A stretch of 64,000 nucleotides of DNA from Pseudomonas grandcourensis (GTDB lineage Bacteria; Pseudomonadota; Gammaproteobacteria; Pseudomonadales; Pseudomonadaceae), in NCBI RefSeq assembly GCF_039909015.1, contig NZ_CP150919.1, positions 3,758,501-3,822,500 on the forward strand, read 5' to 3'. The notes under the pieces were generated by a model that saw only the letters and a list, made by a program, of their open reading frames with translations, was not told the DNA's origin and made no database searches. Both the position numbers and the translations under genes were made by a program. Of this stretch, positions 1-64,000 are shown piece by piece (position 1 is the stretch's first letter; the number at the start of each line of letters is the position of its first letter).

Positions 1-3000
1 TTGATCGCTGTCGGCATTTCGCGCACACGATAGGACCAGTCATTGAGGTTGCGGTTGAGTGCATGGTGCTGATCACTCAAGGCTTCGATCGCCCCGTACC
101 TCGCCTCGGCATCCTGCCACTGCTCGACAAAACGATTGAACAAGGCCTCGTGATTCTCGTTGAGACCCTCGCCAAGTCGTCTCAACTCACCCTTGCTGTA
201 ATCCCTGACCATTTCCTCGAGATCGACAAGGTGTGGAGATTGCATTTTGGCGTACTCATATGCCGGCCTGAAATTTTCACGAAGGACATTCGACCAGTCC
301 AGCGACAGTCCGGACCAGAGCTTTTCATGTCCGTTGAAAATGCCCTCGGGCAAGGTCCTGATCCCCGTGCCCTTGAGGTTCAATCGCTCAAGTCGCGGCA
401 GTTCGAGAACTCCGGCGGGCCATTCAAACAACGAAGGTGCCAGCACTTCCAGCCGACGCAGATTGCGCAACTGGCTGACATCCAGCGCAATCGGCGTGAA
501 CCCCGAACAATAGACATTAAGGTCCTCAAGCCTGGTCAACGCGCTCAGCCTCGATGGCATGTCGGCAGCGTAGGGAGCCGCTGAATACAGGCTCAGATCA
601 GTGAGTTCCGGCATCCTGCCGATGACCTCGGGCACATTGCTGAACTGGTTGCCCGTGGCGTTGATACGCAGCTTTCTCAACCTGGGGAAATTCGCCAACA
701 GTGCATCGGCATTGGCATCGGTGATGCACTTGCCCCGGACGTACAGATCCCGCACATGGGAAAAATCCGCCGACAACGAAGGCAGCGCCTCGTCGCAGGT
801 CAGGTCAAGCAATGTGAAGCGCGCTTGCTCCGCGGCCAACGGCGAGTTGCGCCAGCTATCCTTGAGACTCTGCGCGACCGAGGCCTTGCCGCCCAGCATG
901 CGCTCCAGGGCAGAGCTCGGTGATGGCTCGCCTACCCAATGATCGAGTGTCGCCTCCAGCGTCTGCCACTCGCGCAGGCGGGCCTGCAACAAACCGTAAA
1001 TCTGCGCATCGGTTTTTCCTGCACGCAAATGCGCCAGGATAAATCCGTCGGCCTGCTGTTCAGTCAGCGCCGGATAGACATCCCGAACCCGTATCGCCAG
1101 CGAAGGGTTGATCCCTTGCCCGCGCCCGCTGGCGTAGTAACCCACCAACCGTTCGTTGACCCGAACCGGAGGCTTGAACGTCGCCTGCTTGCCGATGCGT
1201 GTCTCCAAACGTTGTGCCAGCTCGGCACGATGGGTGGTGGCATAGTCGATGATTGCCGTGCGCAACTGGCTGCCCTGAGCCACATGGGGAACACCCAGCG
1301 CCTGGCGCGCCGAGTCGGGCAAGGCATGCATGATCGACGGGTAAAAGTTGTCGCCATTTCGAGGAATGCTGTTGAGCTCCTCGCCGCGCTCATCAAACGC
1401 CTGGTAAGCCGGTCCTTTCTTGACCACGTATTTGCGCGTGACGGCAGTCTGACTGCCAATGCCATCGATCAGCGGCCCCTCGACGTGACCGTCGCGCACT
1501 TCCAGGCGCACGCCGTCGGACCAGCCCGGCAGTTTTTCCAGGGAATGCAGTGCCAGCCATCGGCTGTCCGCCGACGCCATACGGTCTAGATGCAAGCCGG
1601 CAAAGGCTCGATTGACACGCCCTTGTCGTGCATACCAGCGGCCCTCCTCAAGCATGTTCAAGGGAATCCGCCGCGTCGTTTGCCACCGCGCCAGTTCTTC
1701 GGCATTGGCATCGAGCAACACCCTGTTGGCAGCGGATTCACTGAGCCCCGGGCAAGCACGCTGCAGCATCGCCACCGGTCCCTTGACCGCCTCGGTGTTC
1801 CCCGGGCCAGCCTCGAACGCCGACAACAACTCAGCCAGCCCGGGAGGTGGAGGCAGATGATCGAGGTGCATCTTGCGCAGGGCACTGTCACGGGTACCGC
1901 TGGCATCGGCGATGGTGAGCAGTTGTTCGTCGGTCAGGCCCTCGGTTCCATGGCCCATGCGCCGCAACAGGGTCAGGCGATCCCACTCAAGAGGACGTTC
2001 CAGTGTATGGCGCCAGGCACCGTGGCCGTTGTGTTCGAGAATCGGTCGCCAGGCCCCGGTATCGGACGGATGCTCGATTCGCCACTTTTTCAGCGAGGAA
2101 TCAAAGGTGATCTCATATACCTTGCCCGCCTGTCGAATGTAGGTGCTGCGGTTCGCACGAAACTGCCCCAGGGCATTGGGGACGATGTCATCACCCAGCT
2201 CAACCTTGCACTCATAGGTTTTCAGGTCGGGTTTCCACAACCGTGTCGCGCCATCGGGGCGCTCAATGGCGTCCAGCCCTTCGATCACGGGGTCCGGTGC
2301 GACTGGCACGATCTTCCCCAGCACCTTGCCGCCCCCGGCCATCAGTGCGATCAACGCCAGGTTTTCCGCGACATCGATCAAGTGCGCCTTGGCAGCAACG
2401 CGATCCCCCTCACTCCATTCGATAACTCCTTCGAACGACTCGTACAACATTTGTCCTGCCATCACCGTCAGCATGATCTCGCCGAGCACCGGTACGAACA
2501 TCGACACCATGTTCAAGCCCAGCATGCCGATTTCCAGCAGGTGATTGAGCTTTTGCGCCCGAACCTTCGCATCGACTTCGGCGGTCGGGACCGCATGGCT
2601 GCGCGCATCGGCGATGACCTTGGCGCGGTTTTGCTCGTAGAGATACGTCCACAGATCGGTGTTGGCGGACCAGATTCCGGCTACGCCATTACGCGTTGTA
2701 CCCATTGGGTCGAGATACGGATCTTCCTCCGGTTCGCGTTTACCCTGAACTTCGGGGGGCAGCTCCTTGATACCAACGAACGTGGAGATCGGCGGAATGT
2801 ACCGGGTGACCTTGACCCAGAAGGAGTGCATCGGATCGCTCGGAGCGTCCTCCGCCTTGCGGGTGAACTGGCTGAAATAGTAAGGGCGGTCGGCGTAAGC
2901 CACGAACTGACTGAAAAAACGCTGGTGTGCGGTCGGCCTGCCATCGTCAGCAGACCGTGAATTGCCGGCCGTGAACTGGCGCTTGAATTCGTCATGCCAC

Positions 3001-3995
3001 TGCGCCGAGGTGTAGCGCTTGAGCGGATGCTCGGGATCATGGGGAATGTAGACGATGAAATCGCTGGTGTAGCGATACTGCTCGCTGATGCTGAACACCA
3101 CACAGCCGGTCATCCGGCGCTTCATCAAGCTGAGGTCGCGGAACCAGACCTGTCTGTCGCCCAGCCGGGGATGGACTTCCCCGCCAATGACCGAAAGAAT
3201 CATCGAGTAGTCTTGCGGCTCGATATCCTTTTTCAACAACGCCAGGTCGGCGGCGGCCCTCATCGCGGTTTTCTGACTGTCGATGAATTGCTCGCGCAGG
3301 TTGGCTTCCACCTGCGTATCGGCTGGCTGGAAAAACCCGTTCACGCAGGTTTGATACTGGGCTCCGATGTCCAGCGTTCGGCACAGCGACAAAAACTGCC
3401 TGACCGTCATGCCCAGCGCAACATTCTGGAATATACCGGGGGTTTGCGTTTCGACGACGAACCCTGAATCACGGTGAAAGGCCCCTTCTTCACACTCCGA
3501 GGCCTCGAAGTTGTGCAATGCCGCCTGGAGCAAGGACAGTTTCAACACCTCGAACGACGAGACTTCGATATCGAGCACGCCAACCTCCAGGGGGCGCCTC
3601 AGGCACACCCAGGTCTTGTTGACGTCGACGTCGATCGAGAACCTGTCCTTGAGAGCCTTGGCCAGTATCGGCCCGGCGAATGTTTCGGCGTCGCGCAGCG
3701 CGGACATTGTCTGGTCCAGCCGGGTCTGCGCGATAAAACTGGCGTTGAAACTTGCCCTCAATGCCTGCTGTTGCGTGCCGGATGCCTGCACGTACCAGTC
3801 AGGCAGGCGTGTTGCGCTGTCTTTGATCGCCGCGCGCCTTGGGGATGTCGCCTTGATCAACCAATCGGGGGTCATGCGTTCAAGCGCTTCACTGTGCATG
3901 CTGCTTTTTCCTGGCAGCAACGCCTTCGACACTGAACCTTCAGTAGGTGACTGCGCACTCGACGTCGGGGACGAGGTGCGGGTTGAAATGCTCAT
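1..3995 (-). CDS. DUF6543 / leucine-rich-repeat toxin-like protein, C-terminus off the window
   Basis: The reading frame is open from the ATG at 3995 to the left edge, at least 1331 codons, so no stop is visible. The ATG follows a good Shine-Dalgarno (AGGAGA, 6 bases away). The first ~900 residues resemble the dermonecrotic-toxin-like DUF6543 region of Pseudomonas proteins, with a hydrophobic stretch near residues 485-520. Leucine-rich repeats follow at about residues 1080-1200 (for example LRKLRIN, LERLNLKGTGIRTLP). The visible tail (NDWSYRVREMPTAI) lies past the repeats, where a NEL ubiquitin-ligase domain sits in related effectors, but that part is outside the window. It is a paralogue of the gene at 8186-12073; both carry an LHSL..LPGW motif. 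No signal peptide is seen. An effector or toxin role is inferred from the family. Confidence 0.85.
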   Translation of the reverse strand, partial: MSISTRTSSPTSSAQSPTEGSVSKALLPGKSSMHSEALERMTPDWLIKATSPRRAAIKDSATRLPDWYVQASGTQQQALRASFNASFIAQTRLDQTMSALRDAETFAGPILAKALKDRFSIDVDVNKTWVCLRRPLEVGVLDIEVSSFEVLKLSLLQAALHNFEASECEEGAFHRDSGFVVETQTPGIFQNVALGMTVRQFLSLCRTLDIGAQYQTCVNGFFQPADTQVEANLREQFIDSQKTAMRAAADLALLKKDIEPQDYSMILSVIGGEVHPRLGDRQVWFRDLSLMKRRMTGCVVFSISEQYRYTSDFIVYIPHDPEHPLKRYTSAQWHDEFKRQFTAGNSRSADDGRPTAHQRFFSQFVAYADRPYYFSQFTRKAEDAPSDPMHSFWVKVTRYIPPISTFVGIKELPPEVQGKREPEEDPYLDPMGTTRNGVAGIWSANTDLWTYLYEQNRAKVIADARSHAVPTAEVDAKVRAQKLNHLLEIGMLGLNMVSMFVPVLGEIMLTVMAGQMLYESFEGVIEWSEGDRVAAKAHLIDVAENLALIALMAGGGKVLGKIVPVAPDPVIEGLDAIERPDGATRLWKPDLKTYECKVELGDDIVPNALGQFRANRSTYIRQAGKVYEITFDSSLKKWRIEHPSDTGAWRPILEHNGHGAWRHTLERPLEWDRLTLLRRMGHGTEGLTDEQLLTIADASGTRDSALRKMHLDHLPPPPGLAELLSAFEAGPGNTEAVKGPVAMLQRACPGLSESAANRVLLDANAEELARWQTTRRIPLNMLEEGRWYARQGRVNRAFAGLHLDRMASADSRWLALHSLEKLPGWSDGVRLEVRDGHVEGPLIDGIGSQTAVTRKYVVKKGPAYQAFDERGEELNSIPRNGDNFYPSIMHALPDSARQALGVPHVAQGSQLRTAIIDYATTHRAELAQRLETRIGKQATFKPPVRVNERLVGYYASGRGQGINPSLAIRVRDVYPALTEQQADGFILAHLRAGKTDAQIYGLLQARLREWQTLEATLDHWVGEPSPSSALERMLGGKASVAQSLKDSWRNSPLAAEQARFTLLDLTCDEALPSLSADFSHVRDLYVRGKCITDANADALLANFPRLRKLRINATGNQFSNVPEVIGRMPELTDLSLYSAAPYAADMPSRLSALTRLEDLNVYCSGFTPIALDVSQLRNLRRLEVLAPSLFEWPAGVLELPRLERLNLKGTGIRTLPEGIFNGHEKLWSGLSLDWSNVLRENFRPAYEYAKMQSPHLVDLEEMVRDYSKGELRRLGEGLNENHEALFNRFVEQWQDAEARYGAIEALSDQHHALNRNLNDWSYRVREMPTAI

Positions 3996-4162
3996 ACTGT
4001 CTCTCCTGGTAAATGGAGCGACAGCACACCACCCCAGGCCTGGACACCTGCGGTACATAGTTACCGCAAGTTCGAAAAGGCGAGACAAAGCGTTTCAGGC
4101 AACCACGGCACGAATCGGCAGATTGGCTATGCTGTGGGGACCAACCATCAGGCGAGGGATTT

Positions 4163-4381
4163 ATGGACGATCCGGCCGACAACAAACCGCCAACCTTCTG
4201 GCAAATGCTGCACAGCGTCATGGCGGCGGCGTTCGGGGTGCAGAGCGGGAAAAACCGGGCCCGTGATTTCACTCACGGCAAGCCGAGTCATTTCGTGATT
4301 CTGGGGATTGTGTTCACGGCGGTGTTTGCATTGACGTTGTTCGGCATCGTCAAGCTGGTGCTGCTGCTGGCCGGTGTTTGA
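4163..4381 (+). CDS. DUF2970 family small membrane protein
   Basis: This 72-residue protein has a polar N-terminus (MDDPADNKPPTFWQMLHSV) and one C-terminal membrane segment at about residues 45-70 (FVILGIVFTAVFALTLFGIV). This is the layout of the DUF2970 family found throughout pseudomonads. The start ATG at 4163 has an AGGG ribosome-binding site 6-7 bases upstream. It is divergent from the LRR gene on its left (168 bases between starts) and convergent with the binding protein on its right, 6 bases between ends. The function of the family is not known. Confidence 0.85.
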   Translation: MDDPADNKPPTFWQMLHSVMAAAFGVQSGKNRARDFTHGKPSHFVILGIVFTAVFALTLFGIVKLVLLLAGV

Positions 4382-4387
4382 TGCAAG

Positions 4388-5473
4388 TCAGTGCATCAGG
4401 GTTTGCAGGGTGAACGGGTATCGCCAGGTCGCGGGACGCCCCTTGGCCGAGAGTTTGTGGAAATCCACGCCGAAGTCCTGCGCGGTGCCCATTGCCAGCA
4501 GCCGCTTGGCCTGGGTCCGATCGATCAGCTGCAACAACGGAATCTGGCGGTCACGGCCACCGTACTGGCTGATGTCCACGCCTTCATCGTAGTCATGCAA
4601 TTGCACCAGTGCCCAGCCACCGAGGCTGAAGTGCCCGCCCAGCAAGACACTCAGACGACGGTCCAGCAGCGCCTGCAACGCGGCGGGCGAATTGTTGATC
4701 GCGCCGAACAGCACGCCCTTGCCTGGCACACCTCCTGCCTCGACATACGCCTGCATCACGCCGAACACCATTTCATCATTGGCGGCCCAGACCAGCGACG
4801 TCTGCGGATAGCGCTTGAACAGCAACCTGGCCTGCTCACAGGCACGTTGCCGGGTCCAGCCGCCGTACACCAACTGGCGCAAACGCACTTCGGGGTGCTC
4901 GGCCAAGGCACGCCGCATGCCCTTCTCGCGAAATTGCGCGGACGGAGTGATCTTCAGACCGGAAAAGGCCAGTAGCTCGATGGTCTGGCCGGGGGCCACC
5001 GGGCCGTGCTGTCGGATCAACTCCTTGAGCATCAGGTAGCCGCCCTCCTCGTCGTTGGGCACCAGGCTGCCGAGCAAATCGGGATATTTGTCAGGCCGGG
5101 CTTCGACCAGCTTCATCTGATCCGGGGTCAGGGCGTTGTTGACCATGAACAGCTTTACCCCACTGCCCTTGGCCAGCCGCAGGATTTCGGGGGCGATGTA
5201 TTGCTCGTTGACGAAGACCAGGTAGTCGGGACGATGGTGGCCCTGCAGGGCTTCGCGAGCCTGGCGGAGGGTGTTTTCGGAAACGCGGTCGGAATACTGG
5301 ATGCGCAAGTCCATCCCCAGGTCGGTCGCCGCGGCCTGCATGAACTGGGAATAACTCACCCAAAAAGCTTCCGTGGGGGTTCCCGGGTTCAGGAACAGCA
5401 CTGACGCCGCCTGGGCACAGGGTCCCAAGACCATGCCCAGCGTCAGCAATACGCCACACAGAAACTTCAACAT
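4388..5473 (-). CDS. periplasmic sugar-type (LacI-fold) substrate-binding protein
   Basis: The 361-residue product starts with a cleavable signal peptide (MLKFLCGVLLTLGMVLGPCAQA). A type I periplasmic-binding fold follows: VLFLNPGTPTEAFWVSYSQF near the N-terminus, then alternating strands and helices, with YLVFVNEQYIAPEILRLAK typical of ribose/galactose-type binding proteins. No permease or ATPase gene is adjacent, so it may feed a distant transporter or serve as a periplasmic sensor for a two-component system. The ligand cannot be told from sequence. It sits alone on the minus strand between DUF2970 and a tiny membrane-protein gene. Confidence 0.75.
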   Translation of the reverse strand: MLKFLCGVLLTLGMVLGPCAQAASVLFLNPGTPTEAFWVSYSQFMQAAATDLGMDLRIQYSDRVSENTLRQAREALQGHHRPDYLVFVNEQYIAPEILRLAKGSGVKLFMVNNALTPDQMKLVEARPDKYPDLLGSLVPNDEEGGYLMLKELIRQHGPVAPGQTIELLAFSGLKITPSAQFREKGMRRALAEHPEVRLRQLVYGGWTRQRACEQARLLFKRYPQTSLVWAANDEMVFGVMQAYVEAGGVPGKGVLFGAINNSPAALQALLDRRLSVLLGGHFSLGGWALVQLHDYDEGVDISQYGGRDRQIPLLQLIDRTQAKRLLAMGTAQDFGVDFHKLSAKGRPATWRYPFTLQTLMH

Positions 5474-5589
5474 TAGTCGTCCGAACCCCCGGAAATTCGC
5501 CGCGCATTATAGCCAGCGAACGTCCGTAAAACGGCGATTTTTCCGGTTTTTGTCAGACAATCGTCGGAACCGGGCCCGGACGGTGTCGC

Positions 5590-5703
5590 TTACTGATGAC
5601 TGACCCAGAATACCGCCGTCCCCACGACCAGAATAATCAGGAACAAAATTGCCCATGCATCAACGGTGCTATCGCTTTTCCGTGCTTTGGTTGGGTTGCT
5701 CAT
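5590..5703 (-). CDS. 37-residue single-pass membrane protein
   Basis: The ATG at 5703 is preceded by AAGAGGCGATGCA, a convincing ribosome-binding site, and opens a 37-codon frame. The product has a charged N-terminus (MSNPTKARKSDST) and one hydrophobic helix (AWAILFLIILVVGTAVFWV) ending in SHQ. The positive-inside N-terminus, single helix and good Shine-Dalgarno argue for a real small membrane protein. Its function is unknown. It lies divergently upstream of cysI, with 293 bases between the two starts. Confidence 0.7.
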   Translation of the reverse strand: MSNPTKARKSDSTVDAWAILFLIILVVGTAVFWVSHQ

Positions 5704-5996
5704 TGCATCGCCTCTTGTCGGTTTTATCGGTGATTGCATAAAGACTCGAGCAGAGTAAAGACGACGATTGCCCGCATCACAAACAGGGTCTTTGCAACAA
5801 CGATTCTCATTAGGCGATTTGGTTCTTTACATATGCTCAAACATCACTTTTACGCATAACTGCAAACTGGTATCGTGCCCCGGCTCCGTAGGGAGTGCGC
5901 GGCCGTGCGCGCAGAATTGCCGAGGTTTTATCGGACGCCAGCAAGCCAAAAAACGCCGCTGTTTCCGACCGGCCCAAGCCTGAGAACAGGACTTAT
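5704..5996. other. intergenic region between the small membrane protein and cysI
   Basis: These 293 bases separate two divergent genes and must hold both promoters. The part around 5800-5870 is relatively AT-rich. I see no convincing coding frame, hairpin terminator or clear operator, although cysI homologues are commonly controlled by sulfur status. Confidence 0.5.
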
Positions 5997-7655
5997 ATGT
6001 ACGTATACGACGAATACGATCAGCGGATCATCGAGGACCGCGTCAAGCAGTTCCGTGATCAGACCCGACGCTATCTGGCAGGCGAGCTGAGCGAAGAAGA
6101 ATTCCGCCCCCTGCGCCTGCAAAATGGCCTTTATATCCAGCGATTCGCGCCGATGTTGCGAGTGGCGGTGCCTTACGGCCAACTGACTTCGCGTCAGATC
6201 CGCATGATGGCCAAGATTGCCCGCGACTACGACAAGGGCTACGCCCACATCAGTACCCGGCAGAACGTGCAGTTCAACTGGCCGGCCGTGGAAGACATTC
6301 CGGACATTCTCGCTGAACTGGCCACCGTGCAGATGCACGCGATCCAGACCAGCGGCAACTGCCTGCGCAACGTCACCACCGACCAGTTTGCCGGCGTCGC
6401 TGCCGACGAACTGATCGACCCGCGCCCATGGTGCGAGATCGTCCGCCAGTGGACCACGTTCCACCCGGAATTCGCCTACCTGCCGCGCAAATTCAAGATC
6501 GCTGTCAACGGTTCGACTTCCGACCGTGCCGCCATCGAAGTCCATGACATCGGCCTTGAGCCGGTGCACAACGCCGCCGGCGAACTGGGCTTCCGTGTGC
6601 TGGTCGGCGGCGGCCTGGGCCGTACACCGGTGGTGGGTGCATTCATCAATGAATTCCTGCCGTGGCAAGACCTGTTGAGCTACCTCGACGCCATCCTGCG
6701 GGTCTACAACCGCTATGGCCGTCGCGACAACAAGTACAAGGCGCGGATCAAGATCCTGGTCAAGGCGCTGACGCCTGAAGTCTTCGCACAGAAAGTCGAT
6801 GCGGAAATGGAGCACCTGCGCGGTGGCCAGACCACGCTGACCGAAGCCGAAGTGCAGCGCGTCGCCAAGCACTTCGTCGACCCCGACTACAAGGCCCTGG
6901 AAAACCAGGCCGCCGCACTGGCCGAGCTCGACCAGCAGCACCCGGGCTTCGCCCGCTGGCGCGTGCGCAACACCCTGGCCCACAAGAAGCCGGGTTATGT
7001 GGCCGTGACCTTGTCCCTGAAACCGACCGGCGTTGCACCGGGCGACATCACCGACAAACAGCTCGACGCCGTGGCCGACCTGGCCGACCGCTACAGCTTC
7101 GGTCAACTGCGCACCTCCCACGAGCAGAACATCATCCTGGCCGACGTCGAGCAGGACAAGCTGTTCGCCATGTGGGGCGAGTTGCGCGAGCAAGGCTTCG
7201 CCACACCGAACATCGGCCTGCTGACCGACATCATCTGCTGCCCGGGCGGCGATTTCTGCTCCCTGGCCAACGCCAAGTCGATCCCGATCGCCGAATCGAT
7301 CCAGCGCCGTTTCGACGACCTGGACTACCTGTTCGACATCGGCGAACTGGACCTGAATATCTCCGGCTGCATGAACGCCTGTGGTCACCACCACGTCGGC
7401 CACATCGGCATCCTGGGGGTGGACAAGAAAGGCGAAGAGTTCTATCAGGTTTCCCTCGGCGGCAGCGCCAGCCGTGACGCCAGCCTGGGCAAGATCCTCG
7501 GCCCGTCCTTTGCCCAGGAAGCCATGCCTGACGTGATCGAAAAGCTGATCGACGTGTACATCGAACAACGTACCGAAGACGAACGCTTCATCGACACCTA
7601 TCAGCGTATTGGTATCGACCTCTTCAAGGAGCGTGTCTATGCAGCGAATCATTAA
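5997..7655 (+). CDS. cysI: sulfite/nitrite reductase hemoprotein
   Basis: This 552-residue sulfite reductase hemoprotein would reduce sulfite to sulfide in assimilatory sulfur metabolism, using siroheme and a [4Fe-4S] cluster. The cluster ligands are visible as C415-x5-C421 (CPGGDFC) and C458-x3-C462 (CMNAC). The sequence also has the arginine- and lysine-rich siroheme region and the N-terminal MYVYDEYDQRIIEDRV of the Pseudomonas family. I chose the ATG at 5997 (CAGGA 7 bases upstream) over a longer frame opening at 5895, because the extra 34 residues do not look conserved. The stop overlaps the start of the DUF934 gene by 17 bases, so the two are cotranscribed. Confidence 0.93.
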   Translation: MYVYDEYDQRIIEDRVKQFRDQTRRYLAGELSEEEFRPLRLQNGLYIQRFAPMLRVAVPYGQLTSRQIRMMAKIARDYDKGYAHISTRQNVQFNWPAVEDIPDILAELATVQMHAIQTSGNCLRNVTTDQFAGVAADELIDPRPWCEIVRQWTTFHPEFAYLPRKFKIAVNGSTSDRAAIEVHDIGLEPVHNAAGELGFRVLVGGGLGRTPVVGAFINEFLPWQDLLSYLDAILRVYNRYGRRDNKYKARIKILVKALTPEVFAQKVDAEMEHLRGGQTTLTEAEVQRVAKHFVDPDYKALENQAAALAELDQQHPGFARWRVRNTLAHKKPGYVAVTLSLKPTGVAPGDITDKQLDAVADLADRYSFGQLRTSHEQNIILADVEQDKLFAMWGELREQGFATPNIGLLTDIICCPGGDFCSLANAKSIPIAESIQRRFDDLDYLFDIGELDLNISGCMNACGHHHVGHIGILGVDKKGEEFYQVSLGGSASRDASLGKILGPSFAQEAMPDVIEKLIDVYIEQRTEDERFIDTYQRIGIDLFKERVYAANH

Positions 7656-8133
7656 GAACAACGAGGTCGTCGACGAGACCTGGCACCTGCTGCCCAAGGA
7701 TTTCAGCATCGACGAAATCACCAACTGCGACGACTACATCGTTCCGTTGCAGTTGTGGCGCGAACACAGTCGCATGCTCCTGGCCCGCGACGGCGGCCTG
7801 GGCATCTGGCTGGACGCCGATGAAGAAGCCGAGGAAATCGGTGAAGACGTGGCGAGTTTCCAGGTCATTGCCCTGAACTTCCCGGCATTCACCGACGGCC
7901 GCAACTACTCCAACGCCCGCCTGCTGCGTGACCGTTACGGTTTCAAGGGCGAATTGCGGGCCATTGGCGACGTGCTGCGTGACCAGCTGTTCTACATGCA
8001 TCGCTGTGGTTTCGACGCGTTTGCTGTGCGCCCCGACAAAGATCCGTATGAAGCCCTTGAAGGTCTCAAGGACTTCTCGGTGACCTACCAGGCCGCAACC
8101 GACGAACCGCTGCCGCTGTTCCGTCGTCGCTGA
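7639..8133 (+). CDS. DUF934 family protein, cysI partner
   Basis: This 164-residue protein starts at ATG 7639 behind AAGGAG, inside the end of cysI. DUF934 proteins are regularly encoded directly after this type of sulfite reductase and are thought to help sulfite reduction, but their biochemical role is not established. Visible family traits are the C-terminal region ALNFPAFTDGRNYSNARLLRDR and the RCGFDAFAV motif. The overlapping arrangement with cysI implies coupled translation. A strong hairpin terminator follows the stop. Confidence 0.9.
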   Translation: MQRIIKNNEVVDETWHLLPKDFSIDEITNCDDYIVPLQLWREHSRMLLARDGGLGIWLDADEEAEEIGEDVASFQVIALNFPAFTDGRNYSNARLLRDRYGFKGELRAIGDVLRDQLFYMHRCGFDAFAVRPDKDPYEALEGLKDFSVTYQAATDEPLPLFRRR

Positions 8134-8139
8134 CCGTCA

Positions 8140-8174
8140 CGCCTTGAACCCCGGCCCAGGGTTCAAGGCGTTTT
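8140..8174 (+). terminator. rho-independent terminator of cysI-DUF934
   Basis: A perfect 12-bp inverted repeat (CGCCTTGAACCC / GGGTTCAAGGCG) with a 7-base loop is followed by TTTT, six bases after the DUF934 stop. Confidence 0.85.
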
Positions 8175-8185
8175 CACCCTCCCCG

Positions 8186-11100
8186 CTAAAACAGCGGATA
8201 ATCGGCCAGCGGCATCGGCCGCCCCAAGGCGACCCAATCGCGGTACAGCCGGACTCGATCCTCCAGCACCACGAACAACCGGAACGGATTCTGCGCGTCA
8301 CCCGTCCGAGTTTCGACACACTGCCGCAACCAGCCCCACAACTCTTCCGACGCATCCGCTTCCTGCAGCAAGCGCCACACACGTGCCTGCAGCGACACAT
8401 AGCCGACCTGGAAATCTGCGGTCAGGCTCAATCCGTCCATGATCCGCAGCAACGTACTGCCCGATGGCTTGACGGCCAATCGTTGCCAGATCTGTTGCCG
8501 CGTCAGGCGCACGCTTTCATCACCCTCATGCAGCCAGCGCGTAGCACTGCCGTAATCGGCACCCGGCTCACTCAGCCACAGATTGATACCGGTGCGTTCG
8601 CGATGATCGACCAGGCGCAACAACGTCTCTTCATCCGTCAGCGGATTACCCCACAGTTTCACCCGGTCCCGGGACACCGCCTGAATCAGGATCGCGTAGG
8701 GAACCCTGCTGATCCGGTTGCCTCGCAAGTCGAGCGAGGTGAGGTACGGCTGATCGGCGATGCCAATCGGGCAACGGCTGATCCCGGTGTTTCTCAGGTT
8801 CAACACACGCAACTCGGCCATCCCCAATACCACGGGCGGGACAGTCAACGGGTTGTCACTCAGGTCCAGCGTTTGCAAGCCCACCAGATCACAAAACTGC
8901 GAAGCCGTGCTCTCCTTAAGCTGAAAAAAGGTGGACCTAAGATTGAGCGTTGTGAGTCGGGGCATTTGCCGAACCGGTGGAGGCAATACCCCCTCCAGCA
9001 CATTGTCTGCATTGAGCCGACGCAGATCCATGCGCTCCAGGTTCAAAGAGTGCAGATTGGGGAAACTTTCGAGAAAAGCGTTCAGGCTTTCGCGTTCGAC
9101 AAGGTGCAGGCCCTGCATCGATAGCTCGACGACTTCATTGAAGCGAACGTTCATTGTCGGCAAGCGATGGTAATCCTCGTACCCCAGGTCCAGCCTGTAA
9201 CCGCGCAAGACCTCGCCGGACATGACTCGATTACTCTGGGGCGGGCATTTTTGCCAGATGCTCATCAACTCGTCGCCCAGTTCATTTCGCGCTTCACGCT
9301 CGCAGTCGATCACGGTTTGCAGCAGTTCGACATTGTGCGCCGCCACCTGCTGAGGATTCATGCCCGCGGCGTCATCATCGTCCACGGCCAGAAAATCCAC
9401 ATCCATGTCATCGACATCCAGCACGGACTGGTCGACCCAATGACGCAGATCGGCATGCAACTGCTGCGCTTCGAGCGTCAGGCGATCCAACAGCGCCTGC
9501 GCCCGCTCACCTGCCGTCAGGAGTAACTCATCCACCTGGGCATCGGTGAATTGCGGATACAGATCCTTGACCTGCAAACGCATGATTTCGTGACTCAGCG
9601 CAGCAGCCTGTGGCGTGTTCGGAAAGCCGCCACCGCGCAATCCCCCGGTTTCAAAGGGCAACCGCGAATCCATTCGATTCAAGCCGGGTATCAGCTCGGA
9701 GCGAGACAAGGCGTGCCCGCCGATGCGCAGGCGCAACTGGCCGGCCGCGTCGGGCGAGCCTAGCGACATCGCCGTGCGTTCCTCCCCTGACAACAGGTCC
9801 ACCAGCGCGGCAAACAGATCCGAACCTTCACTGTCGGTAGCCGCCATCGTCGTATACCGATAGCGATCACCGACCTTGATCAAGCGCCGGCAATCCGCGG
9901 AATCAAGCGGGCCGCAGCGGTCCAGGACCCGGCCACTGATCGACCCGTCGAGCACTTCGATGCGCAAGCCTCTCGGCCAACCGGGCAGACGGCGCAGGGA
10001 ATGCAACGCCAGGACATCGGAGTCGCGATGGCTGACCGAACGCAAGTACAGGCCCTCGTAGGCCCGGTTGAGTCGTACATGCTGCTGATACTCGCGTGCC
10101 TTGTTGTCGAGGCGCTTGAACAGTTGCAGCGCCTCGTCAGCATCGACGGGCCGATCTATGTCGACCCCGGAACGATCGAGGATCTGCTCCACGGCACTTT
10201 TCGGCAAACCCTGGTACTCGCGCTGAAACAGGCGAATCCAATCCTGGTCCGAGTGTTGGAGCGCTTGATAGCGGGCGTTGAACAATCCGGCCCGTGCTTG
10301 CGGATCGGTGACGGCTTCGAGTTCCTGATCGAGCTTGAAGCGAGTGATGGTGTCGGCAAGCGCCGGAGTTGGCGCGCGGCCGGCCTGCATCAGGCGCAAC
10401 ATATCGTCGTCGACCGCGCTGATCCGTGCGATTTGCGCCAATACCTCATCACTGAAGGCCGCACGCGGTGCGCAAACGCCTCGCATCAGCTCCACGCGTG
10501 TCGACACCGGTGCCGAAACCGATCCGGGTATGGGATCGATCGGCGTTTCGGGATGCGGCTCGCTCCCTGGCTCCCCCGGCTCGTGCAGCGTTCCGGCGAT
10601 TTTCTCTTCGCCCTTGAGTGTCGCCACCGCCCCGACCAGGGGGAGCGCATTGAGCAAGCCGAACACCGTGCGCGTCACGCCCTCGGAGCGCTGCCCCGGT
10701 GTTTTACCGTTGACGGCCTGATCGAGGCCGTAACCGGCGTCGATCAGCCCGGCCAGCACCAGGACACCCTCACCTCCCGGAATGAACAATGCCAAAGGCC
10801 CCAGCCGGTTGATCCACTGCACGAGCGGCTCAACCACCGCGCTCAGGTTGTCGCGATTGACCTGGGCATCGTCGCGGATGGTTTTGACGCTGGCCATGGA
10901 AGCCTGCTTCATGGTCAGTACCAGTTGCGCGAACGGGTCGGTGTCGGTTGGTGCACGCTCAAGGTCGATGTAGTCCTGCGGGTCCCAGAAACCGTCGTTG
11001 TTGAAGAACCCCGCGTTCTTTGTCAGCCAGTGTTCCTTCGGGTAGGCCGCCATGCCTTCCAACGCCGTCGAAACGCCCGCATGGAAAGTGCCGTCTTCAC

Positions 11101-12073
11101 GATCGTCCTCGGCAAAATGCGCGACCAACGTTTGCCGCGTGGCGGCAACCCGGCCTTGGGCCACGATCCATCGGCGCAGGTGCGGCCAGTCGGCGAATTC
11201 ATGCAAGGGTGAGGAGTTGCCGGGAATATTCAACAAGACCCGGCCGCTGCGGCGGTGGCGGTAACACCAGATATCGTCCGAGGTGTAGCGATAGATCGTC
11301 AGCCGCCCGACCTCGATCGGCGCGCTGACGCGAGTGGACGCCTGCACCTGATCGATGGTCAACGCACTCCAGGCCTGCTCCGCTGGCAAACCGGCGGCCT
11401 GCATGGCCAGGGCCAGGCCTTCCTGACTCAAGCTGCCCTCCTGATGTTGCAGGCAGGCGCTCATGATAAAGGCGGCCTTGGCCGAGGTTCTCAGGTCAAA
11501 GGGCGCCATCTGGAGGATTCGCTTATCGGAGGGCCAGGCGTTATCAAGGTAAGCCTGATAGCGGGTTTGCAAATCCAGATCCCAAACCCACTGTTTGAAC
11601 GCCGCCGGTTTCAGGGCAATTTGCGTTGCCGGCCCATACACCTGGGGGCTGGTCTGGCGATAGATGCCTTCGTAGGTATGGTGGTTGCCATTGCCGTGGT
11701 CGGCGAACTCATCGACATGTTCCACGATACGAATGGTCGGGCCGACATCGGGCGGTGTGAACAAGCCCAACAGGCTTTCGGCAAAACGCCCGTCGCCGAC
11801 GGCCTGGTAGTTCGCCAGCAACGCCTGCACCAGGGTTTGCGAGTTCGCCACCTGGCCTTGCTCGATACCGTCCTGCGGCGGGTGCCCGCGGTAGCGGTAA
11901 TCCAGGGTGACCAACAGGGCGTTTTGCGGGTCGATGTCTTGCCCCCACTTTTCCTTGATCAACTGTGCAGCGAACTGCTCGGGAGACTGCGGCAAAGCCG
12001 CGCTCACCACAGACTTCAGTGTTTCGCGCAGCGGCAGATGTTCGGTATCAAGCGGTGTCCAATGGTCGTTCAT
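8186..12073 (-). CDS. DUF6543 / leucine-rich-repeat protein, apparently lacking a full NEL domain
   Basis: This 1295-residue protein uses the ATG at 12073 (MNDHWTPLD; GGAAC five bases upstream). A longer in-frame start at 12292 would add 73 unlikely residues that overlap the sohB terminator. About 950 residues of DUF6543-like sequence contain a hydrophobic segment near residues 430-475. LRRs follow at about 975-1130 (LQTLDLSDNPL, LTSLDLRGNRISRVP). After the repeats comes the ERTGINLWL...ATRWL segment that normally leads into the NEL ubiquitin-ligase domain. The protein then stops about 90 residues later, after WLRQCVETRTGD...YRDW, so most of a ~200-residue NEL domain is missing. It is a paralogue of the gene at the left edge. 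A toxin or effector role is inferred only. Confidence 0.85.
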   Translation of the reverse strand: MNDHWTPLDTEHLPLRETLKSVVSAALPQSPEQFAAQLIKEKWGQDIDPQNALLVTLDYRYRGHPPQDGIEQGQVANSQTLVQALLANYQAVGDGRFAESLLGLFTPPDVGPTIRIVEHVDEFADHGNGNHHTYEGIYRQTSPQVYGPATQIALKPAAFKQWVWDLDLQTRYQAYLDNAWPSDKRILQMAPFDLRTSAKAAFIMSACLQHQEGSLSQEGLALAMQAAGLPAEQAWSALTIDQVQASTRVSAPIEVGRLTIYRYTSDDIWCYRHRRSGRVLLNIPGNSSPLHEFADWPHLRRWIVAQGRVAATRQTLVAHFAEDDREDGTFHAGVSTALEGMAAYPKEHWLTKNAGFFNNDGFWDPQDYIDLERAPTDTDPFAQLVLTMKQASMASVKTIRDDAQVNRDNLSAVVEPLVQWINRLGPLALFIPGGEGVLVLAGLIDAGYGLDQAVNGKTPGQRSEGVTRTVFGLLNALPLVGAVATLKGEEKIAGTLHEPGEPGSEPHPETPIDPIPGSVSAPVSTRVELMRGVCAPRAAFSDEVLAQIARISAVDDDMLRLMQAGRAPTPALADTITRFKLDQELEAVTDPQARAGLFNARYQALQHSDQDWIRLFQREYQGLPKSAVEQILDRSGVDIDRPVDADEALQLFKRLDNKAREYQQHVRLNRAYEGLYLRSVSHRDSDVLALHSLRRLPGWPRGLRIEVLDGSISGRVLDRCGPLDSADCRRLIKVGDRYRYTTMAATDSEGSDLFAALVDLLSGEERTAMSLGSPDAAGQLRLRIGGHALSRSELIPGLNRMDSRLPFETGGLRGGGFPNTPQAAALSHEIMRLQVKDLYPQFTDAQVDELLLTAGERAQALLDRLTLEAQQLHADLRHWVDQSVLDVDDMDVDFLAVDDDDAAGMNPQQVAAHNVELLQTVIDCEREARNELGDELMSIWQKCPPQSNRVMSGEVLRGYRLDLGYEDYHRLPTMNVRFNEVVELSMQGLHLVERESLNAFLESFPNLHSLNLERMDLRRLNADNVLEGVLPPPVRQMPRLTTLNLRSTFFQLKESTASQFCDLVGLQTLDLSDNPLTVPPVVLGMAELRVLNLRNTGISRCPIGIADQPYLTSLDLRGNRISRVPYAILIQAVSRDRVKLWGNPLTDEETLLRLVDHRERTGINLWLSEPGADYGSATRWLHEGDESVRLTRQQIWQRLAVKPSGSTLLRIMDGLSLTADFQVGYVSLQARVWRLLQEADASEELWGWLRQCVETRTGDAQNPFRLFVVLEDRVRLYRDWVALGRPMPLADYPLF

Positions 12074-12204
12074 GTGCGTTCCATGGCAATTATTCCGGAA
12101 CACCAACATAACCAGCCGCTGCCTTGCCGAAAGCAGGAAGGGTCGCCTGTTGCCTACAGAGATTTCGCCGGGCCATGGAGGACATCGGACAGGCATTCGC
12201 AGGC

Positions 12205-12231
12205 AAAAAAACCGGGGCAAATGCCCCGGCT
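12205..12231 (-). terminator. rho-independent terminator of sohB
   Basis: The stem CCGGGGCA / TGCCCCGG, read on the minus strand, is followed by a run of seven Ts, about 30 bases past the sohB stop. Confidence 0.85.
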
Positions 12232-12258
12232 GGATGTTTTGTTGTAGCTCCTGGTCCG

Positions 12259-13281
12259 TTACCAGAAACGCTGCTGGGTCAAACGGCTCCACCAGCTCAG
12301 CAGCACGCGATCGACCGAGCCGCTGGCGGCCATGCCGATACGTTCCGGCAGGCTTTTGCGTTCGGCGTAATGCAAGTGATAGAGCTCGGACTTGCTGGCC
12401 CGCTCGGCGAGGTATTCATCGCTGGTCTTGAGTTCGTCGACCAGTTGTTTTTCCAGCGCCGCGACACCGAGCCAGATTTCACCGGTGGCCACTTCATCGA
12501 TCGCCAGTTGCGGGCGATAGCGCGACACGAAGTTCTTGAACAGTTGATGGGTGATGTCCAGGTCTTGCTGGAACTTCTCCCGGCCCTTCTCGGTGTTTTC
12601 GCCAAACACGGTCAGGGTGCGTTTGTATTCACCGGCTGTCAGCACTTCGAAGTCGATGTCGTGCTTTTTCAGCAGGCGGTTGACGTTGGGCAACTGCGCC
12701 ACCACGCCAATCGAGCCGAGAATCGCGAACGGTGCACTGATGATCTTCTGGCCGATGCACGCCATCATGTAGCCACCGCTGGCCGCGACCTTGTCGATGC
12801 ACACGGTCAAGGGCACGCCGGCCTCACGGATACGCGCCAGTTGCGAGGAGGCCAGGCCGTAGCTGTGAACCATGCCACCGCCGCTTTCCAGGCGCAGCAC
12901 CACTTCGTCCTTCGGTGTGGCCAGGGTCAGCAAGGCGGTGATTTCGTGGCGCAGGCTTTCGGTGGCCGAAGCCTTGATGTCCCCGTTGAAATCCAGCACG
13001 AACACCCGGGGCTTGGCCTCGGGTTTTTTCTTCTGTTTCTTGTCGGTTTTAGCCTGGGTCTTGCGCAGGGCCTTGAGCTGGTCCTTGTCGAGCAAGGTCT
13101 GCTCCAGGCGTTCGCGCAGCCCTTTGTAGAAATCATTGAGTTTGCTGACCTGCAACTGGCCCGACGACTTGCGCCGCCCCTTGCTGCGCAAAGCCGCAAA
13201 ACTGGCCAGGACCACCAGAATGGCGATCACCAGGGTCACGGTCTTGGCCAGAAAAATGGCGTACTCGGAAAAAAACTCCAC
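12259..13281 (-). CDS. sohB: SohB-type inner-membrane S49 serine peptidase
   Basis: The 340-residue product starts at a GTG (13281) preceded by GAGGAG. Residues 5-30 form an N-terminal membrane anchor. A lysine-rich linker follows at about 75-90 (KTDKKQKKKPEAK), then the S49 peptidase domain. The predicted catalytic Ser168 lies in VAASGGYMM and the predicted Lys220 in AGEYKRT, the Ser-Lys dyad of the SohB/SppA family. Family members cleave peptides at the periplasmic face of the inner membrane. The gene is monocistronic, with its own terminator, and is divergent from the histidine phosphatase gene. Confidence 0.93.
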   Translation of the reverse strand: MEFFSEYAIFLAKTVTLVIAILVVLASFAALRSKGRRKSSGQLQVSKLNDFYKGLRERLEQTLLDKDQLKALRKTQAKTDKKQKKKPEAKPRVFVLDFNGDIKASATESLRHEITALLTLATPKDEVVLRLESGGGMVHSYGLASSQLARIREAGVPLTVCIDKVAASGGYMMACIGQKIISAPFAILGSIGVVAQLPNVNRLLKKHDIDFEVLTAGEYKRTLTVFGENTEKGREKFQQDLDITHQLFKNFVSRYRPQLAIDEVATGEIWLGVAALEKQLVDELKTSDEYLAERASKSELYHLHYAERKSLPERIGMAASGSVDRVLLSWWSRLTQQRFW

Positions 13282-13482
13282 AGGGACTCCTCAAACGATG
13301 CGCGGCTTGAACGCGCGCGGGATACCTCCAGCATACCCATGCGCCGACCTTGCGACCAGCCGTGAAACCTCTGGCAACAGGCCTGTAACATGCATTTCAA
13401 ACAAGCGTATGTTTTTTCATTGACAGCACACCGTCATCCTCATAACCTCGCCAAACCTTCAACGTACCGGGAAGACGCGGAC

Positions 13483-14193
13483 GTGGGCAGCATCTATTTG
13501 ATTCGACATGGCCAGGCCTCCTTTGGTGCGGACGACTACGACGTCCTGTCGCCGACCGGTATTCGTCAGGCTGAAATCCTTGGCCGTCACCTGGCCGAAC
13601 TGGGGATCAGCTTCGACCGCTGCCTGGCCGGCGACCTGCGCCGCCAGCAGCACACGGCCAACAGCGCGCTGGAGCAATTCGCCGCGGCGGGCTTGCCGGT
13701 GCCGCTGCTGGAAACCGACTCAGCCTTCAACGAGTTCGACGCCGACGCGGTGATCCGCGCGCTGTTGCCGGCCATGTTGCCCGACGAACCCGAAGCCCTG
13801 GACATCCTGCGCAACGCCGCGCAAAACCGTGGTGAGTTCCAGCGTATCTTCGCCCTGATCATCGAGCGCTGGCTGGCCGGCACCTATGACACACCGGGTC
13901 TGGAAAGCTGGCTGGGGTTTGTCGAGCGGGTCCAGGCCGGCTTGCATCGCATCCTCGACCAGGCCGACAACACCCAGAAAATCGCCGTGTTCACCTCCGG
14001 CGGCACCATCACCGCCCTGCTCCACCTGATTACGCAAATACCTGCCCGGCAGGCCTTTGAATTGAACTGGCAAATCGTCAACACCTCGCTCAACCAGCTT
14101 AAGTTTCGTGGTCGCGAGGTGTCCCTGGCTTCCTTCAACAGTCATGCCCACCTGCAACTGTTGAAGGCCCCGGAACTCATCACGTTTCGCTGA
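13483..14193 (+). CDS. histidine phosphatase family (phosphoglycerate-mutase-like) protein
   Basis: The GTG at 13483 gives a 236-residue protein beginning MGSIYLIRHGQAS. It places the catalytic RHG motif at residues 8-10, where it belongs; the upstream in-frame ATG at 13390 would add 31 unlikely residues. A second phosphate-pocket signature is FTSGGTITALLH near residue 170, although the usual second-histidine position is less obvious here. The substrate is unknown. It is followed 64 bases later by the SCP2 gene, probably in the same transcript. Confidence 0.88.
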   Translation: MGSIYLIRHGQASFGADDYDVLSPTGIRQAEILGRHLAELGISFDRCLAGDLRRQQHTANSALEQFAAAGLPVPLLETDSAFNEFDADAVIRALLPAMLPDEPEALDILRNAAQNRGEFQRIFALIIERWLAGTYDTPGLESWLGFVERVQAGLHRILDQADNTQKIAVFTSGGTITALLHLITQIPARQAFELNWQIVNTSLNQLKFRGREVSLASFNSHAHLQLLKAPELITFR

Positions 14194-14257
14194 GTCCGGA
14201 CTATTGTGACCCTGGCTGTAATCACCCAGCTCTTATTACCCAAGAAAGGATCGAACC

Positions 14258-14572
14258 ATGACCTCCGTAGCTGATGCCGTACAAGCAATGAAAGCCAAGT
14301 TCAACCCAGCCGCTGCTGCCGGTCTGGACCTGGTCTTCGGTTTCCGCATCGACGACACCAAGAACTTCTCGCTGATCGTCAAGAACAGCACCTGCGAACT
14401 GCAGGAAGGCGAGAACCCGGACGCCCAGGTGACCCTGGTGATGGACGGCGAAACCCTGGAAGGCATCGTCGACGGTTCGACTGACGGCATGCAAGCGTTC
14501 ATGGGCGGCAAACTGCGCGCTGAAGGCGACATGATGCTGGCGATGAAACTGTCCGAACTGTTCCCGTCGTAA
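14258..14572 (+). CDS. SCP2 sterol-binding domain protein
   Basis: A 104-residue single-domain SCP2 protein, with ATG 14258 behind AAGAAAGGA. The domain is complete: an N-terminal helix (VADAVQAMKAKFNPAAA), a beta-sheet with DAQVTLVMDGETLEGIVDG, and a C-terminal GKLRAEGDMMLAMKLSELF. Family members bind hydrophobic ligands such as lipids or acyl-CoAs. The neighbouring phosphatase gene is probably in the same operon. Two hairpins follow the stop. Confidence 0.9.
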   Translation: MTSVADAVQAMKAKFNPAAAAGLDLVFGFRIDDTKNFSLIVKNSTCELQEGENPDAQVTLVMDGETLEGIVDGSTDGMQAFMGGKLRAEGDMMLAMKLSELFPS

Positions 14573-14613
14573 GCACCCGGCTCCCGATCTTCGGGAGCGT
14601 GCCTGCTGCAAAC

Positions 14614-14648
14614 GAATCCCGCCCTTAGTGGCGGGATTCGTCGTTTTT
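14614..14648 (+). terminator. rho-independent terminator after the SCP2 gene
   Basis: The 10-bp stem GAATCCCGCC / GGCGGGATTC is followed by GTCGTTTTT. A second hairpin without a T-run (GCTCCCGA / TCGGGAGC, 14580-14598) lies just before it. Confidence 0.8.
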
Positions 14649-14716
14649 GCCTGCCCGCCGCTGAACCTTGTGGCAAGGGGGCTTACAATGCCTGAACCTC
14701 CCACACCGGCCACCCC

Positions 14717-15580
14717 ATGGACATCGACCTCGCCCGCACCTTCCTCGAAATCGTTCGCCATGGCAGCCTGGCTGCCGCCGCGGAAAAACTCCATGTCACC
14801 CAGACCGCGATCACCGCGCGGGTGCAAAAACTCGAGAGCCATCTGGGCAGCACCCTGTTCGTGCGCAATCGTGCCGGTGCCCGCCTGACGCCCAACGGCG
14901 AAGCGTTCGTGGTGTACGCCAATCAACTGGTGCAAACCTGGGAAGCCGCGCGGCGTGACTTGCCGTTGCCCGAGGGGTATCGCAATGTGCTGCACATCGG
15001 CGGTGAGGTGAGCCTGTGCAACCCGCTGATGCTCGGCTGGGCCGGTGAAATCCGCAAGAACATCCCCAGCCACGCCCTGCGCATGGAAATCCGCGACGGC
15101 GAAAACCTGCTGCGGCAACTGGAACTGGGTGTTCTGGACGCCGCGCTGGTGTATCAGCCCGAGTATTGGCCGCGTTTGCAAGTCGAGCAGATTCTCGAAG
15201 AAAAACTGATTCTCGTGCGCCAGGCCGACAAGCCCGATCCTTATGTGTACATCGATTGGGGCGCTGATTTCCGGCGCCAGCACGACGCCGCCCTGCCGGA
15301 AAAAGCCAAGGCTGCGCTGAGTTTCAATCTCGGCCCACTGGGCTTGCAGTACCTTCTTGAAAACGGCGGCAGTGGCTACTTCCGCACCCGCGTTGTACAG
15401 AGTTATCTGCAAAGCGGCGCTTTGGAACGGGTGCCCAAGGCGCCGGAATTCAACTACCCGACCTATCTGGTCTACTCGCGCGATCGTGACTCGCCGACGC
15501 TGCAAAACGCCTTCGACCTGCTGCGCAAGGTCATCGACTCCGACGAAGACTGGTCACAGCGCTGGGATCCGCTGACCTGA
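14717..15580 (+). CDS. LysR family transcriptional regulator
   Basis: A 287-residue LysR-type regulator. The N-terminal winged helix-turn-helix spans residues 1-60 (MDIDLARTFLEIVRHGSLAAAAEKLHVTQTA). A linker helix and a C-terminal ligand-binding domain follow, with a region typical of the family (LHIGGEVSLCNPLMLGW). It stands alone: the SCP2 terminator is upstream and the next gene starts about 100 bases downstream. Its target and effector cannot be read from the sequence. Confidence 0.92.
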   Translation: MDIDLARTFLEIVRHGSLAAAAEKLHVTQTAITARVQKLESHLGSTLFVRNRAGARLTPNGEAFVVYANQLVQTWEAARRDLPLPEGYRNVLHIGGEVSLCNPLMLGWAGEIRKNIPSHALRMEIRDGENLLRQLELGVLDAALVYQPEYWPRLQVEQILEEKLILVRQADKPDPYVYIDWGADFRRQHDAALPEKAKAALSFNLGPLGLQYLLENGGSGYFRTRVVQSYLQSGALERVPKAPEFNYPTYLVYSRDRDSPTLQNAFDLLRKVIDSDEDWSQRWDPLT

Positions 15581-15686
15581 GACCGGTTTGCACCGGATCA
15601 TGGCCGTTGTGTCCTCAAGGTTCGGTCCGTCAAATCACCGGGATCGGCTAATCTGAAAGGGATAACAAAAACGACAGGTGATTGCA

Positions 15687-16832
15687 GTGAGGCAGACCAC
15701 CGAAGGATTCCGCAGCCGTTACCGCGCCGACATCCATCCGCTCTACAACCCCTGGCTGCACGGCGCGTTTGTCCTGGTGTTCGGGGTGGTAGCGATCAGC
15801 GCTTTCTGGAGCAACGTACATCAGGTGCGGCCAGCGCAATGGCTGGCGGTGCCCGTCACGCTGCTGTTGTTCAACCTCGGCGTGTACATGGTGCATCGCC
15901 ACCTGGGACATCAAAAAAAGAGCTTCGCCCGGCTGTTCTATGCTCGTCACGCAGTCGACCACCACAGCTTTTTCACCCCCGGCCACATGACCTACGACAG
16001 CGCCCGCGACTGGCGGGTGATCCTGTTTCCGGCGTGGCTGATCGTGCTGCACACCCTCGTCGTCGCCCTGCCCCTCTGGTGGCTGCTCAAGCACATCAAT
16101 ACCAATGTCGCCGGATTGGTCGGCGGCCTTCTTGTCCTCGGTTACCTGACTTACGAAGTGTTTCATGCCTGCGAGCACCTGCCGCCGCGTAACCCGCTCA
16201 CACGGCTGCCGTGGATCCGCCAGATGCGCCGGCTGCACGAACTGCATCACCGCCGCGAACTGATGCAGGAGCGTAATTTCAACATCGTTTTCCCGCTGAT
16301 GGACTACCTGTTCGGCACCCTCTATTGGGAGCCGGAACCTGCGCCGCTCAACCCGACGAGAACGCCCATGACCCGCATGCAGCATCAGATTGTCATTGCC
16401 GGAAACCCGGTCCAGGTACTTGCCTACGCCAGCACCGTGAGCCTTTGGCCGCAATGGCATCCGTCGTCGCTGCGCATCGATGGGCCAAAAGGTCCGCTGC
16501 ATGCCGGCGCACGTTTCGAGGAAGACATCCGTGCCGGCGGGCGCGACGGCCACTTGCGCTGGGAGGTGGCGGAGTATCTGCCCGGGCGGCGCTGGAGCGC
16601 CGAGGCCCGGGGTGATCACGGCCTGTCGCTGGTAGTGACCTATGAATGCGAAGCCACAGGCCAGGACACACGCTTCGTCCGCACCCTGGAGTATCAATTC
16701 AGCGGCCTGGCAATGCGGATTGCCAACCGGTTGATGCTCAAGCGGCGCATCGATCGGGAATCGGCGGCGTCTATGCTGGCGTTGCGCGACATGGCGCAGA
16801 AGTATCTGGCCGCGACGGGGGTCGGCGCGTGA
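15687..16832 (+). CDS. fatty-acid-hydroxylase-like membrane protein fused to an SRPBCC domain
   Basis: About 381 residues from the GTG at 15687, which has AGGTGA upstream; another in-frame GTG at 15678 lacks a ribosome-binding site. The N-terminal ~215 residues have several membrane segments and histidine clusters in the order of the sterol desaturase/fatty acid hydroxylase superfamily: VHRHLGH, HAVDHH, HACEH and RLHELHH, the presumed di-iron ligands. The C-terminal ~150 residues form an SRPBCC (START-like) lipid-binding domain (VLAYASTVSLWPQWHPSS, then ARFEED). Joining an oxygenase to a hydrophobic-ligand domain suggests lipid modification. The stop overlaps the next gene's GTG start by four bases (GTGA). 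Confidence 0.8.
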   Translation: MRQTTEGFRSRYRADIHPLYNPWLHGAFVLVFGVVAISAFWSNVHQVRPAQWLAVPVTLLLFNLGVYMVHRHLGHQKKSFARLFYARHAVDHHSFFTPGHMTYDSARDWRVILFPAWLIVLHTLVVALPLWWLLKHINTNVAGLVGGLLVLGYLTYEVFHACEHLPPRNPLTRLPWIRQMRRLHELHHRRELMQERNFNIVFPLMDYLFGTLYWEPEPAPLNPTRTPMTRMQHQIVIAGNPVQVLAYASTVSLWPQWHPSSLRIDGPKGPLHAGARFEEDIRAGGRDGHLRWEVAEYLPGRRWSAEARGDHGLSLVVTYECEATGQDTRFVRTLEYQFSGLAMRIANRLMLKRRIDRESAASMLALRDMAQKYLAATGVGA

Positions 16833-17908
16833 GCAGAATATTCAAATGTCTGTTGCTGGTCATCGTCGTTATCGGCGCCTTCCTGTTGCTGATGCCGACC
16901 AAAGTGCGACCGGTGGCCTGGACGCCACAACCTGCGCCGTCCCTCACCAGCGGAATCTACGCCGACAATCAGCGGCTCAAGGAAGTGGAACGCGTGGGTG
17001 CCGCCAACATTGATGGACCGGAAGCCTTGTTACTGGAAAATGACACGCTCATCACCGGCCTGCACGACGGTCGCCTGATCCGCACAAGCCTGGACGGCAA
17101 GACCACCAAAATCCTGACCGATACCGGTGGCCGGCCACTGGGCCTGGCCCGGCATCCCAATGGCCTGCTGGTGATCGCCGATGCCGTCAAAGGCTTGTTG
17201 TCCCTCGACGCCCAAGGGCGTCTGGTGGCCTTGACCACGGAGGCCGACGGCGTTCCCTTCGGTTTTACCGACGACGTGGCCATCGATAAACCCGGTCACT
17301 ACGCTTATTTCAGCGATGCTTCGAGCCGCTTCGGCTATGGCCACGACGGTGAGGCCGTGATCGAACACGGCGGCGACGGTCGACTGCTGCGCTACGACTT
17401 CCAGACCGGCAAAACCTCCGTTGTGCTGGACAAGCTGGAATTTGCCAACGGCGTGACCCTGGGACCGGACGATGCCTATGTCCTGGTCAATGAAACCGGG
17501 GCCTACCGCATCAGCCGGTATTGGCTCAGCGGTCCGAAGGCCGGCACCCACGACCTGTTCATCGACAACCTGCCGGGGCTGCCGGACAACCTGTCGTTCA
17601 ATGGTCACGACCGGTTCTGGGTGGCCCTGTATGCCCCCCGAAACGCCTTGCTCGATGGCACGGCCGCACATCCGTTCGTGCGCAAGATGATCGTGCGGGC
17701 CATGACCGTCTTGCCCAAGCCCGTGGCAAAACGCGGATTTGCCCTGGGCCTGGACCTTGATGGCAAAGTGATTTCCAACCTGCAGGACGGCAGCAGCGAC
17801 AACTACTCACCGATCACCACCGTGCGCGAGTATGGGGACTGGTTGTATTTCGGTTCGCTGAAAGCGCAGAACATGGTGCGATTGCCGTTAAGCAAGGCGT
17901 TGCAATGA
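16829..17908 (+). CDS. SMP-30/strictosidine-synthase-like beta-propeller protein, membrane-anchored
   Basis: The GTG at 16829 overlaps the upstream stop and opens a 359-residue protein. Residues 5-23 form an N-terminal membrane segment (FKCLLLVIVVIGAFLLLM), so the rest is periplasmic. The body is a six-bladed beta-propeller of the SMP-30/gluconolaconase/strictosidine synthase type (LARHPNGLLVIADAVKGLL, FANGVTLGPDDAYVLVNE, GLPDNLSFNGHDRFWVALY). Relatives are lactonases or arylesterases. Translational coupling to the hydroxylase-SRPBCC protein suggests they act in one pathway, on a substrate I cannot name. Confidence 0.82.
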   Translation: MSRIFKCLLLVIVVIGAFLLLMPTKVRPVAWTPQPAPSLTSGIYADNQRLKEVERVGAANIDGPEALLLENDTLITGLHDGRLIRTSLDGKTTKILTDTGGRPLGLARHPNGLLVIADAVKGLLSLDAQGRLVALTTEADGVPFGFTDDVAIDKPGHYAYFSDASSRFGYGHDGEAVIEHGGDGRLLRYDFQTGKTSVVLDKLEFANGVTLGPDDAYVLVNETGAYRISRYWLSGPKAGTHDLFIDNLPGLPDNLSFNGHDRFWVALYAPRNALLDGTAAHPFVRKMIVRAMTVLPKPVAKRGFALGLDLDGKVISNLQDGSSDNYSPITTVREYGDWLYFGSLKAQNMVRLPLSKALQ

Positions 17909-17921
17909 GCAGTACACCTGT

Positions 17922-17959
17922 CTGAACTCAACGCTCCCACAGGGACAGCGTTCAGTTCA
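17922..17959. terminator. possible bidirectional terminator hairpin
   Basis: TGAACTCAACGCT and AGCGTTCAGTTCA form a stem with a single mismatch between the convergent beta-propeller and YdcH-like genes. No T-run follows, so intrinsic termination is uncertain. Confidence 0.4.
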
Positions 17960-18090
17960 CCGGGATATTCGGGCTGGGTCATGAGGCACCTCGTTGAGAG
18001 CCGTAACAGCGGTCCCTGAACATTCGAGGTGCCGGTTCTGGTTGCCGTTCCAACTTTCCCGCCACCGATCGTCGGTGGCAGCACGCTGGG

Positions 18091-18324
18091 TCAGGACGAC
18101 GCGCCAAGTTGCTTGACGATCTTGTCCTTGACCAGCAGGCGAGCCTCCTTGAGTTTCCTTACGGTGTCATCGTTGGACTTGGCCTCCTCTGCTTTCACCA
18201 CTTCGGCATCCGCCTGGGAATACTTGTTAAGCAGTGAATCCAGTAACGGATCCTTGGTGCGTTTCTGCTGGACTTCTTCCTTTGAGCGTTTCAGATCCTG
18301 ATAAAGGTCATGGGGCACCGGCAT
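18091..18324 (-). CDS. YdcH-like (DUF465) small coiled-coil protein
   Basis: 77 residues from the ATG at 18324, which has an excellent GGAGGTG ribosome-binding site. A frame opening at 18378 would add 18 residues with no such site. The protein (MPVPHDLYQDLKRSKEEVQQ..., rich in K, E and A) is predicted to be almost entirely helical, consistent with the short alpha-hairpin of the DUF465/YdcH family. No enzymatic motif is present. The function is unknown. Confidence 0.75.
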   Translation of the reverse strand: MPVPHDLYQDLKRSKEEVQQKRTKDPLLDSLLNKYSQADAEVVKAEEAKSNDDTVRKLKEARLLVKDKIVKQLGASS

Positions 18325-18488
18325 GGAACACCTCCGTTTGTTGATCGGCAGCGAAACGCGATCAATTGCGTTCACCAACTATCAGAATGGCCTCGGTTCG
18401 CCCGTTCTGTCGACCACCTGTCAGACCAGCGGTGCCCGTTCGTCGTCCGGTCCCACAGGCGCTAAAACCTTTGCCTGCACCAGCGGAT

Positions 18489-20600
18489 TCAGCCGTTGAG
18501 CACCATGCGCACCATCTGCCTGAGCGCTTCGGGATTGTAGGGTTTGCTCAGCAGGTGGGTGTCGGAGCTGAGCTGGTGATTGCGCGAGATGATGTCGCGG
18601 GTATGCCCCGAAGTGAACAGCACGGCCACCGGTGGCTCCTGCACTTTCGCCCAGGCCGCGAGGTCCGAACTCTTGATCAGGCCGGGCATGACCACGTCAG
18701 TGAATATCAGGTCCACCGGCAGCCCTTCCAGCAACATTTGCATGGCGACGTCACCGTTGGTGGCCGTGAGGACCTGATAGCCCTCTTCGCGCAACAACTC
18801 CACCGCCGCCACCCGCACGGCCTCATTGTCCTCGACCACCAGGATCCGTTCGTGCCCGCCCCGTTGTGGCACATCAGGGCCCGGCGTTTCGCTGGGTGCC
18901 GCGCGCAAGGTGCGCGGGAAGTACAACTGCACCCGGGTCCCTCGCCCTACCTCGCTGGCGATTTCGATATGACCGCCACTCTGCTTGACGAAGCCAAACA
19001 CCATGCTCAGGCCCAAGCCGGTGCCCTGCCCGTCGGCCTTGGTGGTGAAGAACGGCTCGAACGCCTGGGCCAGCACCTGCGGCGGCATGCCGACGCCGGT
19101 ATCCGTCACGGACACCCGCACATAGTCCCCGGGGGCAATGCCCTTTGCAGCGCAAAATCTGCTGTCGAGGACGATGTTTTCCGCGCAAAGGTCAATCCTG
19201 CCCTCGCCTTGAAGGGCGTCACGGGCATTGATCGCCAGATTGAGAATGGCGTTTTCCAGTTGATTGCGATCGACAAACACATTCCAGGAGTCTTCGGGGG
19301 CCGTCATGCGAACCTGAAGGGTTTCACCCAGGGCACGCAACAACAGCTCCGCCAGGCCATCGAAAATCTGCCGCAACGTGAAGACCGCGGGCGACAACGG
19401 TTGGCGACGGGCGAATGCAAGCAATTGCGAGGACAGCTTGGCACCGCGCTCGACGGCGGCGATCGACGCCGAGACCCGGCGCTGCACATTGGCGTTGCCC
19501 GGCTCATGGCGCGCCAGCAGGTGCAGGTTGCCGGCGATCACTTGCAGCAGGTTGTTGAAGTCATGGGCCACACCGCCGGTGAGGCCGCCGATGGCTTCGA
19601 GTTTCTGTGACTGGCGCAGTTGTTCTTCCGCCGCCAGCCGCGCCTCGACCTCATCGGCCACCCGCTGTTCCAGGTTACGGGTGAACTTGAGCAGGGACTC
19701 TTCGGCGTTCTTGCGTTCGTGAATATCGATCAACACGCCGGGGAAACGAAACGCCTCGCCCTGCTCATTGAACTCGCAACAACCACTGGCGAGTACCCAG
19801 AGGTAGCTGCCGTCAGGCCGCTGGATCCGGTATTCGACGTTGTAGGGCTCGCCCGTCTCTACCGACAGTCTGACCCGCTCCTGAACCCAACTGCGGTCAT
19901 CCGGATGGATCCGGCTTTCAGCAATTTCCTGAGACAGGTTTTGCAGGTCTTGCCCGGGTGGATAAGAGAACGTGCGGGCGTAGCGCTCGTCACCCGACAG
20001 CACGTTGGCCTTGATATCCCAGACAAAGGAACCGAGCAAGGCGCCGGCGTTCAGCGCCAGGCGTACCCGTTCGTTGTCGGCGCGGTAGGCGTCTTCAGCC
20101 ACTTGTCGCCGTTGCTCGGAGATCACCCGCTCCGTGGTTTCCACCACCATGGACATGACCCCGGCCGGGCGCCCGTCATCATCAGCCACCGGGCTGTAAT
20201 AGAGGTCCATCCAGACATCTTCCGGAACCCCGTCACGCAGCAGCACCAGCTCTTTGTTGCGATAGGACAAGGTGCCGCCCGCCAGGCAGGTGTCGACCAC
20301 ATGGCGATTGAATTCGGCGACTTCCGGCCAACCCAGTTCTACAGAGGAGCCGAGCAGATATGGATGACGCCCACCGGCAAACTTGGAGTAAGCGTCGTTA
20401 TAGATCATGTACCCGGACTGGCCCCAGAGCATCACCATCGGCAGCGGGGACGCGAGCATCAACTGCACCGCGCTGCTCAGGCTCCTGGACCAGGAATCGA
20501 GCGGACCAAGTTCGGTCAGGCTCCAGTCGAACGCGCGAATGCGCCCGGCCATTTCGCCGTTCCACCCGGAGCACCCGTGGCTATCCTCTAGAAACTGCAT
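18489..20600 (-). CDS. PAS-domain hybrid sensor histidine kinase with C-terminal receiver
   Basis: A 703-residue soluble sensor with no membrane segment. A PAS-like domain at about residues 30-155 is followed by a PAS/PAC domain at about 180-300 (HPDDRSWVQERV, then YRIQRPDGSYLWV). The HisKA dimerisation helix carries the phospho-acceptor His346 in GGVAHDFNNLL. The ATPase domain has the N box (NLAINARDAL), DTGVGM and GQGTGLGLSM. The receiver at about 585-700 has the acceptor Asp635 in FTDVVMPG and K near LLSKPYNP. It phosphorylates its own receiver and possibly a distant partner, since no response regulator gene is adjacent. The signal is unknown. Confidence 0.9.
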   Translation of the reverse strand: MQFLEDSHGCSGWNGEMAGRIRAFDWSLTELGPLDSWSRSLSSAVQLMLASPLPMVMLWGQSGYMIYNDAYSKFAGGRHPYLLGSSVELGWPEVAEFNRHVVDTCLAGGTLSYRNKELVLLRDGVPEDVWMDLYYSPVADDDGRPAGVMSMVVETTERVISEQRRQVAEDAYRADNERVRLALNAGALLGSFVWDIKANVLSGDERYARTFSYPPGQDLQNLSQEIAESRIHPDDRSWVQERVRLSVETGEPYNVEYRIQRPDGSYLWVLASGCCEFNEQGEAFRFPGVLIDIHERKNAEESLLKFTRNLEQRVADEVEARLAAEEQLRQSQKLEAIGGLTGGVAHDFNNLLQVIAGNLHLLARHEPGNANVQRRVSASIAAVERGAKLSSQLLAFARRQPLSPAVFTLRQIFDGLAELLLRALGETLQVRMTAPEDSWNVFVDRNQLENAILNLAINARDALQGEGRIDLCAENIVLDSRFCAAKGIAPGDYVRVSVTDTGVGMPPQVLAQAFEPFFTTKADGQGTGLGLSMVFGFVKQSGGHIEIASEVGRGTRVQLYFPRTLRAAPSETPGPDVPQRGGHERILVVEDNEAVRVAAVELLREEGYQVLTATNGDVAMQMLLEGLPVDLIFTDVVMPGLIKSSDLAAWAKVQEPPVAVLFTSGHTRDIISRNHQLSSDTHLLSKPYNPEALRQMVRMVLNG

Positions 20601-20730
20601 CGGCTGGCTCTATTCCGGTAAGTTGCACCCGTTTGTTTCGAGCATCCTGCACGCTATTCGTTTCATAGAGGTATAGCTGATTCTGGCGGGCCACTGTAAT
20701 GAGAAGGCCTCAGAGGTACGGGGTTAAAAA

Positions 20731-20760
20731 TGTGGCGAGGGAGCAAGCTCCCTCGCCACA
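20731..20760. repeat. REP-like palindrome (gcgaggg class)
   Basis: A perfect 13-bp inverted repeat, TGTGGCGAGGGAG / CTCCCTCGCCACA, with a 4-base loop. It lies 17 bases past the GntR stop, where it may also help end that transcript. Its arms match the longer doublets at 28991-29141 and 46536-46708. Confidence 0.75.
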
Positions 20761-20777
20761 AAGTTTACCCGGGGAAA

Positions 20778-21467
20778 CTACACCTCGATCAAGTGCTTTA
20801 GCGGGTTGTAACTGCTTTTCAGCGTGGCCGCGACGTCGAGAATGGCCTTCTCGATGCCATTCAAATGCATGCACGTCAGCTCGATGGCCGCGCTCTGGTT
20901 GCCCGCTTCGATGTATTCGATCAGCCGCAGGTGTTCGTCGTCGCGGCAGGCCTCGTGGCTGTCGTCATCCAGTGCGGCGGCATACAGCGACGCCCGGGAA
21001 ATCAGCTTCTGGAACCAGTCCAGCAGCACCGGGTTGTTGAGGCTGCGGGCCAGTTTGATGTGGAACTCACCGAGCAGGTGAATCAGTCGTTCGTGATCAC
21101 CGCTCTGATGCGCTTCATCTTCCAGCAGCAAATGATCGCGCAGGTCCTGGGTCACCGCCGTATCACGCCGACGGCACAGTTCGCTGACGATACCGATCTC
21201 GACCAGACGCCGGGTTTCGAACAGCGAACGGATCTCTTCGTCACTCGGCAACGACACCGACGCACCTTTATTGGGCTCGGTGGTGACCAGTCCGTCGGCC
21301 TCCAATTGCTTGAGCGCGGCCCGGACAGACGTGCGGCTGACATTGAACAGCTCGGCCAAAGAGGCTTCGCCGAGTTTCATGCCCGGACGCAACGAGCGTT
21401 TGCTGATCGCCTCGTAAACCCCTTGGTAGACGCGGTCGACCGTGGTTTCCAGTTTCTTTTCCGTCAT
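20778..21467 (-). CDS. GntR family regulator, FCD (FadR-type) effector domain
   Basis: A 229-residue regulator with an N-terminal winged helix (residues ~10-75: RVYQGVYEAISKRSLRPGMK, then LAELFNVSRTSVRAALKQLE) and an all-helical FCD domain. The FCD domain has a recognisable histidine/aspartate metal-site pattern (LLGEFHIKLA, ECTCMHL-like end). It is transcribed divergently from the potABCD-like/amidohydrolase cluster, 140 bases apart, so it probably controls that cluster in response to the imported compound or its breakdown product. The start ATG at 21467 has AAGGAG upstream. Confidence 0.88.
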   Translation of the reverse strand: MTEKKLETTVDRVYQGVYEAISKRSLRPGMKLGEASLAELFNVSRTSVRAALKQLEADGLVTTEPNKGASVSLPSDEEIRSLFETRRLVEIGIVSELCRRRDTAVTQDLRDHLLLEDEAHQSGDHERLIHLLGEFHIKLARSLNNPVLLDWFQKLISRASLYAAALDDDSHEACRDDEHLRLIEYIEAGNQSAAIELTCMHLNGIEKAILDVAATLKSSYNPLKHLIEV

Positions 21468-21563
21468 TCATCAACTCCTTGCGCCCTGTGCAACCAACCC
21501 TGGCGAATGAACAGCCATTGAAAAAGGGGCTTGCACGGGCAGATTAATCCAGGTATTTCTAAA

Positions 21564-21586
21564 TTGCATCCAGAATTTGCATACAA
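21564..21586. promoter_or_regulatory. candidate operator/promoter for the transporter-amidohydrolase cluster
   Basis: Two direct repeats TTGCATCCA and TTGCATACA, 13 bases apart, lie between the divergent GntR gene and the ABC gene. The second runs into TACAATAAT, which resembles a -10 element. Position and repetition suggest the GntR binding site; this is inference. Confidence 0.4.
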
Positions 21587-21607
21587 TAATTAGAGGAATG
21601 CACCATA

Positions 21608-22693
21608 ATGGGTCATCCAACAGCAATCGAAGTGCGAAACGTCTCAAAGCGCTATTCCGACGATCCGGGACTGGCGCCAGCCCTGGACAACGTCTCGGTC
21701 GACATTGCCGACAACGAATTCTTTACCCTGCTCGGCCCCTCCGGCTGCGGCAAAACAACCTTGCTGCGCACCATCGCCGGCTTCGAGCACGTCAGCGAAG
21801 GTGAGATCCGCCTTGCGGGCGAGCCGGTCAACGATTTGCCGCCGTTCAAGCGTCGGGTCAACACGGTGTTCCAGAGTTACGCGCTGTTTCCGCACATGAG
21901 TGTTGCGCAGAATATCGCCTTCGGCCTCGAGATGCAGGGTCTTGATCGCAAACTGATTCCGCAGCGTGTCGACGAGATGCTGGCGCTGGTGCAAATGCAG
22001 CACCTGGCCAGGCGCAAACCGGCCGAACTGTCCGGCGGCCAACAGCAACGGGTGGCTCTGGCCCGGGCCTTGGCGCCAAAACCCAAAGTGCTGTTGCTGG
22101 ACGAACCGCTGTCGGCCCTGGACCTCAAGCTGCGCAAGGAAATGCAGGTCGAACTCAAGCGCGTGCAGAAAGAAGCCGGGATCACCTTCATTTTTGTCAC
22201 CCACGATCAGGAAGAAGCCCTGACCCTGTCCGACCGCATCGCCGTGATGTCCGCCGGCAAGATCCTGCAAATCGGCTCGCCCAACGAAATCTACGAGCGT
22301 CCGCAACACCAGTTCGTCGCGCAGTTCATCGGCGACATCAACTTCCTTCCCGGCCACCTCAAGCGCGGCCAGCAGAACGAAAAGCTCTTCGTGCCCAACG
22401 GCATGCCCGTGGAAATCCCCTGCCCGGCCCAGGGCTTTGACGGCAGCAAGGTGCAACTGGCGTTCCGTCCCGAGCGCTCGCAACTGGTGGAGCCGACGCA
22501 GCCGCATCACCTGCGCGGTGTGATCGAGGCTGTGCTGTATGTCGGCACGGCCACGCTCTATCAATGCCGCCTGAACAACGACATCAAGGTCATGCTGCGC
22601 GAGAACAACGAAGGCCTGAACCACGGGCGGGTGGTGGGCGATCGCGTCGCGGTCAACCTGCCGCCCCACGCCTGCCTGTTGATGGAGGCCTGA
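21608..22693 (+). CDS. ABC importer ATP-binding protein, polyamine/opine (PotA-like) type
   Basis: A 361-residue ATPase with Walker A GPSGCGKTT, signature LSGGQQQR, Walker B VLLLDEPLSALD and the switch histidine in FVTHDQEEAL. A C-terminal TOBE-like domain follows (RPERSQLVEP...). The length and TOBE domain place it in the PotA/MalK group. It is the first gene of a plus-strand run with two permeases and a binding protein, which together form a complete importer. The start ATG at 21608 follows GAGGAA. The substrate is inferred only from the downstream amidohydrolases. Confidence 0.9.
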   Translation: MGHPTAIEVRNVSKRYSDDPGLAPALDNVSVDIADNEFFTLLGPSGCGKTTLLRTIAGFEHVSEGEIRLAGEPVNDLPPFKRRVNTVFQSYALFPHMSVAQNIAFGLEMQGLDRKLIPQRVDEMLALVQMQHLARRKPAELSGGQQQRVALARALAPKPKVLLLDEPLSALDLKLRKEMQVELKRVQKEAGITFIFVTHDQEEALTLSDRIAVMSAGKILQIGSPNEIYERPQHQFVAQFIGDINFLPGHLKRGQQNEKLFVPNGMPVEIPCPAQGFDGSKVQLAFRPERSQLVEPTQPHHLRGVIEAVLYVGTATLYQCRLNNDIKVMLRENNEGLNHGRVVGDRVAVNLPPHACLLMEA

Positions 22694-22694
22694 G

Positions 22695-23612
22695 ATGAGC
22701 GTCAGCAGCACTTCCCCGGCCCTCAACCGCGCGCTGTTGCTCAGCCCAGTGGTTCTGACCCTGCTGGCCCTGATCGCCATTCCGCTGGGCATCATGGGCT
22801 ACATCAGCCTGTTGCCGCGCAACGTCTACGGTGGCGTCGACTGGCAGGCAAACTGGCAATTGCAAAGTTACGTGCAGCTGTTTTTCCAGGAAGGTTTCGA
22901 CGGCGAACTGGAACTGAACTGGGTCTACGCCCAGGCGTTGCTGCGTTCGGTGTTCCAGGCCGGTGGCACCACGGTCCTGTGCTTCCTGTTCGGCTTCCCG
23001 GTGGCGCTGTGGATGTCGAGTCTGACACCGCGCCGGCGCAACCTGATGGTATTGCTGATCACCATCCCGTTCTGGACCAACCTGCTGATCCGCAACTACG
23101 CGTGGCTGATCATCCTGCGTGAACACGGCTGGGTCGCCCAAAGCCTCAATGCGCTGTTTCCCCAGGCCGGTGGCATCACCCTGCTCTACAACGACTTCGC
23201 GGTCAGCGTCGGCCTGGTCTACAGCTTCCTGCCGTTCATGATCCTGCCGATCTATTCGACCCTGGAAAAACTCGACTGGCGCCTGGTGGAAGCCGCTTAC
23301 GACCTGGGCGCCAACCGCTGGCACGCATTGCGCCGGATCATCCTGCCACTCTCGATGCCGGGTGTGATCGCCGGTGCCTTGCTGGTGTTCGTGCCGAGCC
23401 TGGGCGCCTTCATTACCCCGGCAATCCTCGGCGGCGGCAAGACGCTGATGATCGGCAACCTGATCCAGCAGCAGTTCGGCACCGCGCGCAACTGGCCGTT
23501 GGGCAGTTCGCTGTCGTTCCTGTTGCTGGGGATCATGTTGCTGTCCCTGGTGCTCTACGCCCTCTATAGCCGCAATGCCGCCAAGACCCTACGTCGGGGA
23601 GCCCAAGCATGA
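22695..23612 (+). CDS. ABC importer permease, PotB-like
   Basis: A 305-residue membrane protein with about six membrane segments. The EAA loop, where the ATPase docks, is visible as EAAYDLGANRWHALRRIILPLSMPGV. It starts one base after the ATPase stop, and its own stop overlaps the second permease start by four bases (ATGA). It is the first of the two inner-membrane subunits of the polyamine-type importer. Confidence 0.9.
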   Translation: MSVSSTSPALNRALLLSPVVLTLLALIAIPLGIMGYISLLPRNVYGGVDWQANWQLQSYVQLFFQEGFDGELELNWVYAQALLRSVFQAGGTTVLCFLFGFPVALWMSSLTPRRRNLMVLLITIPFWTNLLIRNYAWLIILREHGWVAQSLNALFPQAGGITLLYNDFAVSVGLVYSFLPFMILPIYSTLEKLDWRLVEAAYDLGANRWHALRRIILPLSMPGVIAGALLVFVPSLGAFITPAILGGGKTLMIGNLIQQQFGTARNWPLGSSLSFLLLGIMLLSLVLYALYSRNAAKTLRRGAQA

Positions 23613-24397
23613 TCGCCCTGCACCTGAAAAAACTGCCCCTGACCCGTGAAGTCAGCCTGTTGATGCTGGCCTATCTGTACCTGCCGATATTCGTGCTGAT
23701 CGCCTACAGCTTCAACGCCAACCGCTCGGCGACGGTGTGGACCGAGTTCTCGTTCGACTGGTATGGACGAATCCTGGCCAACCCGTCGATCCAGACTGCT
23801 GCGCTGAACTCGATCATCGTCGCCAGCATCGCCACGGTCTGCGCCACGGCGATTGCCCTGCTCGCGGCGCTGGCGACGTACCGTCCGTTCTACGGGCAGA
23901 AGATGGTCGAGGGCGGAATCAACCTGCCGCTGATCCTGCCGGAGATCGTCACCGCCGTGGCCACCCTGCTGCTGTTCATGGCACTGGGGATCAAGCTCGG
24001 TCTGCTGACAGTGATCGTCGCCCACATCGGCTTCTGCATCCCCTTCGCCTACCTGCCGATCCGCGCGCGGCTCAACGACCTGGACAAGAGCCTGCTGGAA
24101 GCGGCGAACGACCTGTACGCCAACCCCTGGCAGGTGTTTCGCCGGGTGACCTTGCCGCTGCTGTGGCCGGCGGTGCTGTCCGGCTCGGTGCTGGCGTTCG
24201 TGGTCAGCCTCGACGATTTCATCATGACCTTCTTTGTCGCCGGGCCCGGCTCGACGACCCTGCCGGTGTACATCTTCTCGGCGATCAAGGCCGGGGTGAC
24301 GCCGGAAATCAACGCGATTTCGACCCTGATGCTGGTGATTTCCATCGTGCTGGTGGTGCTGGCCTTCTGGCTGGGACAGCGCGGCAAACAACAATAA
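23609..24397 (+). CDS. ABC importer permease, PotC-like
   Basis: A 262-residue permease with six predicted membrane helices and the EAA motif EAANDLYANPWQVFRRVTL. The overlap with the previous permease implies coupled translation and heterodimer formation. The FVVSLDDFIMTFFVAGPG segment is typical of PotC proteins. It is the second inner-membrane subunit of the importer. Confidence 0.9.
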   Translation: MIALHLKKLPLTREVSLLMLAYLYLPIFVLIAYSFNANRSATVWTEFSFDWYGRILANPSIQTAALNSIIVASIATVCATAIALLAALATYRPFYGQKMVEGGINLPLILPEIVTAVATLLLFMALGIKLGLLTVIVAHIGFCIPFAYLPIRARLNDLDKSLLEAANDLYANPWQVFRRVTLPLLWPAVLSGSVLAFVVSLDDFIMTFFVAGPGSTTLPVYIFSAIKAGVTPEINAISTLMLVISIVLVVLAFWLGQRGKQQ

Positions 24398-24413
24398 GCC
24401 TGGAGACTTCCAT

Positions 24414-25484
24414 ATGAGCAAGAAAGTGAAAAGCACCCGTTTCGCTGCTGCCAGTTTCGCCGTTGCCGGTCTGGCCTTGAGTTGCTTCACCGCGTTCGCC
24501 CAAGCTGCCGAGCCCAAGGAGCTGTTCTTCTACAACTGGACCGACTACTACCCGGTCGAGCTTTTGGCCAAGTTCGAAAAGGAGACCGGGATCAAGGTCA
24601 CCATGGATGGCTACGACAGCAACGAAACCCTGCTGGCCAAGCTGCAGGCCGGCGGTGCCGCGTATGACGTGATCGTGCCGTCGCAATCGATCATGCGCAC
24701 CCTGATCAACCAGGACCTGCTGCTGGAAATCGACGCCTCGGCCCTGCCCAACTTCCAGTACGTCAAACCGGCGTTCCGCGACCCGAGCTTCGACCCGGGG
24801 CGCAAGTTCTCGGCACCGTACCTGTGGGGCACCACCGGGTTCTCCTATGACAGCGCCCGAGTGCCCGGCGGCAAGCTCGACGACTCGTGGAAAGAGTTCT
24901 TCGAGCCGCGCAAGGAACTGCAAGGCCAACTCGCCGCCCTCGACACCTCCAGCAGCGTGATCAACGCCGCCAGCCATTACCTGAATGTCGACGAATGCAG
25001 CGAAAACCCCCAGGACGCCAAGCGCATCCTCGAACTGCTGCAAAAACAGAAGCCCTTCCTGAAGATGTACAGCTCGGACAACACCGTCGACCGCATGGCC
25101 TCCGGTGAAGTGATCATGATGCAGAACTGGAACGGTTCTACAGCGCGGGCCACCTTGCAGAAGAGCACCATCAAATACGTGTATCCGAAGGAAGGCCTGG
25201 CGATGTTCCAGGACAACTTCGCCGTGCCGAAAAGCGCGCCGCACCCTGGCAACGCGAAGATTTTCATCGACTGGATGATGAAACCGGAAAACGCCGCCGC
25301 CGTGTCCAACGCCATCGCCTACGACAACGGCATCCAGAGCGACAAGCTGATCGACGCCAAGTGGCGGGTGATGGACGCCATCAACATGCCCGACGAATTC
25401 GCCTCACGCCTGCGCCCGGAAAAGGAATGCAGCAACAAGGCGCGGGAGCTGCAGGACCGCATTTGGGCCAAGCTCAAGGGCTGA
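24414..25484 (+). CDS. polyamine-type periplasmic substrate-binding protein, PotD-like
   Basis: A 356-residue protein with a signal peptide (residues ~1-31, ending CFTAFAQA). It has the PotD/PotF fold: FFYNWTDYYPVELLAKFEK, then YDVIVPSQSIMRTLI, and MQNWNGSTARA. The YNWTDY motif is characteristic of polyamine-type binding proteins, but relatives also bind other cationic or nitrogenous compounds. Next to two amidohydrolases a nitrogen-rich ligand other than spermidine is plausible. The start ATG at 24414 has GGAGA upstream. A REP doublet separates it from the next gene. Confidence 0.88.
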   Translation: MSKKVKSTRFAAASFAVAGLALSCFTAFAQAAEPKELFFYNWTDYYPVELLAKFEKETGIKVTMDGYDSNETLLAKLQAGGAAYDVIVPSQSIMRTLINQDLLLEIDASALPNFQYVKPAFRDPSFDPGRKFSAPYLWGTTGFSYDSARVPGGKLDDSWKEFFEPRKELQGQLAALDTSSSVINAASHYLNVDECSENPQDAKRILELLQKQKPFLKMYSSDNTVDRMASGEVIMMQNWNGSTARATLQKSTIKYVYPKEGLAMFQDNFAVPKSAPHPGNAKIFIDWMMKPENAAAVSNAIAYDNGIQSDKLIDAKWRVMDAINMPDEFASRLRPEKECSNKARELQDRIWAKLKG

Positions 25485-25503
25485 TCCGAGACCGAGTCGC
25501 GGC

Positions 25504-25580
25504 CTTCGCGAGCAGGCTCGCTCCCACAGGGATTTTGTGAACGCCGAAGATCCACTGTAGGAGCGAGCCTGCTCGCGATG
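25504..25580. repeat. REPIN-like inverted doublet (gcgagcaggctcgc class)
   Basis: Two copies of the palindromic core TCGCGAGCAGGCTCGCTCC in opposite orientation, about 25 bases apart, between the binding-protein and amidohydrolase genes. The same core recurs near 39945, 41589, 44484 and 48919. Confidence 0.8.
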
Positions 25581-25615
25581 AGGCCCTCTCACACAACACT
25601 GAATTTGAGGTTTGT

Positions 25616-26812
25616 ATGACCCAACCCCGCTGGCTACGCAACGTGCGCCCCTACGGCTCAACCGCCGAAGACCTGCTGATCGAAAACGGTCGCTTCAGCC
25701 AACGCCGCCCGGCCTCGACCACCGAGCTGCTCGCCACCGACATCGACGGCCAGAACCAGTTGCTTACCCCCGCCCTGGTGGAAAGCCACGTGCATCTGGA
25801 CAAAACCCTCTGGGGCCAACCCTGGCGCCCCAATAGCGCCGGCCCGACCCTCAAGGACTACATCGCCAACGAACGGCGCATCCTGCGCGAAGTCACCACC
25901 CCCATTGCGCAACGGGCTGGCGCCCTGCTGGAAAACTGCATCGCCCGCGGCTCGCTGACCATGCGCTGCCACGTCGACATCGATCCTGAATTCGGCCTGC
26001 GGCATGTCGAGGTCATGCAGCAACTGCGTGAAAACTACCGTGACCTGATCGACCTGCAACTGGTGGTGTTCCCGCAAACTGGCTTGATCAGCCGCCCCGG
26101 TACCGCCGAACTGATGCGCGAAGCCATGGCCCTCGGCGTGGAGAACGTCGGTGGTCTGGACCCGTGCGGTATCGACAACGACCCCATCGCACAACTGGAT
26201 TTCGTGTTCAAACTGGCCAGCGAGTTCGACCGGGGCGTCGACATTCACCTGCACGACAAGGGTGAGCTGGGCCTGTGGCAGATCGCCCTGATCGCCGACT
26301 ACACCGAGCGTTTCAACCGCCAGGGCCAGGTGATGATCAGCCACGCGTATTGCCTGGGGATGTTGCCGTGGAGCCAGGTCAAACCGGTGGCCGAGCGCTT
26401 GGCGGCACTGGGTATTTCGCTGATGAGCTCGGCCCCGGCCGATTGTGCGGTGCCGCCGTTCCTGGCCTTGCGCGAAACCGGTGTGAATGTGTGCCTGGGC
26501 TCCGACGGCATTCGTGATGCCTGGTCGCCCATGGGCAACGGCGACATGCTCGAACGGGCGATGCTGCTGGCGTTCCGTTTCGATTTGAACAAGGACGAAG
26601 AACTGGCGGCGGCGTTCGAGGCGGCAACCGTCAACGGCGCCCAGGCGCTGGGTTGCCAAGCCACCCGCCTGGAAATCGGCCAGCCGGCGGATTTTCTGCT
26701 GATGCCAGTACAAACACTGGGTGAAGCGGTGGTTTCGCGGCCGTTGCGTCAGGTCTATCGCGCGGGTCAATTGATTGCTGCGGGTGGCCACTTGCTGGAA
26801 AGCCGTCTGTGA
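25616..26812 (+). CDS. amidohydrolase, cytosine-deaminase-like
   Basis: A 398-residue metal-dependent amidohydrolase. Ligand motifs appear in order: HVHLDK near residue 60 (first HxH), DIHLHDKGE near 205, SHAYCLG near 240 and LGSDGIRDAWSP near 295 (the catalytic aspartate). The order and the DAWSPMGNGDML stretch resemble the cytosine deaminase/AtzC group, which removes amino groups from rings. The start ATG at 25616 has GAGG upstream. Its stop overlaps the next gene's GTG start by four bases. The substrate is probably the compound brought in by the adjoining importer. Confidence 0.85.
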   Translation: MTQPRWLRNVRPYGSTAEDLLIENGRFSQRRPASTTELLATDIDGQNQLLTPALVESHVHLDKTLWGQPWRPNSAGPTLKDYIANERRILREVTTPIAQRAGALLENCIARGSLTMRCHVDIDPEFGLRHVEVMQQLRENYRDLIDLQLVVFPQTGLISRPGTAELMREAMALGVENVGGLDPCGIDNDPIAQLDFVFKLASEFDRGVDIHLHDKGELGLWQIALIADYTERFNRQGQVMISHAYCLGMLPWSQVKPVAERLAALGISLMSSAPADCAVPPFLALRETGVNVCLGSDGIRDAWSPMGNGDMLERAMLLAFRFDLNKDEELAAAFEAATVNGAQALGCQATRLEIGQPADFLLMPVQTLGEAVVSRPLRQVYRAGQLIAAGGHLLESRL

Positions 26813-28296
26813 AGCGCATCGGCTTGCGGGCCAGCTGCGTGGTCGGCTTCGACGGCACCCGGCATGTGCTGTGGCGCGACGGCGAAGTGGTGTTCGAAAG
26901 CTCGCGCATCGAGTTTGTCGGGCGCGGTTATCCGGGGCCGGTGGATCAATGGATCGATTACGGCAACGCGCTGATCGGCCCCGGTTTTATCGATCTGGAT
27001 GCCCTCGGCGATCTCGACTCCACGGTGCTGACCCTCGACAACGGCGACGAGCGCGACATGGGCCGGATGTGGTCGGCAGAGTATCTGGCGCGTGGATCGC
27101 GGGAAAGCTACAACCCCGAAGAAGAAGTCTTCAAATACCGCTACGCCTTCACCCAACTGATCCGCAACGGCATCACCACGGCCATGCCGATCACCTCGAT
27201 GTACTACCGCGAGTGGGCCGAGACCTACAACGAATTTGCGGCGGTGGCAGGTGTGGCGGCCGAGCTGGGGCTGCGCACCTACCTCGGCCCCTGCTACATG
27301 AGCGGCATGAGTTACTGGCAGGCCGATGGAACCCTGGCGCACCACTGGGACGAAGCCCGGGGTATGGCCGGCCTCGATGCTGCCGAATGGTTTTTCCGGG
27401 ATTTCGATGGCGTGAACAACGGCCTGATTCGCGGCGCGCTGCTGCCCGATCGCATCCAGACCTGCACCCCGGCGCTGCTGCAACGCACCGCCACACTGAG
27501 CCGGGAACTGAACGCACCGATGCGCCTGCACTGCTGCCAGGGCCTCGGCGAAGTGGCGATGGTCGAACAACTGCGCGGCACCTCGCCACTGGGCTGGCTG
27601 CAGCAGCTTGGGCTTTTGACACCGCGCAGCCTGCTGCCCCACGGTATCTACACCCGAGGCGATGACGACCTGCAACGGCTGGTGGATGGCGGCGCCAGCC
27701 TGGTGCATTGCCCGGTGGTGTTTGCCCGGGACGGCGAGGCGCTGAATTCGTTTGGCCGCTATCGGGCCAAGGGCATCAACTTCGCCCTGGGCACCGACAC
27801 CTGGCCGGCGGACTTGCTGGACAACATGCGCCAGGGCTTGAACATCGCTCGCCTTATGGAGGGCGGTAACGAGCTGACCAGCACGCTGGATATGTACAAC
27901 GCCGCGACCCTTGGCGGCGCCAAGGCACTGGGGCGCGACGATATCGGTCGCCTCGCGCCGGGCTGCAAGGCCGACATCACGGTGTTCAACCTGCGCGGAA
28001 TGCACCTGGGACCACTGTTCGATCCGCTGAAAAATCTCGTCCTGGCCGGGCGTGGCGACGACTGCATCGCCAGCTATATCGACGGCCGCTGCGTAATGCA
28101 GGACGGCCAGGTCGAGGGCGTCGACTACCCCGCCCTGCAACGCCAGGCCCAACGCCAATTCGAAAAACTGATGCGCAGCCACAGCGACCGGGCCTTCGGC
28201 CAACCGGACTGGAAAAGCCTGTTCCAGCCAGCCATCCCGTTCGCCGACGACTACAGCGCCCACGCGCCACTGAGCGCGATTGATCCACTTCTCTAG
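26809..28296 (+). CDS. amidohydrolase-superfamily protein lacking the first HxH motif
   Basis: A 495-residue protein of the chlorohydrolase/guanine-deaminase-like branch, starting at a GTG inside the previous stop. Superfamily features are PGFIDLDALGDLD near residue 65, MRLHCCQG, LLPHGIYTRG, LGTDTWPADLLDNMRQG and a C-terminal beta-sandwich region (LAPGCKADITVF). The usual metal-binding H-x-H after PGFI is replaced by D-A-L, while later His and Asp positions are kept. It may be a divergent enzyme with altered metal content or a partner of the first amidohydrolase. Confidence 0.82.
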   Translation: MKRIGLRASCVVGFDGTRHVLWRDGEVVFESSRIEFVGRGYPGPVDQWIDYGNALIGPGFIDLDALGDLDSTVLTLDNGDERDMGRMWSAEYLARGSRESYNPEEEVFKYRYAFTQLIRNGITTAMPITSMYYREWAETYNEFAAVAGVAAELGLRTYLGPCYMSGMSYWQADGTLAHHWDEARGMAGLDAAEWFFRDFDGVNNGLIRGALLPDRIQTCTPALLQRTATLSRELNAPMRLHCCQGLGEVAMVEQLRGTSPLGWLQQLGLLTPRSLLPHGIYTRGDDDLQRLVDGGASLVHCPVVFARDGEALNSFGRYRAKGINFALGTDTWPADLLDNMRQGLNIARLMEGGNELTSTLDMYNAATLGGAKALGRDDIGRLAPGCKADITVFNLRGMHLGPLFDPLKNLVLAGRGDDCIASYIDGRCVMQDGQVEGVDYPALQRQAQRQFEKLMRSHSDRAFGQPDWKSLFQPAIPFADDYSAHAPLSAIDPLL

Positions 28297-28308
28297 AGAT
28301 TCCTGCCC

Positions 28309-28971
28309 ATGCAAAGCTTCGACTTCAGCACATTGAGCCCACGGGACAAATACAAGATTCTGATCGGCAGCGTCGTGCCACGACCGATTGCCCTGGTCAC
28401 CACCGTCGACGGCGAAGGCCGGATCAACGCGGCGCCGTTCAGCTTCTTCAATGCGCTGTCCGCCGACCCGCCCATCCTCGCCCTGGGCGTGGAAAACTAC
28501 GGCGACCAAAGCCCCAAGGACACCACCCGCAACATTCAGCTCAACCAGGAATTCACCGTGAACATCGTCAGCGACGCCCTGGTGGAAGCCATGAACGTCT
28601 GCGCCGTGCCCTTCGCCCCCGGTTTCGACGAACTGACCGCCGCCGGCCTCACCGCCATCCCCGGCACCACAGTCAAATGCCCACGCATCGGCGAAGCCCC
28701 GGTGGCGCTGGAGTGCCGACGGATGATGGCCCTGTCCATCGGCCAATCCAGGGAGATCATCTTCGGCGAAGTGCTGATGGCCCATGTGCGTGACGAACTG
28801 ATCGATCCGAAAACCCTGTACATCGATCAGCTGGGGCTGGATGCGATTGGACGCATGGGCGGGCATGGCTATGCACGCACGCGGGATTACTTCGACCTGC
28901 CGACACGCTCGTTGCAGGCCTGGACGGATGCGCCGGGGGGTGGGGAGCGGTTTTGGCCGATTGCCAAATAG
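28309..28971 (+). CDS. flavin reductase-like domain protein
   Basis: A 220-residue flavin-reductase-like (FMN-binding split-barrel) protein, with SVVPRPIALVTTVDGEGRIN and AAPFSFFNALSADPPILALG as the characteristic FMN-binding strands. It starts 12 bases after the second amidohydrolase and closes the cluster. Family members reduce FMN with NAD(P)H for a two-component monooxygenase, or bind FMN as oxidoreductases themselves. No oxygenase gene is adjacent. Confidence 0.88.
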   Translation: MQSFDFSTLSPRDKYKILIGSVVPRPIALVTTVDGEGRINAAPFSFFNALSADPPILALGVENYGDQSPKDTTRNIQLNQEFTVNIVSDALVEAMNVCAVPFAPGFDELTAAGLTAIPGTTVKCPRIGEAPVALECRRMMALSIGQSREIIFGEVLMAHVRDELIDPKTLYIDQLGLDAIGRMGGHGYARTRDYFDLPTRSLQAWTDAPGGGERFWPIAK

Positions 28972-28990
28972 CAGGCATCAACACAAACCC

Positions 28991-29141
28991 TGTGGGAGCT
29001 GCTTTTGTGGCGAGGGGGCTTGCCCCCGTTGGGCGGCGGAGCAGCCCCCAAACCAATCACCGCAATAATTTCAGGCACACTGCATTCACCGATTTTACGA
29101 CGGCTTCGCCGCCGAACGGGGGCAAGCCCCCTCGCCACAAA
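28991..29141. repeat. REPIN-like inverted doublet (gcgagggggcttgccccc class)
   Basis: GTGGCGAGGGGGCTTGCCCC and its inverted copy lie about 70 bases apart, between the convergent flavin reductase and imuC genes. The arms match 46536-46708. The region also holds the shorter repeat GACGGCTTCGCCGCC. No coding frame here is supported. Confidence 0.8.
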
Positions 29142-29158
29142 AGCTCTCTCGCCGTGGA

Positions 29159-32100
29159 TCAGTGGAAATCCCGGCTCCGCACAGTAATGCCATCCAGCAA
29201 CTCACTCAGGTCACTCAAGCGTCCGGCAATCAAGTGCCGCACTTCGCCCTCTTTCTCCCAACGCCCATCGACCTTGAGCAGCTGCGAGCCGACCAACACC
29301 TGGCGCTGCCGCTCGGCCAGGTCGCGCCACACCACTACATTGACGTTGCCGAACTCGTCCTCAAGGGTGACGAAGGTCACGCCGCTGGCGGTGGCCGGGC
29401 GTTGTCGGCCGGTGACCAGCCCGGCAACGCTGACTGGCCGACCGTGCTCGACGTCCAGCAACTCCTTCGAACTGCGACAGCGCCGCGCCTTCAACTCACC
29501 GCGCAACAGGGCCAGCGGATGTGGCCCGAGGGTGGTGCCGACACTGGCGTAATCGGCTTGCAGGTCCTCGCCCACGGTGGGCTTTGGCAACGACACCGCG
29601 TCCTCCTCCTGGCTCGGCACGCCGGCGAACAAACCCAGCTGCTTTTGTACCCCGGCCACCTCCCAGCGTGCCCGATGCCGGTCGCCGGCCAGGCCACGCA
29701 ACGCGCCGGCATCGGCCAGTTGCTCCTGGGCGCGGGCATCGAGTCGCGCCCGTTCGCCGAGGTCGGCGATGTCGGCAAACGCGCCTTTGGAGCGTGCCGC
29801 CTCGATGCGTCGGGCATCGTCCTCGCGAAAGCCCTTGATCATGCGCAACCCCAAGCGAATCGCCGGTTGCGCACCGGCGATCGGCTCCAGGCTGCAATCC
29901 CAGTCACTGGCGCGCACGTCCACCGGACGAACCTGCAAATGATGACGCCGAACGTCCTGCAGAATCTGGTCCGGGCTGTAGAACCCCATCGGCCAACTGT
30001 TGATCAGCGCACAGGCGAAGGCCGCCGGCTCGTGGCATTTCAACCAGCAACTGGCGTAAGTCAGCAAGGCAAAACTGGCCGCGTGGGACTCGGGAAAACC
30101 ATAGCTGCCAAAGCCCTTGATCTGCTCGAAAATCTGCGCGGCAAACTCGGCGGTGTAGCCGTTTTTCTTCATTCCGGCGGCCAGCCGTTCCTTGTGCGGT
30201 TCTAGCCCGCCGTGGCGTTTCCAGGCGGCCATGGAACGACGTAGCTGGTCGGCCTCGCCGGGGCTGTAGTCGGCAGCGACGATGGCGATCTGCATCACCT
30301 GTTCCTGAAACAGCGGCACGCCGAGGGTGCGTTTGAGTACCACTTCCAGCTCCGGCGACGGATACGCCTCCGGTTCTTCCTTGTTCCGTCGCCGCAGGTA
30401 CGGATGCACCATGCCGCCCTGGATCGGCCCCGGCCGAACGATGGCGACCTCGATCACCAGATCGTAAAACGTCTTCGGCCTGAGCCTCGGCAGCATTGAC
30501 ATCTGCGCCCGGGATTCGATCTGGAACACGCCGATGGTGTCGGCCCGACCGATCATTTCGTAGGTAGCCGCATCTTCGGACGGGATGGTCGCCAGGCTCA
30601 AGTCCAGCCCCCGGTGCCGGCGCAGCAGATCGAAACATCGGCGAATCGCGCTGAGCATGCCCAGCGCCAGGATATCGACCTTGAGCAATCCGACTGCATC
30701 GAGGTCATCCTTGTCCCACTGGATGATGGTGCGCTCGGCCATGGCGGCATTTTCCACCGGCACCAGACTGTCCAGCGGCTGCTCGGAAATCACGAAACCA
30801 CCGGGGTGCTGGGACAAATGCCGGGGGAAGCCGATCAACTGCCCCGTCAGGCTCAACACCCGGTGCAGCACCGGGCTCTGCGGGTCGAAACCGCCCTCGC
30901 GCAGACGTTCAACGGGAGGCGTTTCATCGCTCCAGTGCCCGCAACAATCGGCCAGTGCGTTGATCTGGTCCGGCGGCAAGCCCAGTGCCTTGGCCACATC
31001 CCGTACCGCTCCGGCGGCGTGGTAAGTGCTGACCACCGCCGTCAATGCGGCCCGGGTCCGGCCATAACGCTGGAACACGTACTGCAAGACTTCCTCGCGG
31101 CGCTCATGCTCGAAATCGACGTCGATGTCCGGCGGTTCGTTACGTTCCTTGGACAGAAAGCGCTCGAACAGCAACGTGGTGCGATCCGGATCGATTTCGG
31201 TGATCCCCAGGGCGAAGCACACTGCCGAGTTGGCGGCCGAACCACGACCCTGACAAAGAATCTGTTGCTGGCGGGCAAAGCGGACGATGTCGTGGACCGT
31301 CAGGAAATAGCTTTCATAGCCCAGCTCCGCGATCAGTTGCAGCTCCTTGTCGATCTGCACCAGCACTTCGCTTTTCGGCCCTTTTGGCCAGCGCCACTCG
31401 ATGCCTTCCTCGGTCAAATGACGTAGCCACGAGGTGGCCGAGTGCCCTTGCGGCACCAGTTCACGGGGGTACTGGTAACGCAACTGACCAAGATCAAAGC
31501 TGCAGCGCCGGGCGATGTTCAGCGTTTCGGCCAGCAAGCCGGGCGGATAAAGTGCCTGCAGCACGTCGAGGCTGCGCAGATGGCGTTCGCCGTTGGGGTG
31601 CAGGCGCAATCCGGCATCGGCCACCGGCAGGTGATAACGGATCGCGGTCATGGTGTCCTGCAAGGCACGCCGGCCGCGCGCGTGCATGTGCACATCGCCA
31701 CTGGCCACGGCCGCAATGCGCAACTCCCTGGCCAGGGTCAGCAGATCGTTCAGGCGCCGGGCATCGTCCTGACCGCGATGCAACTGCACCGCCAGCCACA
31801 GGCGCTCGGCGAAGACCTGTTTGAGCCAGCAGCCCTGTTCAAAGGCATCGACAGCGTCCGGCACCCACAACGCCAGCAATCCCGGCAAGGGTTCGCTGAA
31901 GTCTTCGCGCAGCACCTGATACTGGCCTTTCTGCGTGCGGCGCCGGGCGCGGGTGATCAATCGGCACAGCGCCTGATAGCCCTCGAGACTCTCCACCAGC
32001 AGCACCAGTTTCGGACCGTTCTCGATGCGTATTTCACTGCCGATGATCAGCGGCAACTCCACGGACTTCGCCGCTTGCCAGGCGCGAACGATGCCCGCCA

Positions 32101-32236
32101 GGGTGCATTCGTCAGTGATGGCCAGGGCCTGATAACCCTGCTTTTTCGCACGCTGGAACAGCTCGAGGGCACTGGAGGCACCACGCTGGAAGCTGAAGTT
32201 CGACAGGCAGTGCAGTTCGGCATAGTCGATGTTCAT
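29159..32236 (-). CDS. imuC: error-prone DNA polymerase ImuC (DnaE2)
   Basis: A 1025-residue C-family polymerase catalytic subunit that performs mutagenic translesion synthesis with ImuA and ImuB. The N-terminal PHP domain ([30 protein letters not shown]) is followed by the polymerase core, with metal-binding aspartates in [14 protein letters not shown] and [10 protein letters not shown]. The C-terminal OB domain contains [16 protein letters not shown]. It has no recognisable proofreading domain. The ATG at 32236 overlaps the imuB stop by four bases; an upstream in-frame ATG at 32257 lies inside imuB. It is the last gene of the LexA2-controlled operon. Confidence 0.95.
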
Positions 32237-33648
32237 GCGAACCAGCCCTGCAACCATAGCGGGCCGTCCTCACCGACCGCCCGGTAGGCCCAGCCCTGTT
32301 GGCCGGCACGGGTTTCGATCAGGTAATAGTCACGGCGTACGTCGTCGCCGTCCCACCAACCGGACTCGATACGCTCCGGCCCCATGAGGATGCGCGCCGA
32401 GCCCTGATGCACGGCCAGCGGTTCAGTCAGCAGCCAGCCCGGCCGCTTCACCGCGGCCGGCACCGCGCAAGGCTGGCTGTCGGCACTGGCCTGCCACGCA
32501 CACTCGGGGCGGTGATCGGCCTGGAAGCGCAGGCCATGCACCGCGTCATCCCCCAGCCGTGCACGCAGGCGTTCGCGCAGTTGCTCCCAGGGCAAGGACT
32601 GCTGCGGGCGATCGTCGAACAGCTCCTGATGCTGGGGCACGAAGGTCGGCAAATCCTCGGCGCGCAGGCGAAAGCCACGCGCCGGCGCCTCGACCTGGAC
32701 CTGCTCCAGCCGCCCCCGGGCCAGTTCGAAGAGCATCGCCGGATCGCGCTCGGCGCTGAGCAGGCCGACCTTGATGAGCGTATCCGGCAACCCGGTGTGT
32801 TCCAGATGCAGGTCGAAACGCTGGACGCCGCTGTCGCGACCGCAGAGGAACGCCGACAGGTCGCCGGTCAACCGGCGCAACGGAAACAGCAAGGCTTGAT
32901 GGGACTGCACATCGAAATTGAGCTCGATACGCACATCGAAGCGGTCCGGCGGCAGGTAAAACGCCAGCGCCAGCCGCCGCGACCCCGACAGGGCATCCAG
33001 ATGCTTGAGCACCTGGGCCTCGAAACGCCGGGCCAGGCTATGCCGGGGCAGCGCCTGCACCTGGCTCAAGGTACGCAGGCCCATGCGCGACAAGGCCGTG
33101 GCAACCGGTGCTTCGAGGCCGATCCGGTCGACGGGCATTTGCCCCAGGTGATACTGCAAGGCTTGATCGTCCGGGACCACCAGACCGTCATAGGCGTTGG
33201 CCAGCACCCGCGCCGCCACCGGGTTGGGCGCGGCCACGATGCGGTGCCGAAACCCCAGTTCGCCGAGCTCACGGCGCACAAGCGCTTCGAATTGCGGCCA
33301 GGCGCCGAACAGGCCGAGGCTGGATTCGATCTCGAACACCAGGGCCCGGGGGTAGTGCACGCTGACCTGGGAACTGAAGCGATAGGCCCAGGCGGCGAGA
33401 AACTGCTGCCAGTGTTCGATTTCAGCGGCGTCGTATTCGGCCGTGACAAAGCCTTTGCTCAAGGCCTGTGCCGCGCTCATGGACTGGCCGGGACGCAAGC
33501 CCAGCGCCCGCGCCGTACCGTTGACGGCCTGCAGCACCCGGCGCTGGGCCGGGCCGGTCAGCAACGCCAGGGGTTCATCGGGATCGGCGCGCTGACGCAA
33601 TACCGCGTCCAGCGCCAATTGCGGGAAAAGAATGCAGACCCAGCGCAT
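32233..33648 (-). CDS. imuB: ImuB, Y-family-like translesion factor
   Basis: A 471-residue Y-family polymerase homologue that lacks the catalytic acidic residues: its first motif reads [16 protein letters not shown] instead of one with D-x-D. This is typical of ImuB, which acts as the hub binding ImuA, ImuC and the beta clamp. The helix-hairpin-helix region ([24 protein letters not shown]) and the little-finger region are present. The ATG at 33648 is 7 bases after the imuA stop. The frame extends upstream to 34014, but that part overlaps imuA and is not conserved-looking. Confidence 0.94.
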
Positions 33649-33655
33649 GGCAACC

Positions 33656-34273
33656 TCAATGCCCCACGGCGAAGGCAATCGGCGCCGAACGGGCCAGGCC
33701 GCCGCGACACTTGAGCACGCGCAGTTGTGCCGGTCGGGCATCGATGGCAATGCGCAAGGCTGCCGGCGAAGGGTTGATCGCTTCACCGAGGGGACGATAG
33801 GCGAAGGCCAGGGTCTGGCCGGTTTCCGCCGCCACCTGCAAGCGGCGCAAGGCGCGGTCATCGGCCTTGTGCGGCCAGCACAGCACCGCACCGCAACTGC
33901 CCGAACGCAGGCATTGTTCCGCGGCCCACAGCGCATCGCGCTCGCTGGCCTGGATGATCGACAACTGACGCAGATCGACCCCGGCGCCCTGCCACGCCTG
34001 GGGGTACGGCACATAAGGCGGCGCCACCAGCACGATGCGCTCGCCCGCCGCCGACAGCCGTGCCAGCGTCGGCCACACCAGTTGTAGCTCGCCCACGCCC
34101 TGCCCGGCCAACAGGATTTCCGTCAGCGCCGCCTCCGGCCAGCCACCGCTGGGCAACGCGGCGTCCAGCGCGGCATGCCCGGTGGGTTGCGGGCTGGCGG
34201 CCGGTGGCGCAGGCCGGCCCTTCCAGACCTGGCCGCCATTGAACAGCGTATCCAGCGCAACGACGGCGCCCAT
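33656..34273 (-). CDS. imuA: ImuA, translesion-synthesis accessory protein (RecA/SulA-like)
   Basis: A 205-residue protein starting MGAVVALDTLFNGGQVWKGR. It resembles RecA/SulA in the core (LPSGGWPEAALTEILLAGQG, corresponding to a degenerate Walker A region). ImuA is required with ImuB and ImuC for damage-induced mutagenesis, probably by interacting with RecA and ImuB. Its start overlaps the lexA stop by one base (TGATG), and imuB follows 7 bases downstream, so the four genes form one transcript. Confidence 0.92.
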   Translation of the reverse strand: MGAVVALDTLFNGGQVWKGRPAPPAASPQPTGHAALDAALPSGGWPEAALTEILLAGQGVGELQLVWPTLARLSAAGERIVLVAPPYVPYPQAWQGAGVDLRQLSIIQASERDALWAAEQCLRSGSCGAVLCWPHKADDRALRRLQVAAETGQTLAFAYRPLGEAINPSPAALRIAIDARPAQLRVLKCRGGLARSAPIAFAVGH

Positions 34274-34890
34274 CAGCCTTGCCTCACCAGGCCACAGAAC
34301 ACGCCTTCGATGGCCAGGTCCCGGTCGGCCTCGACAATGATCGGCTGGTAGGCCGGGTTGCGTGGCAGCAGGCGAACCACATCGCCGACCCGCTCGAAGC
34401 GCTTGATGGTGACTTCGCCGTCGAGCCGCGCCACGACGATCTGGCCATTAACGGCCTCGGGGCTGCGGTGCACGCCCACCAGATCGCCGTCGAGAATGCC
34501 GTCCTCGATCATCGAATCACCCCGCACCCGCAACATGTAGTCCGGCACCCGCGAGAAGATCGACGGATCGAGCAGCAAGCGGCTGTGCACCTCGGCATCG
34601 GCACCGATCGGCGCACCAGCCGCCACCCGGCCGAGCACCGGGATGTCCAGCAACTCGGGACGCGGCGGCTGCCCGAGCAGGCGAATGCCCCGGGCCTGAT
34701 GCGGGTTGACCTCGATAAACCCGGCTTCGGTCAACGCCAGCACATGCTTGCGCGCCACGCTGCGGGAGGCGAAACCGAACGCCTCGCTGATTTCAGCGAG
34801 GCTCGGAGGCTGACCGTGCTCTGCGATGCGATCGCGGATAAAGGTCAGGATGGCGGTACGGCGGGGAGTCAGAGTCGTCATGGAGTACAT
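34273..34890 (-). CDS. lexA: LexA2-type SOS repressor
   Basis: A 205-residue LexA from the ATG at 34890 (MYSMTTLTPR). An N-terminal winged HTH (SLAEISEAFGFASRSVARKH) is followed by the self-cleavage domain: Ala91-Gly92 scissile bond, catalytic Ser126 (RGDSM) and Lys163 (TIKRF). It heads the imuA-imuB-imuC operon. That is the arrangement of the second LexA of fluorescent pseudomonads, which represses this mutagenesis cassette and itself, distinct from the general SOS LexA1. A frame open to 34974 has no better start, and an alternative ATG is at 34881. The operator described at 34885-34896 overlaps the start codon. Confidence 0.93.
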   Translation of the reverse strand: MYSMTTLTPRRTAILTFIRDRIAEHGQPPSLAEISEAFGFASRSVARKHVLALTEAGFIEVNPHQARGIRLLGQPPRPELLDIPVLGRVAAGAPIGADAEVHSRLLLDPSIFSRVPDYMLRVRGDSMIEDGILDGDLVGVHRSPEAVNGQIVVARLDGEVTIKRFERVGDVVRLLPRNPAYQPIIVEADRDLAIEGVFCGLVRQG

Positions 34891-34896
34891 TTGTAC
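34885..34896. promoter_or_regulatory. LexA2 operator, GTAC-N4-GTAC
   Basis: The palindrome GTACATTTGTAC overlaps the first codons of lexA. It fits the GTAC-N4-GTRC type described for P. putida LexA2 rather than the CTGT-N8-ACAG box of LexA1. LexA2 cleavage after DNA damage would free the whole lexA-imuABC transcript. Confidence 0.75.
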
Positions 34897-34924
34897 TCTT
34901 TTGGCTTTTTCCTGGCAAGGACTT

Positions 34925-35005
34925 GTAGGAGCTGTCGAGTGATACGAGGCTGCGATCTCTTGAGGCCAGAGCAAAAAGATCGCAGCCTGCTGCAGCTCCT
35001 ACAGG
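34925..35005. repeat. long imperfect palindrome, third REP-like class
   Basis: TTGTAGGAGCTG and GGCTGCGATCTCTTG are mirrored by CAAAAAGATCGCAGCC and CAGCTCCTACAGG, giving a large hairpin upstream of lexA. It marks the point where normal GC-rich sequence gives way to the AT-rich stretch. Confidence 0.65.
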
Positions 35006-35434
35006 AGGCCGGTTCAAACGTAACGTCCAGCGCTCCTTGCTCGAACAAAACGGACGATCAAAAAACAGGGTCTACCGTTCGTCGCCTTTCTAAAAAAATT
35101 AGTATCTGAAGAAAATAAAAATCCATAAAAAAAGTGCAAAACGCACATTTACTCCTACAGAAATATTTTACTCAACATAGCAAGATTATTTCTGCTTACC
35201 GAAAACTAAAACACAGTTTCAAAAAGGATTTTCACAGTTCCACGCCAGAAACTAGCCACACTAGAATCGAACCAAACCACTAAGGCTCCCAACATCATGT
35301 AGGACGCACCTTAAAACCTTATAGGAAAAGTCTTACAACACAAAAAAAAACCTCGCTTGCACCAAACACTAAAATCAACTAATTCTTGCAACACCTCTTA
35401 ATATCAAACGACAAACCACACGAGCAAAAGCAAA
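35006..35434. other. AT-rich non-coding stretch at the left border of the ABC island
   Basis: About 430 bases with many A-runs and much lower GC than the surroundings. The only frame of any length is a GTG-started 49-codon one at 35134-35283 without a ribosome-binding site. It holds short inverted repeats such as GAAAACT...AGTTTC. It presumably contains the promoter of the micro-ORF/ABC genes. Confidence 0.5.
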
Positions 35435-35506
35435 ATGAAAAACAACAAACCTGGAAAACGCCATTCAATTAACGATAGAAAAGAAGCAACAACCCCACCC
35501 TCATAG
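35435..35506 (+). CDS. possible 23-residue peptide ahead of an ABC exporter
   Basis: ATG at 35435 opens a 23-codon frame (starts MKNNKPGKRH, ends TTPPS) that is basic and hydrophilic, with six Lys/Arg and no Cys. It stops 11 bases before the permease start, in the same direction. The ribosome-binding site is weak (GAG, 10 bases upstream). It could be a secreted peptide precursor, a regulatory leader peptide or chance. Its only support is position and spacing. Confidence 0.3.
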   Translation: MKNNKPGKRHSINDRKEATTPPS

Positions 35507-35517
35507 AGAAATCAATC

Positions 35518-36261
35518 ATGCCTAAAAATATTCTGCCCAGAGTTCTCGCCCTAACGTCCATATTCATAAAAGAACAACTAAAAGAACCCATCGCCTTGTT
35601 CTGGATCATGATATCACCTTGTGCGATGTTCTATTTTTTTGCAATAACCAGACAAGACCCCAACTACTTTTCGAGCAATTACATTACGATTTCAGCATGG
35701 TTTTATGCTTATATCTCTTCTAGTGTCGCATTATTTGGATTCGCCTTTTACATAATCGGAAGAAGGGAAAGCGGATTCACTCGATCGTTTATTTACTCCA
35801 AAGAATCAAAACTGATTTTTCTTTTGTCGCACTTCATAGCTTACTCATTAATATCGATATCTTATTGCACAGCCTTTTACTTAACAACCAAGTTCCCATT
35901 CGGAAACCACGACCTCAATGAACTACTAAATATCGCACTACGCTTTTACATCTGCTTTATCATGTTTTGCGCGATCGGGGCTGCTTTCTCATTGTTACCG
36001 ATCAACTTCCAGAACTCGAACACTTTGCTTTCCATTTTTTCGTTCTGCATGCTGATTCTCGGCGTAATGAGTGCCAGCAGATCAAACCACATTACCGACG
36101 CTTTGAACCTCGCAAACCCACTGACACTTGCAAGCCAGATAATGGAACAAGGCCTTGAATCCAACAAACTCATCACGACAGCAATAATTATTTTATTTAT
36201 TTCAGTACTGCACAAAACCTTCAAACACCTAAGAATCAATCCCGTATGGAGTCGATACTGA
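35518..36261 (+). CDS. ABC-2-type transporter membrane subunit (putative)
   Basis: A 247-residue protein with about six membrane helices (ALFWIMISPCAMFYFFAI, then AWFYAYISSSVALFGFAFYI, FYICFIMFCAIGAAFSLLP, LLSIFSFCMLILGVM). This is the size and pattern of an ABC-2-type exporter permease. The next gene is the ATPase, overlapping by one base (TGATG). Codon use is rich in ATA, TTA and AGA, unlike all flanking genes, so recent acquisition is likely. It could export a peptide or drug, or give resistance. Low similarity to anything I recognise keeps the family assignment general. Confidence 0.7.
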   Translation: MPKNILPRVLALTSIFIKEQLKEPIALFWIMISPCAMFYFFAITRQDPNYFSSNYITISAWFYAYISSSVALFGFAFYIIGRRESGFTRSFIYSKESKLIFLLSHFIAYSLISISYCTAFYLTTKFPFGNHDLNELLNIALRFYICFIMFCAIGAAFSLLPINFQNSNTLLSIFSFCMLILGVMSASRSNHITDALNLANPLTLASQIMEQGLESNKLITTAIIILFISVLHKTFKHLRINPVWSRY

Positions 36262-36980
36262 TGAAAAAATTCACGGCGCAGAGCATTGACTTCTCCTATA
36301 CGGACAAGCCCCTCTTGACCCAGGCATCTCTTGAGGTTGCTCAAGGCGACATTGTCGGTATTCTGGGGCCGAATGGATCTGGCAAAACAACTTTTTTCGA
36401 TATCGTTTGTGACCTTAAAAAAGCAAAGTCCGGCTTCATAAAAAACGACTTCAGTCACTTTTTATACCTTTCTCAAATCATCTCCACTCCCCCACCGTTG
36501 CGCATGCGTGACATCTTTAAAATGGTGACCGCGCTGTCATCAAGCGAACGCATGACGCAAGATAAAACCCTGAAAAAACTAAGCGCGTGGAGCCCTGCGA
36601 TAGTTGACCGATATCAAGACATATGGAACAAAAAATCATCGCTATGCAGCTACGGAGAGACACGCTGGTTCTTTACTCTCTCTCTTCTTTCAATTTCTGC
36701 AGACTTCGTGATTCTCGACGAACCTACTGCCGGTATAGATCCAGAATTTCGTCGCTATATTTGGCAATGCCTTCACGGCGCCGCCAGGGAGGGCACCGCT
36801 ATTCTGGTTTCCTCGCATAATGTTGATGAGGTAATTAACCACTGTGATTATTTTTTCATGATTAGCCAGCAACGCTTCAATCGCTTTGCCAATGCTAGTG
36901 AGTTCATGCATCGGTATGGCGTAAAGACTGTGGACGATGCATTTATCCGAGCCGTTACTGAACCTGTATTCGCAACATAA
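36261..36980 (+). CDS. ABC exporter ATP-binding protein
   Basis: 239 residues from the ATG at 36261, which has GGAG upstream; a start at 36246 would lie inside the permease gene without a ribosome-binding site. Walker A is GPNGSGKTT (residues 36-44), the Q-loop LYLSQ, Walker B FVILDEPTAGID and the switch His in LVSSHNVDE. The signature motif reads CSYGETR instead of LSGGE. No permease is fused. With the preceding membrane subunit it makes a minimal two-gene exporter. The AT-rich codon use continues here. A stem (GGGAGCTG / CAGCTCCC, 37001-37029) after the stop may end the transcript. Confidence 0.85.
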   Translation: MKKFTAQSIDFSYTDKPLLTQASLEVAQGDIVGILGPNGSGKTTFFDIVCDLKKAKSGFIKNDFSHFLYLSQIISTPPPLRMRDIFKMVTALSSSERMTQDKTLKKLSAWSPAIVDRYQDIWNKKSSLCSYGETRWFFTLSLLSISADFVILDEPTAGIDPEFRRYIWQCLHGAAREGTAILVSSHNVDEVINHCDYFFMISQQRFNRFANASEFMHRYGVKTVDDAFIRAVTEPVFAT

Positions 36981-37049
36981 GCAACGGGAAGCGCACACGG
37001 GGGAGCTGCCTCAGACCGCGACAGCTCCCGATGAGGAATGGAGTTCGAT

Positions 37050-37328
37050 TCAGTCGGTAAGCCCAGCAAGATAAGCCCACGGATAAATCCCCCGCTCATG
37101 CCCATCGCTGAAGACCAGTTGCAAACCATAGCCCTGCGAGTGCAACTCGATCACCTGAACCCGCGCATCCACCATCGGCGCCATCCCCCGCAACCGAAAC
37201 GCCCGGCACTGCGAGCACGGGCACTGCCGGCGCAGTTCGGCGTGTTCGAACACCTGTTCGCGACCATCCGGCCAGTTCAGTCGCAACTGCTGTTTGCTGC
37301 GGGAATTGCCAATCGCCAGCGGGTTCAT
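37050..37328 (-). CDS. DUF971 family protein
   Basis: A 92-residue DUF971 domain protein (RLNWPDGREQVFEHAELRR, then CPCSQCRAF and YGLQLVFSDGHERGIYPWAYL). It keeps the CxCxxC cluster often seen in this family, also found as the N-terminal domain of gamma-butyrobetaine hydroxylases and near Fe-S assembly (Mrp/ApbC) genes. It is last in the minus-strand operon and overlaps the HEAT-repeat gene by four bases. A role in metal or cluster supply to the upstream flavoprotein/ferredoxin is inferred. Confidence 0.85.
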   Translation of the reverse strand: MNPLAIGNSRSKQQLRLNWPDGREQVFEHAELRRQCPCSQCRAFRLRGMAPMVDARVQVIELHSQGYGLQLVFSDGHERGIYPWAYLAGLTD

Positions 37329-38287
37329 TGCAGTTGGCTCAAGGCAATACGCACGGCTTTGCGCACTTCAGGGTCACCGTCGTCTTGAGCGGCCTGCAAT
37401 GCCGCAATGGCCCCAGGGTCGTTCAATTCGCCCAAGGCCAACGCGGCTTCCTTGCGCAGGTTGCTGATGCGGTGGCCGAGGGTGTCGATCAACGCGTCCA
37501 GGGCAGGTACAAAACGCAAGCGACCGAGGCTGCGGGTGGCGCGCAGGCGCACTTGCCAGTAATCGTCGCCCAAGGCGTCGATCAGGGCCGGGCCAGCGTC
37601 GAGGTGGCCGACCTTGCCCAGGGTGGTGGCGGCTTCTTCGCGGACTTGCCAGGCATCATCGCGCAAGGCCTGGCGCAGGGCCGGCAGCACCTGTGCGTCA
37701 GACGCCAGGCCCAAGGCCCCGGTGGCGGCACGCCGAACTTCAGTGTCCGGGTCGGTGCTGGCCAGCCGCGCCAGTGCCGGCAAGGCATCGAGTTGCTTGA
37801 GCCAGCCGAGCACGCCCACCGCCTCGCGGCGTACGCTGGCGCTTTCATCGTCCAGTGCCCGGGCCGCCGCATCGGCGGCATCGGGGCAACGCAACTCGCG
37901 CAGCGCCCTGAACGCGGCAATACGTACGCCGCTGTCGGCGTGCCCGGTCCACGGCAGGATGACCCGGCCCGCCGCTTCACTCTTGAGCAGGCTGAGGCTT
38001 TGCGCAGCGGCCACCTGCACCGCCGGGGATGGATCCGTCAGCGCCTGGCACAACGCTTCGACCACCGGCTCGTCCTCCCAGGCTTCCAGCAGGCGTGCGG
38101 CTTCGGCGCGAACGTCTGCAATCGGGTCTTCGGCCAGGCGATTGATCAACCACTGCAGGCCGTCCGGCTCCTCGAGATCGGCCAGTTCGATCAGTGCGAT
38201 CCGGCGCACGCCGGGGTCGTCATCGGTCAGGCGCGGTTGCAGGGCAAGAATGTCGTCGTTATCGGTTACATCGAATAATGAGGTCAT
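37325..38287 (-). CDS. HEAT-repeat (PBS-lyase-like) protein
   Basis: A 320-residue protein made almost entirely of ~30-residue alpha-alpha repeats with the HEAT pattern, such as ALIELADLEEPDGLQWLINR, AATGALGLASDAQVLPAL and VREEAATTLGKVGHLDAGPA. No catalytic motif is seen; such proteins act as scaffolds or as maturation factors. It overlaps the ABC ATPase gene upstream and DUF971 downstream by four bases each, so it belongs to the transporter/redox operon and may bind the redox enzyme or its cofactor. Confidence 0.85.
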   Translation of the reverse strand: MTSLFDVTDNDDILALQPRLTDDDPGVRRIALIELADLEEPDGLQWLINRLAEDPIADVRAEAARLLEAWEDEPVVEALCQALTDPSPAVQVAAAQSLSLLKSEAAGRVILPWTGHADSGVRIAAFRALRELRCPDAADAAARALDDESASVRREAVGVLGWLKQLDALPALARLASTDPDTEVRRAATGALGLASDAQVLPALRQALRDDAWQVREEAATTLGKVGHLDAGPALIDALGDDYWQVRLRATRSLGRLRFVPALDALIDTLGHRISNLRKEAALALGELNDPGAIAALQAAQDDGDPEVRKAVRIALSQLQ

Positions 38288-39132
38288 AGGGCAAATCGCG
38301 GCAGTTTGTTTTCAAGGGGAAGTCCGAGCGGGTTCAGGCGCGGCAGTTGCCGGCCGTCTTCGTGCCGCAGGAGTTCGAGGCAATGGCGCTTGAGGTGCGA
38401 GAACTCAGGGCGGGTCACCAGTTCCGTGCTGCGCGGCCGGGGGAAGTCCAGGCGCAGGTCTTCGATGATTCGTCCGGGGCGCGAGCTCATGACCAGCAGG
38501 CGATCGGCGAGGAACAGCGCTTCGTCGATGTCATGGGTGACAAACACCACGGTGGTGCGGATGCGCGTCCAGATGTCCAGCAGCAGTTCCTGCATGTTCA
38601 ATCGGGTCAGGGCATCGAGGGCACCGAAGGGTTCGTCCATCAGCAACAGGCGCGGACGGTTGACCAGCACCCGAGCGATTTCCACTCGCTGCTGCATACC
38701 GCCGGACAGTTGATCGGGCCAGCGCTCGGCGAAACCTTCAAGGCCCACCAGCGCGAGGATTTCATCCGCCGCCTTATGCCGTTCGGCCTTGCCGATGCCT
38801 TGCATTTTCAAGCCGAACGCCACGTTGTCGCGCACCGTGCGCCACGGAAACAGTGTGTGCTGCTGGAACACCATGCCGCGCTGGGGCGATGGGCCCGACA
38901 CCGCTGCGCCATCGACATTCAGCGTGCCTGTGCGCGGTTGCAGGTGGCCGGCCAGGGCGCCGAGCAAGGTGGACTTGCCGCAACCGGACGGCCCGAGAAT
39001 GCACACGAACTGCCCCGGCTCGATCTGGCAGTCGAGGCCCTGCACCGCTTCGAAAGCAGTGTCGCCCTCGCCCAGGCTGATCGACAGCCCGCGAATATCG
39101 ATACGCCCTTCCAGGTGTTGAAAAACGCTCAT
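38284..39132 (-). CDS. ABC importer ATP-binding protein, nitrate/sulfonate type
   Basis: 282 residues from the ATG at 39132 (MSVFQHLEGR), overlapping the permease stop as TGATG; the frame itself stays open to 39639. Walker A is GPSGCGKST, signature LSGGMQQR, Walker B LLLMDEPFGALD, switch His FVTHDIDEAL. The size and C-terminus are those of the SsuB/TauB/NrtC group. It powers uptake through the adjacent permease of the ligand bound by the protein encoded at 40050-41456. Confidence 0.9.
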   Translation of the reverse strand: MSVFQHLEGRIDIRGLSISLGEGDTAFEAVQGLDCQIEPGQFVCILGPSGCGKSTLLGALAGHLQPRTGTLNVDGAAVSGPSPQRGMVFQQHTLFPWRTVRDNVAFGLKMQGIGKAERHKAADEILALVGLEGFAERWPDQLSGGMQQRVEIARVLVNRPRLLLMDEPFGALDALTRLNMQELLLDIWTRIRTTVVFVTHDIDEALFLADRLLVMSSRPGRIIEDLRLDFPRPRSTELVTRPEFSHLKRHCLELLRHEDGRQLPRLNPLGLPLENKLPRFAL

Positions 39133-39914
39133 CAGGCTTTTCCTCGTGGTCGATGCCAGGGCGTGAACAGCCCGCCCAGACGCTTGATCAACAGACTGCT
39201 GCCCATCCCGAGCACGCCGATCAGCAACATACCGACCACGATGTCGGCGTAGTTCTGGATGGTGTAGGACTCCCAGGTGTAATAGCCGATGCCGAATTGG
39301 CCGGAGATCATTTCCGCCGTCACCAGGCAGAACCACGAGGTGCCCATGCCGATGGCCAGGCCGGTGATAATGCTGGGCGCGGCACCCGGCAGAACGACCT
39401 CCAGCAGGATTGCCCGGCGCCCTGCCCCGAGGCTTTTCGCCGAGGCGATCAGCCGTGGGTCGACGCCCTCGACGCCGTGCACGGTGTTGAGCAGGATCGG
39501 GAACAGTGCGCCGGTGAAGGTGATGAACACCATCGACAGTTCCGAGGAGGGAAACATCAGGATCGCCAGGGGAATCCACGCCACCGCCGGGATCGGGCGC
39601 AGCACTTCCAGGGGTGGCAGCAACAGATCTTCGGCCCATTTCGAGCGGCCGATGGCCAGGCCCAGGGCCACGCCGATGATCAGCGCCGCGAGGTAACCGG
39701 CGAACACCCGGCCGAGGCTGCTACCCAGGTGCTGCGCGAGTTTGCCCGAGTCACCGAGGCCGAGGGCGGCTTCAATGACCGCCACGGGTGTCGGGACGTT
39801 GGCGAAGGTCACCAGGCCGAGGTTCCAGTGGTGGCTGGCGGCGAGTTGCCAGAATACGAGGCAGAGCAGCAAGGATACGGCTCTGAGGATCCAGCGTGAA
39901 TATGATCGGTACAC
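39132..39914 (-). CDS. ABC importer permease, nitrate/sulfonate type
   Basis: A 260-residue inner-membrane protein with six predicted helices and the family EAA-type loop (LIASAKSLGAGRRAILLEVVLPGAAPS). It starts at a GTG (39914) behind AGGAGG. This is the SsuC/TauC class. It is separated from the binding-protein gene by 135 bases holding a REP doublet, but the order and shared strand suggest one transcription unit. Confidence 0.9.
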   Translation of the reverse strand: MYRSYSRWILRAVSLLLCLVFWQLAASHHWNLGLVTFANVPTPVAVIEAALGLGDSGKLAQHLGSSLGRVFAGYLAALIIGVALGLAIGRSKWAEDLLLPPLEVLRPIPAVAWIPLAILMFPSSELSMVFITFTGALFPILLNTVHGVEGVDPRLIASAKSLGAGRRAILLEVVLPGAAPSIITGLAIGMGTSWFCLVTAEMISGQFGIGYYTWESYTIQNYADIVVGMLLIGVLGMGSSLLIKRLGGLFTPWHRPRGKA

Positions 39915-39938
39915 AAATCCTCCTCTCGACCCAAACCT

Positions 39939-40030
39939 TGTAGGAGTGAGCCTGCTCGCGATAGCGGTTTCACGTTCAACATTGATGTCGACTGACCCAC
40001 CGCTTCGCGAGCAGGCTCGCTCCTACAGGG
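39939..40030. repeat. REPIN-like inverted doublet (gcgagcaggctcgc class)
   Basis: TAGGAGTGAGCCTGCTCGCG and its inverted near-copy CGCGAGCAGGCTCGCTCCTA flank about 40 bases between the binding-protein and permease genes. It could lower expression of the distal genes relative to the binding protein. Confidence 0.8.
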
Positions 40031-40049
40031 GGCTGTGGTGTTTCGGCTG

Positions 40050-41456
40050 TTAGCGAACAGCCACGGCCTGCGCAGTGGCATCAGTGAAGTCGAGGACCTT
40101 GCCGCCCTGCGCCGTGGCGAACTGTTGGGCCTGGCCTTTGAGCAGGAACGCACTCAGTTGCCCTTTCCCATCGGTGGCAAACCACGCCTGATCCGCCAGC
40201 AGCTTGATCCCGCTGTCGCTGGCCTGGGCGTACACCGCGCGGATGCTCCTGCCTTCCTGCTTGAGGCTGGCCAGCGCGGTAAACGCCGCTTGCGCCGAGG
40301 CGTACTGGCGGACTTTCGGCTCACCGCGTACCCAGATTTCCGCCACGTGGCTGAAGTCGGTGATGGCCTGGCCGCTGGTGGCATCGACGGCCTTGAGCGG
40401 CGCCTGCCCATAACTGGCCAGTTGTGCGCTGTAATCCAGGTTCGAAGCCTTGAAGGCGGCGCGGATGTATTGGTCGTCGATGAAGGTGTTGAGATCCAGA
40501 CCTCGATCGGCCTTTTTCAACAACTTGAGGGTGTCGATGGCGGTGCCCACGGCCTGACGGTATTCCGGCTTCCAGCTCAGGTCGCGAGTCTGCACACCGA
40601 GGGGGCCATGGAACAGATAATTGACCTCGGCATCGACCCCGGTGACCTTGGCGATCAACTCGCTGTATTTCTCCGGCTCAGCCGCCAACAGCTGGTTGGC
40701 TTCGATACTCGCCCGCAGGTAAGCGACAACGATTTCCGGGTACTTTTTCGCATAGGCCTGATCGACCAGCGCACCGTGGAAGGTCGGCGCGTTGGCTTGG
40801 GCGCCGTCATAAATCTTGCGGGCGAAACCACGGCTGGGGAAAAGTTCGGCGAAGGGCACGAAGTCAGCGTGTGCATCGATCTTGCCGGCCTGCAACGCGG
40901 AGCCGGCGACTTCCGGCGGCTGGGCGATGATGTTCACGTCTTTGAGCGGGTCCCAGCCCTGGGCCGCGACGGCGCGCAGCAGCATGCCATGGGCGGTGGA
41001 AGCGAACGGCACGGAAATGGTCTTGCCCTTGAGCTCTGCCAGGGACTGCACGCCCGATGCGCTTGGCACCACGATGCCGTTGCCGCTGCCCTTGATGCTG
41101 CCCGACAGCACGCTGATGAACAGGCTGTGCTTGCCCGCCGTTTCGAACGCCACGCCGTTGAACGCGCCGGGGAAGTCGGCCATGGCGCCGAAGTCGAGTT
41201 TGCCGGCCACCATTTCGTTGGTCAGGGGAGCGCCGCTGGTGAAGTTTTTCCACTGCACTTCGTATTGGGCGTCTTTGTAGGGGCCATCGTGGGGCAGGTA
41301 TTTGTCCAGCAGCCCGAGTTCGCGAATCAACAATCCGCCAGCGGCGCAGTTGATGGTGGTGTCCTGGGTGCCGATGGCAATGCGGATGGTTTCGGCCGAG
41401 GCCGACAGGGTGAATGAAGCCAGTACCAGACCGGCCAAAGCTGCACGCAACATCAT
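40050..41456 (-). CDS. ABC substrate-binding protein, nitrate/sulfonate type, with C-terminal extension
   Basis: 468 residues from the ATG at 41456, with GAGGGG upstream. The signal peptide (LRAALAGLVLASFTLSASA) leads into a SsuA/TauA/NrtA-like binding domain (TIRIAIGTQDTTINCAAGG, NEMVAGKLDFGAMADFP, LKGKTISVPFASTAHGML). SsuA-type proteins are usually ~320 residues; here ~110 more follow from about residue 357. The tail (WFATDGKGQLSAF, then AQQFATAQGGKVLDF) resembles the NosL copper-binding fold but has no Cys or clear metal ligands. The ligand is unknown; the context suggests an organosulfur or organonitrogen compound processed by the AprA-like enzyme. Confidence 0.82.
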   Translation of the reverse strand: MMLRAALAGLVLASFTLSASAETIRIAIGTQDTTINCAAGGLLIRELGLLDKYLPHDGPYKDAQYEVQWKNFTSGAPLTNEMVAGKLDFGAMADFPGAFNGVAFETAGKHSLFISVLSGSIKGSGNGIVVPSASGVQSLAELKGKTISVPFASTAHGMLLRAVAAQGWDPLKDVNIIAQPPEVAGSALQAGKIDAHADFVPFAELFPSRGFARKIYDGAQANAPTFHGALVDQAYAKKYPEIVVAYLRASIEANQLLAAEPEKYSELIAKVTGVDAEVNYLFHGPLGVQTRDLSWKPEYRQAVGTAIDTLKLLKKADRGLDLNTFIDDQYIRAAFKASNLDYSAQLASYGQAPLKAVDATSGQAITDFSHVAEIWVRGEPKVRQYASAQAAFTALASLKQEGRSIRAVYAQASDSGIKLLADQAWFATDGKGQLSAFLLKGQAQQFATAQGGKVLDFTDATAQAVAVR

Positions 41457-41588
41457 GAGTGTTTCCCCTCGAATCATTTATTGGATGTTCGTCTCCGCCA
41501 CGATCAGGGCGTGGTGGGAAACGAGGGGTGTCTTGAATCAGGCGTCCGGTGGTGCCGGATGGCGTTTTAGCGTTGTTTGGGCTGGCCT

Positions 41589-41613
41589 CTTCGCGAGCAG
41601 GCTCGCTCCTACA
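41589..41613. repeat. single REP-like palindrome
   Basis: One copy of CTTCGCGAGCAGGCTCGCTC followed by CTACA, just downstream of the ferredoxin stop and upstream of the binding-protein gene. Confidence 0.65.
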
Positions 41614-41625
41614 TTGATTTGTGTT

Positions 41626-41871
41626 TCAGCGCAGCAGATATGGGATCTCGACTTTCACAGCGCCCGTCGGGCAGTCCTTTTCACAGGGCATGCAGTACCA
41701 GCATTCATCGAATGCCATGTAGGCCTTTTGCGTGGCCGGGTTGATCGCCAGCAGGTCCATCGGGCAGACGTCGACGCACACGGTGCAGCCTTTGTGGGCG
41801 ATGCATTTGTCCTCGTCGACGGTGACGGGGGCGTTGGAACGGAAGAAGATTTCCTGGGCTTGATAGGCCAT
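41626..41871 (-). CDS. AprB-like 2x[4Fe-4S] ferredoxin
   Basis: An 81-residue ferredoxin from the ATG at 41871. Two cluster motifs are clear: CIAHKGCTVCVDVCP and CWYCMPCEKDCP, each with four Cys, so it should carry two [4Fe-4S] clusters. The size and pairing with the AprA-like flavoprotein 26 bases upstream match the beta subunit of adenylylsulfate-reductase-type enzymes. It would pass electrons to or from the flavoprotein. The frame is open to 42030, but that overlaps the flavoprotein gene. Confidence 0.88.
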   Translation of the reverse strand: MAYQAQEIFFRSNAPVTVDEDKCIAHKGCTVCVDVCPMDLLAINPATQKAYMAFDECWYCMPCEKDCPTGAVKVEIPYLLR

Positions 41872-41897
41872 TTCACGGTCTCTCTCTTGGGTGATGC

Positions 41898-43628
41898 TCA
41901 GGCGGCATCCGCGCCGACCCGCAGCCGGTCGTAAGCCTGCATCTCGTCGGCATCCAGCGGGATGATGTAAGGCTCGACGGCTTTCTTGAAACTGCTCATC
42001 AAACCGTTTTCGTCTTTCTTCAGGTGGCAATGGCAGAACCAGTCGCGGTCGTTGCGTTGCGGGTGATCGACGCGGTGGTGGTAAAGCCCCCAGCGGCTTT
42101 CGGCGCGGAACAATGAAGCACGGGCGGCCATTTCGGCGCAGTCGCGGATCATGCTGACTTCCATGGCGCGCATCAGCTCGTGGGCGTTGTGGGCCTTGAT
42201 CTGGTCGAGATCGCGCTGGATATCGCTGAAGCGTTGCAGGCCGATCTGCATCTTCTTGGTCACTTTCGGCGGTTGCAGGTAGTCGTTGACGAAGCGCCGC
42301 AGCTTGTATTCGACCTGAGCCGGTGGCAGGCCGTGCTCACGATCCAGCGGTGCGTAAACCCGTTGTTTTTCGGTTTCGATCTGCCGGGCATCCAGGGCCG
42401 AAAACTCACGCCCGGCGACAAAATCCGCCGCGTTGTTGCCGGCGAACCAGCCATAGGTGAACGCGCCGAGCATGTAGTTGTGCGGCACGGCAGCCATGTC
42501 CCCGGCTGAGTACAAGCCCTTGACCGAGGTCTCGGCTTTCTCGTTGACCCACACCCCCGACGCCGAATGCCCGCTGCAAAAGCCGATTTCCGAGATGTGC
42601 ATCTCGACCATCTGCGTGCGGTAGTCGGTGCCGCGATTGGCGTGGAACTGGCCGCGACTCGGACGCTCGTTGCTGTGCAGGATCTCTTCGATGTTCTGGA
42701 TGGTTTCCTCGGCCAGGTGATCGAGCTTGAGGAACACCGGGCCATTGCCGCTTTCCAGCTCCTGGTGGAATTCCCACATCATCTGCCCGCTCCAGTAGTC
42801 GCACTCGATGAAGCGTTCGCCCTTGTTGTTGGCGGTGTAGCCGCCCAAGGGGCCGGTGACGTAGGCGCAGGCCGGGCCGTTGTAATCCTTGATCAGCGGG
42901 TTGATCTGGAAACACTCCAGGTTCGCCAGCTCGGCTCCGGCGTGGTAAGCCATCGAGTAGCCGTCGCCGGCATTGGTCGGGTTTTCATAGGTGCCCATCA
43001 GGTAGCCCGAGGACGGCAACCCCAGGCGTCCGGCGGCACCGCAGGCGAGGATCACCGCCTTGGCCTTGATCACATGGAAGTCCGCGGTGCGGCAGTCGAA
43101 GCCCATCACGCCGTTGACCGCGCCCTCCTCATCCGTCAGCAATCGGGTGCAGACCAGGCGATTGGTGATGCTCACCCGCGCGCGCTTCAACTGCCGATAG
43201 AGGACTTTCTTGATGTCGTGCCCTTCCGGCATCGGCAACACATAAGCGCCCATGTGGTGGACCTTTTTCACCGCGTAGTCGCCGGTTTCGTCCTTCTCGA
43301 ATTTCACGCCCCAGCGGTCCAGTTGCTCGATGGTCTCGAAACTGTGGGTGGCATAGGCGTACACCGCAGCCTGATTGACGATGCCGTCGTTGGCGATGGT
43401 GATTTCCTTGGTGTATTGCTCAGGCGTCGAGTGGCCGGGAATGATCGCGTTGTTCAGGCCGTCCATGCCCATGCTGATCGCGCCGCTGCGCTTGACGTTG
43501 GCCTTGTCGATCAACAACACCCGCAGGTCGCGGTTGCGTTCCTTGGCCTTGATCGCCGCCATCGGGCCGGCGGTGCCGCCGCCAATGACAACGATGTCGT
43601 ATTCCTGCTCCAACGTGCTGCGCGTCAT
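41898..43628 (-). CDS. AprA-like FAD-dependent oxidoreductase (fumarate-reductase superfamily)
   Basis: A 576-residue flavoprotein with an N-terminal FAD site (IVVIGGGTAGPMAAIKAKE) and a second, C-terminal FAD-contact region (GLYSAGDMAAVPHNYMLGAF). The layout is that of the succinate dehydrogenase/fumarate reductase/APS reductase alpha family. The partner ferredoxin and KRSGAISMGMDGLNNAI point to the AprA branch, although dissimilatory AprA is ~650 residues. The start overlaps the upstream regulator stop by four bases (ATGA). The substrate is not assignable; sulfite/APS chemistry is only one possibility. Confidence 0.82.
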   Translation of the reverse strand: MTRSTLEQEYDIVVIGGGTAGPMAAIKAKERNRDLRVLLIDKANVKRSGAISMGMDGLNNAIIPGHSTPEQYTKEITIANDGIVNQAAVYAYATHSFETIEQLDRWGVKFEKDETGDYAVKKVHHMGAYVLPMPEGHDIKKVLYRQLKRARVSITNRLVCTRLLTDEEGAVNGVMGFDCRTADFHVIKAKAVILACGAAGRLGLPSSGYLMGTYENPTNAGDGYSMAYHAGAELANLECFQINPLIKDYNGPACAYVTGPLGGYTANNKGERFIECDYWSGQMMWEFHQELESGNGPVFLKLDHLAEETIQNIEEILHSNERPSRGQFHANRGTDYRTQMVEMHISEIGFCSGHSASGVWVNEKAETSVKGLYSAGDMAAVPHNYMLGAFTYGWFAGNNAADFVAGREFSALDARQIETEKQRVYAPLDREHGLPPAQVEYKLRRFVNDYLQPPKVTKKMQIGLQRFSDIQRDLDQIKAHNAHELMRAMEVSMIRDCAEMAARASLFRAESRWGLYHHRVDHPQRNDRDWFCHCHLKKDENGLMSSFKKAVEPYIIPLDADEMQAYDRLRVGADAA

Positions 43629-44377
43629 GCCTGCTCCCCTTTTTGCCGGTCGATCCGCAGGCGGTACTGGAAGGCATCGCCACGGTAGTAAAGGTGTTCG
43701 AAGTCCAGCGGCCGACCCTCGACATCGTGGGTCAGGCGCTCGATGCGCATGATTGGCGAGCCAGGTTCGACATTCAGCGCCCGAGTCAGGTCGCTGTCGG
43801 CCAGTACCGCATCGATGGCCAGGTCGGCGTGCCCCAGGGTCAGGCCGCAGTCGTTTTCCAGGATCTGGAAAATGTCGCGGGTGACCAGGTCGGCTTTTTC
43901 CAGGCGCTCACCAACGGCCTTGGGCAGGTAAGTGATTTCCAGGGAAATCGGCTCGCGGTTGATCAGGCGCACCCGTTTGATCTGCGCCACGACCTCGCCT
44001 TCGGCCACCTGCAAACGCTCGGCGACGAGCTTGTCGGCGGCAATGAATTTGAAACTGCGCAGGCGGTTGATCACCTCATAGCCGCGACCAGTCATGGACT
44101 CAGCCAGGCCTTGCAGGGTGCTGACGTTCTGGAAGGTTTTCGGTTTGGCGACGAAGGTGCCTTTGCCGTGGATCTTGAAGATCAGCCCTTCCTTTTGCAG
44201 GTCACCCAAGGCCTGGCGCACGGTGATGCGGCTGACCTTGAACAACGTGCCAAGCTCGCTTTCGGAAGGCATCTGGCTGTCTTGGGGGTATTTGCCGTCG
44301 AGGATGCGGGCACGCAGCACGTCTCGCAGCTGGGTGTGTAACGGGACGCTGCTCAGGGATAGAACGTTATCGGTCAT
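43625..44377 (-). CDS. GntR family regulator, UTRA (HutC-type) domain
   Basis: A 250-residue regulator with an N-terminal winged HTH (LRARILDGKYPQDSQMPSESE, KVSRITVRQALGDLQKEGLI) and a C-terminal UTRA ligand domain (SMTGRGYEVINRL, RLTHDVEGRPLDFEHLYYRGD). It heads the operon and is translationally coupled to the flavoprotein, so it most likely autoregulates the whole run in response to the imported substrate. Three TTATRAC-type repeats lie upstream of its start. Confidence 0.9.
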   Translation of the reverse strand: MTDNVLSLSSVPLHTQLRDVLRARILDGKYPQDSQMPSESELGTLFKVSRITVRQALGDLQKEGLIFKIHGKGTFVAKPKTFQNVSTLQGLAESMTGRGYEVINRLRSFKFIAADKLVAERLQVAEGEVVAQIKRVRLINREPISLEITYLPKAVGERLEKADLVTRDIFQILENDCGLTLGHADLAIDAVLADSDLTRALNVEPGSPIMRIERLTHDVEGRPLDFEHLYYRGDAFQYRLRIDRQKGEQA

Positions 44378-44380
44378 GGC

Positions 44381-44429
44381 AGATCACTTGTTATAACGAG
44401 TTATGACGTGATCTTAGAGAAGTTATGAC
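44381..44429. promoter_or_regulatory. candidate operator of the GntR/UTRA regulator
   Basis: AGATCAC and GTGATCT form a 7-bp inverted repeat enclosing GTTATAAC (a perfect palindrome, 44390-44397) and GTTATGAC (44400-44407). A third copy GTTATGAC lies at 44422-44429. They sit 4-52 bases upstream of the regulator start. GTTATRAC cores are typical of HutC-type operators; binding itself is inferred. Confidence 0.6.
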
Positions 44430-44483
44430 AGGCTTGAGAAATACCGAATGCGCATAAGGTTAGAAGTGCGAAGCAACCAAAAA

Positions 44484-44570
44484 CTGTAGGAGCGAGCCTG
44501 CTCGCGATGGCGGCGGGTCAGTCGACTTCAATGTTGAATGTGAAACCGCTATCGCTCGCTCCTACAGGGG
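44484..44570. repeat. REPIN-like doublet, one arm decayed
   Basis: TAGGAGCGAGCCTGCTCGCG is followed after about 45 bases by a shortened inverted arm CGCTATCGCTCGCTCCTACAG, which has lost the central GAGCAGG. Confidence 0.7.
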
Positions 44571-44589
44571 ATTTGTGTGGTCTGAAGAA

Positions 44590-45558
44590 TCAGTGCCGCT
44601 TGAGGATCTGGTCCATCACCCAATCGGTCTTCAGCGCCTGTTCGGCCACGGCCGGGTGCTGCGCCTCGCCGCGAATATGCGCATTCATGCCCAATACGTG
44701 GTGCCACTGAATGTGGGCGTGATGCTCGATGGTCAGGCTGAGGTGTTCATCGGCGTGCAGTTCGACCGGGTGCTCATCGAATACTGAAAAAGTGATCCGG
44801 CCTTTGCTGCCAATCACTTCGACCCGGTCTTCGCGACGGTCTGCTACGAAGTTCCAGCAGCCCATGCCCAGCGCCCCGCTGGCAAACCGCCAGGTGGCGC
44901 TGACGGCATCTTCGGCCGCGTACAAACCCGCCTGCCGCGCGGTGAACCCAGCGACTTCGACGATATCGCCGAACAGGTACTGAAACAGGTCCAGGCCATG
45001 GCTGGCCAGATCCGCAAAATAGCCACCACCGGCAATCGCCGGGTCCGTGCGCCAGTTATCACTGCCGTTTTGATCCGCTGCCGACGGGGCTTTGGTGAGG
45101 GTCCAGCTCAAGTGCCGGACCTCGCCGATCCGTCCCTCCTCCAGCCATTGCCGCACTTGCCGGAAGCGTGGCAGCGAACGCCGGTAATAGGACACGAACA
45201 GGTGCAGCCCGGCATCGGCAAACACCTGCTGCATCTCGCGGCTTTGCCCGGCATTCAGCGCCATCGGTTTTTCGACGCAGCAATGCTTGCCGGCGGCGGC
45301 CACCTGCAAGGCATAGGCGTGATGGCTGTCGGGCGGCGTGGCGATGTACACCGCGTCGACCTCGGGATCGTTGATCAGCGCCTGCGCATCGGTGTAGACC
45401 CGCGCGATGCCGTGGCGCGCGGCGTAGTCGGTGACGGCTTCCAGGCGCCGGCCCATCACCGCCACCAACGCCGATCCGGGCGCCTTGTAGAAGGCCGGCG
45501 CGCTTTTGCGTTCAGCCACACTGCCACAACCGATCATGCCCCAGCGCACCAGGTTCAT
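44590..45558 (-). CDS. Gfo/Idh/MocA family NAD(P)-dependent oxidoreductase
   Basis: 322 residues from the ATG at 45558 (AAGGAG upstream). The Rossmann NAD(P) site is MIGCGSVAERKSAPAF, and the family motif ending in EKPMA (HCCVEKPMALNAGQS) supplies the catalytic lysine. The C-terminal alpha/beta domain (YRRSLPRFRQVRQWLEEG, SHGLDLFQYL) binds the substrate, usually a sugar or inositol derivative. The frame is open to 45699, but that would run into the Dyp gene. It may share a transcript with the Dyp peroxidase, 16 bases upstream. Confidence 0.9.
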   Translation of the reverse strand: MNLVRWGMIGCGSVAERKSAPAFYKAPGSALVAVMGRRLEAVTDYAARHGIARVYTDAQALINDPEVDAVYIATPPDSHHAYALQVAAAGKHCCVEKPMALNAGQSREMQQVFADAGLHLFVSYYRRSLPRFRQVRQWLEEGRIGEVRHLSWTLTKAPSAADQNGSDNWRTDPAIAGGGYFADLASHGLDLFQYLFGDIVEVAGFTARQAGLYAAEDAVSATWRFASGALGMGCWNFVADRREDRVEVIGSKGRITFSVFDEHPVELHADEHLSLTIEHHAHIQWHHVLGMNAHIRGEAQHPAVAEQALKTDWVMDQILKRH

Positions 45559-45574
45559 AGGCACTCCTTGCTGC

Positions 45575-46462
45575 TCAGCCGACGCGCAATGCGCGCAGGT
45601 CCAGTCGACCATCCTTGAGCGGCGGGCACCAGTAGTAACCACCGGTGATCGGACGGCTGATGCGGTACAGACCGTCGGTGATGCCGTCTTCCAGGCCACT
45701 CATGCGGCGCAGTTGGGCTTCGAAGGCGTCGAGGGAAAAACCGAAGGCCAGGAACATCAGGCCAGCGCGGTCGCCTTCGATCCATGGCATCGAGCGGCGC
45801 ACCACGAAGGCCTCGGGCGCAAAGCTTTCCTGGGCGGTGCGTTTGACGTGGGCGGAAACCGGCGCGTCGTCGATCTCTTCGTTATCGCTCAAGCGGCGGC
45901 CCATGATGTTGTCTTTCTCATCCGCCGACAGCCCATGGAAACCTTTCAAATCATGCTGCCACTGCTGGATCGCGGCGAAGCTGCCACCCACCGTACCGTC
46001 CGCGCCCTCACCCACCAGGGCTGCGGCCACAGCGGCTGCGTCGTGGGGGTTCTCGGTGCCGTCTTCGAAACCGGTCAGGTCATGGCCGGTCATGTGGCGG
46101 AAGGTTTCGTTCATCTGCACCAGGCGCAACGCCGGGGCCAGTGCCGCTTCGATGGCGTTGCTGCGGTTGAGCAACTCACCACGGTCTTCACCGTGCAGCC
46201 AGCACCAGAGCGCGTGCTGGGTTGACGGGTTGTCGACGCCGACCCCAGTCAGTGCCGGGAAAGTACGCAGGCCTTCGATCTGCCCATTCAGCGCCTTGAC
46301 CAGGGATTCGCCGAAGCCGACGACAGCCGATTTCCCGTCCACCAGTTGCATCAAGTTGTCGAGTGCGACTGGCAATGCTTCGGCGGATTCGAGGGCGAAG
46401 AACATATGGCGGGCTTGAGGCGGAACGGGGGTGGCGAGAATGCCCGGCTGGTAATGGCTCAT
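45575..46462 (-). CDS. Dyp-type heme peroxidase
   Basis: A 295-residue DyP-type peroxidase with the diagnostic GFEDGTENP motif, whose Asp is the distal catalytic acid, and the heme-ligand His in the AHVKRT region. The lack of a signal peptide and the length fit the cytoplasmic type B class, which oxidises dyes and lignin-like phenols with H2O2. A ribosome-binding site (AAGGAG) precedes the ATG at 46462. The downstream MocA-like oxidoreductase is close enough to be cotranscribed. No encapsulin gene is nearby. Confidence 0.93.
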   Translation of the reverse strand: MSHYQPGILATPVPPQARHMFFALESAEALPVALDNLMQLVDGKSAVVGFGESLVKALNGQIEGLRTFPALTGVGVDNPSTQHALWCWLHGEDRGELLNRSNAIEAALAPALRLVQMNETFRHMTGHDLTGFEDGTENPHDAAAVAAALVGEGADGTVGGSFAAIQQWQHDLKGFHGLSADEKDNIMGRRLSDNEEIDDAPVSAHVKRTAQESFAPEAFVVRRSMPWIEGDRAGLMFLAFGFSLDAFEAQLRRMSGLEDGITDGLYRISRPITGGYYWCPPLKDGRLDLRALRVG

Positions 46463-46535
46463 ATGAACTCCTTGAAAAAGAGCACAGAGTTTAACCGGAG
46501 TACGAGAGTTTGTGTGTCGTCAGAGGCCAGGAAAC

Positions 46536-46708
46536 TGTGGCAAGGGGGGGCTTGTGTGGCGAGCGGGCTTCTGTGGCGAGGGGGCTTGCCCCCGTTGGGT
46601 TGCGAAGCAGCCCCAAAACCTGCCGACTCGGTATGTCTGAAAATGTAGGGGAGCGCTACGCGCTCCAACGGGGGCAAGCCCCCTCGCCACAGAAGCCACT
46701 CGCCACAA
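46536..46708. repeat. REPIN-like inverted doublet (gcgagggggcttgccccc class)
   Basis: GTGGCGAGGGGGCTTGCCCC and the inverted GGGGCAAGCCCCCTCGCCAC flank about 75 bases. The left end has extra partial copies (GTGGCAAGGGGGGGCTTG, GTGGCGAGCGGGCTT). It fills the gap between the sphR-like and Dyp genes. Confidence 0.8.
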
Positions 46709-46713
46709 AAGGA

Positions 46714-47754
46714 TCAGACCACGCCGGTGCTTTCGTTGCGGAACGCACTCGGGCTCATGCCGGTCCAGCGCTTGAACGCCCGGCGAAAGCTGCGCACGTC
46801 GCTGTAGCCGACTTCCTCGGTGATGCGCTCGATGGACATGTCCGGGTTGGCCAGCAGGCTCATGGTGCGGGCCTGGCGCACTTGCTCCAGCAGCGTTTCG
46901 AAGGTCAGCGCGTGTTCGGTGAGGCGGCGGCGCAAGGTGCGGCTGCTCATGTTCAGGTCGCCGGCGATTTTCTCGATGTGGCTGCCTTCGGTCAGGTCCC
47001 GGGCAATCGCCCGTTCCACGGCCTGGATCAGGTCCATTTTCTGGTGCACCTGCGCGGCTTCCAGCTCGAGCAGTTTCACGGCCTGACGCAGGGCCAGGGA
47101 ATGGTGATTGGGCAGGTGAACGCCCAGCCAATGCGCATCGATCACCATGCGGTTTTGCAGACAACCGAAACGCACGTCCGGCCCCAGCAGGCGCGAATAT
47201 TCGCCGAGGTAGTCCGGCGCGGCATGCATGAACTCCACGGCCATCGGCTTGAAATCCGCCCCGACCAGCGCCCGGCCGTACACCAGCAGGCTGGCGAAAA
47301 ACTCCTCGACCGCGAACAACTGCACGTCGGCGAACGGCAAGCGGCATTCAACGTCGATAAACACCCGATCCGCCGCCTCCTCCACACTCGACACGACAAT
47401 GCCGCCAGAGGTGTGTTGATGGCGAATGCCCAGTTCAAAGGCATCGCGCAGGGTCTTGCACAGCGACAACACATGCCCCAACAACCCCAGCGTACCAAGC
47501 ACATTCTGCGCACCGACCCACAGGCCCAACCCCTGATTGGGCAAGGCCTTGAGCGCGCGCTGAATCATGGCCACGGCCTGGCGATAGGAAATGCGCTGCG
47601 CCGGGTCCTGCAGGTCCTCAAAGGTAAAACCCAGCCCTCGGCACAGGCTCTGTGGGTGGATGCCTTTTTGCTCGGCGACTTCGGCCAGGGTCTGCAGGAG
47701 AAACGGCGACACCAGCGCCAGTTCAAAGGTGGGATCGGTCACTTTCATTTGCAT
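46714..47754 (-). CDS. sphR: AraC family regulator, SphR-like
   Basis: About 346 residues from the ATG at 47754 (MQMKVTDPTFEL); a start at 47748 or 47766 is possible because no strong ribosome-binding site decides it. The large N-terminal effector domain is of the ArgR/OruR-like type (SLCRGLGFTFEDLQDPAQRISYRQAV). The two C-terminal HTH motifs are IEKIAGDLNMSSRTLRRRL and ITEEVGYSDVRSFRRAFKRW. In P. aeruginosa the neighbour of sphA and sphBCD is SphR, the sphingosine-responsive activator of these genes; the same order here supports the name. Confidence 0.8.
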   Translation of the reverse strand: MQMKVTDPTFELALVSPFLLQTLAEVAEQKGIHPQSLCRGLGFTFEDLQDPAQRISYRQAVAMIQRALKALPNQGLGLWVGAQNVLGTLGLLGHVLSLCKTLRDAFELGIRHQHTSGGIVVSSVEEAADRVFIDVECRLPFADVQLFAVEEFFASLLVYGRALVGADFKPMAVEFMHAAPDYLGEYSRLLGPDVRFGCLQNRMVIDAHWLGVHLPNHHSLALRQAVKLLELEAAQVHQKMDLIQAVERAIARDLTEGSHIEKIAGDLNMSSRTLRRRLTEHALTFETLLEQVRQARTMSLLANPDMSIERITEEVGYSDVRSFRRAFKRWTGMSPSAFRNESTGVV

Positions 47755-47962
47755 GGGGCTATACATTCCGGGTCGAGCTGCATTCTTATTTTTGTAACCG
47801 GTTATGTCGAAGGAAGTTAGCACAGGGTGCAAAGGCTGTCCGCAGAAGTCCCCCTAAATGGCCGCCAATACCCTGCCTTGCAGGGCGCAGACAGCTTATT
47901 TCTATGTTGCGGCCCTCGTATGGATGCCGGACAGCCCGCTAACAATAATAATGAGAACACCC
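47755..47962. promoter_or_regulatory. divergent sphR/sphA promoter region
   Basis: The 208 bases between the divergent sphR and sphA genes must hold both promoters, and by analogy with P. aeruginosa a SphR binding site. GTAACCGGTTAT (47796-47807) is a palindromic element that could be the operator; this is inference. Confidence 0.45.
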
Positions 47963-48907
47963 ATGATCCCGACCCGCACGACACTTCCCCTACTGGTCAT
48001 TGGCCTGGCCGGCGTCTGCGCCCTGCAACCGGCACTGGCCACCGAGGCTGGCGTGGACAACATCGGCACCGGCACCGACGGCTTTTTCATGTTGCCGCTT
48101 TCGCCCGACAGCCTTCCGGACAACATGGTTGCGTTCAACCTCTACTACAACCACTACAAAGCCACGAAGCTCAATATCAGCTCCCTAGGCGGCAAGGTGC
48201 CGAACGTCGAGATCGAGTCCACGGCGGTCATTCCGCGCCTGGACTACCTCAGCCCGGTGCGAGTGTTTGGCGGCCGGCTGGCGGGCTATATCGCGCAGCC
48301 CTGGCTCAAGCAGGAAGTCTCGGTGTTCGGCTTGCAGGACACCCGCGAAGGCATGGGCGACACCACGGTCGCGCCGATCATTCTCTGGGACATGGGCCCA
48401 AACCTGACCCTCGGCGCCGCCATTGAAGTCACCGTGCCGACCGGCGAATACAGCGTTGATCGCCTGGCCAACACCAGCAACAACTTCTACACCTACAAAC
48501 CACTGTTTTCCTTCACCTGGCTGCCGACGGACAGAACCGAGGTGTCGATGAAGACCACCTACAGTTTCAACGGGAAAAACAAGGACACCGATTACAAGTC
48601 GGGGCAGATCTTCCACTTCGACTATTCGGCCAGTTTCAAGATCACCGACGACCTGATGCTCGGGTTGAACGGCTACTACCTCAAGCAAACCACCGACGAC
48701 AAACAGTTCGGCCACACCGTTCAGTTCAATGGCCAGGACGTGAACGACGGGGTGCGCGGGCAGGTGTTTGCCATTGGTCCAGCGCTGCACTGGACCTTTC
48801 TCAAATACGCCAGCGCGGAGATTCGCTGGGCCAAGGAGTTCGACGTGGAAAACCGGCCTGAAGGGGAAATGCTTTGGGCGAAGGTCAGTATTCCCTATGC
48901 GTTCTGA
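47963..48907 (+). CDS. sphA: SphA-like outer-membrane beta-barrel protein
   Basis: 314 residues from the ATG at 47963; an ATG at 47951 would add four residues. A signal peptide (LPLLVIGLAGVCALQPALA) is followed by amphipathic beta-strands and a C-terminal YAF ending with aromatic residue, typical of outer-membrane barrels. The family is the phenol MetA-degradation/SphA group, whose P. aeruginosa member is strongly induced by sphingosine. It probably moves a hydrophobic compound across the outer membrane. The gene is divergent from sphR and convergent with sphBCD. Confidence 0.8.
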   Translation: MIPTRTTLPLLVIGLAGVCALQPALATEAGVDNIGTGTDGFFMLPLSPDSLPDNMVAFNLYYNHYKATKLNISSLGGKVPNVEIESTAVIPRLDYLSPVRVFGGRLAGYIAQPWLKQEVSVFGLQDTREGMGDTTVAPIILWDMGPNLTLGAAIEVTVPTGEYSVDRLANTSNNFYTYKPLFSFTWLPTDRTEVSMKTTYSFNGKNKDTDYKSGQIFHFDYSASFKITDDLMLGLNGYYLKQTTDDKQFGHTVQFNGQDVNDGVRGQVFAIGPALHWTFLKYASAEIRWAKEFDVENRPEGEMLWAKVSIPYAF

Positions 48908-48918
48908 CTGAGTTGACG

Positions 48919-48990
48919 CTATCGCGAGCAGGCTCACTCCTACATTGGAATGCATTCCAAATGTGGGAGTGAGCCTGCTCGCGATAGCGG
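48919..48990. repeat. REPIN-like inverted doublet (gcgagcaggctcgc class)
   Basis: CTATCGCGAGCAGGCTCACTC and its inverted copy GAGTGAGCCTGCTCGCGATAG, about 30 bases apart, between the convergent sphA and sphB genes. Both carry the same C-to-T variant (CTCACTCC). Confidence 0.8.
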
Positions 48991-49012
48991 TTTAACAGAC
49001 TCAGAATCTTCT

Positions 49013-50296
49013 TCAGGAATACACCGGCCAGCTATCCACAATCTTCCCACCCCGAACCGCCAGCAAATCCCCGAACTGCAACAGCACCGACTCCGTCTGG
49101 GCAGGCCGCAAAAACACCTGATCCTCAACCGTCAGCCCCACCGCCGCCGACCCATTGACCATTTCCTGATTCGAGCTGCGGCCATACACGCCATTGCTCT
49201 GCAACCCCGCGGGCGATTCGAACTGCGCCATCCAGTTACCGCCATAGATGAAATACGTCTCGCGCTGATTGGTGTCCCACCAGGAAAACAGCCTGGACTT
49301 GTCATCCAGCGCCGGAATATTCACCGCCCCGGTGCTTTTCAACACCGGCGTGGCGATGTAGGCGGCCGGCACATGCTCGGCCAGTGACGGCAAATCATAG
49401 TGAGTGGGCTTGAGCATCGCCGTTCCCACCGACACTTCGCTGCTGAGCTGTTCGTGCTCATGCATGCGATAGCTCGGGCTGCCGGCCGTATTGAGGGTCA
49501 GCCCTTCGCGCCACAAACCAGGGTATTGCTGACGGGTGAAATCGACGCAGCGGTGGTAAATCACCATCACCTTGGCGAACAGCTCCTCGGGCGAGCCCAG
49601 AATCCCCGGCACGCCCATACCCACGAACGGGTCGTAGCCCATGAACCCGGCGAACTCCAGGTGCTGCGGGTGCTGGCTGATCAGCGCCAGCATCTGCCCG
49701 AGTACACCAAGGTCGCTGATGCCACCGCGATGCAGCCCGACATCCAGTTCGATGTTGACCCGCATTCGCGTGCCCAGCCCTTGAGCCAGGGCGAGGTATT
49801 GCTGCAGGCGTTGCGGTGTATCGAGCAACCACTGCAATTGCTGCGAAGGGTCGAAAGGCCCCTTGTGCAATTGATAGAACAACTCGGCCGAACGTACCGG
49901 CAGCGGCTTGCCCAATAGAATGTCGGCCTCGGCAAACTGCACCGCGTCATGGTTGAGAAAGGGTTGGTGAAACGACATCAGGCGTTGGGTGCCGGCGCGC
50001 TGGGCAATGTAGGCCAGGAGCCCCGGCGCCGGCAGTGATTTTTCCACCAGGCGCAGGTGTTTGCCGGCGCGCTTGACCGATTGCATCACCACATCGATGT
50101 TGTGATCCAGCCGATCAAGGTCGATCAGCATCACCGGTCGCATCGGGCCGTGGTCCTTGAGTTCGCGGTTCAGCGTACGGAAATAATCGCTGTACGGCGC
50201 GCCTCGGTCACCCGGCCGCAGCCACGCCCCGACACCCACCAGCAAGACGCCGACACCCGCGGTGCCGAGCAAGAAATTGCGGCGATTGACGGCCAT
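49013..50296 (-). CDS. sphB: SphB-like PLP-dependent fold-III enzyme with Tat signal
   Basis: 427 residues from the ATG at 50296. A twin-arginine signal (NRRNFLLG, then a hydrophobic stretch, residues ~4-27) points to export in folded form. The enzyme domain is the alanine-racemase/D-threonine-aldolase fold III, with the presumed PLP lysine in LRLVEKSLPAPG near residue 80. Its P. aeruginosa counterpart is sphB (PA5326), a gene induced by sphingosine. The start overlaps the sphC stop by one base (TGATG). Confidence 0.8.
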   Translation of the reverse strand: MAVNRRNFLLGTAGVGVLLVGVGAWLRPGDRGAPYSDYFRTLNRELKDHGPMRPVMLIDLDRLDHNIDVVMQSVKRAGKHLRLVEKSLPAPGLLAYIAQRAGTQRLMSFHQPFLNHDAVQFAEADILLGKPLPVRSAELFYQLHKGPFDPSQQLQWLLDTPQRLQQYLALAQGLGTRMRVNIELDVGLHRGGISDLGVLGQMLALISQHPQHLEFAGFMGYDPFVGMGVPGILGSPEELFAKVMVIYHRCVDFTRQQYPGLWREGLTLNTAGSPSYRMHEHEQLSSEVSVGTAMLKPTHYDLPSLAEHVPAAYIATPVLKSTGAVNIPALDDKSRLFSWWDTNQRETYFIYGGNWMAQFESPAGLQSNGVYGRSSNQEMVNGSAAVGLTVEDQVFLRPAQTESVLLQFGDLLAVRGGKIVDSWPVYS

Positions 50297-51690
50297 CAGC
50301 TCACCCCCAGAATGGAAGACAGATGCGCGTTGAGAAACTTGCCGCTGGGGTCGAGCGCCTGCCGCACCTGGATGAATTCCTGCCAGCGCGGGTACAGCGG
50401 CTGCAGGTTTTTCGCGTTCAGCGTGTGCAACTTGCCCCAATGCGGTCGGCCGTTGTACTTCCAGAAAATCGGCTCGATGGCGGCGAAGAAGTTGTGATGA
50501 TCCATCTGGTAATGCTGGTGGACCGAGATCGAACAGCTGTCGCGGCCTTCGAACATGCTCAGGGGAATGTCGTCGGCCTTGACGTACCGGTACTCGATCG
50601 GAAACCAGGTGCGCAGGTCCTTGTCCTGGATCAGCTTGAGGATCTCGCGCAAACAGGCTGGGCCGTATTCGGCCGGTACGGAATATTCCATTTCATTGAA
50701 ACGCACCGTGCGCACGTTGGCGTAGATGTCGAACGAGTCACCCACCCGGTCATCGAAACTGGCCAGGTGACGCAGGTTATTGAGCAGGGTGCGGCGCAGG
50801 TCCGGGAAGTCGCTGGCGTATTTGTCGATCTTCTCGATCAGCGTGACAAATTCGTTGCCGCCCTCCTCATCCGCCGGCACCGGCGGCGTGGCCGGGTCGG
50901 TGGTTTCGTTCAGGGCGATCGACAAGGCGTAGTCGGAATGGGTCACCACCAGCATTTCCCAGTGCTGGTTTTCCCGGGTGTTCTTGTCCAGGTCTTCCAG
51001 CAACTCTTCGGTCTTGGCGATCCATTGCCTCTCCCGCAAGCGATACGCCGGGCGGTTTTGCAGGCGCACCTTGCTGGCCACGCCCAACGCCCCCAAGGAC
51101 ACCCGGGCCGCGCTGAACACTTCAGGATGGCGGCTGGCGTCGCAGTCCAGCACCTCGCCGCTGGCGGTCACCAGCTGCATGCCGCAGACATGGGCCGAAT
51201 AGGATTGAAAGTGCTTGCCGGTACCATGGGTCGAGGTCGAGATCGCGCCCGCCAGGGTCTGGTAATCGATGTCGGCCATGTTTTGCAGGGCCTGGCCGAT
51301 GTCCTTGAGCGGCGTGCCCATGCGTGACATCGGCGTGCCGGCGGCGAACTCGGCCTGCAGGGTTTTCGCATCGTGATCGAGCAAACCTGTGAAATAGCTC
51401 AGCGACAGCAAGGTGCCGTCGGTGGGCACCAGCGCGCTGAAGGAATGCGCCGAGCCCACCGGGCGAACCCTCCCGGGGGCCTGGCGCACCACTTGCGTCA
51501 ACTCATCCAGGTTCTTGGGTGCCAGCCGCGCCGCCGGCAGGCAACTCTGGCCGCCCGACCAGTTGCGCCAGGGAATCAGGCGTGGCGCGCGCAGCAGTTC
51601 GGCCAGTGCCGGCGTCGAGCCGAGCGCGGTAAAGGCGCCGATGACGCTCGCCCGTTGCAACAACTGACGCCGTGTCAGGTCCATCGTCAT
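50296..51690 (-). CDS. sphC: SphC-like FAD-linked oxidase with Tat signal (lactone-oxidase family)
   Basis: 464 residues from the ATG at 51690; MDLTRR at 51684 is an alternative. A Tat-type signal (LTRRQLLQRASVIGAFTAL) precedes the FAD-binding domain of the VAO/D-arabinono-1,4-lactone oxidase family (VRPVGSAHSFSALVPTDG, TLAGAISTSTHGTGK). The C-terminal ALO domain ends with PRWQEFIQVRQALDPSGKFLN. The neighbouring cytochrome c gene suggests electrons pass to a periplasmic cytochrome. The position matches P. aeruginosa sphC. The stop overlaps sphB, implying a coupled operon. Confidence 0.8.
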   Translation of the reverse strand: MTMDLTRRQLLQRASVIGAFTALGSTPALAELLRAPRLIPWRNWSGGQSCLPAARLAPKNLDELTQVVRQAPGRVRPVGSAHSFSALVPTDGTLLSLSYFTGLLDHDAKTLQAEFAAGTPMSRMGTPLKDIGQALQNMADIDYQTLAGAISTSTHGTGKHFQSYSAHVCGMQLVTASGEVLDCDASRHPEVFSAARVSLGALGVASKVRLQNRPAYRLRERQWIAKTEELLEDLDKNTRENQHWEMLVVTHSDYALSIALNETTDPATPPVPADEEGGNEFVTLIEKIDKYASDFPDLRRTLLNNLRHLASFDDRVGDSFDIYANVRTVRFNEMEYSVPAEYGPACLREILKLIQDKDLRTWFPIEYRYVKADDIPLSMFEGRDSCSISVHQHYQMDHHNFFAAIEPIFWKYNGRPHWGKLHTLNAKNLQPLYPRWQEFIQVRQALDPSGKFLNAHLSSILGVS

Positions 51691-51712
51691 GAATCGCACC
51701 CTGCCGTTCTTG

Positions 51713-52099
51713 TTATTGGATTTGCTGGCCGGACATAAAGGCAATCAGCGCCAGGAACTGTTCTTGCGAACACTGCATGCACATGCCCATCGGCGGCATG
51801 CCGTTGTAACCGTTGATCGCGTGGTCGAGCAGCGTGTCGGCACCCTGTAATACCCGTGGTTGCCAGGCCTTGATGTCACCGGTCAGCGGCGCCCCGGCCG
51901 CCGGATTCGCGTGGCACAGCTTGCAGCTGTTGTCGTAGACCTGCGCCAGCTCGGCGTCGGCGGGCCTCGCTGCGCCTGCTTCGCTGCGGGTCGGCGGGTT
52001 GTTCGGCTCCTCGCCGCACCCTGCAAGCAACGCCGCAAAGACACACCCCGCCAAGGCCAAACAAAGGCTAGGCTTTTCAGTTAACCGGCTTGCCCGCAT
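51713..52099 (-). CDS. sphD: SphD-like c-type cytochrome lipoprotein
   Basis: A 128-residue protein with a lipoprotein signal (FAALLAGCGEEP, lipid-modified Cys) and one heme-c site CKLCH. The axial Met probably lies in the NGMPPMGM segment, and CMQC supplies a possible extra disulfide, as in cytochrome c5-type proteins. It is the first gene of the sphDCB unit and likely takes electrons from the SphC-like flavoenzyme in the periplasm. The start ATG at 52099 has AGAGG upstream. Confidence 0.83.
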   Translation of the reverse strand: MRASRLTEKPSLCLALAGCVFAALLAGCGEEPNNPPTRSEAGAARPADAELAQVYDNSCKLCHANPAAGAPLTGDIKAWQPRVLQGADTLLDHAINGYNGMPPMGMCMQCSQEQFLALIAFMSGQQIQ

Positions 52100-52363
52100 G
52101 GCTGCCCTCTCATTGGCTGCCCGGCCAACCGGGTGCAGCTCTTTTTGTTGTGATCAAGGAGAGTCAACATTAAGGCACCCCGCACGGGCGGGTTGAGGGC
52201 ATTGGGGGCCAACAAGGGGAGCTTCTGAGGCCATGACGCAAGGCCCGATAAATCCCCGGACAACACGCTGTGCGGCAAAACGCTGAGATGAGTCATGACA
52301 AGCGTTGCTGAGGTCTGCTAAAACGATTCATCAGTGCATCACCCAATCCAGAGGGGTAGCGAC

Positions 52364-53989
52364 ATGACCACAGCCAATATTCTCCAGAACCTGTTCCCTA
52401 GCCCCGCCGACATCCCGGAAAAGTACCGTCTAGATGGTCAGACCGAGCAGCGTGAGTACCTGGTCGATGGCGAACTGAGAACCTGGAACGGGCCGCTGGC
52501 CCAGGTCCGCAGCCCGGTGTATCTGGCAGGCCCGAATGGCGACGAGCAAGTGATCCTTGGCAGCACACCGCTGCTGGATGCCGACACCGCGTTGACCGCC
52601 CTGGACGCCGCAGTCCGCGCCTACGACCGTGGCCAGGGCCTGTGGCCGACCATGCGCGTGGCTGAACGCATCCAGCACGTCGAAACCTTCCTCGGGCGCA
52701 TGCGCGAGCAGCGCGACGCCGTGGTCAAGTTGCTGATGTGGGAAATCGGCAAGAACCTCAAGGATTCGGAAAAGGAATTCGACCGCACCTGCGACTACAT
52801 CGTCGACACCATCAACGCGCTGAAGGAACTCGACCGCCGCTCCAGCCGTTTCGAACTGGAGCAGGACACCCTCGGCCAGATCCGTCGCGTGCCGATGGGC
52901 GTGGCCCTGTGCATGGGGCCTTACAACTATCCGTTGAACGAAACCTTCACCACGCTGATCCCGGCGCTGATCATGGGCAACACCGTGGTGTTCAAGCCGG
53001 CCAAGCTCGGCGTGCTGCTGATTCGCCCGCTGCTGGAGGCCTTCCGCGACAGCTTCCCGATTGGAGTGATCAACGTCATCTACGGCAGCGGCCGCGAGAC
53101 CGTCAGTGCGCTGATGGCCAGCGGCAAGATCGACATCTTCGCCTTCATCGGCACCAACAAGGCCGCCAGTGACCTGAAAAAACTCCATCCGAGACCCCAC
53201 CGCTTGCGCGCGGCGCTGGGCCTGGATGCGAAAAACCCGGGTATCGTCCTGCCGGAAGTGGATCTGGACAATGCGGTCAGTGAAGCGGTGACCGGCTCGC
53301 TGTCATTCAATGGCCAGCGCTGCACCGCGCTGAAGATCCTGTTTGTCCACGAAGACGTGGTCGAGTCCTTCATCGAAAAATTCAATGCCAGGCTCGCCAA
53401 CCTCAAACCCGGCATGCCCTGGGAAAGTGGCGTAGCCCTGACACCGCTGCCGGAATCGGGCAAGGTCGACTATCTGCATGCACTGGTGGCCGACGCCGAG
53501 AGCAAAGGCGCCAGGGTGGTCAACCCCAACGGCGGCGAGGCTCGTGCGTCGTTCTTCTACCCGGCGGTGCTGTACCCGGTCACGCCGCAGATGCGGGTTT
53601 ATCAGGAAGAACAGTTCGGCCCCGTCATCCCCATCGTGCCGTACCGTCATCTGGATACCGTGATCGACTACGTGCTGGAGTCGGACTTCGGCCAGCAATT
53701 GAGCATCTTCGGCACCAACCCGGTGGCGGTCGGCCGCCTGGTGGACACCTTCGCCAATCAGGTCGGGCGCATCAACCTCAATGCCCAGTGCCAGCGCGGC
53801 CCGGACACCTATCCCTTCAATGGCCGCAAGAACTCGGCCGAAGGCACCTTGTCGGTCCATGACGCACTGCGGGTTTTTTCGATCCGCACCCTGGTGGCCA
53901 CCAAGTTCCAGGAGACCAACAAGGACCTGATCAGCGAGATCATCAGCGGCCGCAGTTCGAGCTTCCTGACCACCGACTACATCTTCTGA
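52364..53989 (+). CDS. GapN-like NADP-dependent glyceraldehyde-3-phosphate dehydrogenase (ALDH family)
   Basis: 541 residues from the ATG at 52364 (GAGGGG upstream), longer than a typical ~480-residue ALDH. The catalytic Cys320 lies in FNGQRCTAL. At the spot where ALDHs have L-E-L-G-G-K, this protein reads LGLDAKNP, so the general-base Glu is replaced by Gly. The cofactor region includes TVVFKPAKLG. The family is the long GapN-like type common in Pseudomonas, which oxidises glyceraldehyde 3-phosphate to 3-phosphoglycerate with NADP+. It is followed closely by the FUSC gene. Confidence 0.82.
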   Translation: MTTANILQNLFPSPADIPEKYRLDGQTEQREYLVDGELRTWNGPLAQVRSPVYLAGPNGDEQVILGSTPLLDADTALTALDAAVRAYDRGQGLWPTMRVAERIQHVETFLGRMREQRDAVVKLLMWEIGKNLKDSEKEFDRTCDYIVDTINALKELDRRSSRFELEQDTLGQIRRVPMGVALCMGPYNYPLNETFTTLIPALIMGNTVVFKPAKLGVLLIRPLLEAFRDSFPIGVINVIYGSGRETVSALMASGKIDIFAFIGTNKAASDLKKLHPRPHRLRAALGLDAKNPGIVLPEVDLDNAVSEAVTGSLSFNGQRCTALKILFVHEDVVESFIEKFNARLANLKPGMPWESGVALTPLPESGKVDYLHALVADAESKGARVVNPNGGEARASFFYPAVLYPVTPQMRVYQEEQFGPVIPIVPYRHLDTVIDYVLESDFGQQLSIFGTNPVAVGRLVDTFANQVGRINLNAQCQRGPDTYPFNGRKNSAEGTLSVHDALRVFSIRTLVATKFQETNKDLISEIISGRSSSFLTTDYIF

Positions 53990-54000
53990 GGAGAGCCAGC

Positions 54001-55074
54001 CTGAGTACATCCAGAGCCCATCGGCTGCCACCCTTGCTGCGCCGACTGCTGCGTCCGCTGCTGGACCCGTACCGGCGCTACCGACATGCCCGAGTGATCC
54101 ATGCGGTGCGGGTGTCGCTTGGGTTGCTGGCGACGATCCTGCTGACCACCGGGATCAATCTGCCCCACGGTGAGTGGGCGTCGGTGACGATGCTGGTGGT
54201 GATCGGCGGCTTGCAGCACCACGGCAACATCGGCAAGAAAGCCACCGAGCGCGCCATCGGCACCCTGATCGGCGCCGGTGTCGGCCTGGTGTTGGTGGCA
54301 CAACAGGCCTGGCTCGGGATGCCTTGGCTGACCTATTTCGCGATGTCGGTGGTCTGCGGGTTTTTCTCGTATCACGCCATCGGCAAGGGTGGTTACACGG
54401 CGTTGCTGTCGGCGATTACCGTGTTCATCGTTGCCGGGCACGGCGATAACCCGGTCACCGATGGCTTGTGGCGCGGGGTGGATATCCTGATCGGCATTGC
54501 CCTGGCCCTGGCGTTTTCCTTCGCCCTGCCGCTGTACGCGGTCTATTCCTGGCGCTACAACCTGGCCGATGCGCTGCGTGATTGCGCGAAAATCTACGGG
54601 CGCATCATTGACGGCCAGGCCATCACCGCCGAAGAACACCTCAAGCTCATGACCCGCCTGAACGCGGTGATGGTACAACTTCGCTCACTGATGCCCTCGG
54701 TGTCCAAGGAAGTGAAGATTTCCATGACCGACCTCGATGCCCTACAGCGCAACCTGCGTATGTGCGTCAGCACCCTGGAAATCCTCGGCAATACCCGACC
54801 GGATGCCAATGACCCCGAGGCGATGGCGCTGATGCAAACGGCATTGAAAGCCGAACATCGACAGATTCGCGTGCAATTGATCGGCATGGCCCGGGCGTTG
54901 AAATCAGGCGCTGCCCAGCGGCTGAATCGCCCCGTGGATGTGCCGCTTGTCAGCCTTGATGCGCCGGTCTACAACACCCTGGACGGCTATCGCTTGCTGA
55001 CTCAACAACTGGCCGCCAACGTCGGCGAGATGCGCCAGCGCCTGGCCAAGAGTGCGCCGCGCTGGAACATCTGA
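54001..55074 (+). CDS. FUSC family inner-membrane protein, possible CTG start
   Basis: The frame is open from 54001 (CTG, reading LSTSRAHRLPPL) with AGGAGAG 5-6 bases upstream. The first standard start is TTG at 54034, which lacks a ribosome-binding site. I give the CTG start as the better-supported one. The 346-357-residue product has an N-terminal aromatic-acid-exporter-type membrane domain (SLGLLATILLTTGINLPHG, GTLIGAGVGLVLVAQQ) and a helical cytoplasmic C-terminus. The family (YccS/AaeB-like) exports aromatic or toxic compounds. It follows the GapN-like gene by 11 bases and may be cotranscribed. Confidence 0.8.
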   Translation: MSTSRAHRLPPLLRRLLRPLLDPYRRYRHARVIHAVRVSLGLLATILLTTGINLPHGEWASVTMLVVIGGLQHHGNIGKKATERAIGTLIGAGVGLVLVAQQAWLGMPWLTYFAMSVVCGFFSYHAIGKGGYTALLSAITVFIVAGHGDNPVTDGLWRGVDILIGIALALAFSFALPLYAVYSWRYNLADALRDCAKIYGRIIDGQAITAEEHLKLMTRLNAVMVQLRSLMPSVSKEVKISMTDLDALQRNLRMCVSTLEILGNTRPDANDPEAMALMQTALKAEHRQIRVQLIGMARALKSGAAQRLNRPVDVPLVSLDAPVYNTLDGYRLLTQQLAANVGEMRQRLAKSAPRWNI

Positions 55075-55089
55075 CGCCTGGGTCGCGGG

Positions 55090-55986
55090 TTACGGCGTCA
55101 CCGTGCGCCGGAACTTCAGTGACCAGCCTTGTTGCATGCCGGCAGCGGCCAGCAGAATCGCCGCGACGCCAATCCATTGCAGCGGCTCCAGGCGATGGCC
55201 GAAAGCAAACCAGTCGACGAAAATCGCCGCGAGGGGGTAGATGAAGGACAGCGCGCCCGTCAGCGCAGTCGGCAGCTTCTGAATCGCGCCGTACAGCAAC
55301 ACGTACATCACACCGGTGTGCACCATGCCCAGCGTCACCAGGCTGGCCCACGCGCTCGGTGCCTGCGGCAATACGGAAAGATTCGCGAAAGGCGCGAGCA
55401 ACAACACGCCGGTGCTGACCTGGATCAGCGCGATCAAGTGCGGCGGCGTACCCGTCAAACGCTTGATGATCAATGCGGCAATCGCATAGAGAAACGCCGC
55501 GCCCAAGGCCAGGGCAATACCCATCAGGTAATCGCTGCCGCTCTCGCCCTGGCTGCCATGGGCGCTGACAATCGCCAGCATCCCGAGAAACGAAACGCCC
55601 AGCCAGGTCAGTTTCTGCGCGGTGATCTTTTCGTTGAGGAACAACGCCGCCAGCCCGACCAGCATGAACGGTTGGACGTTATAGACGGCGGTGCCGATGG
55701 CAATCGATGCCCGGGAATAGGACGCGAACAACAGCACCCAGTTACCGACAATCGCCACACCGCTGAACACGGCGAGCAGGAACGTGGTGCGGGTCAGAAT
55801 GCCGGGGCGCAGAAAGCCGAAGGCCGCGCAAATCAGCAGCAAGGTGCCAGCACCGAACAGGCAGCGCCAGAACACCACGTCCAGCACCGGTTGCCCGGAC
55901 ACCAGCACGAACCAGCCGATGGTACCGGAGATCAGCATGGCGGCCGTCATTTCGAACGAACCGCGGCGTAGGGATTTGTCCATCAT
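55090..55986 (-). CDS. EamA/DMT family transporter
   Basis: 298 residues from ATG 55986 (AGGAG upstream; MMDKSLRRGS). Ten predicted membrane helices fall in two EamA repeats (FEMTAAMLISGTIGWFVLVS, VQPFMLVGLAALFLNEKIT, ALSFIYPLAAIFVDWFAFG). DMT-family members export amino acids or metabolites. It is divergent from the Lrp/AsnC regulator, 133 bases away, which may control it, as with other Lrp-DMT pairs. A longer frame to 56019 has no ribosome-binding site. Confidence 0.88.
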   Translation of the reverse strand: MMDKSLRRGSFEMTAAMLISGTIGWFVLVSGQPVLDVVFWRCLFGAGTLLLICAAFGFLRPGILTRTTFLLAVFSGVAIVGNWVLLFASYSRASIAIGTAVYNVQPFMLVGLAALFLNEKITAQKLTWLGVSFLGMLAIVSAHGSQGESGSDYLMGIALALGAAFLYAIAALIIKRLTGTPPHLIALIQVSTGVLLLAPFANLSVLPQAPSAWASLVTLGMVHTGVMYVLLYGAIQKLPTALTGALSFIYPLAAIFVDWFAFGHRLEPLQWIGVAAILLAAAGMQQGWSLKFRRTVTP

Positions 55987-56119
55987 CAGACTCCTGTGTT
56001 TGTGACCAAAGTATGCCAATACACCCAGGGGCTACTCCAGAGCAAAAAGCAGGCTAAACTCGGAATCTGCCTTTTTTATAAAGGCCGTTTCGAAAAAACG
56101 CCTAACAGAGGATTTTGCC

Positions 56120-56557
56120 ATGACGGATGACATCGACCAGGTGCTGATCACGGCCCTGATGGAAGACTCGCGGCGCTCGCTCAAGGCCCTGGCGCAAATC
56201 AGCGGCCTGTCCTCCCCCAGTGTTGCCGAGCGTTTGCGCCGCCTGGAGGAACGCGGCGTGCTCAAGGGCTACACCGTAGAAATCGACCCGAAATGCTTTG
56301 GCTATCAACTCCAGGCCATCGTGCGCATTCGCCCGTTGCCGGGGCAATTGCAGGAAGTGGAACGGCAAATCATGGCCATTCCCGAATTCACCGAGTGCGA
56401 CAAGGTCACCGGCGACGACTGTTTCATTGCGCGCCTGCATGTGCGCTCGATGGAACAACTGGACACCCTGCTCGACCGTCTCAACACCCACGCTGAAACC
56501 AATACGGCGATCGTCAAGAAAACCCCGGTCAAGCGCCGGTTGCCGCCCATGGCGTGA
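56120..56557 (+). CDS. Lrp/AsnC family transcriptional regulator
   Basis: A 145-residue Lrp-type protein with an N-terminal HTH (LKALAQISGLSSPSVAERLRRLEERGVL) and a C-terminal ligand-binding/RAM domain (VRIRPLPGQLQEVERQIMA, GDDCFIARLHVRSMEQLDTLL). Such regulators answer to amino acids. The divergent EamA-family transporter gene is the obvious target. Confidence 0.92.
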   Translation: MTDDIDQVLITALMEDSRRSLKALAQISGLSSPSVAERLRRLEERGVLKGYTVEIDPKCFGYQLQAIVRIRPLPGQLQEVERQIMAIPEFTECDKVTGDDCFIARLHVRSMEQLDTLLDRLNTHAETNTAIVKKTPVKRRLPPMA

Positions 56558-56613
56558 GTGATATTTATTTCAGCCTGAAGTAGATTGATGGTTTCCGGCG
56601 AAGGATTGACGGC

Positions 56614-56943
56614 ATGAAAACTCAGGCAATGCTTCTCGCCGCAATGATGCTGGCGGGTTGCGGCACGATTCAGACGGTTGTGCGCAGTGACGAAGCGGCC
56701 GCAAAAAGCCTCAAGGACCAAAAGAGTTATTGCGGCGCGGTACCGCGAATCTACAGTGGCGTGACCTACGACTTTTGCACGCTGAATGCGCCGCTGAAAA
56801 ATGGCCGCGATGAGCAGGTACATGATAGTGCCCCTGCCATTGTGCTGATCGACGTGGTCATCTCCGGCGCTCTCGATACCCTGCTGCTGCCCTATACCAT
56901 CTACCGCCAACAAGCCGATGGCAGCATTGTCATTGCGGAGTAA
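56614..56943 (+). CDS. YceK/YidQ-like lipoprotein
   Basis: A 109-residue protein with a lipoprotein signal (MKTQAMLLAAMMLAGCGTIQ) and the YceK/YidQ (DUF1375) core RIYSGVTYDFCTLNAP, ending in DVVISGALDTLLLPYTIYRQ. The first Cys would be lipidated and two further Cys may pair. The function of the family is unknown. It has its own start (ATG 56614) and is followed by a strong terminator. Confidence 0.88.
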   Translation: MKTQAMLLAAMMLAGCGTIQTVVRSDEAAAKSLKDQKSYCGAVPRIYSGVTYDFCTLNAPLKNGRDEQVHDSAPAIVLIDVVISGALDTLLLPYTIYRQQADGSIVIAE

Positions 56944-56961
56944 TCCTGAATTTCCGGTAAT

Positions 56962-56987
56962 AAAAAACCCGCCTGAGCGGGTTTTTT
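56962..56987 (+). terminator. rho-independent terminator after the YceK-like gene
   Basis: AAAAAACCCGC / GCGGGTTTTTT with a 4-base loop. The A-run and T-run make it work in both directions, so it may also serve the convergent Bax-inhibitor gene. Confidence 0.88.
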
Positions 56988-57003
56988 AGTTCAAGGCCGA
57001 GGA

Positions 57004-57675
57004 TCAGTCATCGCGGCCCATGATGCCGAACAGCTGCAACAGGCTGATGAACAGGTTGTAGATCGATACATACAGGCTGATGGTAGCCATGATGTAGTTA
57101 CGCTCGCCGCCATGAATGATGGCGCTGGTCTGGAACAGAATGCAGACCGAGGAGAACAGCACGAAACCTGCGCTGATCGCCAGTTGCAGGCCGCTGATCT
57201 GGAAGAACATGCCCGCCAGCGTCGCACCCAGCAGCACAAAGAAGCCTGCCGTGATGAAACCGCCGAGGAAGCTCATGTCCTTGCGGGTAATCAGCACATA
57301 CGCCGACAGACCGCCGAACACCAGCGCCGTCATCGCGAAAGCCGAGCTGACCACTTCAGCGCCGCCCTGCATACCCAGGTAACGGTTGAGGATCGGGCCC
57401 AGCAGGAAACCCATGAAACCGGTCAGGGCAAATGCCGACACCAGGCCCCAGGCCGAATCACGGAGTTTGTTGGTGAGGAAGAAAAGACCGTAGAAGCCGA
57501 TCAGCACCACGAACACGTTCGGGTAGCCAACACGCATCTGCTGGGCAACGAAAGCCATTACACCGCTGAATGCGAGGGTCAGGGCGAGCAAGCCGTATGT
57601 GTTGCGCAGGACGCGGCTAACCTCTAGCTGCTCAGCCTGCACGCTGTTATTAACTGCGTAATCCTGTTCGCGCAT
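57004..57675 (-). CDS. Bax inhibitor-1/YccA family membrane protein
   Basis: A 223-residue protein with seven predicted membrane helices and the BI-1 features SLYVSIYNLFISLLQLFGIM near the C-terminus and the N-terminal VLRNTYGLLALTLAFSG. The family (YccA/YbhL) includes modulators of the FtsH protease and pH-dependent calcium-leak channels; its exact role in Pseudomonas is not defined. The C-terminus ends in GRDD. It is convergent with the YceK-like lipoprotein gene. Confidence 0.9.
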   Translation of the reverse strand: MREQDYAVNNSVQAEQLEVSRVLRNTYGLLALTLAFSGVMAFVAQQMRVGYPNVFVVLIGFYGLFFLTNKLRDSAWGLVSAFALTGFMGFLLGPILNRYLGMQGGAEVVSSAFAMTALVFGGLSAYVLITRKDMSFLGGFITAGFFVLLGATLAGMFFQISGLQLAISAGFVLFSSVCILFQTSAIIHGGERNYIMATISLYVSIYNLFISLLQLFGIMGRDD

Positions 57676-57798
57676 GGCGACACTCCTGTTGGTTTGAAAC
57701 GTTCAGTCGCAAAGATCATAGCAGACGCTCTGTAACAAGCTACGCAGAGAGTTTGACAGTGTGTTTCATTCAGGTATTATGGCGCCCGCAACGCAAAC

Positions 57799-57886
57799 GG
57801 AGGTGTGGCCGAGTGGTTTAAGGCAACGGTCTTGAAAACCGTCGACTGTAACAGGTCCATGAGTTCGAATCCCATCGCCTCCGCCA
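57799..57886 (+). tRNA. tRNA-Ser (anticodon TGA)
   Basis: The cloverleaf is complete: acceptor GGAGGTG / CGCCTCC with one G-T pair, an anticodon loop CTTGAAA between ACGGT and ACCGT arms giving TGA, a long serine-type variable arm (TCGACTGTAACAGGTCCATGA), the T-loop GTTCGAATC and an encoded 3' GCCA. It decodes UCA/UCG codons. Confidence 0.95.
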
Positions 57887-57894
57887 TCTTTAAT

Positions 57895-57928
57895 ACGACA
57901 AAGCCCTGATTATTCAGGGCTTTGTCGT
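57895..57928 (+). terminator. rho-independent terminator after tRNA-Ser
   Basis: ACGACAAAGCCCTGA / TCAGGGCTTTGTCGT is a perfect 15-bp stem with a 4-base loop, starting nine bases after the tRNA. Confidence 0.85.
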
Positions 57929-58421
57929 TTCTGGCCTTTGGCAAAACCTCACAGCCCACACTCCAGCCCACACATTGGATGAAGTCTTGACTTTCGACCG
58001 GCGGCTGGTTTTTTGAATGCTTATTGCCTGCACCTGCATTCCTGAGACACGGGCTCCGGGGTGGTTCTCGTAGAAAGCGCCGGAATGGATGTAGAAGAAT
58101 ATTGTTATCAAACTGAAGACATCAGTTACGCAGGTTCAGCCTCGAGAAGCGTCCGCTGAACGATTTAGCCAATCTGTTGCATGGACTGGTTGAATCCACA
58201 GCCAAAAGCAGCCACTCACCGTCATTGATAGCCGCAATGACACTCCGAATAGCGAGAAGGCAGAGTTCTCAGTCAACAGCTTTTGCTGTCTATCAAAATC
58301 TGCGTGAACGCAAGGTAGTGGTCGCCGTTGGCCCGCGCGAACCTGCAATCCCCGTCCGGGGCAGCCGATCCGCTGCGCCCAGGTCGACCTCGGTATCTAC
58401 CGCATCACCTACAGCTGTCGA
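57929..58421. other. gene-free stretch downstream of tRNA-Ser
   Basis: About 490 bases between the tRNA terminator and the AraC gene. Several frames exist on both strands but none has family features or a good start. It holds short inverted repeats (GTCATTGATAGCCGCAATGAC) but no integrase remnant or repeat of the tRNA 3' end that I can identify. Confidence 0.5.
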
Positions 58422-59354
58422 TCACGTGTTGGACGGTGATTGCGGAGTATCGGGATTGAGTTGCTGACGTCTGAATTGCCCTGGAGGCTGGCCGTGGATC
58501 TGGCGAAAGCGTCGGGAGAAATAAGCCTCGTCAGCGAAACCGCACAATCTCGCCACCTCCCCCACCGGCCGGGTTCCATTGAGCAGATAATTGCGTGCCG
58601 CGTGCATCCTGCGCTCGAGCACCAGCTCAGTGAAGGTCTTGCCGATTTCCTTGCGCAACCAGTGCGTCAGATACGTTGGTGACAGGTAAGTCGCAGCAGC
58701 CACCTTGATCAGGTTGAGATCGGGGTCGGCAATATTCTTGCGCAAGTATTCGGACATCCTGCTCAGCGCATCGCGTCGACTGACTTCGGCGGCATTCTCT
58801 TCGGCCAACCGTTTGAGCGGCTCGGCATACAAGGCACAAACGCTCCCCACCAGTTGAAGCAACAACCCCTTGAGTATCTCGCGAGTGCCAAACTGACGGT
58901 TCTCATCCAGCACGCGCATCTGTTCGATCAGGGCACAGACTTTGCCGAAATCTTCATCGGCCAGAATGAAATCCAGATGCTCCTGAAAGCGGAACGGCGA
59001 CAACTCCGGCGCCAGGAGAATCGAGACTTCCTCCAGGTCCATCGGGTCGCACTGTAAATGCGGCAGCAGAAAGGTCTGGGAAAAATTGATCACTATGAAA
59101 TTGCTGTCGGCCGGATGCGGAATCACGTGCACGCGATGCGGCAGGATGAAGGCCAGCGTATTGCGCGGAAACGGACGTTCGACGTTGCCGATGTGCTGCA
59201 CGGTATCGCCACCGAGGTTGACCTGGATCTGGAAATACTCATGGCGATGCGGGCTGGTTTCGGCACGCCGTCCCTTTTTGTCGCGGATGTAAAAATCCGT
59301 CAATTCGCTGCGTTGCTGCATGACGTAAGTGGGTACTCGACTCGGTGACGACAT
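58422..59354 (-). CDS. AraC family regulator of the adjacent MFS-catabolic cluster
   Basis: 310 residues from the ATG at 59354 (MSSPSRVPTYVMQQRSEL). A cupin-like N-terminal effector domain (RHEYFQIQVNLGGDTVQHIG) is followed by the C-terminal pair of HTH motifs (LIKVAAATYLSPTYLTHWLRK and VGEVARLCGFADEAYFSRRFR). It is divergent from the MFS/FAH/SDR/dehydrogenase genes and is the likely activator of that operon. A frame open to 59537 has no ribosome-binding site. Confidence 0.9.
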   Translation of the reverse strand: MSSPSRVPTYVMQQRSELTDFYIRDKKGRRAETSPHRHEYFQIQVNLGGDTVQHIGNVERPFPRNTLAFILPHRVHVIPHPADSNFIVINFSQTFLLPHLQCDPMDLEEVSILLAPELSPFRFQEHLDFILADEDFGKVCALIEQMRVLDENRQFGTREILKGLLLQLVGSVCALYAEPLKRLAEENAAEVSRRDALSRMSEYLRKNIADPDLNLIKVAAATYLSPTYLTHWLRKEIGKTFTELVLERRMHAARNYLLNGTRPVGEVARLCGFADEAYFSRRFRQIHGQPPGQFRRQQLNPDTPQSPSNT

Positions 59355-59940
59355 CGCCTGAGGATCCTCGACAGGTACATGGACAGGTTGTCGTCGCGCC
59401 GCGATGCAGGCGGCGACCGCGGTGATTGTGAAGGCAGACACCGCTGGCTTCAACACGTCATAGGATGACAATGAGATACAGAGAATTAATTGTATCCGTG
59501 TGTGATGTTTGGTCTGTCCAAAAAACCATGAGCACACAAAAAATAATTAATCCTTTAAAAACATCTACTTATGAAACACATAAAGCACAACGAAGGAAAT
59601 GAGCTGATTTGATTTTTCTTGGACACCTGCATTAATCCCCTTTTTTAGAAGAAAAAACGATCTAACGCCTCCGTTGATTTTGAAAGGTTGTACGACCACT
59701 GTGATAGCCAATGCAGCCCGACCCTTCCAAAAACAATCAAAAGGTGCGCACGTGATGAACCTGTTATTCCCCCTCGCCAACCCTCCCCCGATCGAGCCAG
59801 TCCAAAGGCGTACCTGAGCGCCTGACAGCGGCTGTCCGCGCCTCTCATTCAAGTAGCGATTGCTCTGCCCCGACACTGGGGGCATCGGCTTCGGCTGCGC
59901 GCGAACATCTCGATTCTTCTAACAATAAAAAGGTCTACTC
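59355..59940. promoter_or_regulatory. 586-base divergent regulatory region
   Basis: This long gap between the AraC and MFS genes is AT-richer than its surroundings (TTAATCC, TTATTTTTTG and A/T runs around 59500-59660). No coding frame is supported. It should hold the AraC binding sites and both promoters. Confidence 0.5.
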
Positions 59941-61290
59941 ATGTCGAACTCGCAAACCTCCCCGTCCACCGCGCCGTCGGTGAGCGCCGGCGCCAGGGAC
60001 GCCCTGTTGCCTCAGCGACTGCCGACGCGTCGGCGCTGGTTCATGCTGTCGTTGCTGCTGATTGCGACCATCATCAACTACATCGACCGCGTAAACATCT
60101 CGATTGCCGCACCGTTCATGGCCAAGGATCTGGGCCTCGACAAGATCGAAATGGGCCTGATTTTTTCCGCGTTTGCCTGGACCTACGCACTCGCCTTGGT
60201 CCCCGCCGGGTTCATTGCCGATCGCTTCGGTTCCCGGTTCACTTACGGGGTGTCGCTGATCAGTTGGTCGACTGTCACCGTGTGCCAAGGCTTTGCCACA
60301 GGGTTCGCTTCGCTGTTCGGGCTGCGACTGGCCGTCGGTGCCATGGAAGCTCCAGCGTTTCCGGCCAACAGCCGAGCGGTCACGGTCTGGTTCCCGGCCC
60401 GCGAACGGGGCCTGGCCAGCAGCATTTACGTGTGCGGCCAATATCTGGGCACGGCACTGTTTACCGGCGTGCTGTTATGGCTGGCCACGACCTATGACTG
60501 GCGCCATGTTTTCTACAGCACCGGGATACTCGGCATTGTGTTCGGTGTGATCTGGCTCTACTTGTACCGCGATCCGCTGAGCTGCAAGAACGTCAGCCAG
60601 GAAGAGCTGAAGTACATCGAAGCCGGGGGTGGACTGGTCAAGAGCAGTCAGGAGCGCACCCGGTTCAACTGGCGGCAGATCGCCGAGCTGTTCAGCTATC
60701 GGCAGATCTGGGCGATTTGCATCGGCAAGTTCGCCAGCACCTCGGCGTTGTACTTCTTCCTGACCTGGTTCCCGACGTACCTGATCGAAGAACGCAAGCT
60801 GACCATGATCAAGGCCGGAATCTTCGCGGTGCTGCCGTTCGTGGGTGCAACAGTCGGCATTCTGCTGGCCGGCATCGTCTCCGACTTGCTGATACGCCGT
60901 GGTTACTCAATGTCCTTCGCTCGCAAGTTGCCATTGGTGGTCGGTTCGATGCTGGGTATGTCGATTGTGCTGGTGAATTTCACCGACTCGAACGTGATCT
61001 GCATTGCCGTGCTCACCATTGCCTTCTTCGCCCAGGGAATCGCTTCGTCGTCGTGGGCGGCCGTATCGGAAGTCGCGCCCAAGGAACTGATCGGCCTGAC
61101 CGGCGGGGTCACCAGCCTGGCCGCCAACATTGGCGGGATCGTCACCCCGATCGTGATTGGCGGCATCGTCCACGCGACAGGCTCGTTTGCCTACGCCTTC
61201 TGGTTCATTGGCGGCGTGGCGCTGATGGGGACCTTGTCCTATTCGTTGCTGCTCGGTCGCTTGTATCGCATCGAACTCAAGGCGCGCTGA
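59941..61290 (+). CDS. MFS transporter, anion:cation symporter (ACS) type
   Basis: A 449-residue protein with twelve predicted membrane helices. The ACS-family signature is clear: INYIDRVNISIAAPFMAKDL in the first helix/loop, and the loop motif GFIADRFGSRF. Such transporters carry organic acids, for example glucarate, galactonate or aromatic acids. It is the first gene of the run leading to the FAH, SDR and dehydrogenase genes, so the substrate is probably a sugar acid or aromatic acid that those enzymes degrade. Confidence 0.9.
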   Translation: MSNSQTSPSTAPSVSAGARDALLPQRLPTRRRWFMLSLLLIATIINYIDRVNISIAAPFMAKDLGLDKIEMGLIFSAFAWTYALALVPAGFIADRFGSRFTYGVSLISWSTVTVCQGFATGFASLFGLRLAVGAMEAPAFPANSRAVTVWFPARERGLASSIYVCGQYLGTALFTGVLLWLATTYDWRHVFYSTGILGIVFGVIWLYLYRDPLSCKNVSQEELKYIEAGGGLVKSSQERTRFNWRQIAELFSYRQIWAICIGKFASTSALYFFLTWFPTYLIEERKLTMIKAGIFAVLPFVGATVGILLAGIVSDLLIRRGYSMSFARKLPLVVGSMLGMSIVLVNFTDSNVICIAVLTIAFFAQGIASSSWAAVSEVAPKELIGLTGGVTSLAANIGGIVTPIVIGGIVHATGSFAYAFWFIGGVALMGTLSYSLLLGRLYRIELKAR

Positions 61291-61388
61291 GCCAAGACAC
61301 CGTTTTTCTCCAACACGAAGCGGCATTCGTCCAACTTCGCAAAAGATTGCCGCCGTACGCTGAAGCTTCTAACAGGACGACTACAAAA

Positions 61389-62081
61389 ATGACGATGACC
61401 GAATATGTGTTTACCCCGGATCTGCCCGTGACCTTGCCGGTTGCCGGCAGCCAGCAGCGTTTCCCCGTTGGCCGGGTATTTTGCGTCGGCCGCAACTACC
61501 CTTGGCCAGACACCCAAGGCCAGTCCCGCCAACCGCCAGTGTTCTTCATGAAACCGGCGAGCAACGTGGTGGATGCGGCGGGTGAAGTGACTTTCCCGCC
61601 GTTGACCGAAGAGTTTGTCCACGAAATCGAATTGGTCGTGGCCATCGGTGAAGGAGGCGCCAATATTCCGCAGAGTCAGGCGCAGGCCTATGTCTGGGGC
61701 TATGCCGTCGGTCTTGATCTGACCCGTCGTGATGTCCAGCGCGCGGCCAAAAGCAATGGTTTGCCGTGGGAAGGTGCCAAGGTGTTTGACGGCGCCGCGC
61801 CGATGACCGCCATCGTGCCGGTGACTCGCGCCGGACACCCGGACGGCGATTTGTGGCTGAACGTCAACGGTGAAGAGCGCCAGCGCGACAGCCTCGACAG
61901 CCAGATCTGGTCGATCAGTGAAATCATCAGCCGCATCTCGCAATCAGTAGCGCTGCGGGCCGGTGACTTGATCATGACCGGCAGCCCGGCAGGCGTCGAT
62001 GTGCTGCAACCGGGCGACATCATTAACGCCGGGATCGACGGCATCGGCCAACTGGAAATGCGCGTCGGCCAGCGACCTTGA
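61389..62081 (+). CDS. fumarylacetoacetate hydrolase family protein
   Basis: 230 residues from the ATG at 61389. The FAH-family beta-roll core is visible as VGRVFCVGRNYPWP, FMKPASNVVDAAG and FVHEIELVVAIGEGG (metal-binding Glu residues), then GLDLTRRDVQ and MTGSPAGV. The short size matches the fumarylpyruvate hydrolase-like group, which cleaves C-C bonds in 2,4-dioxo acids. It is the first enzyme gene after the transporter, about 100 bases away. Confidence 0.88.
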   Translation: MTMTEYVFTPDLPVTLPVAGSQQRFPVGRVFCVGRNYPWPDTQGQSRQPPVFFMKPASNVVDAAGEVTFPPLTEEFVHEIELVVAIGEGGANIPQSQAQAYVWGYAVGLDLTRRDVQRAAKSNGLPWEGAKVFDGAAPMTAIVPVTRAGHPDGDLWLNVNGEERQRDSLDSQIWSISEIISRISQSVALRAGDLIMTGSPAGVDVLQPGDIINAGIDGIGQLEMRVGQRP

Positions 62082-62121
62082 CCCTGCATACGCCCTCTCG
62101 AATTGAACAAGGAGAAACCCT

Positions 62122-62880
62122 ATGAACAGTCCTTTGAAAGTGGCCCTGGTCACCGGCGCCGGTAGCGGAATCGGCCGTGCCGTGGCCCTGGCTCTGATGG
62201 CCGACGGATTCACCCTGGTATTGGCCGGACGTCGGCCGGAGCCGTTGCAGGCCTTGGTCGAATTGGCGCTCAACGAAGGACACGAAGCGCTGGCGGTGCC
62301 CACTGATGTGCGCGACCCTGCCAGTGTCGATGCGCTGTTTGCCACCATCACCGAGGTATACGGACGCCTAGACGTGGTGTTCAACAACGCCGGAGTCAAC
62401 GCCCCTGCCGTGCCGCTCGATGAGCTGACGTTTGAGCAGTGGCGCAACGTCATCGACACCAACCTCAACGGCGTTTTCCTCTGCGCCCGTGGTGCCTTCG
62501 CACTGATGCGCCGGCAACAGCCACAGGGCGGACGCATCATCAATAACGGCTCGATCTCGGCGCATACGCCACGACCGTTCAGCAGCGCCTACACCGCCAG
62601 CAAACATGCGGTGCTGGGGCTGACCAAATCCCTCGCCCTGGACGGGCGCGAATTCAACATCGCCTGCAGCCAGATCGACATCGGCAACGCCCTGACCGAC
62701 ATGTCGGTGCGCATGACCAAAGGCGTGCGCCAGGCCAACGGCACCATCGCCGTGGAGCCAATGGTGGACGTCAAGCATGTGGCCGATGCCGTGCGCTACA
62801 TCGCCGGCCTGCCGCTGGAGGCGAACGTCCTGAACATGACCGTCATGGCCAGTGCCATGCCGTTTGCCGGTCGCGGTTGA
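62122..62880 (+). CDS. short-chain dehydrogenase/reductase (SDR)
   Basis: A 252-residue SDR with the Rossmann motif [12 protein letters not shown] (residues ~12-23), NNAG (VFNNAGVN) and the active-site triad Ser-Tyr-Lys in [21 protein letters not shown]. It belongs to the NAD(P)-dependent alcohol/ketone group. It sits between the FAH-type hydrolase and the 2-hydroxyacid dehydrogenase and should act in the same catabolic route. Confidence 0.9.
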
Positions 62881-62913
62881 ACCGGCCTTTTTATTCCGTT
62901 ACGCGAGGTTTAC

Positions 62914-63870
62914 ATGAAGCCAGAAGTCTTGCAGCTCAGCCCGATCCTGATCCCTGAAATCAACGCGCGGCTCGATGAGTTGTTTACCGTCAGACGTTAC
63001 TTCCAGCAGGCCGACAAGCAGGCTTATTTGCAGGAACACGGCGCGAACATTCGCGGGGTGGTCACCGGCGGGCATACCGGGATCAGCCAGGCGCTGATGG
63101 CGCAGCTACCGAAACTGGAAGTGGTGGCGGTCAACGGCGTGGGTACCGATGCGGTGGACCTGGCTTACGCCAGGGATCGCGGGATCCGCGTGACTGCAAC
63201 CATCGGAGCGCTGACCGAAGACGTCGCCGACCTGGCCATCGGATTGTTGATTGCCGTGTGCCGGGGTCTGTGCACCAGTGATCGTTATGTGCGTTCGGGG
63301 CAATGGCCCCATAGCCCGACACCGTTGGCACCGTTGCCGTTGGCGCGTCAGGTGTCGGGCATGCGCATCGGGATCGTCGGCATGGGCCGGGTCGGCCGTG
63401 CAGTGGCGACCAGGGCCGCAGCGTTCGGCTGCCCGATCAGTTACACCGATCTACAGCCGATGAGCGATGTGAACCACACTTTCATCGCCGACCTGAAGCA
63501 GCTGGCCAGCAACAGCGATGCGCTGATTCTCGCGGCCGCTGCCGACAAGGCTGAAGCCATCATCAATGCCGAGGTGCTGCAGGCGCTGGGCAAGGACGGG
63601 TATCTGATCAACGTGGCGCGCGGCAAGCTGGTCAACGAGGTCGATCTGGTGACGGCACTGGCCGCTGGAGAGATCGCGGGTGCGGCACTGGATGTGTTTG
63701 TCGATGAACCGAACGTGCCCGAGACACTGTTCGGTAACGAGAACGTGGTGCTGCAGCCCCATCGCGCCAGTGCGACGTTGCAGACTCGCACGCGAATGGG
63801 AGAGATGGTGGTGGCGAGCCTGGTGGACAGTTTCGCCGGGAGAATACCGCAGGGGTCTGTGACTGACTGA
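62914..63870 (+). CDS. D-isomer-specific 2-hydroxyacid dehydrogenase
   Basis: A 318-residue dehydrogenase with the NAD motif GIVGMGRVGRAVA near residue 155, the catalytic Arg in INVARGKLV, a downstream acidic residue in DVFVDEPNVPE, and the His in LQPHRASAT. The family reduces 2-keto acids such as hydroxypyruvate, glyoxylate or 2-ketogluconate. It ends the cluster that starts at the MFS transporter. Confidence 0.9.
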   Translation: MKPEVLQLSPILIPEINARLDELFTVRRYFQQADKQAYLQEHGANIRGVVTGGHTGISQALMAQLPKLEVVAVNGVGTDAVDLAYARDRGIRVTATIGALTEDVADLAIGLLIAVCRGLCTSDRYVRSGQWPHSPTPLAPLPLARQVSGMRIGIVGMGRVGRAVATRAAAFGCPISYTDLQPMSDVNHTFIADLKQLASNSDALILAAAADKAEAIINAEVLQALGKDGYLINVARGKLVNEVDLVTALAAGEIAGAALDVFVDEPNVPETLFGNENVVLQPHRASATLQTRTRMGEMVVASLVDSFAGRIPQGSVTD

Positions 63871-63915
63871 ACGCGGGCCGCCGAGGAGACGTTGCGTCCC
63901 CTCGGTGGCGCGGTG

Positions 63916-64000
63916 TCAGGTAAACAGATCGACGCCCAACTGGAAGGCGACCCAAAGCGCGAGGCCTGTAGCAAAGAGCAGCGCGATGTTTTCAAACAGG
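63916..64000 (-). CDS. C-terminal end of a membrane protein, rest off the window
   Basis: The last 27 codons of a minus-strand gene run off the right edge, ending LGVDLFT and a TGA stop at 63916. The visible tail (LFENIALLFATGLALWVAF) is one hydrophobic helix, so the product is probably an integral membrane protein. The family cannot be assigned from this fragment. Confidence 0.45.
   Translation of the reverse strand, partial: LFENIALLFATGLALWVAFQLGVDLFT

Follow-up and report, generated by a model that had tools for sequence, protein, structure and literature searches.

A conserved bacterial operon joins an AprA/AprB-like flavo-iron-sulfur pair to a sulfonate-type ABC importer and may serve organosulfur scavenging

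The Ssu, Tau and Ats systems, through which bacteria scavenge sulfur from sulfonates and sulfate esters, use an O2-dependent oxygenase or a hydrolase. To our knowledge, the described routes of aerobic bacterial desulfonation (Ssu, Msu, TauD) spend O2, and the O2-free desulfonation routes known to us are lyases or radical enzymes. An assimilatory, reductive use of the AprAB architecture is described for the PAPS reductase of Methanothermococcus thermolithotrophicus (MtPAPSR; PMC10322725). The operon analyzed here lies in a 64,000-nt stretch of Pseudomonas grandcourensis DNA (the window) and contains an AprA/AprB-like pair together with an ABC importer. Searches of open-licence PMC papers found no description of this module, and the available excerpt of PMC12581299 contains nothing on it.

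Operon layout, conservation and predicted operator

The preliminary description, made from the window's letters, had listed eight minus-strand genes in order between positions 37050 and 44377. All eight were confirmed at their positions, which are given here together with a predicted operator:

44387-44400, minus strand: CTCGTTATAACAAG, a predicted operator (consensus CTTGTYATRACAAG) lying ~10 nt ahead of where the regulator gene starts
43625-44377, minus strand: GntR/UTRA transcriptional regulator (PF00392, PF07702)
41898-43628, minus strand: AprA-like FAD flavoprotein (NCBIfam NF006131/PRK08275; tree; residue check)
41626-41871, minus strand: AprB-like 2x[4Fe-4S] ferredoxin, 81 aa, CWYCxxCxxxCP
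40050-41477, minus strand: NMT1/SsuA-family periplasmic binding protein whose C-terminal part includes a NosL-like stretch
39132-39914, minus strand: ABC permease, sulfonate/nitrate/taurine type (PF00528)
38284-39132, minus strand: ABC ATPase, TauB/NrtD type (PF00005)
37325-38287, minus strand: HEAT-repeat protein (PF13646, five stretches)
37050-37328, minus strand: DUF971/GBBH-like_N protein (PF06155)

The overlaps of one to four bases that had been noted also hold by coordinates: 4 nt between the regulator and flavoprotein genes, 1 nt between permease and ATPase, 4 nt between ATPase and HEAT, and 4 nt between HEAT and DUF971. The flavoprotein and ferredoxin genes are separated by 26 nt. The gaps between the ferredoxin and binding protein genes (148 nt) and between the binding protein and permease genes (135 nt) both contain REP-like repeats, so that coupling is looser at these two points. 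It should be noted that the ATPase gene is taken as 38284-39132, since a listed reading frame extending to 39639 begins too far upstream, and that the true start of the binding protein is probably near 41456, at ATGATG, as judged by eye.

The same eight genes occur in the same order, beyond what chance would give, in 75 of 80 Pseudomonas-type loci, which are the best 80 of a longer match list and are closely related to one another; four of the exceptions stop at contig ends, and in the fifth no regulator was detected. Outside the pseudomonads, in Burkholderiales, rhizobia, Methylobacterium, Acidithiobacillus (on a plasmid in Acidithiobacillus caldus), cyanobacteria and actinobacteria, a core of flavoprotein, ferredoxin and HEAT protein is found again in rearranged form, frequently accompanied by DUF971 and the importer. 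Genes in high-GC loci were called with a GC-periodicity caller and BLAST. The operon is genuine, and its eight genes form a conserved bacterial module that extends far beyond one strain, as the preliminary description had proposed checking; a strain-specific oddity is ruled out by the order in other Pseudomonas-type loci and by the core in other lineages. At least 6,478 relatives of the flavoprotein, not all of which surely belong to the family, were found at E <= 1e-30 among 8,000 candidates.

The palindrome at 44387-44400 is where the GntR/UTRA regulator encoded in the operon is predicted to bind. A similar site with at most two mismatches is present in 83 of the 85 loci whose regulator is at least 50% identical, and in none of 82 control stretches taken 2 kb upstream; the own genome contains a single exact site. 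By binding the CTTGTYATRACAAG palindrome, the regulator would keep the operon repressed in the absence of an inducer. No NCBIfam equivalog scored above its cut-off for the regulator among the 25 of 26 families listed.

Identity of the flavoprotein and its partners

The flavoprotein scores 1139.3 bits against NCBIfam model NF006131 (PRK08275; cut-off 587) and 190.6 bits against the aprA model TIGR02061, well under the cut-off of 641.75; its best PDB match is 8a8o (215 bits). NCBI names its family "fumarate reductase/succinate dehydrogenase flavoprotein subunit". In our tree, the flavoprotein lies beside AprA and MtPAPSR, and this side is split at 100/100 from Frd/Sdh/NadB, represented by five reference rows. 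The AprA-like assignment of the preliminary description therefore survives placement in the tree, which puts the protein outside the fumarate reductase/aspartate oxidase clade.

Trp234 and Arg265 of Archaeoglobus fulgidus AprA, which presumably have functional roles there, correspond to Tyr214 and Leu245 in all 27 family rows, and the stretch bearing a second Arg, one that never varies in AprA or MtPAPSR, is a gap in all 27; at the three positions all 12 AprA rows, like MtPAPSR, have Trp, Arg and Arg. The Asn at the A. fulgidus Asn74 position (Asn59) and the active-site His (His354, which we take to be A. fulgidus His398) are kept in 27 of 27. The substrate loop Lys120-Arg121-Ser122 of MtPAPSR is replaced by Val, His and then His (22/27) or Arg (5/27). 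Among the six FrdA positions that we assume to be functional (mature numbering), His232, Glu245, Arg248, Arg287 and Arg390 are lost in all 27 family sequences and His355 alone is kept, while the position of the covalent-FAD His44 is Gly. Because key residues of both groups are absent from all 27 sequences, the flavoprotein is neither an AprA-type APS reductase nor a member of Frd/Sdh/NadB. An APS reductase identity is ruled out by the TIGR02061 cut-off, the residue changes and the missing Sat (PF01747, no matches in the own genome); "AprA/AprB-like" should not be equated with APS reductase, since the catalytic residues differ. The preliminary description was nevertheless right that such a pair is coupled to an importer, and the genome that carries it has no Sat. 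Archaeal AprA-like proteins lacking AprA residues are mentioned in PMC7174415.

The CWxCxxCxxxCP motif is present in all 137 relatives of the ferredoxin, found in 138 loci searched. The AprB-type Trp between cluster and FAD (CWxC), which characterizes the beta subunit of AprAB, is thus present; for MtPAPSR, PMC10322725 proposes a part for Trp42 in electron transfer. The HEAT protein matches positions 620-865 of NF010374, a family of fused proteins whose model has 898 positions, and a single chain combines flavoprotein and HEAT protein in Tsukamurella. The HEAT protein is probably a partner of the flavoprotein, and the fusion makes a scaffold role plausible. DUF971 is possibly an Fe-S or metal accessory. 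In four cyanobacterial versions without a DUF971 match, Mrp/NBP35 follows the HEAT gene, from which an Fe-S role of DUF971 is plausible. As a universal partner, DUF971 was rejected: although 38 of 40 loci have it, tblastn finds it in 8 of 18 plasmid regions.

The best NCBIfam model for the binding protein is SsuA_fam TIGR01728 (125.7 bits, E 2e-36), although the score lies below the cut-off of 163.5, and in the PDB it is matched best by binders of the sulfonate, taurine and nitrate type. A NosL-like domain (PF05573) is also annotated in part of the listed homologs and is weakly seen in Pseudanabaena. Nitrate and other solutes are also among the cargoes of the binding-protein family. The permease falls under every NCBIfam cut-off listed, and the ATPase under those of the 25 families listed of 186.

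Sulfur-gene context and proposed function

The 40 genomes contain 40 copies of YeiH (PF03601), ten of them no more than 10 kb from the flavoprotein gene, where simple arithmetic predicts ~0.2. YeiH, a putative sulfate exporter, more likely exports sulfite, according to PMC11582611. In three cyanobacterial plasmids the module is followed by YeiH-type and TauE exporters, and in Aquabacterium TauE comes before it; no TauE was found within 10 kb among the matches listed in the 40 genomes. YeiH is not near the flavoprotein gene in three genomes, and the single YeiH gene of the own genome is ~2.7 Mb from the operon. Taurine, D-cysteine, sulfatase or SsuA-like genes flank 9 of the 80 Pseudomonas-type loci, a count that leaves out six loci in which the probes matched nothing but the binding protein of the operon itself (30-31% identity); tauD, tauA, ssuA-like or sulfatase genes are those seen near the operon in some of these loci. 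In the 58 loci of the window's own kind, six of which are short, none of seven sulfur marker probes matched in the flanks. Separately, PMC2996968 reports that TauD and a sulfonate-type binding protein are raised by chromate in P. putida F1.

Ferredoxin-NADP reductase (FNR) genes occur at 26 of 40 loci and FdxA at 12 of 40; both are annotated in a Methylobacterium cluster. FNR beside the module suggests reduction. FNR was rejected as a universal partner, as it is found in just 1 of 18 plasmid regions, and for this reason our confidence in the reductive direction was lowered slightly. No FNR was found beside the operon in three loci, and none was seen in the window.

We tentatively favor an organosulfur-scavenging module that couples uptake of a sulfonate-like compound to ferredoxin-driven, O2-independent sulfite release, a reading whose chance we put near, and just under, an even one. 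The periplasmic SsuA-like protein and the ABC transporter would import a small sulfonate-like (S-oxo) compound, which the cytoplasmic two-subunit AprAB-type enzyme would reduce, with electrons passing from NADPH through FNR, ferredoxin and the AprB-like subunit to FAD. If APS reductase is a guide, the sulfonyl group might pass to the reduced flavin and leave it as sulfite, which the usual assimilatory sulfite reductase would consume and of which any excess would be exported; this mechanism may not carry over, because Trp234, Arg265 and the second Arg are not kept. The HEAT protein would be a standing partner of the flavoprotein, and Fe-S clusters may come from DUF971 or, in cyanobacteria, from Mrp/NBP35. 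Taken step by step, a place in sulfur metabolism is very probable, reductive operation and release of sulfite are each somewhat probable, and a C-sulfonate substrate, rather than an S-, N- or O-sulfonate, is somewhat less probable than not. Of the organosulfur or organonitrogen route first suggested, the organosulfur part is backed by the sulfur-gene neighbors; for the organonitrogen part no positive evidence was found.

The enzyme could instead reduce a sulfoxide, sulfinate, thiosulfonate or similar compound to a reduced organosulfur product without releasing sulfite. FNR, FdxA and the sulfur-gene neighbors suit any S-oxo substrate, and the residues used by AprA are changed, but the YeiH and TauE exporters next to the module suggest a sulfite or sulfate product, and we consider this alternative rather unlikely. 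Oxidation of sulfite or an imported reduced sulfur compound, with electrons leaving via ferredoxin, would resemble AprAB in sulfur oxidizers, where it is reversible; the A. caldus plasmid suits such a role, as does FNR, which can run both ways and is absent near many versions. The missing Sat, the Leu in place of Arg265, the attached importer and the taurine-scavenging neighbors in some loci make it improbable. A nitrogen or carbon substrate (nitrate-like, nitro, N-oxide or a vitamin precursor), with incidental sulfur neighbors, is likewise improbable: nitrate and thiamine precursors are also taken up by importers of the NMT1/NrtA type, amidase and GNAT genes neighbor the module in Nostoc and Methylocystis, and the flanks of the 58 loci lack sulfur markers, yet unrelated lineages repeatedly have exporters of sulfite/sulfate and genes for taurine or D-cysteine next to the module. 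An ordinary fumarate reductase, succinate dehydrogenase or L-aspartate oxidase paralogue, to which the NCBI name and the FAD_binding_2 and Succ_DH_flav_C domains would point, is highly improbable, this identity being ruled out by the 100/100 split and the five lost FrdA positions.

More broadly, sulfonate scavenging by this operon might exemplify a widespread O2-independent reductive desulfonation, a third branch of the AprA superfamily in which ferredoxin drives cleavage of an imported organosulfonate (or S-/N-sulfonate) with release of sulfite, from pseudomonads and rhizobia to cyanobacteria and actinobacteria; we regard this as unlikely, if far from negligible. If the flavoprotein proved to be an AprA-type desulfonase fed by ferredoxin, or indeed any new enzyme of this clade, a large family that currently bears the name fumarate reductase/succinate dehydrogenase would gain a function, and this would explain a sulfur-linked module common to soil, plant-associated and photosynthetic bacteria. 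The compact operon and its operator-like site make the proposal directly testable.

Comparison with known systems

Like dissimilatory AprAB, the pair combines an FAD alpha subunit with a 2x[4Fe-4S] beta subunit bearing CWxC; AprA and MtPAPSR form the neighboring clade, and the Asn and the active-site His are shared. Unlike AprAB, it is attached to an importer, a HEAT protein and DUF971 in a genome without Sat, falls well short of the aprA cut-off (190.6 against 641.75 bits), has Tyr214 and Leu245, and lacks the Arg-bearing stretch. MtPAPSR (PDB 8a8o) is the best PDB match, but its Lys120-Arg121-Ser122 loop is replaced here, where an importer is attached. The PRK13800/NF010374 fusion proteins unite the same flavoprotein family and the HEAT partner in one chain, and the Tsukamurella fusion gene adjoins GntR, ferredoxin and ABC genes; in the present operon the two are separate genes, and the family model bears a generic name only. 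Finally, the operon shares an SsuA/TauA-like ABC importer with Ssu/Tau/Ats scavenging but has a ferredoxin-type flavoenzyme and no oxygenase.

Organization and regulation of the operon

The window derives from a 6.76-Mb, single-contig genome, and its coordinates bear out the short gene overlaps that the preliminary description had read as coupling the regulator to the flavoprotein and the permease to the ATPase, HEAT and DUF971 genes. The features are as follows.

37050-44377, minus strand: operon of eight genes, in order GntR/UTRA regulator, AprA-like flavoprotein, 81-aa 2x[4Fe-4S] ferredoxin, NMT1-type binding protein, permease, ATPase, HEAT-repeat protein and DUF971 protein
44387-44400: palindrome, consensus CTTGTYATRACAAG, predicted operator directly before the regulator gene
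41612-41586, 40028-39935 and 44567-44482: REP/REPIN-like inverted repeats, in intergenic spaces of the operon and a short way upstream of it
35518-36980: protein without a Pfam match (plus strand) and ABC ATPase, the stretch ending 69 bases from the DUF971 gene

The preliminary description had treated the eight genes as one module, and their order is indeed kept beyond this strain: it is complete in 75 of the 80 best relatives in named records, of which 79 are Pseudomonas and one is a Paucimonas MAG. Four of the five exceptions stop at a contig end; in the fifth, L052, a regulator was not detected. Within this set the ferredoxin (97.5%) and the flavoprotein (95.3%) show the greatest median identity to the window, and DUF971 (75.7%) shows the least. 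The nearest flavoprotein among the matches listed in the named-genome scan, at 100%, is that of Pseudomonas fluorescens C8.

Among the 85 loci whose regulator is at least 50% identical to that of the operon, CTTGTYATRACAAG is present with at most two mismatches in 83 (all except L078 and L182), which are not independent since the Pseudomonas loci are related; it occurs in none of 82 control stretches taken 2 kb upstream. Beyond Pseudomonas, the palindrome is found in Acinetobacter (two mismatches), Aquabacterium (one) and locus L117 (two). The host genome contains one exact site and three more with one mismatch, a number for which a reversed control yields no fewer.

REP-like repeats occupy both larger intergenic gaps of the operon, with GTAGGAGCGAGC on the minus strand at 41612, 40026 and 44565 and on the plus strand at 44486; the repeats may affect transcript stability. 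The nearest model for the binding protein is SsuA_fam, with a score below that model's cut-off. Its approximately 100 C-terminal residues (40050-40345) weakly resemble NosL (E 7e-4, below the gathering score), and this stretch recurs in some of the relatives from rhizobia and cyanobacteria. Copper chaperoning is the function of NosL proteins.

The stretch at 35518-36980 is possibly foreign DNA, because its G+C content is 42.7% vs 60.7% for the whole window. Farther out, 32233-34974 encodes a LexA-like regulator with LexA_DNA_bind and Peptidase_S24 matches, a polymerase-like protein of the IMS type and, between the two, a 205-aa protein for which a Pfam search gave no match; the arrangement looks like a lexA-imuA-imuB SOS mutagenesis cassette.

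Distribution and variants of the module

Scores above the cut-off of the flavoprotein family occur in 21 of 398 genomes sampled from the phylum and in 38 of 397 from the order of G159, one of the sampled carriers; the two samples overlap in members. The family is also matched in 53 plasmid records, including Paraburkholderia, Rhizobium, Acinetobacter, Acidithiobacillus, Methylobacterium, Pseudanabaena, Nostoc, Leptolyngbya, Tsukamurella and Nonomuraea. Searches of an open-licence library listed no description of the module.

The module moves as one unit, its gene arrangement being altered between lineages. In 40 non-Pseudomonas loci (L109, L110, L117-L128 and L148-L173), which come mostly from one order so that counts are not independent, the ferredoxin and the HEAT protein are each present in 39, DUF971 in 38 (tblastn) and the complete three-part importer in 31. 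Some loci lacking the full importer are short contigs (e.g., L153, L170, L172), and others are not short (e.g., L109, L127). Additional genes encode a ferredoxin-NADP reductase (FNR) and a Crp/Fnr regulator, each in 26 of the 40 (family assignments checked on examples), and an FdxA-like second ferredoxin in 12, so named from its own sequence and the Methylobacterium radiotolerans region. At L109, where no ABC importer was found, a divergent MFS carrier adjoins the regulator (8083-9609) and may substitute for the importer.

Eighteen regions from the 53 plasmid records were examined, 16 of them annotated, with flanks of about 9 kb. Ferredoxin and HEAT genes are present in 18/18, DUF971 in 8/18 and FNR in 1/18. 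The series in M. radiotolerans is DUF971, flavoprotein, ferredoxin, HEAT, Crp, binding protein, permease, ATPase, FdxA, FNR and Crp. In Tsukamurella, flavoprotein and HEAT repeats form a single 893-aa protein, and the Nonomuraea flavoprotein frame is likewise long (935 residues). The HEAT gene of four cyanobacterial plasmids is followed by one for an Mrp/NBP35 protein (Pfam checked in three), and no DUF971 match was found in these regions, which hints that DUF971 serves Fe-S clusters; however, L174, L177, L181, L182, L183 and L189 are also without DUF971, Mrp/NBP35 having been looked for in the cyanobacterial plasmids. At its C terminus, a LysR-type regulator adjoining the Pseudanabaena module weakly matches NMT1 (20.8 bits, below the cut-off of 24.7), as though regulator and binding protein recognized a common ligand.

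Plasmid pTcM1 of Acidithiobacillus caldus (L174:10574-14035) carries, after the module, FdxA and a 1153-aa protein whose sole Pfam match is Pyr_redox_2. In Nostoc edaphicum (L176:10713-13894), flavoprotein and ferredoxin are separated by genes annotated as HAD hydrolases, a methyltransferase, a GNAT and a VOC protein, and in Methylocystis (L181) a GNAT and an amidase adjoin the module; these genes are perhaps substrate-processing.

Sulfur-related neighbors and direction of the reaction

YeiH (PF03601) is described, in passages of PMC11582611, as a putative sulfate exporter for which sulfite export is more likely. In the 40 non-Pseudomonas genomes considered above we found 40 YeiH copies, distributed over 33 genomes, and ten copies are no more than 10 kb away from the flavoprotein gene (G159, G111, G365, G682, G384, G200, G695, G718, G012 and G632) vs approximately 0.2 expected by chance (22-kb target, ~5 Mb). 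The same arrangement recurs in five of these ten and a second one in two, giving about five separate placements. Among the TauE matches listed for these genomes, none was closer to the flavoprotein gene than 10 kb. An exporter stands beside the module in 4 of the 16 annotated plasmid regions: YeiH-type and TauE exporters in Pseudanabaena (two records) and Leptolyngbya, and TauE in Aquabacterium. The Acinetobacter region, in which a transporter of TSUP, the superfamily of TauE, lies about 6.6 kb away with other genes between, was left out of this count. The single YeiH gene of the host genome is about 2.7 Mb from the operon.

Sulfur genes (taurine dioxygenase, taurine-/sulfonate-binding protein, D-cysteine desulfhydrase, sulfatase) occur in the 10-kb flanks of 9 of the 80 Pseudomonas-type loci (L062, L065, L068, L069, L070, L072, L073, L076 and L077). 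In L065, D-cysteine desulfhydrase flanks the operon on one side and tauD with tauA on the other, all three above cut-offs. In Cupriavidus and Sinorhizobium americanum, too, the module is bordered by sulfonate-type genes. These neighbors favor a role in sulfur metabolism. Against it stand the distant YeiH gene of the host genome, the TauE result in the 40 genomes and the loci L001-L058, the window's own kind, in whose flanks none of the sulfur markers searched for was found, six of these 58 loci being short.

FNR and FdxA adjoin the enzyme in many alphaproteobacterial loci, from which we infer that it would carry out an NADPH-fed reduction; we go no further than inferring this direction, since FNR is reversible and was not found near most other versions. 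Taken with the sulfite exporters beside the module in several lineages, these neighbors would find their simplest joint reading in reductive sulfite release.

Comparison with known flavoenzymes

Our tree of 45 rows comprised 27 family members and 12 AprA, both subsets of the sequences collected, five Frd/Sdh/NadB proteins and the AprAB-type PAPS reductase of Methanothermococcus thermolithotrophicus (MtPAPSR; PDB 8a8o), the best PDB match of the flavoprotein. The roles of MtPAPSR residues follow PMC10322725.

Fumarate reductase identity is rejected: the family, AprA and MtPAPSR separate from Frd/Sdh/NadB with 100/100 support, and all 27 family rows differ from FrdA at His232, Glu245, Arg248, Arg287, Arg390 and His44 (covalent FAD), His355 being the only checked position conserved in all 27. 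APS reductase identity is rejected as well, because key AprA residues are not kept: relative to A. fulgidus AprA, Trp234 is replaced by Tyr214 and Arg265 by Leu245, and the family is missing the stretch that holds a further Arg, unchanged throughout AprA and MtPAPSR. AprA and MtPAPSR group together (100/100), and the family forms a single group with modest support (83/85), MtPAPSR and FrdA having long branches.

Asn59 and His354 (family numbering) are common to the family and AprA. The motif CWxCxxCxxxCP is present in all 137 ferredoxins found at the 138 loci searched, its Trp standing at the same place as in AprB. Thus, judged by the tree, the residue comparison and the ferredoxin motif, flavoprotein and ferredoxin look like an AprAB-type complex with an active site of its own.
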